Positions 1 to 64,000 of a DNA stretch of 64,000 nucleotides are shown piece after piece (position 1 is the stretch's first letter; each line of letters opens with the position of its first letter). The notes beneath the pieces are model-generated. The model did not search any database and was not told the DNA's origin. It was given only the letters and a program-made list of their open reading frames with translations. The stretch comes from Ilex aquifolium (lineage: Eukaryota > Streptophyta > Magnoliopsida > Aquifoliales > Aquifoliaceae), in the NCBI GenBank assembly GCA_951799425.1, contig OX637406.1, forward strand, positions 27,212,390 through 27,276,389, in the 5' to 3' direction. The position numbers were made by a program, and so were the translations under genes.

Positions 1-865
1 GAACAGACGAAGGCATCCGATCAATGAGGTAGCATGCAGTAAGTACAACATCACTCTAGAAAATTTTAGGGACTCATATGAAATAGAAGGGCTTGAGCAA
101 CTTGAATGAGGTGGCGATTTTTTCTTTCAGCTATCCCATTTTGTTGTGGTGTGTCACTGCATGAAGTGCGATAGAGCAAGTCATAAGCAGTGAAAAAATC
201 ACGAAATGGGTGAGAAAGATATTCTTTCGCATTATCGGATTGTAAAGTGTGGATAAACACCAAATCGAGTCCTAATTTCCATCATAAAGGCTTAAAAAAT
301 AGAAAATAATTTAGACCGATCTTTCATTATGAAGAGCCAGGCTATCTTGGAAATATCCTCTACAAATGTAACAAAATACTTGATCCTAAATACGAAGAAA
401 GACGAGTAGGGCCCCAAATATTAGAGTGGACAACTTCAAATATACTAGAGACATGATTACAAATTCTGGGAGTAAACGTACTCCGAACATGTTTACCTAA
501 CTGACATGACTCACAATCTAAAGATGACAACTGACGCAACTGTTGAAGTCATCACAAAGATTGATGACCAAGCCGACAATGCCACTGATGTAGTGAACAT
601 GAAGTGTGCAAAAACAGAGTTGCAAGCAGGAACTGCATCAGGATGGTAAAGTCTACTGTTTTCATGACCTTCACCAATCATCTTCCTAGTTTGGAGGTCC
701 TGTAACACAAAAAGTCGGATAAAACGTGAGTGAACAATTTAAAGATTTAGTGAGGTGACTCACAGATAACAGATTAAATGAAAATTTAGGATAAAGACAA
801 TGATGAAATATAGGAGTTATTGTGCCGAAACCAGAAACTGAGGATGAAGATCTATTAGCTAAGGT

Positions 866-1561
866 TAGGGGTGCAACTCGGGCGGGTTGGGCGGGTTAGA
901 CAGTCAACCCTAGCCCAACCCTAGGTGTATAATCTTCAACCCTAGCCCAACCCTAGGTGTATAATCTTCAACCCTAACCCTAACCCTAACCCTAACCCTA
1001 CCTCGGGTTGAGGAACTCAACCTGAGCACTGCCCGAGTTTAATTCGGGCGGGCTCGGGTTGAATTCGGGTTCACTGCAAGAGAGACAGAGAGAGGGGGGA
1101 ATAATTAAAAATTCATAAAACAATCCATATATTTTATTCATAACAGTGCACGATTATTGATCATCTGCTTTCACACCAAAAAAACTAGTGATCTCAAAGC
1201 ACAATCTCAGAAAACATAGAAATTAGATCCATAAAAACATTAAACTTAAAACATCACACTATCACCACTAATCACGCATAACAGAGTAGCAAGCAACAAG
1301 CAACAAGAAACAGAGGACGATGGAGTAAAAATGAAAAAAAATGCTAATGCTTTATATATATATAATTATTTTTTAATTTGTCGGGTTCGGGTTGAAATCG
1401 GGTTGCCAATGCCTCAACCCGAGCCCGGCCCAAATTGAATTCGGGTTGAGGTTTTTTGACCCAAGCCCAACCCAAGTATTAAAAAACCCTAGCCCAAGCC
1501 CTAATTTTTTCGGGTTGGGCTCAAGTTGAAATCGGGTTGCCCAACCCAAGTTGCACCCCTA
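866..1561. mobile_element. hAT-type MITE with 8-bp target duplication
   Basis: The ends are TAGGGGTGCAACTCGGG and, inverted, TAGGGGTGCAACTTGGG. The flanks are a perfect 8-bp duplication GCTAAGGT at 858-865 and 1562-1569. The 696-bp body has no transposase, repeats CGGGTTG-type motifs near both ends and contains a run of CCCTAA hexamers at about 970-1003. It inserted into the Copia element after that element had landed. Confidence 0.93.
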
Positions 1562-2044
1562 GCTAAGGTGACATGTTGGTGAGTTGAAATATGATGTAAA
1601 CTTGAGAATGCGCTCTCATTACGTGTCATATGGTCAGAGGCCCCCGAATCAATGACCAATGGAGACGATGTAGACGAATGGGACAACAAACATACTTTAC
1701 TTGATTGGGCTGAAGTGGCTGTGGAACAAGAAGTTGATGTAGAAGCCTCAGACTTGGAAACAAGTCAATTATGTAGATGAAGGTTCACTAATACCAGACT
1801 GTTCTAAACCCAACTCGTCTGATGAAGACACTGCATGAGCATAAGATGAGGGTTTGTCACGAGATTCCAACAATAATCCACAGTATGACCTTTAAGTCCA
1901 TAATAATTGCATAGTTTCACGGATCCACAACCTCTACCACCACTGGCTGACGACCACCTCCTTGTCGACCACCCCAATTTCCTCTTCCACCACGGAAAAA
2001 AGTATCATGAGAAAAATTGTTATTCCCTTGATTAGGCAGTACTA

Positions 2045-2587
2045 TTAAAGTCGAGTGATCAGGTGTAGAACACCACTATCACTTAAGGAAGCCCGTTGAA
2101 TACTAGAAAAAACTTCTAGCATGGAAGGAATTTCCTTACTACCTAAAATTTGAGTACGAACGGGTTCTAGTTTTGATTTTAAACGTGAGAGGAAGCGAGC
2201 AACTATTAACTCCTCACGTTTTTTCTGTACCTTCAGATCAGTAGAAAGGGGATGATAAGCATTAAGATTATTCATAATATTTTGAAGAGCAGAATAGAAC
2301 TCTGTAATATTCTTATCACCTTGCTCCAATCTGAACAAATCTTGAAAAAACTGATAAATTTTGGTAATATTATCTTCTCCTGAAAATAATTGACTAACAG
2401 CAAGCCATACCTCCTCAACAGTTTCAAGAGACATGCGATGAATGCTAATATGAGGTTCCACACTATTCCATAATAAGGTCATTACTTGTGCATTCTCCAC
2501 CTTCCACTGCTTAAGCTTGGCATCAGATTCACCGGGCTTATCCTCTGTAAGATATTCAATTTCATTTTTTTTAGTCAAAAATTGCAA
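2045..2587 (-). pseudogene. Copia gag (UBN2-type) remnant
   Basis: An open stretch of about 180 residues includes WKVENAQVMTLLWNSVEPHI, then EEVWLAVSQLFS and IYQFFQDLFRLEQGDKNITE. This matches the Gag polypeptide of Copia elements (UBN2), which forms the virus-like particle. It lies between the primer-side leader and the protease of the fossil element. Confidence 0.85.
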
Positions 2588-2849
2588 TAGAACGTGACTA
2601 TGGCATGTAGTTACTGCCGTTCAGCTTAATAGAGGTAATAGACAGGCTAGTAAAATCCCGACTCACCACAGACCCATCAACAGTAGGATTAGACTTATAA
2701 CAAAGAATTAGTGTATCACACTAGGAGCTGCAAACCAGTAGAAGAAACAAAGTAGCAAATAAGGACACCAAAACAACAAAGAAGCAGTATCCAGTAGAAG
2801 AAGAAAGCCTAACCAGGATAGCAGATGACTTATCTGGGCAGAAATGAAC

Positions 2850-3185
2850 AAGGCCCGGAATGGGCTGAACCGGCAACGAATGAGCCAGCATTGAACAAGG
2901 CTGAACAAGCTTGGAATGGGCTGAACCTGCCCGGAAAAAGGCTGAACCAGCCTGGAATGGAGATGAACCGGCCTGAAATAGATCGGAACCGGCCTGAGAT
3001 GAACTGAACTGGACCGGACAAGAGCTGGTCCTCTGGGCTGTATCTGGACTTTGAGGTTAATGGATTGGGCTTGGGCTATATTCTGAACTCAAACCTTGAT
3101 TGAACTTGGCTGTATGTGGACTTTGGCTTTAATGAATTGGGCTTCGGCTATATTCTGAACTCAGACCCTGATTGAACTCCAAAAC
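2850..3185. repeat. Degenerate minisatellite and 70-80 bp tandem pair in the Copia leader
   Basis: 2850-3015 repeats variants of GGGCTGAACC/GGCCTGAAC about eight times. 3039-3180 is two tandem copies of a unit beginning CTGTAT-TGGACTTTG and ending TTCTGAACTCA. The pattern explains the open frames on both strands here, which are low-complexity by-products. Confidence 0.7.
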
Positions 3186-3670
3186 CATCAAAACCTGATC
3201 CGATTCAATCGGATCTTGTCTTCAACCTCTGCCCGCTGCCAACGAAACCCTACCAACGAAACTCTACCGATGCCTCTCAGACCGGTAGAAGAAACGACAA
3301 CACCCCAGAAACAACAATCAACAACACTGCCCCTTCAACACGACTGCATCGATCAACTCCGGCATTCGATTTAATCTATCATCAACAATCAGCAACTCAA
3401 TGGTGACAAACAATGGCTCCACTTCGACGACGAATCAACGACAGCAACTCAAAGGTGGTCGGCAAACAGCGATTCCGCACCTGACGACAAACAGAGACTC
3501 AACACCGATGATTTCCTTCTCGACGGCTACGCACAATGCGTGGCTCTAATACCATGATAACAGCATATTGAGAGAGACCAAAAAACTACTTCAATTGATC
3601 ACATAGAGAGAGTTATATAGTTACACTTATAGAATAGGGTAATGACCCTATTGCCCATAACTCACTAACA

Positions 3671-4094
3671 GATTCGAACACTGGAATTGCCATTTACATG
3701 AAGGCTGTACTGGGGGTACATGGTCATGCTGTTTCAAATAAAGAGAGTCCCTGCAGGAGATAAGACCCTTTTTGTTATCTGCTCTTTTTTCTCCTAAGGG
3801 GTAGTGGGTGGGGGAGTCAGATTGGGGAACATATGGAGATATTATAAAGGTCTTACATGCTTTTATTCCTGGTCATGAATTATCCTGCAAGCCGAGTCTT
3901 TTAGGATTTACTGATTTCGTGTTGAACAGCAGAAGATTCCTTAAAAACGTGCATGTCCTACATATGTATTTACATCTCAACTGTTTCCATACTGCATCTT
4001 TTGAATAGTGCATTTTTTACGTGTTTCCACTGCATTTCTAATTTGTCTCTGGAGTTGCTAAGCATACTAACATTTGTCTAAGATCAAAATGCAG
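3671..4094 (+). other. FANCM intron remainder, nothing further seen
   Basis: AT-rich sequence between the Copia LTR and the first visible exon. I find no conserved FANCM exon text, terminal repeats or RNA gene. The frame at 3808-4008 has no recognisable content. Confidence 0.6.
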
Positions 4095-4225
4095 GTTATT
4101 TGCACGATTTATGAGTAGGAATGAAATTCTTCAGAAAGCAAAGGCTTTAATGCAGCGAAGTTTGTCCCATGGTGCTTCTAATCCCAAATTGTCAAGAATG
4201 TTAGAAGTTCTGATCGATCATTTCA
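4095..4225 (+). CDS. FANCM: FANCM exon (first in window), linker to helicase C domain
   Basis: Acceptor GCAG ends at 4094 and donor GTATGT starts at 4226. The exon opens with one base finishing a split codon, then reads [10 protein letters not shown] and continues to [18 protein letters not shown] and IDHF. This is the conserved stretch between the insert domain and helicase domain 2 of plant FANCM. An ATG-started frame at 4111 reads through the donor into the intron, so that ATG is internal and not a start. Confidence 0.92.
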
Positions 4226-7200
4226 GTATGTGCCATGGCATCTTACCTTCATTTGAACTGCTTTTAATTTGCATGACATGGTTATTCCTTTCTGGTTCTG
4301 CCCCTAGTGGTATTTATGTAGACCGCATTGCAAACTTATCTATGTTTGGGCGTAATTTCTGCACAATAAGGATATTGATTATTGACTCAAGTTGTCATTT
4401 TTCTTCTACTAATCTCACAGCTTATAAATTCTTAATTTTCTTTTTTTATTTGTTTATTATTTTGGATAGCTGTAGCCTACTAGCCTACAATCTTATTAGG
4501 CCCCATGAAGCTTTTGAACTTGACGGGTTGCTTTCAACCCAAGGACCAGGTCAAGTGAGAACAAGGGGGCCTAAGTTTGGTGAAGCCATATTTTAGTCAG
4601 TACTGGAGAAAGACAGGAAACAAGCCTTATCCTTGATTGACCCAAAGTTGGATTTGTAAATCTAATCATAAGAATATATGGGAGATGAAGTGAACTACTT
4701 CTGATTATCAAACAGCCCATTCAGTGCAGTTGTAACTGCCTAATGCTTTATCTTGATTTCCTACGGCTAACTTTGATGGGTGAGATATTTATTACTGAGT
4801 TATGGAATGCATCTCAAAGTTATATGAAATGAATTCTAATTATAATTGTCATGTCCAAGTCGTGAGATTAGGCATAACATCAGTGGACCCATTAGGCATG
4901 CAAAAAAAATTCAGAATATATATTGGTTATCTTCAACCTCGATGGGGACAAACCATAATCAACTCTTCAATCTTCCTTTAACAGAATGATCTTTTACTCC
5001 GTTTGTCTGATTAAAATAAGAGTTTCATTATCACTGATATAGTGCTTTATACTGTTGAAACTATCATTCTTTCAATTCTTATTTTGTGTACTGCTAAATA
5101 ATAATATCTTGAAAATTTCATGGTAGGTAGGTTATCTGTATATTCTGGTCACTTGTAAGTAATGATACCTAAAAGCGTTTCATGGAAATATGTAGGTTAA
5201 TTTTTTTGTCTGTAATTTTTACTTCACTAATGCTTTTTGGTTGGAAGAAGTAATTTAGGGTTTTGGGAGAATATGACAGCTAAATATGCTCTTGCAGAGA
5301 TGAAAGATCCACATAACTCAAGGGTTATAATTTTCTCAAATTTCAGGGGAAGTGTCAGGTGAAGAAATAATGTTATCCCATACTGTCTTTTGTTGCTATT
5401 TTGAGTCGAGACTTAAACATACTGTTACATTGTTCATGGATTTTTTACAATTTTTAATTTTTTTTTCTTTGGCATAATAATACTCACTTCAGGGACATAT
5501 TGAATGTGTTAGCGAACAGCGGGGAGTTTGTTAAAGCTACTGAGTTTATTGGCCAAAGCTCAGGTTTGTAATCCTGTCCCTTATTGTTGCTACTTTTTCG
5601 TGTACAAGTATGCTTAAACTCTACTCTTCATCCATTTGCCGAAACAATAATTCTCTATATTTTGCCAGTGTCGTCAGTGCTGGAAATGATTAACTAAGCT
5701 CGAAATCTTCTATATCTCATCTCAACCTTATCCTTGCAATTTTGTTAGCTTCAATCGTGCATCTTATCTAAGATCATACAGGAGCCATGAACTTTTGTTA
5801 CACATGGGGTGCAATTCAGGCGGGTTGGGAGATCAACAGGCTCATCCTGAGTCCGACTTTGAACCCAACCTACTCAACAGGAGTATTGCCTATTTTTAAT
5901 TTCTCAAACTTGGGCTAGTTAATTCGAGCTTAAGTTCAGGCTCAATACGAGTTCATAATTTGGTTGCACTCTCGACACTCGAATTTACTGCACCACTACC
6001 ACACCACCACCTCCGACACCACCACCATCACTGTGTCTATTCTCTGTCAAAACTAACCATGCTTCCCATTACTCACCTCTGCCAAACCCACCACTGCAAC
6101 CTCAAGTCTGTCTACGTGAGTAGCTGAATCAACCAAAAATCAATTAAAAAATAAGGAGAGGGATGGAGAACTAGAGACTTTTAGATTCAACACTGGTGTG
6201 AGAGAAAAAGGTGAAGTGGGGATGATAAATGGAAGAAAAAAGAAGGAAGGAGGATGAGAGCTGAGAGACGGAGATTGAAAGAGATTGAGAGAGAAGAGAT
6301 AGAGAGGGATTAGATCAGGACAGGGGAGAGAGAAGACAAGAGCGCCGAGGATACCGTGAGGGAGAGAATGTGTCTATGACTCCACCTTGTGTATTGAGAG
6401 AGGCAAAACATGAGAAATGCTGAAAAGTGGAGAGAGAGGGTGGCGTGCATGTTTGTTTTAGGGAGACAAAAAAGGGTAGTTGGGGGTAAAATGAGGAAAA
6501 GAATGGGTGAGTAAAACAGAAAAAACCGGAGAAAAAGAAGAAAGTAGTTTTTACTATTTCAAAATAAAGGATGAGAATGTGCCACTTAGGATGTAATTTA
6601 GGAAGTGCTGACAAACTCAACAGCCTTGTGTAGATAAATTATAGAGGGTATTTTTGTAATCGGGTTCAAATCGAATTTGCTAAATCAGGACCGGTTTGGG
6701 TTGAACCGGGTAACCTAACAACCCAATCTAAATATTGTCTAAACTTAATTTGGATTGAGATATTTTTGTCTAAACCCAATCCTAGTATTGACAATCTACG
6801 CCCAAGAATTGAAAATTTCACTTTAGGTTCGGTTAACCCGCCCAAAGTTGAACCTCTAGTTACGTATGGTCATACAGTGGCCATACTAATGAAGATAATT
6901 TCTTGTGAGCTATATTTCTTGGTTGCAAGACATTTTGCCTATTTATGAATTAAATGGTATTATACAAAACGAAATACAAAATTCCATATGCACTACAATA
7001 CAATTTGAGAATCTATCATCCTCACTTTGCTACATGCTTATAAAGAGTCATTGAATCCTTGAACTCCATCCATTCCAATTCATCCTTATCTATGATATAA
7101 ATGAACCATCCGGTCCATCCCTTTATGGTAATAATGTTGGTTAAAAAGACCACATGAACTATCTCTCCTCCTTCCTTCCATGTAAAATTCTATAGCCTAT

Positions 7201-10200
7201 TTGATAGGATAGGATGACAGACAAGTAAAAGGATGCTTCACAACTTGATGGCTAATGATGTTCAGAACCAAAAAAGTGATCTATGGTCCAACGATTCAAC
7301 ATAGACTAGGAAATGTCCAAAAGGAACATAGATTCAAGCGGTCAACATTTTATATTTATCAAGTAAATCCCCTTGCTTGATGAATCTCACACCCTCCCAT
7401 TGGAAGTTAGATTTCCTAGTCAACTCCTTCCCAACTATATTCATGCTCACTTCCTTCCTCGGAGGGTACGTAGGTCTAGGAAAATGGGGTACCAGAGGCA
7501 TTTCCACAATTAAATCAATATCAATTTCAATCCCCCTCACATATGTCCTAATCTCCCCATTAACCACATCGACATTGGAGTAGAACTCCCTTACCATTTG
7601 TTTAACGGCCTCCCCACCGTTTCTCATGTATTAAAATCACCCCTTTCCCTCATCTTGTCAAGAATCCTCAATTCGAAAAAATCACTCAACACCACAGTAC
7701 ACTCGCATACAATGGGTTTATTCCTAAAACAATTCTTATACCTGTTGGCCTTAAGAGAACTTGGGAAGCGGGTTCGATCGTACTGACGAGTTATGGGTGC
7801 CCTTCCTTCTCTTTCTTCTTCCACAACCTCATCCACAAATCGGGGTGTTTGATTTATAGCACCCACACTCCTTGCTGGAATCTTGACTCTTGGAGGCATG
7901 GTTTCGGTTTTGAGGGGTTTTTGGGGCAAAATAGGTATTTTAATTTGTGAAAAGTTGGGAAATTGGGTAGAAAATTGGTTGGGTTGATGAATTTGATGAA
8001 AAATTAGGTGGGTGAGGGGTTTCTTGGGTTTGGGTATGATTTTTGAAGCCTAGGGTTTAGTTTGGAGAGCTTGGGGGCCGAAAAATGGGGTGGAGAATTC
8101 GTTTTTGACTTTCATACCTTGACACAGTACGTTCAAACGTGGGTTGGCATTCAAACGCCAGTGCAATTTTTTGAATTCTTGTTCAAATGTGGGTCTCATT
8201 CGAACGCAACTTCCTCCCAGTATCTTGCTCTTTGACAGAACTTTTGATTTTCCTGAGATGCTATAACCGAAGCTCGTTTGAACGTGGGCCTCGTGGGAGT
8301 GCATTCGAATGCAAATCCAAGATAAATTTTTGTTTTTTTTTTCTTGTTATTTTCCATTTTTGTTTTTTTTTCTGATAACTTAACATCTTGACTAAAGAAA
8401 ACTAAAATATACATTCTTGTTTATAAACATAATTAAAATCCCAAAAAAATTTAAAAATAAAATGCATCAAAACAATTTTTGTTTTGTTTTTTTTAACAAA
8501 GATTTTTGACAAAAGTATTTCCTCCCCTCAACCTAAATTAACATTGTTCTCATTGTGAGATGAATAACAAATGTAAGGGAAGAAAAATATACCTCCTACT
8601 GCTCACAATGAACCTTGAAACTCCATAAAAATATCAACTTATAATCAAAGACGAATGCAAATACTATATACAATTGAGTTGATTTAGCTGTGTATTCAGT
8701 CATAGTGGGGATCCATCAACTCAATAGATTCCCCTTCCGCCACAAAAGCCTCCAAGAACTTCTTTAACCTTTGTCCGTTAACTTTAAAAACATTGCCATT
8801 CTCGGGGTTTTTTTTATCTTTATAGTCCATGGGAAAAGACTTGCTTGACAGTATACGTACCGGTCCACCTGAATCTCAACTGACCAGGAAAAAGGTGGAG
8901 ACGAGAATTATAGAGAGACTTTTTGAGAAGGTTCAAATGTCTTAATCACAATGTTTTTGTCATGGAAGATTTTCATTCTGGATTTTGCAATTTTAGCGTT
9001 ATCATATGCTTCATTCCTCAATTCCTTGAGTTTGCTAATTTGAAGTTTCCTAGGCGCCCCTGCTTTTTCCAAATCAAAGTTCATTGTCTTTGTTGGAGTT
9101 ATTTCCTAGTTTGTTAGGGTTTTCCTTATTTTACCCTTATTGTACCTTTATTTTTGACTATATATACGGGGGCTCTACAATTAGTTTGTATCCCTTTCTT
9201 TCTTCTAAATATTTCAAGTTGGTATCAGAGCCCAACTCTAATCCTAACCCCTCCTCCACGTTGCAGCCACCACACTGCTTCTAGACTTTTTTTGGTAGAT
9301 TGTTATTTTTTTGCGGTTCCAAGGGACTGTGAACAGTGCTGAAAACACTGTTCACTTGGTGAACAGTAACATCGGTACTGTTCACATAGCGTGAACAACA
9401 CTGAAATTATTGTTCACGCTATGTGAACAGTGCCGATGAACAGTGTTTAATTCCTTGTGATTTCTGCCGGTTGATTTTGCACTGTACTTTTTTTCACGTT
9501 GCTCCTCTTTGTTAACTTGTTCGTTGACTGTTTGTTGCTGCACCTTGAAGAAGAATTCAACCGTTCTTTTGGGTTGGATTGTGATTGTTTGACTGGGTTG
9601 TTCTTTTGAAAGTTATGTAATTTTGGTTGTCTAGTTGCTGGAATCTGATTTAGCAATTGTTTTCGTTAAAACCCCAATTTGTTGGTTCTTTGCCTTCGTG
9701 CGTCTTCGTGCTTCGCGCTCTTTGTCGTAGTGTCGCAGCTTCTAGACTTTTAAGAGGGGTTGAATCCTCTTCTCCGTTGATCTACTCTTGATGCAGTAGA
9801 TCCATTATTTATATTTACGGGAGCTTTCTGGACCTTCTTTATTTGTCGCTATTGGTCGACTGGAGGTATATTGTTCTCCCTTATTTTATCTCTCTATTTA
9901 TTTTAGAGATTTCTTCGTTGATCTGCTCTTGATGCAGTAGATCATTTATTTATATTTCTTGGATTTCTGGGCACCGTGACCTGATTATTTGGGAGCTTTT
10001 TTGGACCTTCTTTATTTGTCGCTATTGGTCGACTGGAGGTATATTGTTCTCCCTTATTTTATCTCTCTATTTATTTTAGAGTTGTTTTTCTGGGCACCGT
10101 GATCTAATTATTCGGGAGCTTTCTGGACCTTCTTTATTTGTCGCTATTGGTCGACTGGAGGTATATTGTTCTCCTTTATTTTATCTCTCTATTTATTTTA

Positions 10201-13200
10201 GAGTTGTTTTTCTGTCACGGGTGTCCTAGTATTATTGTTGCTATGACCACTACTGAGGGATTTGAGACCCCTACTGTTGACACCTCTACCGTTGAGACCT
10301 CTATTGGTACTTTCACATTTATGTTTGACCAGCACCGTTAGGCCGTCCCAGACCAGTGCAGACAGAGGGATTCTCGTCAGTGTGATTATTGTGGCCGACC
10401 AAGACATCTCAGGGCTACTTGTTGGAAGCTCCATCCAGAGCTTAAGCCGTCTCCTTGCGGCCGTACTGCTACTATTGATGAGATACCACCACCTACTACC
10501 GCTGTTTCTGTTGCTGTATCCATTCTATCCATTCTAAACCTGTCACTCTATTCATTCTTCAGGACTCCGTTGTCAAGCTTGGCTTAATTGACATTTTTGC
10601 GCCTAGCTTGAGGGGGAGTGTTGGAGTTATTTCCTAGTTTGGAGTTATTTCCTAGTTTGTTAGGGTTTTCCTTATTTTACCTAGTTTAGAGTTATTTCCT
10701 AATTTGTTAGGGTTTTCCTTATTTTACCTAGTTTGGAGTTATTTCCTAGTTTGTTAGGGTTTTCCTTATTTTACCCTTATTGTACCTTTATTTTTGACTA
10801 TATATACGGGGGCTCTACAATTGGTTTGTATCCCTTTCTTTCTTCTAAATATTTCAAGTGTCTTGATTGCCAAGTAGCTCTATGTTCAAGCTTGACAGGC
10901 AAGTGGCATGACTTTCCATAAGCAAGCCTATAGGGAGACATACCTAAAATGGTTTTAAAAACAGCCTGGTAAGCCCACAACGCATCGGTTAACCTTAAAG
11001 ACCAATCTTTGCGGTCGGAATTCACCATCTTTTCCAAAATTTGTTTTATCTCCCTATTGACCAATTCTGATTGATTTAACATTTAGAGATAAACAACTCA
11101 ACTCCATGTCTCCCGAACAATCTCAGGACATATGGTGCAAGACAATTCCACATATCGAGGTCGGAATGGGATCGGGTGTTTTCACGTCTCATATTAGTTT
11201 CCAGTTTGTCTTATTTTCGATTGATGAACAAGAAGCAAAATGGAACATTTGGATTTTTTTTGTGAATCGCCCCAAGCTATGTGTTCTTTGGACCCTTCAC
11301 TCGCCTACCAGCCACTAGTGGAAGCAAGATAGCCCTCTTTGTTGATTGGGGGAAGAGGGCATTTCCATTGCGAAGGATTCAATCCAGCCATAAGTTCCAC
11401 TACGGCTATCTTGTTGCGACTCCACCCCAATCGAAGATCCCACCATGTTATGCACCAATAAGACTATCAAAAGCCTTTGTGGCACTTGTGGTACATAGAA
11501 GTCATGGGTGATCATTGGTCAAATACTTCGGTCGAAACCAATTCCCAAGGAGATGAATTGCGAAAAGGTTGGATTGCTCCTGCATTCTTTGGGTTTATTA
11601 AGCTGATTTTTTCATCCAATTTTTCCTTAGTGACAAATTATGCGGAAGTAGATGGACCTAACTGAGTAGGTGGAAGTGTTGTTGCTTGTGGAGCTGGAAC
11701 ATAAGGCTGAAAAGCAGGAGGTGCAAAAGTTGAAGGAATTGAAGCAGGTATTAGTGCTTTTACAGTTGCCAACTCAACTGTTTTTTATGCCAAAATTTTT
11801 TCAGATGTAGTAAGTCGATAGACTGTATTTAGTTTGGTTTTGGGGCTGCAATAACGACGTACTTTTGTGCTATAATCTCATTTTTTTGGGGCCAAGGCTG
11901 CCCTAGTGTCTGTAGAGCGGAAGGGATTAGAGATGAATCAGTCATAGTCATTGTAGGTAATAACACTATCCTACGTTTTGTAGGGAATGAACTAGCTGAA
12001 GCTTCTGACGATTCTAATTGAGACCTTGGTGAGGAGACCAAGTCCTCTTTTGACGAAGCCGAACTCCGGCTCATGGAGTTGGGCTCTACTCAATGAAGCC
12101 TTGCCCCAAGTATTTAGGGTTTATTAGATCTACCTTGATTTTCAATTTTCCCAGTCTAGTGCAATATGTTTGATAAGCTATATAGGCTGTCCTATACTTT
12201 TTTTGGTATGCTATTTACGACAACTTTTGTCTACGTTTATGCCTAGATTATTCTTCCTTACTAGTGGTGTTATATATCTGCTTTCAACGTGTTCAAACCA
12301 TCATAGTTACTCCCTCTTTATTGATTTCCTATTAGTGCTACTTCTACCCTAAATTTATTTTGTTTTGCCACACATCCATCTTAACATCCATATTTAAGCC
12401 AGACTTAGTTTTTGGATATGTTTCTTAGTTGCCTAACACATGGTAAATATATAACATTATGAGATAAACAACTCAACTCAACTCAACTCTAGGGTTTAGC
12501 TCTACCCAATGAAGCATTGTCACAAGTATTTAGAGTTGATTACATGTATCTTCACCAGTTTGTTATTTCTAAGGCTTTATTGTTTATAAGCTATCGGCTA
12601 TTATATTATTCCTTATTTAGTATTTGTATTAATGTTAATTTTATTCTACCTCAATGTCTAGCAATATTGGTCATAGATATTATGTCATTCTTCCCCACTC
12701 GCAAGGATCCAAATTTCGTTTCGGTGCATTGTTTCGGTCAACTAGGAAATGAACACGTTTTGACGTGTTTCGGAAACGTTTTGACTCGTTTCGAAAACAA
12801 AATGAAAAAAATAAAAAATTTAAGAATTATTTTTTCAAAATATTGGTTGAAATAAATTGAAGTTTCTTGAAATATCTTGAAACATTTCGAAATAATTGTG
12901 CAAATTCATTGAAACACTACAAAATACCTCGAAATATTATGAAACACTTCCAAGTATTAGAATTTTAATTACAAAATTTTGTTTCGGTCTCCTTAGAAAC
13001 GGAAACTTTTTGAACGGTTCGAAACCAGTGTTCAAAGTATTGGCGGCCACCGCCGATTTGATACTGATACACATTACGTAAATATTGCGAGTCTCATCTG
13101 AATCGGTGTTAACTTGGTTATAACTCGGTAGAATAAGTCCAACTCGGAGTCAACTCGTTTGACTCGGACGAGTCGAATCGGTTTCAAACCGATTTGGTGA

Positions 13201-16200
13201 AAACTTCTGCAAATCCAAATCTCAGACTAGAAACAAAAATTCAACGCAAAAGAGAAAGGGAGAAGGAAAGGTGAAGCCCATAGGGCAATAGAAATAAAAA
13301 TCAGATATCCACAAACAGAAACCCACATGAAAAATTTGCAATTTTTCAACCTCGAAGACATACCTGTAAAATCAAATACAAAGAAGCCCTCCTTTTTCTT
13401 CTTTTTCGCAGTCGTGCATCAGGCAATAAAGGCCCAAATTCATCCCTCCTTCCCAATGATCAATACTGTGACGCGATCCTTCGCTCGCAGGTTTCTCAGT
13501 TCTTCCCTCTTTGTGGAGTTCTCCTTTTCTCAGCTCTCTCTCTCTCTATGATGTAGATGAAACGCCTAGAAGACGCAAATTGGACAAGGGTCTTTTGCCT
13601 CTGTCGGTGCTATCAGATAGTACTTTTCCTTTTTAAGTTGGGATATTTTTAATTACTTTTGGGTGGGTAAAACATTACACTAATTTATCTTCTACTAATT
13701 AAATTTTTTGCCTTTTCCTGTAAGTTTTCTTATTTAAACACTCTTAGTGATATTGAATTACATATATTTGTATTTTTGGTTTTTATTTGAAACGAAATAT
13801 TAACTCCGTCAGTGTTGTATTCAACACTGTCTGTCCGAAGTCAGGATAAAAGAGTTGCGTTGGGTAGCCGACAGCCAATGCAAAACTTTGTCGGATCTAC
13901 TATGATGAGTCTAAACAATGATATATGCGCTAGTGTTAGGTTGTTCCCCATAAATGACGCGTTGTGCCTTCCTCGGGGCGTTTCGTAAAATCAATTAGAG
14001 GCGTTGCGCCTGCCTTGGGGCATTTCGACAAATAAGTTTGGGACACTGCATCGGCGTTTGAGTGCGGTGATAAATGGGCAAGGGTCTTCGCGCCATGGAC
14101 GGATGTGGGGGGTAAGGAAGTTAGTCCACGATGATAGACTTAGATTAACAATATGGAACATAGGTACACTCATCGGCAAAACAATGGAATTAGTAGACAT
14201 TATGAGTAGGGGAAAAATTAGTGTAGCATGCTTACAAGAAACTAAGTGGGTAGGTGTGAAGACAAGGGGGAGAAAAAATACTGGATTTAAGATTTACTAT
14301 ACAGGAAAGGATAGACGAAGAAATGGAGTAGGAATAACTGTAGATAAAGGCCTAAAATATAACGTAATAATAGTGACAAGGAAAGGAGATAGGATTATAT
14401 CTATCAACCTTGTAGTCGGAGAGAATATAATTAATGTGATTAACGCTTATGCACCCCAAGTAGTGTTAGAGGAACATATTAAAAAGCAATTTTGGGAGCA
14501 ATGGATGAATTAGTTCAATATATACCTATAAGAGAAAAAATAATCGTAGGTAGAGATTTCAATAGACATGTAGGAAAAGATAGGACACAATATGAGAGGG
14601 TTCATGGTGGTTATGGATATGGTGATCGAAATGAAGTCGGAGAGAGTATTTTAGAATTTCCAATGACATATGACCTTGTAGTGGCAAACACCTTATTTAG
14701 AAAATGAGAAGAACATTTAATAACCTTTAACAGCGGACCAAACAAAAGTCAAGTAGACTATTTCTTAAGTAGAAGAACGGACTGATTAGCATGTAAAGAT
14801 TGTAAGGTTATCACGAGAGAGAACTTAACATCTCAACATAAGCTAACAATCCTAGATTTATATATTAAAAGGTAACATAGAGTATGGAGAAACATTAGGA
14901 AAATAAGAACGAGATGGTGAAATTTAAAAGATGAGAAATTAGTATTATTTAGGAGTAGAATGCTTAAGGAGGCCTTGTGGAATCTAGAAGATGAGACTAA
15001 CGTTATGTGGAGTAGGATGACGGAAGATGTTAGGAAAATTTCGAAAGAGGTTCTTGGGGAGTCAAAGGGTAGAAGGCTTGTGGGAAAAGAAACTTAGTAG
15101 TGGAATGACGACGTATAAGAGGTAGTTAAAGCAAATAAATAATCCTTTAAGAGATGGCAAAATAATAGAAATAAAGAGAACTTTCAAAGATATAAATTAA
15201 CTAACAAGGAGGTTAAAAATATAATTAGAGACGCCAAGTTAAAAGCCTACGACGAGTTGTATAAAAAACTAGATAGTAAAAGGGAGAAAAAAACATCTAT
15301 AAACTAGCTAAAATCAGAGAGAGAAAAATAAGAGACTTTAACCAAGTTAAGTGCATCAAGGGCGATGACTCAAAGGTTGTAGTTAAAGATGAGGAAATAA
15401 ATGATCGGTAAAAAGATTATTTTGAGAAATTATTAAATGAAAATCACTTAGGAAACCTAGAAGAGATGGAAAATGGTAGGATTCATGAAATGTTCTTTCG
15501 TAGAATAAATAATTCGGAGGTAGAGTTTGCATTGGAAGAACTGAAATTAGGTAAGACTTTTTAGGATCGGATGAAATTCCAATTGAGGTTTGGAAATGCT
15601 TAGCGAATGAGGGGGTGTCGTGGCTAACGAAATTATTCAATAGAATTATTGCTGTTAGGAAAATGTCCGATCAATGGAGAAAAAGTATTTTAGTATCTAT
15701 CTATAAAAATAATGGAGATATTTAAAATTGTAATAATTATAGAGGGATAAAGTTGATGAGTCATAGAATGAAATTATGGGAAAGGGTCATTGAACATCCC
15801 CATTTGTTGAGACTACAGTGTCAGAAAATCGATTTGGGTTTATGTCGGGTTGATCAACTATGGTGGCTATATATTTTTTAAGGACACTCATAGAAAAGTA
15901 TAGAGAGAAGAAAAAAATCTCCATATGATATTTATAGATCTAGAAAAGGCGTATGATAAAGTACCTAGAAATATAATATGGAGGGTGCTTGAGAGAAAAT
16001 GAGTAACAAATAGGTATATTGAGGTGATAAAAGACATGTATGACGGGGTTATGACTACAATTAGGTCTTCCGTGGGAGAAAGTAAAAAATTTCCAATCAC
16101 GGTGGGATTACACTAAGGATTAGCCCCAAGTCCATACCTATTCTCCCTAATTATGGATGAACTCACTACACATTCAAGATGATGTCCCACGGTGTATGCT

Positions 16201-19200
16201 ATTTGCAGATGATATTGTATTAGTAGATGAAACTCGAAGGGGGATTAATAATAAGTTAAAAATTTGGAGAGAGACACTCGAGTCGAAAGGGTATAAAATA
16301 TGTAAGAGTAAGACGGAATACATGCAATGCAATTTTTGTAATAGAAGTAGACAGTGAAAAAGTTAAGATTGAAAATCAAGAAATATCAATGAGTAAACAA
16401 TTTAGATATCTATGATCGATAATCATTAAAAATGATGGAAAGATTGGGGATGATGTAACTTATAGAATCAACGCTCGCTGGCTTAAGTAGAGGAAAGCTT
16501 CTGGCATATTATATGATAGAAGGATACCAATAAAATTGAAAGGTAAGTTTTACGGAACAGTTATAAGGACAAGAATGTTGTATGGGATAGAGTGTTGGGC
16601 AATTAGGAAACAACATAGTAACAAAATGAGTGTGAAAATGAGAAAGGATAGAATGAGAATTGATCGTATTAGAGAAATGATAGAAGTAGCTCAAATTGAG
16701 GATAAGTTAAGAGAAAATAGATTAAGATTGTTTGGTCATGTTCAATGGAGGTCGATAGAGGCACCGATTTGAAAAAGTGAGACTTTTTCTTAATGGGGTA
16801 AGAAGTAGGGATAGATCTAAATTAACATTGAACAAAATAATAAGAAAAGATATGAAAATATTTAATTTAAATGAGCGTATAGCGCATGATCGAAATGAAT
16901 GGTGATGACAGACTCATATAGCCGACCCCAAATGATTGGGACATAAGGTTTGGTTTGGTTTGGTTATTTAATACAAAATATTGAATTAAATTGAATTCAA
17001 ATTTAAATATGAAATTGTAACTTATGGATAAATATCTACATAGTAAATGACTTGGTAAGTTTTAACGTTTACATTTAACATTGATGATGATAAATATTTT
17101 TGGTAGTATCTTACCTTTAGTTTGTTATGTTTAATATTCTAAATAATATATTTTGAACATATGATGCATGAATTTTATATTTTTGTATCTTTAAATTTTT
17201 TTTTGTGATTTTTTCAAAAAATTTTGAGCCTCCTATCTAGTATTTTTTGCGTATCGGCCGATATCATACCGTGACACCGCGACCGATATGTATCAGTACC
17301 CTCCGAATCAATGCCCGATACTACAACTTTGAACTATGTTCAAAATGAAATTTTGATCCTTGAGTTATGTCTTATTTGGACTTGTTTAAAGCATCTTAGT
17401 CGATTTTCTCTTTAGTTATCTCATAACAAACGATTATATTAATAAATTTAAAATAAAATTTGTACAATAAAACAAGTCAGAGGTGGACAAGTCATCCAAT
17501 CCAAAGACAAGAAAAAAACAAAGAAGATACAACACTACATTCCATATGAAGAAGACCAACGCTACATTCCATAAGAGGCGGTCCAATTCAAAATGATGTA
17601 AAAAAGAGGAAAATTATCGAACTCTTTTGATACCAAGGCCCAAAATGATGCCAAAAAATAAAACTGATCCCATAATCCTTCAATCTCCTCACATTTATCA
17701 TAAACAATCCTCGTAGTCCTTTCCAACCAAACTACCCAAACAATAGCAAAACAAGCCAAAGCCAAAGAGTCTTCCACCTTCTATTTTCACTTCCGCTCAT
17801 AACATCCATGCTAATCATAGAAAACATAGTTCTTGTTGCCACCCAACAAATCCCCACATAGTTAAATAACTTGTTCCATAGTGAGAGCGCTATAGGACAA
17901 TGTAAGAATAAATGATCTACACTCTCGTTATCACTTTTATACATAACACACCATTGTGGTAGAAGACAAGTCTTGTTCTTTGAAAAACATCATAAGTGTT
18001 AATTTTCCATGAGCAATTATCTATACCCAAATTTGCACCTTTTGAAGGCACTCTTGCTTCCCAAGTGATTCTCGATGGAGGGAACAATGAAATAGAAGGA
18101 TCATCAACCAAAGAGTCAGAGAATAAAGTTCAAAGTATCAATCGAGTCCGATAACGATATAAGCATATTAGAGCCACACATGAATCGAATATGACTCGGT
18201 CCACCTCAGTACGAATCTGTTCAACTCGGTATAACTTGAACGATTTACATCTGAATTAAACTGATATGGATAGAATTGGTCACCAAAAATTAGCTAATAG
18301 AGAAAATGACAAAAAAAGGCAGAATAAATGAAGAACTAGACCCACATTTGAAATTCGCTAACTCAAAATCAATTAGCAATGAGTTGCAAGGCAAACACAA
18401 GCTCATACACTAGTTTGGGAGGCAATATTTTATTGACATAGGACAAGCTCTACCACTCTCTAGAGGTAAATTAATACCAAATCATTAGATTGCAACAAAG
18501 AACCTTGCCTAAAGCTTCCTGATGCTCAACTCTGATACTAGATTAAAAATTCAACTAAAAACTAATTGTTAATGAGTAAAGAGATCCACTAAATTCATAT
18601 ACTAAGTTGGAAATTGTTATTATATTGATGTGGGACAATTTCATTGAGTAGTAAGACTCATAAAGTAGCTGCACGCGTTGAGCACAAGAATAAAGAATAA
18701 AATGGAAGATGATTATGTCTGGTTTTGTGTGCGTCCTGAATTTTACCCTAAAATTTCCTTCAAAATTTTATAATCTTGTGCTACTAGGCTTTTCATACTC
18801 TTTGTAAGCTTTGACCTAATGACTATAATGTTGACTTAGATCCAGATATAAGTATTTGTCCCATTACCAATGTCGTGGGTTTTTTCCTTATAAAGTTACT
18901 TTTGAGCCTCCTGTGTTGCTAGTAGGTATTCTTACATGTGGAGTTACTTCTTCATCAACATTATCTCCAATTCCAACTCTTTCCCCTCCACAATAGTAGA
19001 TGTCGACCCACATGGAGGATGTGCTAGAGGACTAGATTATTAGTTCTTTAGATGGAGATTATCAACTTTATCTTGTTTGATGGGAGGGATCAATGTCCTA
19101 TCAATTCTTCTAGGATTCCAAAGTAGAAGTTCTGTAGCTTTGATCCTAATATTTTGAAGCAATATTACCATTGTATCTCTTTGAGATTAGTAGTTTGGGA

Positions 19201-22200
19201 GAAATGATAGGAATCACATTGTTTTTTATTCTAGGCTTAGGTGTAGATGTTCAGACTATATTGGGATGAGCATTGCTATTGGGACCTAATTTATTGACAT
19301 AATTTACTGACCTAATTCACTGTAACATTTGGATTCACTGTTGACCCCATCAAACATTGGAACTTGGTGTTGATCCAATAATTCCTATGAAGCCACATCA
19401 TTATGTCAGTAAATTAGGTCAGATTTTAGGTCCAAATATGTATGATTGGGTTTTGTTTTCATTTTGGTTTACTTATTTAGGGATATTGTTTGGGGTTTAT
19501 CTTTGAATTATGGTCGAGTTATACTAGATATGTTTAATTATAAGTTTTGAGGTTGATTGATGTAAGGGTTTATGGAGACTTTTGATTAGCTGAAATATTG
19601 AGCACTAATTTTTTCCTTTAGATTTATCCTCTCCTTAGTTCTCACCTTTTTCTTCTAATCTACTCTTCGCATTTCCAACTTTTTCTCTCCAATTTAACAT
19701 CAGAAGTACAATTTCTTGGCCCTCCTTAATGTTGGGTGCATAAATACTGGCATCATATTTGATAACAGTATGTCGAGGGAGAGGGAGAGGGAGAGAGAGT
19801 GAGAGAGCGAAGGAGAGACGCAATTGAATAGGAAGGAAAAAATTAAACCCAATTCATCACAGAGAGAGTTATATAGTTACACATGGAATAGGGTAATGAC
19901 CCTTTTGCCCCTAACACTAATAGTGTATTTGGTATGATGGAAAATTGGATGGATGAAAAATGGTGGGTGGAAAATAGGAGGGAAGGAATGTTTTTCCATT
20001 GTTTGGTTTCAAGGGAAAAGGTGAAGGAAAGGAAAAATGGGTGAAAAGAGATTCTGTTCTGCTCGCCAAAATTTTTCCGTTTGTATTTGGGCAGAAAGTG
20101 GAGAGAAAGTGCAGCCTTTTGAGTGTGTTTGAGTTAATTTATAATTATACCCCTAAATGCAAGTCCTTTCAAGTGTGTGCGCAATGTCTTATTATATGAG
20201 TCTTGCTTGGAATTAGCCACGTGTAACTGATTGCAAAATAAATTGAACAAATCAATTTTTATCCATTATTTCAACTCGTGGGAGTACTGTTTTTCCAAAC
20301 CACATTATTTTTTTTTTTGTTTTTTTTTTCTAAACCACATTATAAAGTACAGTTTTTGTTGGAAAAATCAGTTTGAGTACGGAAAGTGTATTTATAATAG
20401 AAAAAACTGTGTTTTATGTGTGAGGACATAATGGTAAATAAAATTTATTTTTGTTTTCTTTTCATCCACTTTTCCTTCAATACCAAACAATAAAAAAATA
20501 ATCCTTTGAACTTTCCATCCATCATACCAAACAAAGAGGAGGGAAAGAGTATTTCCTTCCTCCAAAGATGGAAGTTCAGCCCTCTTAATTTTTCTTCCTT
20601 CCTATTACTATTACCAAACGCAGCATAACACTTTGCCTCAAGCTTGGACTAAAGATATCAAATAGTCCTAACTTGGAACTAAGAATACCAATTCTATCTC
20701 TACTAAGTGACTTGGTGAAAATATCTACTAACAGATCTGTAGACCGTACAAAATAAGTAGTAATCTCCCTAGACGAAAGCTTTTCACGAACAAAATGACA
20801 ATCAATTTCAATATATTTTGTTCATTCGTGAAAAACTGTATTTGAAGCAATATGAACTCCAGCCTGATTATCACAAAATAATTACATTGAAAAGGTTACT
20901 TGAATGCCAATTTCATGTAATAAATTCTTTAGCCATATCAATTCACACGTAGTCTGAGCTATTGCCCTATATTCTGCCTCGGCACTAGATCGGGCCACAA
21001 CACTTGGTTCTTTACTTTTCCACGTCACCAAATTCCCTCCTAGGAATGTACAATATCCTGTAGTAGACTTTCTATCTAATCGAAACCTGCCCAATTTGCA
21101 TCAGTGTTACTTATATATGTCCAAGAGCTCTATATAATAATCCTTGATCAGGAGCCTTTTTCAAATATCTCAAGATTCTAATCATTGCATCCTAATGAGG
21201 TACCATTGGAGATTCCATAAACTGACTTACAACACTAACCACAAAAGAGATATTTGGCCTTGTAATAGTCAGGTAATTCAATTTTCCCACTAGTCGTCTA
21301 TACCTTTTTGGTGTTTGAAAACCTTCCCCAGTCTGTGGTCAGTCTTGTATTAGATTCCATGAGAGTATCAACTAATTTTGTACCTATATGTCCTGTTTCA
21401 GCAAGTAGATTTAGTACATGCTCGTGCCGAGACAAACTAATACCACTCTTGGAATTACCTAGATCTTTAATATGAAACTTCTGCTACAATATCGTCCACT
21501 TAAACAACTAAAATGATCATACCAAACTCAAAATTCTTACTAAACGCCGAGTGATCTGCTTGGCATCGTAGAAGTCCAAAGTCGAACACTACTTCACTAA
21601 ATTCGCCAAATAAAGCTCGAGGTGATTGTTTTAGGCCATATATGGCCTTCCTTAATCAGCATACCAGACCACTGAACTCCCCTTGAGCAACAAACCCAGG
21701 TGGTTGCTCCATATAAACTTTCTCAGTCAAGTCATCACGTAAAAAAATATTTTTGACATCTAATTGAAACAGTGGCCATTGAAAATTGGCTGCGAGAGGG
21801 ATAATAACCCGAACAGATGATATCTTTGCAACTGGTGAAAAAGTTTCAGCATAATCCACACCACACGTCAGAGAAACTCTTGGCAACTAGTCTTGCTTTT
21901 AATCTCCCAATGGAACTATTAGGCAAGTACTTGATAACATACACCCATCGACAACCAACTAGTGTCTTTCCAGGAGGAAGGTCAACAAGTGTCCAAATCT
22001 AGTTTTGATGCAAAGTAGTGAGCTCATCTTCCATAGCTTGACGTCATCCAGGATGAGCAAGAGCTTCATGAACAGTGTGAAGAACAGAAGTAGACAAAAT
22101 AGATGAAGTAAAACAACGAAATGTGGATGACAAACTATCATAAGAAAGAACCTGTTCAATACGATGAGCAGTAGGACTCGTGAAATAGTACAAGAACGCT

Positions 22201-25200
22201 TACCTTTTCAAAGTGCAATAGAAAGATCCACATCCTCAAATAGCAGGAGATCAAGACCTTGAGACGACTAAGAGAGTGGCAGAGGCATCGAAACAACAAT
22301 CTTTTTGCGACGTGAGTACACCTCCGTGATAGGAGGTTTTACAACATAAGAGAAAGTGGGCAAAGACATAACTGGAAGGGGACACTGATCGAGTGCAACT
22401 TCATTTGAAACCTTAGAAAAGAAAGGAAAAGATTCGAATAATGTAACATTAACACAAACAAACTGATGATGAAGGGTTGAATTATAGTATTTATACGCTT
22501 TTTATGTGCATGAATAACCTAGGAAAACACACTTGACGGACTTAGGAACAAGTTTGTCGGTGCCTGGACGTAATTGGTGAATAAAGGCTATATAACCAAA
22601 GACACGGGGTGCAAAAGAGAATAAAGGACGATCAAGAAATACGAGTAGGGAATTTGACCAGTAAGAATAGACGAAGGCATATAATTAATTTGGTAGCATT
22701 AATGGTTTGAGAGTTAATATGTCCAAAAGTGGAGTCACTGACATTAATTTGGATGAGTATGAGGACAATGTCTTTCTGGGATCTAGTGGTAGAAAGAATG
22801 AGCAAAAGATTTGATGGTTGGACGAGGGCATATTTTACTCTTGGAGGAAGGATTACTTTGATAAAAGTTTGTTTGACTAGCATCCCCTTATACTATTTGT
22901 CTCTATTTAGAATTCCTATAGCAGTAGCTAGGAATTTAGAAAAGATGATGAGAGATTTTCTTTAGTTGGGGATGGGAGATGTTAAGCGGGATCATTTAGT
23001 GTGTTGGGAGATAATTTGTAAGCTTAGAGACAAAAGGGGATTGAGACATGGTAATTTGGTGTCTAAAAACATTTATTTGGTAGGTAAATGATTATGGAGA
23101 TTCCCTTTAGAATCTAACTCCCTTTGGTATAAGGTAATTAAGAGTAAATATGGCCTTCAGAGAAATAGGTGGGATGTTAAATCTGCACATACTGTAACCC
23201 ATAGGAGTCCTTGGAAATTCTTTTCACAAGTTTACCATTCATTTATTCCTTTGACTTGGTATAAAGTTAGAGATTGTTTTAAAGTTCTATTTTGTGAAGA
23301 TATATGGGTTAGGGATTCATCTTCTATTAATATTTTTCCGCGTCTGTATCGTTTATCCTCAATACACGAGGCTCCTATATCTTCTTTTATTGTTTTAGGG
23401 ACAAATTACCACTCTTGGGTCTTCCATTTCTTCAGACATCTTAATGATAGGGAAACAATTGATTTGACTTCTTTGCTTCTTCTTCTCCATGATTTTCATC
23501 CCAGTCTTTCTTATGACCGAAAAATTTGGAATGTTGAAAATTCTAGTATTTTATTCATATCTTGTTAGCCCTCAGAATGGAGAGTCATTCTCTTTAGCTA
23601 ACTTCATTTGGAAAGCTAAGGTCCTCTCGAAAATAAAGGCTTTTGTTTGGTTTGTTTTCCTAAATCACGTTAATACGAATGATTTATAGCAGGTGCGGAG
23701 ACCTGACAAAGCTTTGAGCTCTATTTGTCTTACTTGTTTCAGAAATGGAGAGTCTAATGCTCATCTTTTCATTGTGTGTTGATTTGCATGGGGTTTGTGG
23801 AATACTTTGTTCCAGGTGGCTGGTGAGGCTTGGGTTTGTCATCCTACTATAGAAAAGATGTTGCAAATCAAGTTTTGGGGTTTGGGGAATAAGAAGGAAG
23901 CGAAGGTATTATGGAATTGTGCGATCAAGGCAACTCTTTGGTGTATTTGGATGAAAATAAATGATAGAATTTTCAATAATCATCATCATCTTGTAGCAGA
24001 ATTAGTATGTGAAAGAATTGTTTATAAGGCTTCACTTTGGTCCAAAGCTTCCGGGAGCTTTGGAGGCTTGCCTTTGTCTGATCTCCAACAGAATTGGAAG
24101 GCGGCGTTCTCTTTGCTTTCATTGAGAATGTTTCATTGATATGTTTTTTGTGTTTTCTTTTATTTTAGAGGATATCTTGCCCTCGATATTGTAATTTGTT
24201 TTCTCTTTCTTCCATTTATAGTAAAATTCTTCTTTTATAAAAAACACAATTAATTAGGTAGCATGCAATAAGTACAACAGCACTCCAAAAAACTTTAGGA
24301 ACTTAGATATGAAATAAAAGGGCATGAGCAACTTCAATGAGGTGGTATTTTTTCGTTCGACTCCCCCATTTTGTTATGGGGTGCCACTACATGAGGTGTG
24401 ATGAGTAATTACAAGATTACCCTACACCACCACTATTATGAAATAAGAACTCCAACACTCCCCCTTAAGTTTAGTATAAAGATAAAAAAATGTCCAATTT
24501 GGAACAAAAATTATTGAAAATAGATTGAGCCAATGGTTTGGCAATGATGTCTATGAGCTGATCACTTAATTTGATGTATAGGGTGATAATCTCCTTTCGT
24601 ATCAAGAGATCTCGAATAAAATGACAATCCACTTTCGAATTACTAGCCATGAAAATAACTGGTTGTCACCTGACACTCCATAGGAGAGGGCACATTGATG
24701 CCAGTGTCATGAAGTTGGGAACGAACCCATAACATCGATATTCAGTCTCTGCATTCGAACATGCAACTACATTCTGTTTCTTAATGCGTGAAGTAATAAG
24801 ATTTTCACCAATAAACGTACAGTAACTTAAAATACATTGTCTATCAACACGACTACCTATTCAGCCTGCATTAGAGAAGCCAGTAATCAAGGATCGAAAT
24901 ATCGTTTCGAAGTACCGTTTCGGTTAGCTCAAAAACGGAAACGTTTCGGAAATGCAATGGAAACGCAGAAAAAATATGGAAACACGTGGAAACATGTAGA
25001 AATACGAAATACAATCTATTTATTTATAAAGATAAGCTAAATAATTGTTTAATTTAACATATTTATTCGGTTAACATTCATTTATATAAAAATAAATTTA
25101 AATTGGAGGGAAAAAAAGGTTTGACATGAGGCGGAAATCATTTAAATTAGAATATTATCCAATTAATAATACAATTTTATTATAACACTAATTTACTAAT

Positions 25201-28200
25201 TAATAATACTAAGTGCAGCATATTATTATAATACTAATTTGTGCAACATATTATTATAATACTAATTTATTAATTTAAATTGTGTCTTCAAATTAATAAA
25301 TAATATTATTTCATTAATATTAAAATCACTGTGTACACAATGATTAAAACACATAAATACTTAATTCTAGATATTTAACAAATAAGTTATAATTAAGAAA
25401 ATGACTTACAGTTATTTAATATGTCAATTTAACAAATAATAATAACATAAAACAATAATTATAAAAAGGAAAAAAAATAATGAAGGGTATCAAATTAAAT
25501 TAATGGTAGTTATGTATAGTTAAAAGTAAAAAATTATAATACAATGGGGTATTAAATGTAATTATTCATACTTATAACAAAAAAAAAATATAAAAGGCAG
25601 CACAGGTGTTTCGACCTGTTTCGACATGTTTCGACCGAAACGGTACTGTTTCGACCGAAACGGTCCGACACAGTGACGTTTCGACCGAAACTTTGGAATT
25701 TTGGGATTCAACGCATGTTTCGTGTCGGTGCGTTGAAATTCCGAAACGTTTCGGACGTTTCGACACGACATTTTGATCCTTGTCAGTAATAGACATGGAT
25801 GATGGGCAGTATAATAATTCTTTACCCGGTGCGCCTTTAAGATACCAAAGAATGCGGCAGATAATCTCTCAATGAGTCTTACGAGGAGTGCGCTTAAATA
25901 CACATAAATAGACTAAAAAAGTATTAGAGCTTGTATCATATATACCTCCTTTTGTAGGTCTCCTTGTAAAAAAACATTCTTCATGCCCAACTTATACAAA
26001 GGCCAATCCATAGTAATTTCAATAGAAAGAAGAATTGTAATAGAGTTAAGATGGGCAACTGGGAAGAAATCCTCATAGTAATTTACACCACATGTCTAAG
26101 TCTAGCCTTTTACAACCAAATATGCCTTTAAACGCTCAACAGAATCGCCGAGATGATATTTAACAGTGTAGACCCAACGAAAACAGATAGGCTGCTTAAG
26201 TGAAGTCCTATGTCTGATCTCATGAAGTTGTTTCATTTTCTCATCCATAGCTAGTTTCCATCTTGGGGATGCCATTGCCTATTTCATAGAACTAGGAACA
26301 AACATAGAAGCTAGAGCTGAAGCAAAACAACGAAAGAAAGGAGAAAGCCGATGTAAAGAAATAAAATTAGAAATGGGGTGTTTGGTATAGTTACGAGTAC
26401 CTTTTCGAAATGCAATAAACAAATTAGAAGAAGATGAACTTATAGGTGCTCAGGAGGCAGGACCTCTGTAGAATCAGGCAATGGTTGTAGAGCTGAAGCA
26501 TATGAAACAACCAGTTTGTCCTTAGAACTACGACAAACCTGCAATTGAGGTGTAGAAACCAGGGAAGGACATACACAATCTAGCAACAAGGTCTCCCTTG
26601 ACTTAGGGAGATTAATGCTTATCATGAATTAGGTTGGGGTGGCGGGTGGTTTCGGGATCCCGTAGAAAATGATTCTTTTATGGTTTACAGGTTGTTTTGT
26701 TGCTACCCATTTCTTTGTTTGTAGTCTAGTAGATCTACATGTTCTAGTGGATCTAAAATCGGGTTTTGTGTTAAGCAACAAAAAGAATGTTGACTTCTTG
26801 GATTGCTATTCACCCTTTCCTGAAGACTAGGCATGAGAGAAAGAAGGATAGAGAGTGGAAACGGCAAACTTCATTCGGAAAATTCCATTGTAGCTGATGC
26901 AGCCAACAAAGAGAATTTCAACCAGCAGTCATCAACTCCTAACTCTAATGCCTTTAGGGAAAAATTTGCACAAGGTCAAGGTGTGTGGATAGTTGTTGAG
27001 AGGGTGTATGGCACGATGAAGTTTTTCGACTAAGGGTGTTAATCGAGACGAGCTACTTGGGTTCGAATAAAACTCGACTTCAGCTTGACTCGTGTTCTAA
27101 ATGAGTTGAGCTCGAACAATTTTTTAGGCTCATTTAGAAAAACGAGCCTTAAAGGCTTGATTCAAACTCGCAAAGTTTGACTCGTTTATATGTAAAATAG
27201 TCGAGCTACTCGGGTTTAGCTTGGGCTTAGCTCAAATTCTAAACAAGCTGAGTTTAAACAATTTTTTAAGCTCGTTTAAAAAAATGGGCTCGGCAATCTT
27301 AGGCTCAAGCTGGTAAAGCTCGACTCGATTAACACTCATATTTGTGACTATGCCATTCTTGGCGACAATGATCGCTGACTGGAAGGTTACGAGCAAAGAC
27401 AATAGAGTTATCATTGTAGGTTGAGTAAAGAGCGTCCAATGCAAAGAAGCCTTTTATTCCCTTGTTTCGTTGTGGCACAAACCCCCCTTCCCCCACACCC
27501 TATGGGGAAAAGATAGCTTTAGTTGTAAGAAAAAAAAGAGGATGGGTCAACGAAAATAACATTAGCACTGACATAATATCGGTAAGAAACAAGGTCATAG
27601 TAGCGATAACCTTTTTTTAGTACAAGAATATTCCAAAAAGACACTTGACCGAGCAGGGCAAAAATTTATTTTGACACTGAACAAGAAGATGAATAAATGT
27701 AACATAACCAAAAATACAAGTAGTGAGACCAAATATAGGTGTAACCGGAGAGAACAATGAATAAGGAGATTAGTTAGCTAAGATAGAGGAGGGCATCCGA
27801 TTACTAAGACACACTGAAGTAAGGATAACATTAACCCAATATGGCTTTGGGACATGTATATTAAACACTAAAATATGAGCAACATCCAATAAATGACGTT
27901 GTTTACGTTTGAAAACACCATTTTGTTGAGATGTATGTGGACCTATAATTTGGTGGATGATACCATGGTCAATTCAAAATTTATGCATTAATGATTGAAC
28001 ATACTCAAGAGTATTGTCAGAGTGAAACACTTTAATCGGTTTATCAAACTATACAAGAATTTCATTATTAAAGGTAACAAATATCTTAAGCAATTCAGAA
28101 CAATCATTCAATTCAGAACAATCATTCATAAGAAATAACCACACCATACGAGAGAAATCATCAACAAAGACCACAAAATTCTAAAAAATAGAAATACTCT

Positions 28201-31200
28201 TTATTCTCTTAGGACTCCAATTGTCAGAGTGAACAATATCAAAAGGACTAGACTGATGACTTCCAGTACTACTTAAAAAAGTGCTACGGTGATGCTTGCC
28301 TAATTGACACACTTCATATTCTAACATAAAAGGACTCAAACTAGAAGTAACTTGACGAAGCTTCTGCAATAAAGGGTGACCCAAACGAAAATTTCACTGG
28401 TGTGGAGAGACTGACATTAAATGTAGGTACTGACTCTTTGGTATCGAAATAATAACGCTCTTTGTGCTCATATCCCAAACCAATCAACTTTTTTGTCTGG
28501 AGGTCCTGAAAACTTAAAGAAGACAGAGAATATGTCACTGACTATTGTAAATATTTGGTCAATTGACTCGGATGATAAATTTAATGGAAAATGAGGGACA
28601 AATAAACTAGAGGTTAAAGACATGGACTTAGTGGGGGTGGAGATCACCAATCCCACACACTGATCGAATGGAACCATCAGCTAACACAATGCAAAAGTTA
28701 GAAGAATAGAAATTAAAAAATAAAGAGGATGTATCAGACATATAAGCACTAGTTCCTGAATTAATAATGCAAGATAATGAAGCTGAAGGAGCTGCTACAT
28801 GTGCAAAATTACTTGCATTGGCCAAGTCGGAAGCTGAAGTAGACAACTGGGGAGAAAATGAGGATAATGGTTGGATGAGCTGATTGAACTAAATATTAAG
28901 GGTGTCATGAGAGGTAGATGTAGATCCAATAGAACTACCGAGAAGAGTTTGAGACAGGTGGAGCTAGGTCATTAGGGGTCTGATTTCCAGAGGCCTTTCT
29001 CTGATACTTATTTCGACAATAGTCCTCAATTTGTCTAGTGGCCCCACAATAAGAATTTTTCCACTCAGATTGACCACCACGACCGGTGCCTCTACCACCT
29101 CGACTACCTCCTTAGGTTGGATGATGACCACCACCACTACCACCACTATGTTTACCATGTGGAATACGATGACTAGTATCACTAGAGACTAAGGTAGAAG
29201 ACTTTGTGAAGATGAAGGAGTCCCATGAGTAAGAGAAGCCCTCTAAAGGCGAGAATAGGCATTGGCAATGGTCGAAAGCATCTCACTAGCCAAAATATAA
29301 TCTTTAAACATACCATACTCAGAGTTAAGGCTTGGCAACAACAATGCAGCCATAAACTTTTCACGCTGTCGTCTCTAAATTTTTAAATCTTCACTCAGCG
29401 GCTGGTACAACATATGTTCTTCCCACAATCCTTTTGAAATGCCATAGTGATTAGTTAGGGATTTATTGCCTAGCTTGGTATAAACATAAGCTTAAAAAGT
29501 TCATAGATCCTGGACATATTATGTTTTTTTAAGTACATCTACTGAAGAGAGTCATATCTCCTTAATTGTATATCAAGAAGTTGAACATTAAAAGCGTACA
29601 GGGCTCTATACTAAGTCACAACAAAGTCATCACTGAGGAATTCTCACTTCAACAGTCTTCAGAATTTTTAGATTCCTTAAGTGGAGGATTTTTAGTCAAA
29701 TGCTTGACATTCTTTTTGTTACACAATAAAACTTTAATGGCATGGGACCAAGAATAATGATTGTTCCCATTCAATTTTACAGAAGTAATCTGTCGAATCT
29801 GATCATCCATGGAATGAAATTACCTATTCGGAACACCCACGAAAGTATCCTATATTCCGAAGTCACCATAATGAAACCCACAACCAACTAGACAGTATGG
29901 TCCCAAAAAACCATAATAATAAAAAAAAAATAACCAAAACAAAAGCCAAAAAGTGCCGGAAAATACCCAAATCGCCGTTGATATCGCAGCCGCAAACCAG
30001 CACACAAGAAATCCAATCACACTAGTAGGGTTTGAACATAACACGGGAGCTGAAAACAACTAAAAACAAACAATATCTGGACTGTTTGAAACCTGTTCAA
30101 ACCAAAAGCAGGGAAGTCGGCACTCCTTAGGCACAAAAACCATGTCCAAAATCATCAAATACAACTGAGGAGCTCAGGTAGCTCCTCCCAAGGCCTAATC
30201 GGAACCCACAAAGGTAAATGCAAGCAACAAATCAGAAGAAATAGTCAAACCACCAGATCTAGAAATCAGACCCTATTTTCTCGAAAAAAATTAGAAATTA
30301 GAAAACTCTAATTAGATGGCTTCAAAAAAATAAACAAAAATCACCATACTCCTCATGGAAAGTCAGCTCCAAAGATTAGGCTCCGGTGGCCGGAAGTCAG
30401 CAATAGAGAGGGTCCCTGAGTTCGTCTACTATGTATTCCAACATTATCTAGTCTCTCATTAATGCTTTGATACCAAGTTGAATAGTAAAAGTACTATTAG
30501 GGTTACACAGAATGAGAGGGTGAGAGAAAGAGGTAAAGAGATAGAGAGAATTATCACTTGTGTAGGTTATTTTGCTCTACATGCTCTTATTTATAATAGA
30601 CTAATATTATGTATAATTACAAAATTGCCTTACACTACTAGCAATATGAAATAAGAACTCTAAAACAAAATATGTGTTTTCTATTTCCTGGCATCTATAG
30701 ATTCACAAATAGGGAAATTTAATACTGAATAGTTCTATTAGCTTATAACTCTCAGTATTGTACAGTTATTATTTACTTGAGAGTTGACTCACTTTGACTT
30801 GCTTATGCTTGATTTGCTATCCAGCTTTTGTTTTTATATTTGCCCTCCTTTTTATTTTTGAGGCGGCTTTGGTGCACACTTGTTTTGGCTCTCCTATGAA
30901 TGTGTTGGTTGTATGTAGCAATTTAGTTTGGCAAAGTTAAATTTTATGAACTAATTTCTATTTATAGTTGTTTACAGGAAAAGCGTCAAAGGGCCAGTCT
31001 CAAAAAGTTCAACAGGCTGTTTTGGAGGTAATTCTTTCCGTCTTTACTGTTGTTATTCCCTGACATTGGTTTAATTGAACTTTCCCTACAGAAATTCCGG
31101 GCTGGTGGCTACAATGTGATTGTTGCAACATCAATTGGTGAAGAAGGTCTAGATATCATGGAAGTTGACCTTGTCATATGTTTTGATGCTAATGTGTCAC

Positions 31201-34200
31201 CTTTGAGAATGATTCAACGCATGGGGAGGACCGGAAGGAAACATGAAGGACGAGTTGATATCCTTCTGCTTTTTAGTATACTTCTGTGGGGTAGATTGTC
31301 TTATCTAATTTATTCAAGCATTTGCCAACTACTTCCTATATTTCATTTTTCACTTCAGATTTTCAAATAATTTAATTCTTGTTCTAAGCCTTGTATGCTT
31401 ATTTGAAAATTTCTTTAACAAGATTTACTAGTTTTAGCTTGTGAAGGATCAGAGTTGAAGGGTTACAGGCGAAAGCAAGCTAACAGCAAGGCTATTAAGA
31501 AACATATGCGCAATGGTGGTATAAATAGCTTCAATTTCCATAGTAGCCCAAGGATGGTAAGCTTTGTCTGATAAGTTATTATGCAGTAGTTGTAGTTTCT
31601 CAACAGCTTTGCAGCTATTGCCTTCCTAACTCTATATATTTCCGTAATTACAGATTCCCCATATTTTCAAACCAGAAGTCCAATTTGTTGAGCTCTCAAT
31701 CAAGCAATTCATTCCTCGTGGAAAAAAAGTGACTGATGAGCACCCTGTCCAGATACCTGTGTTTAAAACCAAGCTAACTGATTCCGAGACTGATTTAATA
31801 GCAAATTATTTCCACCCTACTAGAGAGAACACGTGGAAACCATCACTTATCGCCTTCCCTCACTTCCAGGCATTACCCTCCAGAGTGCACAAAGTAGTGC
31901 ATTCACTTAGAACTGGGATGCTGATCGAAACAATGCAACGCCTGCAAGGATTATCATTTCTGAGAGACAGCAAAGCTTTCTCGGTTCAGGTTCACTCCTT
32001 ATTTTTGTGCTAGACTTGCCTTTTTTCCTGAATCATTATAACTTAAGAGGTGTATTCTGATAGTTCAGGAGGAAGCTGCTTCAGAATTATGTAGAAGAGT
32101 TGAACCTGTTGAGCATCCTGACGACATTATGAAAGGTAACATCATTTTTCAACTGCTAAAAAGATTGGGGCGCAAAAATCCTAATTTGAATAAATGCTTT
32201 ATATGATTCATGCACCGTAATGAGCCGTAGAGGATTTTTTATGCTGTGGCATTAGAACGACTATTATAATGGAAAAATATTTAAATCAATCTTAATGTTT
32301 GTCTCTTTGTTCCCTTGCTTTCAAGTCCTGCATAAGCTATTCACACTTATTCAGCAGTTCATATTTTTTTCCTAAAAAAATTAAGGTAGCGATCTTCATG
32401 TTACCAATGTTTTGAGTGGTAAACAGAATTGTTATTTATTGATTTCTTTGCATATGTTGATGATTTGCATTGCTGCTCAGATATTTTCTCGGTAATTACA
32501 GTAGCCTCCCTGAGGTTTGTCTATATAAAGACTGAATCCCCTCACTTGCATTCTCTTATGCTTTGTATATTTGAAAAGATTCTCCCAATTAGTACTGGCC
32601 ACATTCGTGAGGCATTGTGAGTGATCGGCATTCTTAAATACCCAAATTTCCCTAATGGTTCCCTCATGCATTTGTAATGGGCAAGAAACTAAACAAAACT
32701 TGGGGGAGGTAATTGTAATTATGTACATGTGATTTAAAAATATAAATGAAGACAATCTAAACTTTCTTCCAAATGAACTATATCCATGTTCTAGACAACT
32801 TAACATGCCCGGAGGAACTCGAGCCTCCACCATCACTTCCATCCCATCTCTCATCATTTTGCTCTTTTTGTCTCCCTTTGCAAGGTGCACCGCCATCACC
32901 TTCCACTACCCATAACTGCCACGAACCAATCTCTTCTATTTTCCTTCTCTTTATACAACACTTGCAAAGAGTTATTGATTGATTGTTGGAAGGGAGGTGC
33001 TTTGGTGGGTCAAAGGATTGTGGTACAGGGTAGTCTCGTTGGAGCTTATTACAGTGGTGAATGTGGGTGTGGCAATGGAATTGTGATTTACGTAGAACTA
33101 TGGTGCTTGAAAACTTGGATGCAACGATGTGGTGCCAAAGTCGGTGGTCGTGGTTGTGGTGGTGGCAATGGTCCATGCTAGAGGCAGTATGATCGACTTT
33201 AGAGAGAGAGAGAGAGAGTGAGAGAAAGTCAAAAGACTGATGAGGATTGTCTTCTTGTTGAAAAGAATGCTGTTTGGTGATCGAGATTGGTATCATGTAG
33301 GTCCCCAAGGATGACCGTTGGTTGGTAACAAGGATGGACACCCCCATTTGTTTCTCTTTTTCTCTCTGCCTCTATTTCTGCCTCCCTTTTGCTCCTTCTT
33401 TGTTTCTCTCTCTCTCCCAAGTTACAAAATGATAAAGTTGGTTAAGTAGTTTAGCATATTAGTATTAAGGGTACTTTTTAGTTGTTTATTTTATTGTGTT
33501 GCTCCAGGGTCTCTATTGTGTATCTTAGGTGTTGTTATGCATTACATGTGACGTAATAAAATTTTCTTTCTCTTCTCTCTTCACTTCTCTCCTTGATCAT
33601 TATTAACATGGTATCAGACCAGGTATGATAATAGTTAGAGTTTGGATTTTATATTGAAGAAGAAAACCAGTCACCAGTTGCAGCTTGTGGATTTGTTGTT
33701 CCTTCTTGCCGAACTTCTGCCATATGTTGAAGGAGAAGCTAATTTTTTATATGCCCATTGCTACAGTGACGTGCTACGGTGCTTCTTATAGAGATGTGTT
33801 GCTGCCCACTATCACATCTTTTAATCCCTAACGCTATGTTTGGTACATGATATTAGACCTTAGCAATGAAATGATCATTCCTTAGTAATACTCATTCTTT
33901 TATTTAGTTTGTGAGAATAAAATTTTATTCCCATTCCGAAGGAATAACTAATCCCATAAATCATGAGATTAGCCATTCTCAAGTAAAACATGGTATTACC
34001 CTTTTTTTTTTTTTTTTTTTGGGAGGGGATGGGGAGGGAAAGGGGGAGGGGGACTTGAACCCTTGACCTCAAGAAGGTAAAACCTTCACAAGGTAAGGAG
34101 TACTATTAGACCAAAAGCCCATTGCCTCTCGGTAATCAGCCTAAATTCAAGTCGATGAAAAACTCGATCGTCCCTATTCTTCTCTCTCTCTCTCTCGTCA

Positions 34201-37200
34201 TTGCTCATCGTTCTTCAGTTCTTTAGCCCCAATCCTTTTTCTCTCCTCTCTTCTCCTCTCCTCACCTCACCTCACCTCTGTGACTTTTCCTTCACCAGCA
34301 GGAAGCATGGCAGTCCATCTCTCCCTAGCCATTTTTTGCTTCTTTCTCATCTTTTTGTGATGCAAGGGGCTAGATTGATACCATGCGAGATTTGACATTG
34401 TCATTAATCTCAGGTAAGTATTCACTTTAGTTTAGTCAACAATCTCAAATCCAATTTTAAAATTTTGTTTCTCTATTTACTATTTCGATTAACATGCCTG
34501 CCAACTATATGATAATTGTACCCTTAGAAATGAGAAGAAAAATAGGATTGAATGCATGATTTGACTAATACCTATAGAATTCAAATTATCTAAGACTTGG
34601 TGAAACAGTCTACAATGCAGACTAAGACTTGGTGAAACAGTTTGACTTCATTTGGCTTTATGGGTGGTTATTGAGGTGGCCTTCTATTTGTTCAGATGTT
34701 GTTTGGAGTGGTGGAGATTTTTAGAGTGGCGAGGGGGTTTTGAGGTTGGGGCTGAGTGGGAGGGGAGGTGGTTTTCTGATCTAGTCATGAAGATTTAAGT
34801 TAAGAAGGTTGAATTTCTCAAAATGTGCTCCAGAAGGAAATGCTGACTAAAGATTAAGTGGGTTTTTAGGGAAGTTTATGAATTAAATCCTTATTTTTTG
34901 AAGGGTACAAGATGCACAATTTTAAATGTGTTGGTATATAGCATAAGCAGGTCAAAGGAGCGAAGCAGAACTAGATAATAGTGTCTAATTGAAACTTATT
35001 AGCATAGGAAACTCTTAAAGGAGAAACTATGGTGGAGGGATTGAGAGTTTTTTCAAGTTGGTAAAAGCATAAGATGACATTAAAAAAAGAAAAGAAAAAA
35101 AAACAATTGGTCTTTGAATGCCTTGGAAACAATTTTGTATTAAACACACTTGGTATAGACTTTTGGTTGCTGGTATCAGTGCTATCTAAATGCATAGTTA
35201 TCTCTCTCTCTCTATATGTGTGTGTGTATGTTATTTTTCAGTCCTAGGTTGTAGTGTAATTGATTAGCACTGAAGTTTTAAAGCCTTGACATGGCCATGG
35301 TGCACCCGCTTGTTATGTGGTAAAATGGTTCAAAACATGAAGACAATGATATTCAACTAGTTAGTATACATTGATTTTTTTAATCGTTTCAACTACAGTG
35401 CCAACCAGATCTATAGTAGGACGTCTATGGATCTCTTATTTTTTCGTAACTGCTTTGTTTGGCAGTTTGCGTTGGCAACATCAAGTGGAGTATAATCACA
35501 AGGTTTGGGTAAAAACAAGAGAAAATGGACTGCCGATGAGGATGCCAAATTGGTTGAGGCCCTTTTTGGAACTAGTTAACTCTGGAACCCATCTAGCAAT
35601 CCTTTTTAGAGAAGCTGTTGGGCAAGGGAATCATGGCCAACCTGCATGTAAAACCCGAGAAAATTTAAATTTTTATTAAAAAGGGTAAAATGGTAATTAG
35701 GTATTGCGGTACGGGTTGAAAATCAAATTTTTCTAGAACTCCGATGACAAAACGGATCTCACCGTTGGATTTGTCTCGCGAAATCTAGTTACCTAGTCAA
35801 TTTTCTTTGAATTTCGAGACAGTCAGATTTTTTGTGTTTTACGATATGATCGGGCGTCGTATGACCAACATAAACGCGATCGGGTTTTAATTGCGAAATA
35901 CAAAAAAAAATTAAAATTAGTTCAAATAAAATATATTTAACATAACACGGGATGAAATTTAATTTATTCGGAATAAAATCGGATCAGGAAAAGATCCGAC
36001 GTGTGGCGTGTTGTGGGTCAAGTATCCAAGAAGTATAAATAGGAGAGAAAAATCAGATTTTCTCCCCATTACCCAACAAATTTCGGAATAGAAAGTGGAA
36101 GAAGAGAGTAATTCAAGGGTTCTTACATCTTCTTGCGATCTAGGGCCAACCGTTCGTCGAGTTGTAACGCTTCGGGTCAAGAACAAAAGTTAATCTATGC
36201 GACGAGAGCTACGTCTACGTACTAAAAATCGCGGATTTCATCAAAGTCTCAAGATCGAGATTTTTGGAAATCAAGGTTTGAAGCTTGAATTGGGTTCTTG
36301 GAGTATTTTATCACTCGTATTATGCTTCAAAAGGTTAGGTTCTTCTCCTAGCTAGGTTTATTTTCAAACTTGGGTTTCGTATGAAATTGGTAGAATGATT
36401 TGAGATGCAATCTCTTATCAAAATGTATTTATCGTGTAACTTGAGCATGAAAAATGGTATGAGAATGAACAAAACTAATTTTGCATGAATTGAGTTTGTT
36501 GAGAAATTGTTTGTTTTGTGATTTCATGAAAATGTGATAAATTGGGTATAATTATGTGTTTACATGATTTTGTGCCTTTTGGGTATTTGATAAAATGCCT
36601 ATGATTGATTAAGTATGTCATTTGAATGAAATTGATATAACATGTTTTGTGATGATGTTGGAATATAATTATATGCTTGAGAATATAAGTTACGTTGAAG
36701 ATTTGGAAATTGTTCATGTTGTGCTCATGACATGTTGAACATGATGTTATAATTGCAATTGAAAACTTGATTGCATAATGATATGAAATGCAATGGTTTA
36801 TTACATTTGCATATATACGGGAAACTTTGCATTCGTTGACATTTGACATGAGTGTGGGTGTGTGTGCATATTTTTGGATCAAACACCATTCTTGGTGGTT
36901 GAGGCGTGGACTGGGGAAGGTTAGACCTAGGTCCGACTAAGTTACACAGGTTGCATGAAAAACTTGTGTCGGGTATAGCAAGAAGGGCTAGACTCTCCCT
37001 TGGGTGCAAGACTCGATTATTGGTTTATATACTTCCGACGGTAAAAGTCCAAAAAAATGTATCGGTGTGAGCGGAACTGGAGGTGGGATACCAAAATCCG
37101 TGTTGGTGTAGTGGACCGATGGTGCGAGTCTAGGAAATCACTTACCCAACAAAGACACATGATTCATTTTATAAAATAGTCATTGGATCTGTAACATCAA

Positions 37201-40200
37201 TTGTGGGGGTTTGGAATGTCTGGGTACATACGCATGACATTGCATGTGTTATGGGAGCCGGTGGAGGGCTCGGGTTGCGTTGTAGGTGTGAGTCTCACCT
37301 TATAACATGACATAGAATTGTGACATTAATTTCTTGAAATTGTATGTTTTTGGATGAATGCTTGTTTGATTGTTGAATTGAATGTGAGCATTTCATATGC
37401 ATCTAAGTTGGGGAGTAACCTCTTTAAGAGATACTCTATTTAGCGTGGTTTATCCTTTATGAGACAATATTTCGGGTGCGGAACAAGCACCGGTGGACAG
37501 CTCTCAGTTGGGCCCTTGTTGATGAAGAAAGCCGATTTGTGGCTTTAAATTACATTTTTATAAAATAATCGTATAATTGATTTTGGACTTGTAATGTTGT
37601 ATAAATGATTGTATAATGAATTCATATGAATTATGTTTTGTGTAAAATTAGATGCTATATGAGTTGGGTAAAATTTGTATGAAATTCGGTGAATTGAAAT
37701 TAAAAAATGATTGAATTGGGAGAAAACTGGGCCATGATACCGGTAGCTTGTTGATTAGCTACCGGTAGCACGATTCCAGTAGGCTCAGGTACCGGTAGTA
37801 AGTCTTGAGGTACAGGTAGCTCGCTGGCAATGGACAACCATCAGTAGCTCTTCCAAAATTTTTAAAAATTTAAAATAACTTTGATAAGCCTTCGGGCCTT
37901 GAGCATTTTTGTTCAAAAGATGTAAATAAAGTAATATTAATAGCAAATTGATGGATATTGGACCTTGGAATGGTCGTATGATGACGTGGTGTCAGGTTAT
38001 GCGGCATGCACGGGTACTTCTATGGGTTGATGGGTGATCAACGAGTCGAAAAAGGATCCCCGGATTCTGGGGCGTCACATTGCATATCGAGTCATAAATC
38101 AAGGTTTTGAAGAGCCCAGAGTCACTCATCTGAGATATAGGTATCAAACAAAACATATTACGATTGAAAGGAAAGAGTAAGAAGTTGCTCTTAGGGAGAA
38201 AACTCCTTACCAAATCATGAGTTATCTTTTACTTAACCATGAAATGGCTTTGCTAACTAATCTTATCCCATCTGAGAATGGAGAAATTAGAGATTTATAT
38301 CGACTTTTGCATTTTTCATGACATGTTGAACGGTCTTCATCCAAGTGGTTTTGAATTTGGTCTGTGGAACAATATACATGTAGTTAACAACTGGATTTGA
38401 AGTTTTCATTTTTCATGACATGCCCAGCTTCTGAACATATTTATTTAAATGGAGAATTTGTAGGAAGATGTATAGTGAACAAACTTATATTTATTTATTT
38501 TTCTTTGGTCTATGGAACAATATACATGTAGGATTATGTGCGAAATTGAAATTTATGCATTCTTGTTTTTTATTTGTTATGTCTAATATTGATTTTACTT
38601 ATTTTTTTCTGATGAATTTGTTCATTATGTGAGCATTGTGAGTGCGTTGATTGTACATTTAATCTGATTTGTCAAGTTTTGAAATTAATAGGAATACTCA
38701 TTGTAAGGGAGTATTTCAAATTTAGAAATTCTATTATAAAAAAAATTCTTTTGGTCAAATTTCATTCCATTCCAATAGAATTTATTTTATCCAAACATTG
38801 AAATGGAATGCACATTTCATTCCGAGACTTAATCCAAATTAACTGCCAAACATTGGAATGATAATACACATTCCATTCCATTCCTAAGTCCATGTCCATT
38901 CCATTCCTGTTTAAAGGCATTATTGCGTACTAAACGCAGCGTAAGAGAACCACATTCTTGATTTGGTTGAAGGATTAAAAGCTTGTCAAACTAATTAGTG
39001 CCAAGAATCAGTGATTTCACTGTGTTTGTCTTTGTCTTCTAGGCACTTGTCAACTCTTGCTTTCCAAATGCTCTTCTAATCTATTGGGCTATGTATCTTC
39101 TGGGTTCTGTTGCTTTGCTCTTGTGCTGATTCTTCCTTATTTGAATTGTTGGTTTGCACTATTGCGGTGGTTTAAGCTGATTTCTTATGGGCTGTTTGGG
39201 CTGATTTCTTGTGGGCTGTTTAGACTGTGTCTTCTCTAGTTGATAATTGGCTAGATCTGTTTTGTTACTTATACCGTACAATGAAGTTGCAATTTTCTAA
39301 TTTGCACATTGTAAGTTGTGATTTCTTTTAATTGTCTTCCCGTCTTCACGTTCTTTCTCTATTTGAGGAGTAGAACCACAACATCTCATTTTTGTTTGGG
39401 CTTTGATCTGTTGGTGCTTTTGAGATATATTTTTCTTTTCTCCTAGTTTGGGTGTGTCTTGTTTTTTGTTCAAGTGATTTGATCGTTGTTATCCGATTTT
39501 CGTTTGGTACAATTATGACGAGGGAAAACCTTGACTCTCACCAATCTATTAGTTTAAAATTAACCATGATTGTTGCTCCGTTGCAGAAATTTTTTTAACG
39601 GTCTAATCCTCCCTCAATCTCTCCTTGCTTCGGGTACTTCATGTATATCTCGAACCGTCTGAGTCTTTGACTCAAATGATACACTTCATATGACTAGTGA
39701 TTGTTCCTTCTTTGCATCTTTTTTCTCTCCTCCATCTGTAAATGTGTTTGTAGCTAATGGTACTCAAATGTCCTTGGTCGGTGTTGGGTCTATTATTTCT
39801 CCGCAACTAATACTTCCCGATGTTTATTATATTTCACAATTTACCTTACGTTTGTTTTCAGTCAATCAACTATTTGACTCAGAATATGCAGTTCTCTTTT
39901 TCTCTTCTGATTGTATTGTGCAGGATCCACGTTCTAAGAAATTGACTAGGACAGACAGTAGAAAGGGAGGCTTGTATTTGTTGGACAAGTTGCATATTTG
40001 AGATATTGTTGCTTTTTCTCTTGATTTGTCTTCTTTTCATTTGAATCCAAAGTCTTCAAGTTTTTATCTATAGCATTCTCGTTTTGGTCATGTTTCTCAT
40101 TCTCGTTTGAAGTTTTTAGCCTCTACTAGTAGTTTGTGTAATTTAGAGTCTCGTGTCTTTTTTAGTTGTAATGGATGCATGTTAACTAAATTTACTATAT

Positions 40201-43200
40201 TACCTTTTAATAAATGTTCTACTAGTTCTCTTGCACCTTTTGAGCTAGTTCATTTTGATGTATAGGGACTTGTTACTATTCCCACCAATGGAGAGTTAAG
40301 ATATTATGTTTCTTTTATTGATGATGATGATATTAGGTACTGTTGAGTTTATCTAATGAAGCGTCGTTTTGAATTCTTTTCTGTATTCATTATTTTTCAT
40401 GCTATGATACATATTCAATATTCTTCTATTATAAAATGCTTTCGATGCTACCAAGGTGAAGAAGATTCTCTCAATTATGGTTGTGATTTGTTAAAATTTG
40501 ATTACACTGTTTGTAAGTCTGGCTATACTGACATACCTGAATAGAATGGTATAACAGAGCACAAGCATTGCCATATTATGGAGACAACAAACTCTCTCTT
40601 GCTATCTATAAATGTCCTAAAATTTTTTTTGGGGAAAACAAATCTTATTGCAGTTCATCTAATTAATTGCATTTCCATTGTCATCACCTTTGTAATCTCA
40701 CCTTTTGAGAAACTGTGGTAAGCCGCCTGATTATTTTTCTTGTTTGGATGCACTTATTTTGTTTTGCTTCCTAGTGCTTTTTGTACTAAACTTTATGCTC
40801 GATCGGCTTTATGTGTTTTTTTTTTGTTATGGTGAGGATTACAAATGGTATCGTTGCTATGACTCAGTTGCACTCAAACTCTATGTCTCTTGTCATGGTT
40901 TTTTCATGGAACGTATTCGTTTATTTTCTATTCCATTTAGTTCATCATAATTGCTTAAATATGATCTCATTTACATTGACCCATTTCCGATCGATGTTCC
41001 CTTTGACACTTACGTTAGTGATATGATTGTCTCTGATGTACCTTCCTTTTCTGATTTGTTTGTCCCCCTATTGTACATACTTATGTTCGCAGGACTCTAA
41101 TTGTCATTTCTATAGATGCGGTGCCTTTCTTCTCCATTGTCACTCAGTGACAATGTGGATCATGTTCTTCGTTATACTCGTCGACCTCGTAATTGTCTAT
41201 TTCTGTTTGGTTTCTCTAACTCTTGCTATTCTACTGATTTTTGTTATTTCTTAGCTTCTATCCTCTCTTTTTGAACCCATCTCCTATAAGGAAGTTGTTT
41301 TTGACCCTCTTTGGAAACAGGGATGAGGAGCTTGTTACTTTACATAAGACTGACACTTGGGAGTTGGTTTCATTACCCTCGGGCAAGCGCACAGTTGGTT
41401 GTAAGTGGGTTTTTAAATTAAGACCAAATCTAATGGTTTTGTGGAACGATATAAGGTATGATTGGTAGCCACGAGATTTACTCAAGAGTATGACATAGAT
41501 TACGAAAAGACATTTGCTCCCGTTGCTAAGATGACCACTGTTCGCACTGTGATTGCAGTGGTTGCTATTCATCAATGGAGTCTCTCCTAGATGGATGTGC
41601 ATTCTCTATAGAGATTTGACTAAAGAAGTCTTTATGGCTCCTTTTCATGGATCATAGTCGTGATCAAGTGTCACAAGCCATTAAATGGTCTTAAACAAGC
41701 TTGGTTTGCCAAGTTTTCTTCAGTCATCTGTGACTTGGACTTTCGTGCTAGTGATCATGATTTTACCCTTTTTTTGTTGTCCACTTTCTCATGCTTTATT
41801 GTTCTTTTGCTTTGTGTTGATGATATGATTATAACAGGGGATGACGCCTGTTGGTATACGGCTATTAAAAAATCAGTTGCATATCATTTTGAGATAAAGA
41901 TTTGGGTCAACTCTGGTATTTCTTAGGGATTGAGGTTGCTTCCTCTCCCAAAGAATATTTATTCTCTCAGTATAAGTATGCATCCGATGTTATTCAGCGA
42001 GCTCATTTATCAGATAATTGGACAGCTGAGATACCATTACAGTTCAATGTTCGTTATTCTTCCTATGATGGTATTCTCCTGTCTAATCCTACCCTCCATC
42101 GTAATGTTGTTGGGAGTTTGATATATCTTACAATTACTCGCTCAGATATCTCTTATGTTGTTAGTCAATTTGTTGCCTCACTTACCACTATTCACTGGGC
42201 TGTTGTTCTCCGTACTATTCCGTATCTACGAGGCACTCTGCATAAGAGTCTCTTATTTTCTTCTTCCTCTTCTACGGAACTCGAGACTTGCTTAGATGTT
42301 GCTTGAGATTGTGACTCTATGGATCGCAAGTCTACCACTAGTTTTTGTCTTTTTCTTGGTGATTCTCTTATTTGTTGGAAAATTAAAAAATAAACGTTGT
42401 TGCTTGTTCCTCCATTGAAGTTGAGTATTGTGCTATGACATCTACCACAACTGAGATAGTTTGGTTACCATAGGTGCTTTTTGATCTTAACATCTCTTTA
42501 TCTACTTCTATCCCTATGTATTGTGACAACACGAGTGTTATTTAGGTTGCTCACAACTCAGCCTTACATGAGCATACAAAACACATTTTGATTGATTGCG
42601 AATTTGTGCACCATCATTTTCAGGTTGGCAATGTTTTTTTCCCTTTCTTCTTTCTACTATCCTGTTTGCAAATTTCTTTACGAAATCTTACACTATAGCT
42701 CGCTCTTAGCAAACTTTCGATGTTCTGTGCTATCACATCCTGAGTTTAAAGGGGAGGGGGTTGTTAGAGTAGTTTAACATATTAGTATGAAGGTTACTTT
42801 AGTTGTTTATTTTATTTTGCGTTGCCGTAGTATATTATTATGCATTACAGATTATATGTGACGTAATAAGATTCTCTTTCTCTTTTTCTTCTCTCATTGA
42901 TTATTATTGACAGACGTGGCACTGTGGGACTGGGTGTTGTAAGAGCAACAAAAGACTTATTCATAGAGAACTTGAACTCATATCTCTTAGTTGTTCACAT
43001 TGAGGGCACCATCGTCATTTGATAATTTCTATTGGAAAAATGAGATGGGCGTCATTGGTTTAAGAGCACAATGTAATTTGTCATACATATGGGGTCTAGT
43101 TGCTAAATGGACAATTCACAATTATAGTTCTTTTTGATAAATTCTATGACAAAAATTAGATGAGCATGTTAGTAGTATGCTTTAAGACCAATTATATAGA

Positions 43201-46200
43201 TGATATTTTGGAGTTGTACTAGCAACATTCATTACTTAATTAAATAAAATGACAAGTTTATTTATCATGTTTTTGTTTTATTTAATTTTAATATACATGA
43301 AATAGTCTATAGAGTACAAGTTAATAAGATAGTTTGTCAAGAAGTTGAGAAGAGAGACTTATACTTATAAGTACTTAACTCTTAAATGTTCCTAGTCATA
43401 GGATTACTATGTGGGCACTATGTAATCTAGATAGACTAGCGTATACTATGATTACTCTTATTTGATATGAGGTGACTCGTCCAAGTCACTAGTGTAGGGA
43501 CATTGAAGCAAGTGTGTGGGTGCTTGCTAGAGAACAAGTACATTGAACGTGACCATGGACTAACGTAGGATTTTTCATATGGAGTTTTACATACTAGTTA
43601 ATGTTAAATCCTGAAGTTATAGTTATGCAACTGATCCTTAGACTTGAGACACCATGGTTGTCTTGTGCATGGACTTCTATACTTTAACTATACAATATAT
43701 TCATGTATTAACCATATAAGTTGGATATGTATTGTTGGACATAGTTAGACATGCATGGAGACTTATTAGTGTACAACATAGAATCTATCACCCTTAGTAA
43801 ATAAAGGAAGAACGTCCTATGTGATCTTCTGGGATATGATTCAAGGAGTCCTTGGCCAAGGCAGAATGACAATTATAAAAGAGTTTCTAATTGATTATTA
43901 AGAGTCATAGCCCTAAGATCGAATGCATAAGATTGAATTAGGGGTTTGACAGTAATTCTATACCCTAGTAATTCAATTGGGGTATTGTGTGATAGAAGGA
44001 TTGAATTGCATGACAACTGTAGACTGAATGAGTCCTTTACCTATTTTGTGCTATCTGGAGGTTGATCATGATATACTGCTAGGTGTCACTCATGATTAGT
44101 AGAAGCCTGAAGAATGAAATTAATATAAATATATTAATTGCTCTTCATAAAGAGAGAATTAGAAGAGTTCTAATTCAAGCTAAATTAGCAAGAGTTCTAA
44201 TTTGAGATGCTATTTGTAGTTAGTATCGAATGCTTACAATCGGGTATGTTTGAACCTATAGGGTCACAGATAATAGAATTGATTGAAAACTAAAGGATAA
44301 AGGAGAGACAACCAATTAAGAGTAAATTAGAGACTTTATTACAATTAATGATTAATAAAGGGGTTTTATGTAATTATGAGATAATTGCAACTTTACCAAA
44401 ACTAGGATTAGAGTCTTTTAAGGCTATATAAATACTTTAATGTAGGAGGTGAATATATGAAATAACACTCTCTTGCTAGCATAAGAAGAACCACCCCTTA
44501 TTCTCTCTCTACTAGTTTATCAATAGTTGAGGTAGATCCTTCAAGTTTATCAATTCGTGTGGATACCGATAGAGGCCAAACATTTGCGAGGTTCGGGGTA
44601 AATATCAAATTCAGATTTGAATATTTAAAGTTTTTGAGAATGCTTGAAGATCGTTAAAGTTTTTCGGTTTTGTATTAAACATGAATAGATCTTGGTATGA
44701 GGAATTAAATTATTATTTTTTTTTAAATTCCGTTGCATTTATTATATGATTCCTTTCAGAGCGTATTGACCACGGAGCACGAGTTAATTTGTCATCCATG
44801 TGGGGGTCTAGTCATTATACGGACAGTCCATGAGGAGGTCATTGTCATTAAACTTTTTTTTTTTTTGTTGGTGTACCGACTTATTGTTTAATATCTCAAT
44901 CATTCTTCGATGTATATTTTCCTGCATGACTTGATTGAGTTCCCCATTCATGTCTTCCTTTTTTGTTTTGCAAAATTTTGAAGTTTTGAAGTCAGTTGAG
45001 TAACAAGCAGCTTTGTATAATTTTTGATAATCTGCAGTAGTAATAGAAGGGCTAAAATGAATTTTTTAGTTCTCCACATGTTATACTGTAGTTCCTTGAA
45101 AACACTTAAGTCACTGCAGCAGTGTAAATGAGCCAAGCTGGGCCTTGAACAAGGCCGTTGGGGCTCAGCTTCATAACACTCGGGTAATGTTCAAGCTTCG
45201 TGCGGATTTCATTTAAGAAGATTGTCACTCAGATCTGCTTATTATAGTGAACGTTTTGCTTTTATTAAAGTACAAATACTTAAGCTACACCCTATCTAAC
45301 AACTTAAGCATTTGGAGGAGATGGTTGTTTTACATGGTATCAAAGCAAGAGGACCTGTGTTCGAATCTCACTACCACCGAGTTAATTAAAAGATTTTCAT
45401 GCGTTAGGCCCAAAATTTAGCGTGAACGTGAGGGGGCATGCTGAAATATAATACTTAAGTTACACATTAATTATCTAACATGTTAAGCTTTTCGAGTAGA
45501 TGTTTGTTCAACAGTTTTTATATCGTGTTTTAATGAATTGAGATTATTTTAATCTATCTAGATAAAAAATGTGGCTATTTAGGTCATGCTACAAGCTAAG
45601 AGATGGAAAAACAAGTTGTCATGTCACTGACATGTTCAACGGATTTAACAGAATCAACGACAAAATTCATATTTTTTGACAACTCATGACTCTGCTGGAA
45701 TATATCCAAGTAAACATGTTGCAAATTCAGGATTGAGCTCAGCTTGTTGGACCTTTCCAGTGAGCCTGAACAAGTTTTGAATGAGTTGAGCTGAAGCTGC
45801 TTGGCTTGATTTTACACTCCTAGTCACCATTGTAACCTATTCTCTAATCCTGCTCACCATTCTTGGTTCTTGGCAAAAGAAGGGAAAAAGTCCAATTCGA
45901 AAATCCAAGCTTATCACAGCATCACCCCCTTATTGTCTATTTCACCGTAGAACTGTAAGCATGATCATGTTTTAAAGGCTGATTGTTATATCGTAATCAA
46001 ACCTTCACCCTTTTCTGAATTTGTAACATTTGGAGCACATATTTCTTGTCCTCTGAAACGAGTATTTCATCATTTTGCACAGTAGTGTTTCATTTGCATT
46101 ACCCAGTCTAACTCCCTGTTTCCAATTGCGTGTGTTAGAACTTGTCTAACATTGTTACAATAGCGCCTCCCAAATTAGTAAACGAGCTGTTAGATCATCC

Positions 46201-49200
46201 AACTCAAAACCAATTGACAATTAGTGAAGTGGACCTCAAGTATATAAACCAACCTCGGGTGGTACTAATCATTCGATGTGTGATGCAAGATCTACATTCT
46301 CTCACATGGAACCCGGGCTTGCATGTGGGGCTAACAAACAAACAAATGGTCATGCATATCGAAAAATTCAATTAGGCAAGAGATTTGGCTCACTGATCAG
46401 CTAAGATGCAGTTCTGTCAAGTATATAAACTAATCTTAGGTTGTCCTAAGCATTCGATGTGGGATAGAAGATTTCTTTACACCCTCCCTCACGTGGAACT
46501 TTGGCTCTATTTTGAGCTCAACGCTTTAACATTGAATTAGAGCTGGCTTCGGGAGGCTTAGGACAAGAGTATTTATTTCCATTTCATTTATTTGATATTG
46601 GTTACCCCTATATTCGTGCCATATGTGCATCCTGTTTCTGGTTATGTCAATTTGTTGTCTGCCTCTCTACGTGTGAGTGCGGTCTAAGTGTTCACGAGAG
46701 TGTTAGAGCTTGAGTCACAATGTTCCAATAGCGCCTCCTGAACTAGTATAGGGCCCTTGTGGGCCTCTCCACTCATTACCAATATTTTTTGAGGTGGATG
46801 CTTAAATAAATACTGTTATTGTATATTTAGTTTGAAAGTCAAGGTGTTGAGTGTTTAGTTTTTCAAGAATTCTATAATGGCAACTTTCCTGGCAGTGTTT
46901 TACATTCCAGGGCTTTTGCTTGGTCTGACATGTTCAAATTCGAAAGCTTTTCAATATAGTGTAGCAAACCTTTTTTCTGTTTCCTTTCCTTTTTTAGGGG
47001 GTGGGGGGAGGATTCAACATAAAACGTATCTCTTGCCATCTTTCACCCCAAATTCTTTGCAACAGTAGATATCTAGAATATGTATATTACCCCATTGATT
47101 TTCAGACGCATTCTGATTTCTTACTCTTCAAAATCTTGTTTCAGACTTAGAGACTTTTCATGATTCACTAGAAGAGAGTTCAAGAAGAAAAATACGGAAA
47201 TCTGACGTGTCACCTATGAAGGCTTCAAGAACTGAGGAGCAGCAGTGTTCACTAAAATTTCAAGACCGGAGTCCACCCATCCACTCTTATCTATTTGGGT
47301 CAGATTTTGTGTCAGTTGATGCTATTGGGAGGGTCCTCATTGTATCTGTACCGCTAGTTCCTCTGAAAGAATTTTGTGATTCCAAAGGTACTAGTGCAAG
47401 CAGCACACTGTTGCTAGGCCGTTTGAAGCAAGATTCTTTTCATTCTAGGGCTTTGCCTGAAAAGTGCAAAGAAACAACTATGGGAGGAAAATATGTTTCT
47501 ACTTCTCAGGAAAGAACTGAAAATAAGAATCTACTAACACCTGGATTATGCAACCCTGGTGCCCAGCAAGAAGAAACACTTGCTGGGGCTGAGAGAATTA
47601 TTCAGACTCCAGTTCCTCAAGGTAATTTACCAAGTGAAGGAGATAGCAATGGTGGGACGCCTAATGTTGTGGAAAACAAATCAACAATGCTGTTAGCTGA
47701 AGAGGTTAGCAATGATTTTAGAGATATTGAGCTTAGTCCTCGTCTAACTAATTTTATCAAGAGTGGTATTGTTCCAGAGTCTCCTATCGTTGATTCTGGT
47801 CAGTATTTTTCCATGAAATTTTATGATTTGTGCACGTCTGATGTCCCAATTTTAAAACTGTTTATCTCATCCGTGTCACTCAGCAGTAATATATAAACTG
47901 CTGAAATTTTTTTGGATATTGCAGAAATATCAAAGGGTAAAGGGAGAGATGAATTCATGGTTTCAGATCTTGTTTCACCTCTTAAATTAGATACTGAACT
48001 GTCATTGAAGACTTCAGTTTCAAAGCACAATGGAAAGGTAGCAAATGGCCGTTCGGCTAGAAGAAGTGATTTCCAGGCTTCATCTGATAACATTGAAATT
48101 CGACCTCATGTACCTAATGTGAACAATAGTCCCCCAAGGGGATGCATGTCGGCTGTTCAAGATGTTGAAGAAATTCATATACCTTTGGCAAATCTGTCAA
48201 ACAATTGCTCTAGCAAAGACTGGCGTTTTAGTTCTGGAGGCAATTCAGAAGGTGTTGAACAGCAACGGAAGTTTAAAAGATTGCGGAAGTTTGGAGATCT
48301 TCACAAAAGGCCTCCAAAAGTCGGGGAAGAACAAAACATTGACCCTACAGCAACTCTGACAACATCTTGTGCCAATGCCAGTCATGTTGCTGTTGAACAT
48401 AGAAGAGGTAAAGTGAAATTTGTACTTGTATAAGTATTTATAACCAATGTGAGGAATTTGGTATATCTGTCTATTTTTTTAGGTATAAATGAAAGCCTAA
48501 TATTATGTTGCCACTTAGAATTTCAAGTCGTTTAGGAATCAACTTTCCTTGATTGAACATTTGGCATTACTCGTTCTATGCTGTGCACTCAGGTGAGAAG
48601 AAGCTGGTAAAAGATGTGAGAGTATTTATAGACGAGGAAGCTGAGTAAGTACATACTTATATTATTGACTATTACATGCTGTCAAGCAATTTGAAATTTA
48701 TGCTAGCACAGTGGACAAACTTTATTCAGTGAAAAAGCAGACAAGATGAAAATGCTTATGACAGTTGAAACAACCAACAAATAGCATTTATACTGCAAAA
48801 AACACGCGCAGTGAAATTGGTATAGTAGAGTTGTGGTTCACTAGTTCCAGATGCATGCTAAATCTGATAATTCAGAGGTTATTTGTATTTGTAGGAAACC
48901 CCAGCTCACATGAACTAGGCCTAAGATGAATCAGATCTCTTGGCCATGCTTCCTATTCGGGAAACAAGCACAATGGAAATACATCTCGGTTAGCAAAATA
49001 TAGTGTTGGTAGTAATAACTAGGGGTGTTCACCCTACCCTACGGATAGAAAATATAGTCTTCCGTCTTCCTACCCGATACTATGCGGAAGAATTTTTTCT
49101 TACCCTACCTTACCCGATCAGGTGTGGTATTCCTACCCGACTTCCTACCCGATTAATCGGGTAGAAAATCGGATAAACACTTTTGAAACTATTAATTTTT

Positions 49201-52200
49201 GGATCATTTTAACAATTCAATTAAATAACATGCACCAATTTAACAACACAATAAATCAATAATACTAAAACATAAAACAGCTACAACAACAACTACAAGA
49301 AAACATGAACATCAATCAATCATAATTGTTACACAAATACAATAACAATTATTTTAAATTTAAACCATATGAAACACATTAAAATCATAACTACTCAAAT
49401 AGATCACCAGTTCACCACAAATCATGTAACCTACACAAAAAACAAGTTCATGTTTTAGCAACTCAAACATCCACAACAATAACAATGTTATAATATAAAT
49501 TATACCACACAAATACTCTTATAATTACTAAAAAAAATATAAAAAAGTTAAATATATTTTTTGCGGGTAGGGTAGGGTAGGAATGCGAAAATTGATAGGT
49601 ATTCCGCATTTCTACCCGATTTAATCGGAAGATAAAAAACTCTTCCGCATTCCTACCCGATTTTTGCGGCTAGCCGTTCAGTGGGGTAGGGTAGGGTAGG
49701 AAATTGCGGCCAATCGAAAATTTGAACACCCCTAGTAATAACCACGAAAACGACAATAATTACAAATAATAATGATAATGACAATAATGATGTCGGTGAT
49801 GATAATAATAATTATAATGATAAAGGTGTTAATTTTTTTTTTTTTTTTTGCAGAATCTCAATTTGTTGATAATTTGTTAATTTTCAGGGTATCTTCGGAA
49901 GTTTCGATATCTGATGACGAGAGAGATGAGCCGGACAATAATTCTTATGAGGATAGTTTCATAGATGATACGATAGATCCTACATCAGCAAGTTCTCAAG
50001 CTAAAGCTAGTAGGAGTGACATGATGGCAGTTTACAGGTTTCTGATAAACTTCTCTGCATCATTTTGCTTTGTGGTTGTATTTTTCATTGTTCTCTTTAG
50101 TTGGTTACGCATTGTAAGAAAGATGTATTTAGTTGTGGTTTCCATCTATGTTAACCCATGATCAAGAAGATTACAACTTATATAGTAGATGTTAGAATTC
50201 TTATTTTTATGTTTTATATTTATGTAGGGTAATAGTGTAATTATCCAAGATAGTGTTCAATATAAATAAGAGTGTGTAGGGGAACACAGCCTACACACAG
50301 ATTATTCTCTTTCTCTCTTCCTCTTATCTCTCTCATTCTTCTTCTCTCTTACAAACCCTAATACCATCTTTAAAATTTCAACTTGGTATCAGAGCACTAA
50401 TATGACATTACTTACTGTTAGAAAACATCGTCGAAGAACTCGAGAATTTTCCCTGTTCGCTGACACCGCTGAGATAATGTTATGCTGACAGCATCATTGT
50501 ATGGATACCAGACCACAACCTTGAGACTCGAAATTTCATCTGAATATGGTTTGCAATTTTTGAATGTTTTTCGACAAAATAGGGTCGAATGGTTTGGTCC
50601 GCTGATTTTGGCCAGATCTGGGGGTTTCTCTGCTTCGATTTGCACCAGAAAGGTGTGACTGGAACTTGTGCTTGGTTGTTGATTGATACCCAGCTGTTTG
50701 TGGGTGGTTTCGACATGTTTTGGGGCCAACAGGAGTGTCGGCCAGCCCCTGGGATGCTCTTCACTGCTTGGGTTTCTACCAGGGCAGTGATTCTAGTTTG
50801 ATTTTGGGTTTCTTGGTGAGTTTGAGGTCTTGTGGTGTGTTTTCAGCCACTGGGTAGACTTCCAGTGTGTTGTTGTGCATAGTTGACTGGTTTTTGAAGC
50901 AGAATTGTTCCTTTAAGCCTTTTGGTGGTGTATTCTCTGTTTTTCAGCCTTTGTGTGGTTATTGCTAGTTGTGGATTGTTGTGTAGTGATTGTGTTTTCT
51001 TATTATGGCGATTTCGGATGAGATAAAGGATTTGTCAATGGATTTGGTCTGCTAGGTTTATTTCATAGATGATGAGATTCGACAAATTACTTTTGTGATG
51101 TTGAATGACACCAATTATTATTCTTGGTCCCATGCTATTAAATATTTTGGCATGCTAAATGGAAAGTCTAGTATTTGGCTGAAAGTCCTCATCCCGAGAC
51201 CTCTAAAAATTCAGAAGACTGGTGGAGTGAGAATTCCTTAGTGATGCCTCAAGTGTCTCGATTGCAGCCAAAATATGTGCATCTTGGGTGCTAAGCCTAC
51301 TTCAATGAAGTCACCTAGCTTAGGACAATTTGAGGCGCATCGTACACGCGTGGCTGTGCATTACACCCCAGACCATGCCCAAGCATGACTTTGATAACAC
51401 TAGGCAAAATATCCTGTTAAGTTATAACATTCGTGTAATCTTAACATTTAAAGGAAAACAATTAAATTATGAAAGAGAGGAGAAGAAAGTAGAGAGAAAG
51501 AGAATATGTTTATGACAATAGTGAGAGCTAGTCAAAGAATTAGGTTATCTCCCTTTGCCTCATGTAGTCATGTATTTATAATAATAAGACTTAAAGTACA
51601 TAAATACCCCTCATAGACATCATTTAACACTCCCCCTTAAGTTGGAATATAGATATCTCTCATGTCCAACTTACAAACAATAAGATGAAAAACCTTCCTA
51701 TTCTTTAGTAAAAACAATTCTTCTTTCTTTTGGTCCTTGGGCAAGCATGAAATAAAAGGTCTACAGTCTCCCAGACCTCAAATGATGTATAAAGAGTGAA
51801 AAATTAAGAAAAAAAGAAGAGGAGAAAGGCCTAGGCCCAAATGTTTTTCTCTATTTGGGCCTAGGCCCACCGCCATGAAAAACATTTCTTCTTTCTTTTG
51901 GTCCTTGGGCAAGAATCAAACCATTTTTCCCATCTATTTGCCAATGTCTGCTAATTTGCTTAATTTGACATTGCAAACTGTGAATTCTTAGAATTTTGTG
52001 AAATGCATTTGATATTTACGGGATCATATTATCACATTGCTGCAAATTTTCACTGATGGAAAAATTATTTGCATGTTATCTACAATATCCTCACTTTGAC
52101 AGGGCCCACGGCTTGTGCCTTATGCCAAGGTCCCACAGACCTCAGTGCCTTAGTGCACCTTGTGCCTCAAATAGCACTATCTGCAATTGAAGTACTTGGC

Positions 52201-53707
52201 TTTTCATTCAATTTAGCCTTTGTTTTATGAGATTCTAGGAAAGAAAAATGGAGTTTTGGGTTTAATGAGGTGATTTAGAGTTGTATGGACTAGGAGTTAG
52301 AGGCAAGAGCTTGATATAACTTTTTGACTAGAAAATAAAATATTTAGGTGATTCGGATGGGATTTTCAGTTGGAAATGAAAATGGTCAAGCAGGGAGTTA
52401 CTGTTGGTAGAAGTTCTTTTCAGTTGTTAAAAAATGATTTACTGCCATCTTGCAACTAAAGAGGCATAGAGGACATGAACTATATCCAAGTTATTTTCAA
52501 ACTATATCCAAACGAGAGCCCAGAAACCAAAATAATCAACATTACCAATTGCAAAATTGTAAAATACAAATTACGGCGTCTTTGGAATGAGAATTCTTAT
52601 TTTTCATTTTATATTTGCACTTTATACGGATAAGAGAGAACTATAGATTAGAACATTTTCAATGAGGTTGAAGGGGGAGGTATGGGAACACATTTTCTAT
52701 GGTTTTTGTCCTTGTGAGGAAACTCTATTTCTACTTAAGCATGAGTGGAGCTGTCTTCAAGTAGTAATCAGAGTAAATTGCATCATTAATAGTTGGAGAC
52801 GCCTTACTCTCAATTTGATGGATCGTGTGAATTTTGGTCCATTTAAGAACTTTAGTTACGTTCTGAAGTCCTCTTTTCTTTCATTCTGCTTCCAAACTGA
52901 TCTGAATTTATTGTATATATTTACGTTGTCATATATGGTTAAGATGCAATGCATTTCTCTTGTTTAAACTAGCTAATTGTTTACTACAGGCATTCTTTAC
53001 TTACTCAATCACCTGTAGATAGGCTGGCAAACATTTTCACAGATAGTCCTGTCATATATGGTTAAGATGCAATGCATTTCTCTTGTTTAAACTAGCTAAT
53101 TGTTTACTACAGGCATTCTTTACTTACTCAATCACCTGTAGATAGGCTGGCAAACGTTTTCACAGATAGTCCTGATTCTGTGGTTTGTAAGACACGGATA
53201 AATGGAAGTGGGAGCTCATCAGGAACCACAAATCATTCTCTCCAATCACATCAATTTGGTGTAGGGTCTTCTGATAGAAATTCATCATCCTTTGAACTGA
53301 ACCCCGAGAGGGTCACACTAGAGGCCATGCCAAACACAAGCAGCATAACTCATGGTGTCCCAAAAGAGAAAGAAAGCAAGATAGAAAGTCGAAAAAGAAA
53401 ATTGAGCTTCTATCAAACTGCGTCTATTCCTGCAGTTAACTTAGAGCAGGAATTCAGGTTTCACTCTGAAGCTGCAGGCACAGACTCATTCTTTCAGGGT
53501 CAAGTAGAGAGAACTGAAGCAAATGTGAATGTGCTTGACGATGATCAGTTTTATGGAGGTATTGATCTTGATGCAGTGGAGGAACAAGCTGCCAAACTAC
53601 TAAGAGTAAAATCAGAGTTGTCAATGAATATCAAAATTATGAATTCTGAGCCAATTCCCCAAAGTCTTGGTATTCTGGGCTCTCCTTCGTTTGATCTTGG
53701 TATCTGA
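4095..53707 (+). CDS. FANCM: FANCM-type DNA helicase/translocase, C-terminal 985 residues in 13 exons (5' exons lie before the window)
   Basis: FANCM is a nuclear SF2 DNA translocase that remodels forks and D-loops and, in plants, limits meiotic crossovers. Exons: 4095-4225, 5298-5358, 5493-5563, 30978-31027, 31092-31275, 31432-31556, 31654-31989, 32069-32135, 47145-47798, 47925-48407, 48593-48644, 49888-50037, 53113-53707. After one leading base that completes a split codon, the joined exons give 985 codons and TGA with no internal stop. Recognisable blocks are [12 protein letters not shown] (motif IV), [10 protein letters not shown] (motif V), QRMGRTGR (motif VI), the plant block [14 protein letters not shown] and an acidic C-terminus. 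The match is to plant FANCM as I know the family, not to a search. The N-terminal ATP-binding half with motifs I-III must lie upstream of base 1. Introns of 25.4 kb and 15.0 kb are packed with transposons. The gene looks intact over the visible part. Confidence 0.93.
4226..5297 (+). other. FANCM intron without recognisable elements
   Basis: A 1,072-bp AT-rich intron with poly-T runs. No terminal repeats or coding text are recognised. Confidence 0.7.
5298..5358 (+). CDS. FANCM: FANCM exon, helicase motif IV
   Basis: Acceptor TTGCAG ends at 5297 and donor GTGAAG starts at 5359. The exon reads (K)[19 protein letters not shown](R). The [12 protein letters not shown] block is the start of helicase domain 2 (motif IV region). 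Both edge codons, AAG and AGG, are split across introns and restore conserved residues. Confidence 0.93.
5493..5563 (+). CDS. FANCM: FANCM exon, helicase domain 2
   Basis: Acceptor TTCAG ends at 5492 and donor GTTTGT starts at 5564. It reads [18 protein letters not shown] then IGQSS plus the first base of a glycine codon. FIGQSSGK is a strongly conserved FANCM signature, and its glycine codon is completed 25.4 kb downstream at 30978. Confidence 0.93.
5805..6858. mobile_element. Older hAT-type non-autonomous element
   Basis: The left end TGGGGTGCAATTCAGGCGGG mirrors the right end, inverted TAGAGGTTCAACTTTGGGCG. The flanks are GTTACACA (5797-5804) and GTTACGTA (6859-6866), matching 6 of 8. CGGGTT-type motifs lie near the ends, as in the MITE at 866-1561. 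The body has no transposase. The diverged ends suggest greater age. Confidence 0.7.
6867..7333 (+). other. Unassigned intron sequence
   Basis: AT-rich sequence with CCATCC/CATTCC words. No gene, terminal repeat or RNA feature is recognised. Confidence 0.5.
7334..7929 (-). pseudogene. Plant transposon-associated reading frame (PF20167-like)
   Basis: Two adjoining minus-strand frames of about 100 residues each include [20 protein letters not shown] then RGIEIDID. This resembles the 'putative plant transposon protein' domain, whose usual text is VREFY-N and VRG. Its function is unknown even in the family. It sits beyond the purine run of the Gypsy remains and may belong to them. Confidence 0.55.
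8110..8320. repeat. Imperfect repeats of a TTCAAACGTGGG / CATTCGAACGC motif
   Basis: Three diverged units pair TTCAAACGTGGG-like text with CATTCGAACGC-like text, spaced about 75-90 bp. They lie between the two coding blocks of the Gypsy remains and have no recognised role. Confidence 0.6.
9370..9438 (+). repeat. Long near-perfect hairpin in the mini-Copia leader
   Basis: Arms 9370-9398 and 9410-9438 pair over about 29 nt with one mismatch around an 11-nt loop. The core is TGTTCACATAGCGTGAACAA with its reverse complement. It lies about 150 nt after the primer site, where packaging or dimerisation signals sit in LTR elements. That role is inference only. Confidence 0.85.
9819..10203 (+). repeat. 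Three copies of a 90-bp leader unit in the mini-Copia
   Basis: Near-identical units run 9819-9908, 9991-10081 and 10114-10203. Each starts GGGAGCTTT and contains TCGCTATTGGTCGACTGGAG. Related spacers (GCAGTAGATC, GGGCACCGTGA) are also repeated. They lie before the zinc knuckle. Confidence 0.9.
10619..10790 (+). repeat. Internally amplified 3' LTR
   Basis: The block GGAGTTATTTCCTAGTTTG to TTTTACCTAGTTT is repeated three to four times at the 5' edge of the 3' LTR. The 5' LTR has it once. The 3' LTR is therefore about 110 bp longer. Confidence 0.85.
11105..11207 (-). pseudogene. rrn5: Mitochondrial 5S rRNA (rrn5) pseudogene
   Basis: The minus strand reads AAACTGGAAACTAATATGAG at its start, against plant mitochondrial AAACCGGGCACTACGGTGAG. 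It continues with GACGTGAAAACACCCGATCC and ends TTGTTCGGGAGACATGG. It covers roughly the first 100 of about 118 nt. The altered 5' helix and missing 3' end make it a dead copy. Confidence 0.88.
11375..11549 (-). pseudogene. rrn18: Mitochondrial 18S rRNA (rrn18) 3'-terminal fragment
   Basis: The minus strand reads CTTGGGAATTGGTTTCGACC, then ACCAATGATCACCCATGACT, then GTCGCAACAAGATAGCCGTA and GGCTGGATTGAATCC. These match the helix 44/45 end of small-subunit rRNA, where the usual text is GTCGTAACAAGGTAGCCGTA. About 175 nt are present. It is non-functional here. Confidence 0.9.
11550..12056. other. Unassigned stretch between the NUMT and RTE tail
   Basis: A minus-strand open frame of 81 codons (11829-12074) begins [19 protein letters not shown]. 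It is serine-rich and not recognised. I see no transposon ends. Confidence 0.4.
12057..12640 (-). mobile_element. Two RTE-type LINE 3' ends in tandem, minus strand
   Basis: 12073-12115 and 12500-12550 carry diverged reverse complements of the plant RTE tail (usual text CCGACCCCAAATACTTGGGATAAGGCTTCATTG). Here they read CAATGAAGCCTTGCCCCAAG and CAATGAAGCATTGTCACAAG. The second is preceded by a CAACT repeat (12471-12489), the usual RTE 3' simple-repeat tail. No endonuclease or reverse transcriptase text accompanies them, so both are 5'-truncated. Confidence 0.7.
12702..13025. mobile_element. End of a CAAGGATC-family element
   Basis: CAAGGATCCAAATTTCGTTT at 12702 matches the left end of the complete copy at 24888-25782. 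TTTCG/CGAAAC-rich text follows. A possible partner end, inverted CAAGGATCAAAATTTCATTT, lies at 17343-17362. If so, the RTE and other elements between are nested within it. I could not find matching target duplications. Confidence 0.5.
13845..16965 (+). mobile_element. RTE-clade LINE, nearly full length, inactive
   Basis: The endonuclease domain is at 14004-14707 ([39 protein letters not shown]). The reverse transcriptase includes [18 protein letters not shown] at about 15925-15980 and the catalytic block [13 protein letters not shown] at 16195-16233. The tail domain includes [12 protein letters not shown] and [11 protein letters not shown]. The 3' end CCGACCCCAAATGATTGGGA followed by TTTGG repeats is the RTE signature. 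Stops and frameshifts (for example at 14511 and between 14707 and 15900) break it. It is in the same direction as FANCM. Confidence 0.92.
14004..14707 (+). pseudogene. RTE endonuclease domain (AP-endonuclease-like)
   Basis: Two overlapping open stretches, 14004-14513 and 14492-14707, carry the apurinic-type endonuclease that nicks target DNA. The first ends FWEQWMN. The second continues with [20 protein letters not shown] and [12 protein letters not shown]. The change of frame is a single indel near 14495-14515. Confidence 0.85.
17467..18125 (-). mobile_element. 5'-truncated L1 LINE, 3' portion only
   Basis: The minus strand reads [20 protein letters not shown], which is the zf-RVT region of plant L1 elements, then [15 protein letters not shown], the usual WTIW-ERN-R block. 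One frame change near 17740-17775 separates the two. There is no reverse transcriptase core. Confidence 0.82.
18126..19759. other. Repeat-derived sequence of uncertain class
   Basis: 18128-18290 resembles the GTTCAAAGTAT end at 13028. 18350-18660 holds two diverged copies of a dispersed plant repeat (AAACTAATTGTTAATGAGT, then TTATTGATGTGGGACAA). 18660-19759 shows no recognisable gene or element ends. Confidence 0.45.
19921..20625. mobile_element. Tourist-like (PIF/Harbinger) MITE inside the Copia LTR
   Basis: The ends TAGTGTATTTGGTATGATGG and, inverted, TGCTGCGTTTGGTAATAGTA share TTTGGTA. The flanks are TAA at 19918-19920 and 20626-20628, the 3-bp duplication typical of PIF/Harbinger. Removing the insert restores an LTR edge CACTAACA like that of the related LTR at 3663-3670, which supports the borders. 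It is 705 bp with no transposase. Confidence 0.88.
22700..24247 (+). mobile_element. 5'-truncated L1 LINE inserted in the Copia
   Basis: The flanks are a 17-bp duplication AATTAATTTGGTAGCAT (22683-22699) and AATTAATTAGGTAGCAT (24248-24264), one mismatch. The coding remnant includes [20 protein letters not shown] then [14 protein letters not shown] (reverse transcriptase C-terminal side), and later zf-RVT-like text ending near 24139. An early piece, [10 protein letters not shown], is joined to [10 protein letters not shown] by an internal deletion plus a frame change near 22745-22760. The 3' end is A-rich (AAAAAACAC). Confidence 0.92.
24888..25782. mobile_element. CAAGGATC-family non-autonomous element (hAT-like)
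   Basis: The ends CAAGGATCGAAATATCGTTT and, inverted, CAAGGATCAAAATGTCGTGT match at 17 of 20. The flanks are CCAGTAAT (24880-24887) and TCAGTAAT (25783-25790), an 8-bp duplication with one mismatch. Both ends are dense in TTTCG/CGAAAC words. The middle is AT-rich. No transposase. It interrupts the Copia RNase H region. Confidence 0.88.
26640..27540. other. Non-Copia stretch inside the Copia element
   Basis: Copia text stops near 26630 and resumes near 27550. Between them lie about 390 bp of unrecognised sequence, the short hAT MITE, and about 190 bp more. A plus-strand frame at 26833-27033 reads [20 protein letters not shown], not recognised. No outer terminal repeats were found. Confidence 0.45.
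27031..27340. mobile_element. Short hAT-type MITE (TAAGGGTGTTAATCGAG family)
   Basis: The ends TAAGGGTGTTAATCGAGAC and, inverted, TATGAGTGTTAATCGAGTC are well matched. The flanks TTTTCGAC (27023-27030) and TTTGTGAC (27341-27348) match 6 of 8. The body repeats GAGCTCG/CTCGAC motifs. It is 310 bp. It lies inside a roughly 0.9-kb non-Copia stretch (26640-27540) within the second Copia. Confidence 0.8.
30668..30977 (+). other. Host intron end before the FANCM exon
   Basis: T-rich sequence leading to acceptor TTTACAG. No transposon ends are recognised. It probably preserves the branch point and polypyrimidine tract of the original intron. Confidence 0.6.
30978..31027 (+). CDS. FANCM: FANCM exon, helicase domain 2
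   Basis: Acceptor TTTACAG ends at 30977 and donor GTAATT starts at 31028. It reads (G)[16 protein letters not shown], the conserved loop that follows FIGQSS in FANCM. Phase is preserved across the giant intron. Confidence 0.94.
31092..31275 (+). CDS. FANCM: FANCM exon, helicase motifs V and VI
   Basis: Acceptor CTACAG ends at 31091. The exon reads [19 protein letters not shown], then [18 protein letters not shown], then [28 protein letters not shown] is motif V and QRMGRTGR with its arginine fingers is motif VI. The 3' edge is less certain. The only GT donor that keeps frame with the next exon is GTATAC at 31276, giving DILLLFI-LACEG, a few residues longer than the family's GRV-VLACEG as I recall it. 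Confidence 0.9.
31432..31556 (+). CDS. FANCM: FANCM exon, after motif VI
   Basis: Acceptor ACTAG ends at 31431 and donor GTAAGC starts at 31557. It reads [20 protein letters not shown] then [18 protein letters not shown] and PRM, a block nearly invariant in plant FANCM. Confidence 0.93.
31654..31989 (+). CDS. FANCM: FANCM exon, conserved middle region
   Basis: Acceptor TTACAG ends at 31653 and donor GTTCAC starts at 31990. It reads [19 protein letters not shown], then PRGKKV, later [20 protein letters not shown] and [16 protein letters not shown]. The PSRVHKV-HS--TGMLI segment fits the FANCM region that contacts the MHF histone-fold pair in other organisms. That role is inferred from the family. 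Confidence 0.93.
32069..32135 (+). CDS. FANCM: FANCM exon, linker
   Basis: Acceptor TTCAG ends at 32068 and donor GTAACA starts at 32136. It reads [20 protein letters not shown] then MK. It is weakly conserved but keeps frame with both neighbours, and its last base completes an aspartate codon 15 kb downstream. Confidence 0.85.
34002..34124 (-). mobile_element. tRNA-derived SINE
   Basis: On the minus strand it starts near GGCTTTTGGTCTAATAGTAC (A-box-like), has a perfect B box GGTTCAAGTCC, and ends in a C/T-rich body and an A tail (T run at 34002-34020 on the plus strand). Internal polymerase III boxes and the A tail identify a plant SINE. It lies inside the Harbinger element near its left end. 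Target duplications are unclear. Confidence 0.8.
35647..38079 (+). mobile_element. Solo LTR, about 2.4 kb, Ty3/Gypsy type
   Basis: It starts TGTAAAACCCGAG and ends GGCGTCACA. The flanks are CTGCA (35642-35646) and TTGCA (38080-38084), matching 4 of 5. A TATA-like TATAAATAGGAG lies at about 36035. No internal coding region remains, which fits LTR-LTR recombination. The start/end style fits Gypsy (Tekay-like) LTRs. It splits the Myb/SANT-like region of the Harbinger element. Confidence 0.8.
42913..45116. other. Repeat-rich intron stretch of uncertain class
   Basis: Two diverged direct copies of about 50 bp lie at 43074-43125 and 44786-44835 (GTCATACATATGGGGTCTAG and GTCATCCATGTGGGGGTCTA). Between them are a TATA-like CTATATAAATAC at about 44423 and a CT-rich leader-like stretch. 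This could be an old LTR or another retroelement piece. No coding text is recognised. Confidence 0.45.
45117..45821. mobile_element. hAT-type element carrying a TRIM
   Basis: The ends near CAGCAGTGTAAATGAGCCAA and, inverted, AGGAGTGTAAAATCAAGCCA correspond. The flanks AGTCACTG (45109-45116) and AGTCACCA (45822-45829) match 6 of 8. The ends carry AGCTGGGC/GAGCTGAAGC words. No transposase. The TRIM at 45263-45513 inserted into it. Confidence 0.68.
45263..45513 (+). mobile_element. TRIM: miniature LTR retrotransposon, about 250 bp
   Basis: The 5' LTR about 45263-45334 and 3' LTR 45439-45513 share AATACTTAAG-TACAC, TATCTAACA and GGAGATGG/GTAGATG-TTGTT. Primer site TGGTATCAAAGC at 45335. Purine tract GTGAGGGGGCA before the 3' LTR. 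The flanks GCTTT and GTTTT match 4 of 5. It has no coding capacity. The roughly 75-bp LTRs fit the TRIM class. Confidence 0.82.
45830..47144 (+). other. Intron end with dispersed repeat copies
   Basis: 46190-46340 and 46410-46510 are two copies of a repeat containing AAGTATATAAAC-AA and CATTCGATGTG-GAT. 46135-46190 and 46700-46745 share CAATAGCGCCTCC. These resemble the copies at 18350-18660. The last 600 bp look like plain host intron. Confidence 0.5.
47145..47798 (+). CDS. FANCM: FANCM exon, low-complexity tail with conserved [11 protein letters not shown] block
   Basis: Acceptor TTTCAG ends at 47144 and donor GTCAGT starts at 47799. It reads [20 protein letters not shown] and later [20 protein letters not shown]. 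The [18 protein letters not shown] block near its end is a plant FANCM landmark. At 654 nt it is the longest exon in the window, and most of it is predicted disordered by composition. Confidence 0.9.
47925..48407 (+). CDS. FANCM: FANCM exon, disordered tail
   Basis: Acceptor TTGCAG ends at 47924 and donor GTAAAG starts at 48408. It starts [11 protein letters not shown] and includes a basic run [17 protein letters not shown]. The RLRKFGD-K motif recurs in plant FANCM tails. Edge codons GAA and GGT are split and keep the frame. Confidence 0.9.
48593..48644 (+). CDS. FANCM: FANCM short exon
   Basis: Acceptor CTCAG ends at 48592 and donor GTAAGT starts at 48645. It reads [18 protein letters not shown]. 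At 52 nt it is too short to stand as an open reading frame alone. Frame continuity on both sides supports it. Confidence 0.88.
48645..49887 (+). other. FANCM intron with hAT MITE
   Basis: A 1.24-kb intron between two short exons. Besides the MITE at 49020-49734 it holds an AT-rich run of AATAATGATAA-type words (about 49750-49825) and an 18-T run. An extra CAG at 49851-49853 could act as an acceptor, but that frame meets TGA at once. Confidence 0.75.
49020..49734. mobile_element. hAT-type MITE in a FANCM intron with perfect 8-bp duplication
   Basis: The ends TAGGGGTGTTCA and, inverted, TAGGGGTGTTCA are identical over 12 bp. The flanks GTAATAAC at 49012-49019 and 49735-49742 are identical. The subterminal regions are packed with CCTACCC/GGGTAGG words. 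The middle is AT-rich. It is 715 bp with no transposase. The clean ends suggest recent insertion, about 150 bp before the next FANCM exon. Confidence 0.95.
49888..50037 (+). CDS. FANCM: FANCM exon, acidic SFIDD segment
   Basis: Acceptor TTTTCAG ends at 49887 and donor GTTTCT starts at 50038. It reads [20 protein letters not shown], then [12 protein letters not shown] and ends [19 protein letters not shown] and MMA-YRRSLL are plant FANCM landmarks. A run of T bases lies upstream of the acceptor. Confidence 0.92.
50190..51250 (+). mobile_element. Copia 5' LTR, leader and gag start, in sense orientation
   Basis: The LTR 50190-50380 starts TGTTAGAATTCTTATTT and ends AAATTTCA. Primer site TGGTATCAGAGC at 50384. 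A leader of about 600 bp leads to Copia gag-like text at 51060-51180 ([16 protein letters not shown]). No pol region or 3' LTR is recognised. The LTR resembles those of the Copia at 24406-30667. It is a fossil fragment. Confidence 0.75.
51387..51730 (-). mobile_element. Copia LTR with interior pieces on both sides
   Basis: On the minus strand an LTR begins TGTTAAATGATG at 51629 and runs to about 51400. A purine tract TTAAGGGGGAG lies just before it (51630-51640), with Copia 3' coding-side text up to about 51730. A primer-site-like GTTATCAAAGTC follows it at about 51387-51399. An LTR with a purine tract on one side and a primer site on the other suggests unequal recombination between copies. 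Confidence 0.5.
51731..52927 (+). other. Intron sequence with a short direct repeat
   Basis: TTCTTCTTTCTTTTGGTCCT followed by TGGGCAAG occurs near 51717 and 51886. GGCCTAGGCCCA words lie between. The rest is AT-rich intron. No gene is recognised. Confidence 0.5.
52928..53173 (+). repeat. 123-bp tandem duplication over the last intron-exon junction of FANCM
   Basis: Copy 1 is 52928-53050 and copy 2 is 53051-53173. I see one difference, A versus G in the LAN(I/V)F codon. Each copy carries the intron end, polypyrimidine tract, CAG acceptor and first 61 nt of the exon. Near identity implies a recent event. Confidence 0.95.
53113..53707 (+). CDS. FANCM: FANCM last coding exon, acidic C-terminus
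   Basis: It uses the second copy of a duplicated acceptor (ACTACAG ending at 53112). It reads (R)[19 protein letters not shown] and ends with [28 protein letters not shown] and a TGA stop at 53705-53707. The DLDAVE-QA--LL block is typical of the plant FANCM end. The first acceptor copy, used at 52990, would run into TAA shortly after the duplication point, so the second copy is the coding one. Confidence 0.92.
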
Positions 53708-54813
53708 TTAGGGAGTGTTATAACATTATTCAGCACCTTGCCCAGCAGATGGAGCATTGGTACCAGAAGAATATTACTCGAATGTCATGGGTAAGTTTTC
53801 AGGTTTCCTGCAACCGTTTTTATTATATATGTATATAGCATAAAGCAGATACAGATGTAATAATCATATGATAGACAGTGAAATGTTCATGTAGATTATA
53901 CGAGACATGTATGTTGTGAGGAATAATCCTATATTTTGAATAAAAAATAAGAAGTTCCCCACCAAGCGTTATTACCTTGAAGATACAGTGGAATTTTGCA
54001 TTGCTGCTTTCATAATTTTGACCGATTCACATCGTGTAACAAGATTTTATTAAATTTGGTGCCTAATGGCAGTGCTGTAGTGCTTCTTTGCTGTGTTTCC
54101 AGTTGGCTTGATGAAGAAACCAAATGCATTGTACGATAGATAGACAATGAAAAACCAATTAACATAGTTGAGGGATTATTGTTTTCAGACGTGGCTATTT
54201 TCTGTTCAACATCTAATGGCAGATTGGGTTTAGCACAATGTGAAACCAATTAAACATGGTTGAATGAATGATGTGAGAAACTTGTGTTTTGGTAATATGA
54301 ATGATCTATATGAAGTGGTGATATTGCCAAATTCAGACGATAATGAGGTGGTAAATGAAACGTTAAGGATATATAGTAATATGTCACTTGGCGTATTTTG
54401 GTTAACTTTTCTTCTTTTATAGGAAAAGTATTTGGTTTCCAGAGTAGTCAACTAAGATTTAAAAATTCAACTTAAAAGCAATATGCTATCTTTGAGATGA
54501 CAAATTTAGCATTAACTAACTCTTCATAATATTTTTTTTCGAGACTGAAAATACATTAACAGAGCCCGTTGGTTCACTAGGCCATGAAAGTCATTACTAA
54601 GTTCCAATTTTAAAAAGTCTTAATTTTTGTACATCGCTAAAATATATCCTGGATTAAAATTTGGCTTCGCAAAAGCCTAAGTTTCAAGAAAATGCTCTCA
54701 TATAAGTCCAAGTCCAGATAAAAAAAAAAAAAAATTTTTGAAGCTAGGTCAAAAAGAACAATCATATTTGTTATGTGAAATCACCTAGAATTGAGAACCA
54801 CCATCAACCAATT

Positions 54814-54844
<31 letters not shown>

Positions 54845-54934
54845 TTGAGTAACCTATTGTTAATTAAGGTATTGAATTATATAAAAATATTAGATTAATT
54901 TCAAATGCATACACTGATTATAGTATATTGTTAA
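53708..54934 (+). other. FANCM 3' UTR and downstream spacer
   Basis: After the stop, GC-balanced sequence continues to about 53790, followed by a GTAAGT that could be a 3' UTR intron donor. Beyond this it is AT-rich with a TC run at 54814-54840. No second gene is seen. Confidence 0.5.
54814..54840. repeat. TC microsatellite
   Basis: About 13 uninterrupted TC/CT units between the FANCM 3' region and the LARD-like element. Similar short GA/TC runs occur at 33201-33219 and 34179-34196. Confidence 0.95.
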
Positions 54935-56304
54935 TGATGAGTCCAAAACCAACTGGGTCAGGCCCAATAAATCAACCAATCCCAAGTCAGCTAAAAGATA
55001 GCCCAGACCCACTTTATCAATTCGACCTAGTCCAGGATCCAAGGAGCCCGGGAAGATAAAAATACGTGGGAGAAAGAATATCGGGATAGGCACCCATGGA
55101 GATCAAATCTTACCTTGATTGTACTTACCAAAAAAAGTAGTGCCCCTCTCCCTCACTCACCGTCTCACCATACCTATATATTGTAAGCTCTCTCCACATG
55201 GAGAGGCACCTCACGACATCTGGACATCGCTACATCTTGAGATCTCACAACATCTCTACACCTCCCTACACACCAAGTCTTTCTCCCCTATCCATTGTAA
55301 TTCTCCCGGAGTATACTCTCCCGGTTACTTTATTCATCAATAAAGATCTCCAACCACCGCTGCCGTTTTCTAAGAGTGGAGTAGGTCATCCGGACCGAAC
55401 CACTATATATCTTTGTGTTGACTAATTATTTACTGTTTTTCCATTGATTTCTTTACTTATTATTCATTAATTGCATCTCTTCATATACTCGACTGTTGAT
55501 CTTGCATGAGACAGTTTTGTGCATCATCAGTTTGGCGCCGTCTGTGGGAACGACTAAGTGTTCTACTACCTTGCTATTCCATGGCCATCACGACCAGGTC
55601 GATGAGTCAACAACCAGGAGACAACAACCTGGGTCCCCGGGAGGAGGCTCTGCCTCCCCTCGCACCCTCGGAACCATTTGCTACGGCGACTCCCGTCGTT
55701 GGGCAACAACTTTTATAGACCATGCGGTCGTTGGTAAAACAAAACCAGCAAATCATTAAGTTGATGCTCGCCCAGGGGAGACATCGCCCCTCAGCCCGTA
55801 AGAGGAGTACCACTCCCTCCAACAGGAGAAGCGCATCAACCTCTCCACTTCGGGCCTATGGGACACTGAATACCTGAAGATTTTATCTTACAAGAGTAAG
55901 AACATGGCCTAACAACAAGGTAGACAAAAAGACAAAAGTCTTCATATTCCTGACGATCAGTCACTACCATCAAGGCTCTCTCCGTCATCGTCTACCCCTG
56001 ACGCCTTATATGGGACAAAGCCAGAGAAATCAATAGCAGGGAAATCTATCAAGCTGTTCATAACCATTAATAAAGGCGCCTGCAATGGCTCTCTCAACAA
56101 CCTCCCTCCTCATCTCCATCTTAATGGAATGAGCCTCTGCCACGACAGCAATCACTCGAGAAGCAACCTAGCTATTGGAGCTTGACCAAGAAGCACTGGG
56201 GGCATCAAACATCGCCCTCTTGGGATGAGGGGAAGACACCACCCTAAAAGCACAAAGAGTTTCCACTATCGCCCTATCAACAGGGTGCTTGTAACCAGAC
56301 ATGT

Positions 56305-56935
56305 TGTAGGCGCCTCCTTACCTGGGCGCCGGCCTACTGGGCGTTACTGTCCTACTCGGCGCCTCCCTATCGGCCTACTCGGCACCTCCCTACTGGTCTA
56401 CTGGGTGTTTCCCTACTGGTCTACTGGGCGCCTCCCTACTAGCCAACTAGATGCTACTAGCTTACTAGGTGCCTCCCTACCTGGCTTACTGAGCGCTACT
56501 GGCCTACTCGGCGCTACTGTCCTACTCGGCGCCTCTCTACCTGGCGCCTCCCTACTGGCCTACTGGGCGTCTCCCTACCTGGCGCCTCCCTACTGGCCTA
56601 TTGGACGCCTCCCTACCTGGCGCCTCCCTACCGGCCTACTCTATTTACTCCCTACTTGGCGTTGGGCTACTGGGCGCCTCCCTACCTGACGCCTCGCTAC
56701 TGGCCTACTGGGCGCCTCCCTCCTCGGCGCCTCGCTACTGGGGCGTCTCCCTACTTGGCGCTTCCCTACTGGGCGCCTCCCTACTAGGCATCTCCTTGTT
56801 GAACGCCTCCCTCCTTGGCGCCGGCCTACTGGGCGCCTCCCTACTTGGCGCCGACCTATTTGGTGCCTTCCTGCTTAGCGCCTTCCTACTGGGCACCTTC
56901 CTACTTGGTGCCTCCCTTCTGGGAGCCTCCTTGGT
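56305..56935. repeat. 15-bp minisatellite, about 40 copies, coding on the minus strand
   Basis: The unit GGCGCCTCCCTACTG and variants (CTACCTG, CTACTTG) repeat in steps of 15 or multiples of it. Because 15 is a multiple of three, frames stay open on both strands. The minus strand spells repeats of A-P-S-R-E/K. The plus strand spells GASL-type repeats. Confidence 0.9.
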
Positions 56936-57076
56936 GCCGCCTGAGCCTTGGGCACTATCTTCCTCACTTTGGGCGCCTCCCATGATGTCGCCCATGCCTT
57001 CTCCGCTACTAGCTTTCTTGTTTGTGGTATCACCATTGAAGTCCCCTCTCACCTCCTTCGAGCTCCTAGTACTCAT
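56735..57076 (-). CDS. Antisense reading frame with APSRE repeats inside the LARD-like element
   Basis: 113 codons on the strand opposite to the element, starting ATG at 57076 (MSTRSSKEVRGDFNGDT) and entering charged 5-residue repeats (REAPSRK). A TATATATAG box lies on the same strand at about 57215-57222, roughly 140 bp upstream, giving room for a short 5' leader. Antisense frames near the 3' LTR are known in some plant Gypsy (Tat) elements such as Grande and Retand. Whether this is one is inference, and function is unknown. Confidence 0.55.
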   Translation of the reverse strand: MSTRSSKEVRGDFNGDTTNKKASSGEGMGDIMGGAQSEEDSAQGSGGTKEAPRREAPSRKVPSRKALSRKAPNRSAPSREAPSRPAPRREAFNKEMPSREAPSREAPSRETPQ

Positions 57077-57214
57077 TGTCTCACTTTGATTTGAAAAAAA
57101 ATGGAGTTGGGGAAAAATAACTTCTAAGAGAAGCCTCTAAGGAAATGACTTCTAGGAGAAGCCTCGCAAAAAATATATGGAGGGGGAAATGAGGTAGGAG
57201 AGACTAAAGGCCTC

Positions 57215-57222
57215 TATATATA
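57215..57222 (-). promoter_or_regulatory. TATA-like box for the antisense frame
   Basis: The minus strand reads CCTATATATAGAGGCC. It sits about 140 bp before the ATG at 57076 and lies outside both LTRs. The motif is a good TATA box, but no transcription start can be shown from sequence. Confidence 0.45.
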
Positions 57223-57481
57223 GGCACGATTTTTCAAGACCCAGCAAAATGAATGCCAAAAAATGTAAAAAAACACCCAATGTCAGTAGATTCAACAGTC
57301 ACTAAAGAGGAAGAAGATGTCGTGGAGAACAAAAAAACCTTTGAAGAAGAAACTCATGCCCTCAACCCACCTTCTCACACCAACAGTCGGAGGCTTGGGG
57401 CATGGGGGGTAAATGATGAGCCCAAAACCAACTGGGTCAGGCCCAATAAATCAACCAAGCCCAAGTCAGCTAAAAGACAGC

Positions 57482-59154
57482 TGATTAACCCTAATTAATG
57501 CATAATTTAATTAGGGTTAATAGGACAATTGTGTTAGTTAAACTAGTCAAAATAAGTCAAATTAGGGTTAGTATGTAAATTAATGATAATACATTAATTG
57601 TTGTTCTTTTCAAGATTTCTTTGTGTCAAAGCTACAAATTACTGGGGAGCCAATTATCAAAGCATAGGGTGTCAATTATTAAAGCTCAAAACAAAGGGAG
57701 ATCAAAGTGTAAATCAAGATTTTCTTGATATTTGTAAAGGACATCTTTTAGGATATACTAATGGCATTTTCTTGATATTTGTAAAAGGGCATCTTTTAGG
57801 ATATACTAAGGGCATCTTCTTGATATTTGTAAAGGACATCTTTTGGATGCCTATAAATACCACCCCTTGGGGCTTGTAAAGATAATTTTTTTCTCTTGTA
57901 TCATCTTTCTTGTAAAGAGCATCTCTTAGTTGTGGAAAACTCTCCAAGTAGTCTTGATTGTTTTCTTGTATCATCTTTCTTGTATTATTGCTTTATTTAC
58001 TTTCAAGTAGTTATTGCTTTCTTTACTTTCTTGCATTATTGCTTTATTTACTTTCAAGTAGTTATTGTTTTCTTTACTTTCTTGTATTATTGCTTTCTTT
58101 ACTTTCTTGTATTATTGTTTTCTTTATTTTCTTGTATTATTGCTTTCTTTTACTTCCATTGTTGAGCTTCTTTCTTCCCTTAGAGAAGTGAAACTCTTCC
58201 ACTTTTCTAGAGCTTTACGAAAGGCGTGAAGGGTGGAACGTGATTCACTCATTCTTTGTCGAAGATCGGCTCCTTGTGTAATATATTTTTACCTTGTAAT
58301 TCCTCTACTTGGAGGGATGAGCATCACTTACTTTTCTAGCTTTTACCAAAGCAATGAAGAGTGAGTAGTTTCTCATTCACTCTTTAGCAAGAGGTGATGT
58401 ACATGAATAAATTATCCGGAAGTTATATTGATGCATTTCGTTTATGCTTAGCTCCAATCTTCATTTCTTCATAATGTCTTTTCATTACATTGTTGTCTTT
58501 ACCTTAAGCATGAGTAGCTAAATCTTTAAGTTGGCTAATCCAAGGGAGACCTCCTCTTGGGCATGCCATTTCAACTCATCTGTTTTCCTCCCCTCGGTGT
58601 ACGATGGTTCGGTTTAACTGGGTTGAGAGAGGACATGGTGTGAGTCTTTGATATCCCGTAGACTTGTCACGGGTTATGCTTAGATCGTCACTTCCATCTC
58701 GTCCCTCGCTTCCCACGAATCAATCGTTCACCATTGGAGGAAGGGTTTGAGTTGACTTGACATTTCCATTAGAGTGAAACCTTTTGATTAACCAACACTT
58801 GTTTCTCATTTCAATTTCATCACAACACCAATCACAAACCAACTTCAAACAACAAAAAGATTTTACACTTTTCTTTCACTAAAAATTACCTTCTACACGA
58901 TTCACCTCCTTCCCTGAGGAGACGACCTTGGAATACAGTTCCAAGTAAAACACGACACACAAAAGTCTTCTTGCGCTTGGGAAGTATTTTTGTTCACACA
59001 TACACACACACACACATTTCATTGATTCCACCATTCCGTTGCCCTTTCTTTTGACATCATTCCAAGAGAGAGTGACACTCCCCTCCACGCATAGACTTTA
59101 CGCATTAAGGGATGATGTCCGGAGGATAGGAACAACAACGGTTTTAGTCAAGCA
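57482..59154 (+). mobile_element. Solo LTR (1.67 kb) inside the 3' LTR of the LARD-like element
   Basis: It starts TGATTAACCCTAATTAATG and ends GTTTTAGTCAAGCA. The flanks ACAGC (57477-57481) and GCAGC (59155-59159) match 4 of 5. Removing it restores the intact 5' LTR order (AAAGA-AGCCCAGACC). A promoter-like CCTATAAATACC lies near 57850. Tandem repeats sit at 57715-57850 (CTTGATATTTGTAAA) and 57960-58155 (TTTCTTGTATTATTGC). No interior coding region remains. Confidence 0.82.
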
Positions 59155-59691
59155 GCAGCCCAGACCCACTTTATCGATCCGACCCAGTCTAGGATCCAAG
59201 AGGCCCGGGAAGATAAAAACACGTGGGAGAAAGAATATCGGGATAGACACTCATGGAGATCAAATTCTACCTTGATTGTACTTACAAAAAAAGTAGTGCC
59301 CCTCTCCCTCACGTCACCGCCTCACCATACATATATATTATAAGCTCTCTCCACATGGAGAGGCACCTCACGACATCTAGACATCTCTACATCTTGAGAT
59401 CTCACAATATCTCTACACTTCCCTACGCACCAAGTCTCTCTCTCCTAACCATTGTAATTCTCCCGGAGTATACTCTTCCGGTTAATTTATTCATCAATAA
59501 AGATCTCCGGCCACCGCTGCCGTTTCCCGAGAGTGGAGTAAGTCACCCGGACTGAACCACTATATATTTTTGTGTTGACTCATTATTTACTGTTTTGCCA
59601 TTGATTTCTTTACTTATTATTCATTAATTGCATCTCTTCATATACTTGACTGTTGATTTTGCACGAGACAGTTTTGTGCATCATTAGTTAA

Positions 59692-61788
59692 CATTACTTT
59701 TAATTATTAATTTTGCAGAAGATGTTTTTTATAATTAAATTGGATAAAATCCTACCTAAGATCGACCAAGTCACAATAAAAATTAACAAGAAGAGGAATA
59801 AATTTTAATTAAAAATACAAAAAGTTCCATTTACATGTATCGCTTTTGGCCTCTAACTATCTCGAATCAACCCTGTGCATTAAAGTTTCTCTATCTAAGG
59901 GGAGAGGCAGTTTGTGTTGAACTGGCGCTGAGAATTGAACCTAAGTCGAACATTAGGGAGAGAGAGAACTGCTGGGACCATAAGGGTTGCTCTTCGTTTA
60001 CATATTTTTATGTGGAGCAAGCAAATAATGATCATATCTTTCTTCTATTCCCCTCTTATTATCTTCTTTAGGTAACTCTAATTAGAAATTAGAATCAAGT
60101 CTAAAGAAATCTTTCATGTATATGAAGTTCATTCTATAAATAGGACCCTCACCACACATTTACTCAAAAACTTCGGTGTTCACTACCAGCTTCCATGTTT
60201 TGGTAAGATTGGCATCTGGACTGAAGAGTAATATTAGTCGGACATTATTTACATAACTACATTAACATAATTAATTATTCATTATAATTGGATTGATAAT
60301 AGATCCATATATCGATTTAGATAATTCGAGAATTACAATAAATTAAATCAAGAAATTAAATCAAAATGACATTGTTAGAGTAACTATACGCCATGCACTA
60401 CCATTGACTACCATACACTATTTCTGCCTTAAAATTTGAAGGTTCGTCTTTCCTTGTCTCAGCTTTCATGTTATCTCTAAAGTTCCAGTGCCTGGTAAAA
60501 CAACATGAGACTAGCTAGAGTCAACTCTAGAAAACATATGGGATTGTATCCCGAGTCGATTTTATTTGAGTATCAGTAGAGACCACGACAATACCTAGGT
60601 GTCAATTTACCTATTAACATTAATATGACACGATACGAAAAGAAAATGACACGACGGATAAACATGAATAATAAATATATCAAATTGAGGTTAGACACGA
60701 ATAACAAGTTTAACTGGTATTGTAAATATATAAAATTATATATAAATTTTTTAATTTATTTACATAGTATCATATGAGTTCTTTCCGAATTAAATATTTT
60801 TTTGTTGACATTGTAAGAGAAAAAAATCTCTTACCTTATGATTTAAGTTTGATTGAGAAAAGGCGAATTGGGATTGCACTGTTCCTATTGCAAAATGAGC
60901 AAACCATTAGAGATTGGGGGTAAGTCAGGTGGAGGCACTCCAATATTTAAGTCCGTAAGGGTTCTGAAACTAAACAAAGAAAATTATCGAAAATTAAGTG
61001 CGTACCTTTGACTCAAGCATCACCTATATTTATAGTGTTGTGCGGCAATTTCTTTGCCAAGATTTTCGCTACTGGCTATATTAGGTGGCATACATAATTT
61101 TTAGCCAAACTCCTTTAAATGCTAAGATTTCTCCCAAACTTCTTCCTCGTTTGCTTATTTGTTAGGACATGCCGATAATGTTTACCTATGATTTAGGTAA
61201 AATTATTATAGGCTCAGCCCCAACCCTGATTACTTGGGATAGCTTAGCTATCTCACTCATTGAAGGATCTCTGTTCAAAATACTATTAGTGAGCTCTGCT
61301 CGGTCTTACTTCCAATTCGGTCATATTAACAGTTCGGCCTATTCAGTCGAACACTTCAGCCATTTGCTCAGTTGATTATAATAGAGATTGATTCCCCACA
61401 TGCCTTTCACATGTGCTTTTTGTTACGTGTTTTTGGAACACGTTGCTTCATTAACTAGATCAATAATGCATAGTCATTTTATGCCCCTTCACTTGCCTCA
61501 CAGGAGATGTCTGCCACATGGCACACGTCGGCTGATGTTCTTTGACATTTTATCATTTCCATATTTAGTAAATTGCTTGGTTTCTCGCAAAAAGACATTG
61601 TGCATGTCTTTCATTCTGCATAATGCCTTACTATATTTAATGCTAGTGTCCCTTTGAATGCAGGCTCTGTTTCTCTTGGCGCATTTCCTTTCCTTTTTAA
61701 AGGTCGTCTCTTTCCTTTTCATTTCCACTTTCTCCATATAGGCTTTTTAGAGCCCACTCCATTCTCTGCAATTTCTTTCTATTTCCAA
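59692..61788. other. Unassigned AT-rich stretch
   Basis: No gene text recognised. 60583-60700 begins TAGGTGTCAATTTACC and is rich in GACACGA words, as in some MITEs, but no matching far end was found. 61160-61660 has open frames without recognisable content. Confidence 0.4.
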
Positions 61789-62290
61789 TGGCTCCCCTTA
61801 TAAAAAAGGATATTCCTGCTTTTAAGGCTACTTAGAATATCCTCGATGATGTGGAGATTAGGCTACCTAGGGCCAATGAGGCTCTTATTGGTTCTAGGGA
61901 GTCTATCCCCTGCACATGATTTCCATCACCAAAGGTGGAGTTCGTTTTCCTCTTTATCCCCTCCTTCTCAAGGATCTTTTTGCATTTGTCCCAACTTCTT
62001 TCGAATAGTAATGAGAGTTGTGGCTTTGAATAATCTCCTTGGCACTAACCTTAGTCTCTGGGAGATTTTGTATTGCCACATCGTCAAGCCTGCTGGCGAT
62101 AACAATTACTACCTGGCGGTTAGGTACAAGAGTCGTTGCCTCATCACTCACCTTCCTAATTTCAACAAGAACCATGAAAAAGACATAGTGTTTGTTTATG
62201 AGAATGAAGAACACAAGGTTAGGGGAGTGCTTGACTATCGATGCCCCTACGAGGGTGGTGCTCTAGGTATTCCCTTAAAACTTTAAGTTA
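61789..62290 (+). pseudogene. Gypsy-type gag-like domain remnant (PF04195-like)
   Basis: The open stretch 61846-62286 includes FFRIVMRVVALNNLLGTNLS, then YYLAVRYKSRCLITHLPNFN and KNHEKDIVFVYENEEH. This resembles the 'putative gypsy type transposon' N-terminal domain of plant elements. An upstream frame starts MAPLIKKDIPAF. It is a fossil piece with a few breaks. Confidence 0.45.
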
Positions 62291-62437
62291 TTTTCTTCTC
62301 TCATTTTTTTTATAAATATTGGTAGTCTCTATTTGCCTTATTTTCCAATAATGAGTAGGAGAAGTTGTGAAGAGGAGAGTCTCAAAACAATATGTCAATA
62401 TGGAGGATCTCAAGAAGGTGTGGACTTTTAACAAGAC

Positions 62438-64000
62438 TGTCACACCCCATCCCGAGAGACCTATTTGGTATCCCAAAAATGGAAGTATAACTCGACACGT
62501 GGTAATACATGCGCCTGTAATGTAAGGAAGCATTTAAAACCAATAATACTAACCAATGATCTCATAAAAGAGATAAATCATACAACTCTATGACAGAGTA
62601 CACAACTCTGTTACTCAATACAATGCAAATCATTAGGGAATTCATCCCTTACATCAACAAGAAAATGGACACTCATGTACAATACATACGCAACCAGTTT
62701 CCTTAACCACCCATCTCGACTTTGCTAGAGCTGTAGTGGACCCATCTCTAAACTTCAACTTCTTGAAAATAAATATTTTCTTGAGTGTACTGCGCATCGT
62801 AATAAATGAAAATATTAAAAATATGGATCAAATATTATTTCACCAAAATATGTTCACAATCTGAGGAGAATGACAAAATCAAAGTGTTTTCAACTCACTT
62901 TGAAATCTCATAATCACTGGCAAAATATCAACATAATAAATAGTCCACATGTGCTATGAGTCAACAACAACATTTAAGCAATGTCAAGCTATCAACAACA
63001 TTTAAGCAATGTCAAGCGGTCTCACGACAACTGCACAGTGTCCAAATCAATAACATGTAAGTCATGTCAAGCTATCAATAACTCTAGTACAGTGGATACT
63101 ACTCAAGTCACAAGCTTTTCAACAATCCACAAGCTTTCAACAAAATATATTTGATCCATTATTTGCTCAACTCGACATAAATCAAGTCATCAAAACTTCA
63201 TTTCACATAGTGAAATAACTCATAGTAGTCATATAATTTTATTTTCAATTATTATGAAGCAGTACACTTCACCTGTTACAGCCAAGCAACACACAACTCC
63301 GCTTTATGCTCGATCCCTAGATGGAATCGATGTAGTAGCCTCCGACCCTAACAATTTACATATGCACAAATGCAAATAAGTATTGACTCAAAAATAAATT
63401 AATTTATGTAAATGAATGCATATAAATATGCTTCGTGACAATTCATATTCACCACAACTTAACTCTAACACCCAAGTTCAGAGACTAACTAGGTCACCCA
63501 AGTGTTTACGAACTCAATGAGTACCCTTTACGGCCTCAAACTGGTATGTAAACCCCTTTGTCACTCGACCTGTGTGCACTAAGGTTTATTTTAAAAGGAT
63601 TCTGGTATCTCATTTCATACAGTCAAATCATTCGTTTCGGACAGTTGTGCGTTACCGCACTCAAAACCCTAATCCAGATTCATAATTTTCAGTCCAAATT
63701 CAAAAAACCCAATCATAAGTTTTAAAATATTTTAAAAATTCATAAATAATGTAAGACATGATTTCAAAATGAATTTGACAAGCTTCAACTGATTTGGAAT
63801 TGAGAGAACCCTACCCTGTGCTGCTTTTTGATCCAAAACAGCCAAAATAAAATGATGTTATTTTTCAATGAAATTTCATACACATACTCAATTAACCTAC
63901 CTAAGAATGAATATAAAATTTATTTTCCAAAAAACACCCAAAAACTGGGTCAAATTGGCGTCAAAAGCCAAAATATTCATTTTAATTCTCATTTTGATCC
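62438..64000 (-). mobile_element. Edge of a long LTR (Gypsy type), running off the window
   Basis: Read on the minus strand, the sequence ends CTCGGGATGGGGTGTGACA at 62438, the usual 3' edge of long plant Gypsy LTRs, and interrupts the gag-like remnant. No coding text lies between here and base 64000. It could be a solo LTR or the 3' LTR of a larger element. Confidence 0.55.

Follow-up and report, generated by a model that had tools for sequence, protein, structure and literature searches.

A young tandem duplication gives FANCM of Ilex aquifolium two identical last-exon acceptors and may divide its transcripts

The window analysed here, a stretch of 64,000 nucleotides from the Ilex aquifolium genome, carries a gene whose sequence identifies it as FANCM. 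The gene matches the Hef profile with an E value of 8.3e-107, and the best solved-structure match of one of its exons is the Fanconi anemia group M protein. Of 17 probe matches, 13 had E ≤2.11e-4, and the helicase exons appear open. A search of the 800-Mb genome placed the last exon at one site only, which is best explained if FANCM is a single-copy gene here. The penultimate exon ends in the donor CAG/GTTTCT at 50038 (the slash marks the exon border), and the final intron that follows it contains an LTR-like stretch at about 50190-50400.

31086..31241, plus strand: helicase C-terminal-domain exon, which identifies the gene as FANCM (borders approximate)
49888..50037, plus strand: penultimate FANCM coding exon, ..SDMMAVY plus the AG of a split Arg codon (from frame and GT/AG borders, without a transcript)
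50038..52989 with acceptor 1, or 50038-53112 with acceptor 2, plus strand: final intron (from sequence, GT/AG)
52928..53050, plus strand: copy 1 of the 123-bp duplication, intron end 52928-52989 (62 nt) and exon start 52990-53050 (61 nt), from TRF and direct comparison
53051..53173, plus strand: copy 2, intron end 53051-53112 (62 nt) and exon start 53113-53173 (61 nt), one mismatch to copy 1
52973..52989, plus strand: acceptor module 1, with AG at 52988-52989 and a CTAAT motif whose A, at 52976, precedes the last AG base by 13 nt
53096..53112, plus strand: acceptor module 2, identical to the first, with AG at 53111-53112 and the A of its CTAAT motif at 53099
52990..53065, plus strand: coding part via acceptor 1, 25 residues including the split Arg, then TAA 53063-53065
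53113..53707, plus strand: coding part of the last exon via acceptor 2, 198 residues including the split Arg, then TGA 53705-53707

Each unit of the duplication thus joins 62 nt from the end of the last intron to 61 nt from the start of the last exon, and the two copies lie head to tail. Direct comparison shows 122 of 123 positions to be identical, and TRF called the array at 52927-53174 with a period of 123, 2.0 copies and 99% matches. The sole mismatch, A53033 in copy 1 and G53156 in copy 2, falls on exon nucleotide 44 and exchanges Ile (A) for Val (G). A side-by-side match of this extent is not due to chance. The break ends that were joined have only 2 bp (TG) in common, and the array is best explained as the short and recent kind of duplication that end joining leaves. 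For comparison, one 10-kb stretch was sampled from each of the 20 contigs C1-C20, always at 5.00-5.01 Mb; in these 200,000 bases TRF found nine two-copy arrays (1.7-2.3 copies, period 40-500), one of which, with a 46-bp unit, reached ≥98% matches. The window together with 40 kb upstream gave seven TRF rows, the FANCM pair being the only one at ≥98%. Near-identical two-copy pairs therefore seem uncommon in this genome.

The acceptors at 52990 and 53113, 123 nt apart, share the sequence tagctaattgtttactacag/GCATTCTTTA, and around their AG the two copies match at every position between -62 and +43. In both copies the CTAAT motif falls within the duplicated 62 nt, and no other AG separates it from the acceptor, suggesting that each acceptor has its own branch-type site; the gap of 13 nt is close. 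Other candidate branch sites, CTGAT at 52900 and TTTAC at 52923, lie upstream of copy 1. Over 100 nt on either side, GC content rises from 28.0 to 36.0% across acceptor 1 and from 35.0 to 42.0% across acceptor 2, so that the contrast is nearly equal.

The two acceptors differ in their reading frames. Use of acceptor 1 leads to the TAA at 53063, whereas acceptor 2 alone keeps the frame to the natural TGA at 53705. These results bear out what the preliminary description had proposed for the gene (FANCM), the tandem duplication at 52928..53173 with one difference, the identical acceptors and the frames. It had further expected a shorter protein lacking an acidic tail. The early stop after 25 residues stands, but the messenger is more likely to be lost than to give a stable short protein, because the 3' UTR of this form, at least 642 nt when only the stretch between the early stop and the end of the natural stop codon is counted, exceeds the 300-350 nt above which plant 3' UTRs are described to trigger decay (PMC4417159). 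The 198-residue tail is only mildly acidic as a whole (26 D+E against 19 K+R), and acidity over 25-residue windows peaks towards its end, at about residues 135-161. A strong donor-like TGG/GTAAGT occurs at 53791, 83 nt past the natural stop (98.9th percentile of the GTs in the window, scored with a donor matrix, as for all donor percentiles given here). If a 3' UTR intron were spliced there, the natural message would also have an intron more than 50-55 nt past its stop, which would weaken the decay contrast between the two forms.

With evenly balanced confidence, we propose that the two identical acceptors partition the FANCM pre-mRNA between productive and unproductive splicing. The spliceosome would most likely use 52990 and 53113 both at appreciable levels; splicing to 53113 would yield normal FANCM, and splicing to 52990 would lead to the stop at 53063 and probable nonsense-mediated decay via the long 3' UTR. 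The net result would be an allele with reduced FANCM output, plausibly a natural hypomorph that is mechanistically ordinary. FANCM limits crossovers, and part of its messages may be wasted; a large phenotype is most likely absent unless output drops far.

A less probable reading is that almost every transcript uses acceptor 2, which would make the duplication a silent polymorphism. The complete exon follows acceptor 2, where GC content over 75-200 nt is 41.3-42.5% compared with 35.3-37.3% after acceptor 1, and the acceptor-2 frame is still open to its natural end, a weak argument as the duplication is young. Against this stand the identity of the copies around both acceptors and the position of acceptor 1, which lies closer to the donor and whose upstream flank is the richer in AT.

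The opposite reading, that splicing goes almost entirely to acceptor 1, which is nearer the donor and adjoins the original intron, leaving a near-null allele with little full-length FANCM, is unlikely. Plants can survive without FANCM, null knockouts having been made in wheat (PMC9233680), and acceptor 1 retains the original AT-rich flank and has the candidate branch sites at 52900 and 52923 just upstream of its copy only. If the true branch point lay upstream of 52928, copy 2 would lack it and acceptor 1 would be favoured. However, copy 2 carries the same acceptor module, and designed human tandem 3' splice sites are reported to show no preference for the first or the second site (PMC6783452), at spacings (2-59 nt) shorter than the 123 nt of FANCM. 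Moreover, counted from these upstream candidates, AGs at 52942 and 52971 precede acceptor 1.

It is highly improbable that both acceptors act in one transcript, with the segment from a copy-1 donor to acceptor 2 removed as a new intron, an outcome that the preliminary description did not name. With 70 nt taken as the minimum intron size, just one of the six GT sites in 52990-53110 leaves an intron long enough:

53015..53112, plus strand: candidate new intron to acceptor 2, 98 nt, CCT/GTAGAT; weak donor, frame shift

This donor scores at the 67.1st percentile. The GT at 53061 scores better (87.7th percentile), but leaves 52 nt and also shifts the frame. All six donors are weak, too close or frame-breaking. 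Least credible is an assembly or haplotype artefact at a truly single-copy locus: such pairs are uncommon, but the copies differ at one base, the contig spans 31.6 Mb in a 103-contig assembly, and assembly overlaps are far longer than a 123-bp unit.

The same layout did yield a new intron in the potato RdRp gene PGSC0003DMG402000361, where a tandem duplication across intron 1/exon 2 likewise doubled branch site, pyrimidine tract and acceptor, and an intron, described with RNA support of 106 junction reads, arose from a cryptic GTAAG donor in the exon upstream (PMC4974935). FANCM lacks a good in-frame donor, and its copies differ by one base rather than ten. Splicing is also altered by a short tandem duplication in the case of Hellsten et al. 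2011 (via PMC4974935); in FANCM, by contrast, a real acceptor of an existing intron was copied and the AGGT exonic unit is unneeded. As in the described yeast Mph1 truncation, the acceptor-1 form would lose the extreme C-terminal end of a helicase of the FANCM family; in Mph1 this removes an RPA-binding module, and restraint of break-induced replication depends on the last 39 residues (PMC13237216). The plant tail resembles that C-terminus in place and local acidity only, and a scan of its 198 residues did not find the strict phi-D/E-x-phi-phi motif. The fancm alleles reported in Brassica and wheat share the expected direction of effect, reduced FANCM function (PMC5876677, PMC9233680). The Brassica nonsense allele ends the protein between its helicase domains, a long way before the last exon (PMC5876677), and whereas those alleles were induced, the duplication would be a natural splice-split allele.

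The border between the last intron and last exon of FANCM is crossed by a tandem duplication of 123 bp. This duplication had been reported in the preliminary description, and it is borne out in the assembly as given: TRF, run on the window, returned two copies of period 123 at 52927-53174, and a base-by-base comparison of the copies revealed a sole difference, A53033 against G53156. The elements concerned are the following.

49888-50037, forward strand: penultimate coding exon of FANCM
52928-53050, forward strand: copy 1 of the duplication
53051-53173, forward strand: copy 2 of the duplication
52990, forward strand: exon start of acceptor 1, read to the stop TAA at 53063
53113, forward strand: exon start of acceptor 2, read to the stop TGA at 53705

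Each unit comprises the end of the intron and the start of the exon (62 and 61 nt, respectively). The match between the copies extends by only one base beyond each side (T52927 = T53050 and G53174 = G53051), and the joined ends have 2 bp, TG, in common, which would fit an origin by end joining better than one by recombination between repeats. The 501 bases around the duplication have one matching place in the 800,232,872-base genome. The last FANCM exon is present at one locus, and its protein matches the genome twice, at its own exon and at copy 1 itself. At an assumed substitution rate of 6.5e-9 per site and year, the single difference corresponds to an age of 0.63 My (Poisson range 0.016-3.5 My), and at a slower assumed rate of 2e-9 to 2.0 My, with gene conversion ignored in the dating.

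A FANCM probe located the helicase exons in order on the + strand from -26116 to 31740 (negative positions lie upstream of the window), with E values of at most 2.11e-4 in 13 of the 17 reported matches. Two weaker matches, with E values of 1.2 and 0.32, could correspond to exons near -34754 and -34460; the remaining two, downstream and on the other strand (E 8.3 and 6.3), look spurious. Stops are found within only two of the 13 good matches, each of which spans a short intron. All 15 exon stretches begin close to an AG and end close to a GT, a weak test because both motifs are common. The joined helicase exons match the Hef profile over residues 5-468 of 468 with an E value of 8.3e-107 and 358 bits, below the 610 bits set as the curated cut-off for a whole Hef nuclease; the next family follows at E 9.5e-15. 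Between 32 and 49.9 kb, the exons are represented by open frames only. One helicase exon was compared with solved structures, and the Fanconi anemia group M protein came top (E 3.3e-21) among the 60 matches listed out of 103. By these profile and structure matches, the joined exons are the Hef-type SF2 helicase core of a FANCM orthologue, among the Hef/FANCM/Mph1 helicases. The gene measures about 80 kb from the first secure exon (-26116) to the stop at 53707, and may be longer; this size is due to its very long introns.

Repeats and mobile-element pieces are scattered through these introns. The final intron contains, at 50190-51250, an LTR-like stretch starting with TGTTAG, followed by CTTGGTATCAGAGC, which we take to be a primer-binding-type motif, and then, by eye, by a Copia gag-like open piece; judged by this sequence, the stretch is a truncated retrotransposon relic. 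Inspection by eye also revealed look-alike fragments of a LINE endonuclease and reverse transcriptase in an intron at 13989-16902, and Copia-type polymerase-like fragments at 39607-42470, within the large intron region of about 32-47 kb. Further intronic repeats are a short telomere-like run of AACCCT 6-bp units at 904-1000, with 5.2 copies at 970-1000, and GGGTA runs at 49568-49700. At 56345-56930, TRF shows a minisatellite composed of CTACTGGCCTACTCGGCGCCTCC-type units, in which several periods are nested.

The donor at 50038 (CAG/GTTTCT) leaves the AG of a split Arg codon, for which either acceptor supplies the G, and the 14 residues directly after this Arg are the same from either one. The frame opened by acceptor 1 runs across the copy border and reaches the stop TAA at 53063 after 25 residues; that of acceptor 2 comprises 198 residues and ends at the TGA at 53705. 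Both products have 21 residues in common, with one I/V difference, and the predicted acceptor-1 product has VIYG added and 177 residues missing. Local site strength does not distinguish the two acceptors, because the copies have no mismatch between -62 and +43 relative to the AG. In both copies a CTAAT is located 13 nt before the acceptor end with no intervening AG, and we infer that it may be the branch point in use. Further branch candidates, including 52900 and 52923, are found upstream of copy 1 only, and AGs at 52942 and 52971 precede its acceptor. The GC contrast over 100 nt is approximately equal (28.0 to 36.0% at acceptor 1 and 35.0 to 42.0% at acceptor 2); other positions profiled alongside were left out of account, since some of them do not coincide exactly with exon starts.

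Where a designed human library offered two consensus donors, the first prevailed, but its tandem acceptors, at spacings of 2-59 nt, revealed no order preference of this kind (PMC6783452). From this lack of order preference, mixed use of acceptors 1 and 2 would be expected. In the acceptor-1 form, 642 nt lie between its stop and the end of the natural stop, with the natural 3' UTR in addition. Plant messenger decay is provoked by 3' UTRs longer than 300-350 nt, and also by introns more than 50-55 nt after the stop (PMC4417159). Under this rule, the use of acceptor 1 would probably result in reduced messenger rather than in much short protein. The preliminary description had envisaged two competing acceptors, the first giving a shorter protein. 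This interpretation is supported in part: the two acceptors stand, and the 642 nt and the plant decay rule lead us to recast their contrast as a putative split between productive and unproductive splicing. A strong donor-like TGG/GTAAGT at 53791 (98.9th percentile among the GTs of the window) and an acceptor-like TTTCCAG near 54100 could delimit a 3' UTR intron 83 nt past the natural stop. The normal message might then be exposed to decay too, which counts against a clean contrast between the two forms.

The tail, that is, the last-exon part of the protein read from acceptor 2, has no assignable domain, given that a Pfam search of the last exon returned no family at E values up to 1. AlphaFold, run on the last exon as a single sequence of 197 residues, gave a model (mean pLDDT 50.5, pTM 0.19) that is too poor for a fold search and displays little order outside a helix at residues 152-176, with block means of 85 and 86 for residues 151-170. 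An acidic patch of 25 residues is positioned before and into this helix. Among solved structures, the last 61 residues matched two designed proteins and one Helicobacter protein chimera, with E values of 0.047-8.2. In yeast Mph1, the last 39 residues, reportedly needed for the interaction with RPA, are required to restrain break-induced replication (PMC13237216). The FANCM tail differs from Mph1 in that the strict RPA-binding core phi-D/E-x-phi-phi has no match within its 198 residues; the idea that the lost tail is an Mph1-like RPA-binding module is thus not borne out by the motif, and a comparable role is a lead only. The loose form phi-D/E-x-phi occurs at three places in the tail, one of them, LDAV at residue 153, lying within the acidic patch.

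In plants, FANCM keeps class II crossovers in check, and alleles induced in it are of interest to breeders. That the young natural duplication renders FANCM self-limiting, with a fixed share of transcripts directed to the unproductive acceptor and decayed, less anti-crossover helicase and more recombination in the lineage, is in our judgement quite improbable. If true, it would constitute a natural modifier that acts on crossover number through splicing; HEI10 is said to be a natural modifier in Arabidopsis. A natural allele with splicing partitioned by a 123-bp duplication would also be a simple marker with which to test for recombination effects, and a snapshot of the state just before mutation settles acceptor choice or intron gain. 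In the open-access literature searched, no paper treats plant FANCM in connection with both a tandem duplication and an intron acceptor.

In a sample of 20 stretches, taken at the same offset on each of 20 contigs and totalling 200,000 bases, TRF detected one two-copy array with a period of 40-500 and at least 98% matches, too few for a firm rate. A few such arrays per Mb would amount to thousands genome-wide, some of them expected on acceptors, so that an event of this known kind is ordinary and its interest comes from its location in FANCM; for now, it represents a testable small structural variant. A second two-copy tandem duplication in the window, at 9964-10214 (period 122; TRF), has 95% matches and is thus probably older than the 123-bp duplication.

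Six GT sites between 52990 and 53110 would give introns to acceptor 2 of 98, 67, 62, 52, 28 and 11 nt. The frame is lost with each of the four longest, and the GTs for the 28- and 11-nt introns are located past the early stop. The top-scoring GT of the six, at 53061 (87.7th percentile), corresponds to the 52-nt intron, a length that is probably too short for plant splicing. In the potato RdRp gene, a duplication of the same type, across intron 1 and exon 2, can give a new intron (PMC4974935). The FANCM unit likewise includes the intron end and the exon start, and a candidate branch-type site and AG are present in both copies. By contrast with the potato intron, which is supported by RNA, the donors in FANCM are weak, too close or frame-breaking, and the new-intron route looks unproductive in this gene.
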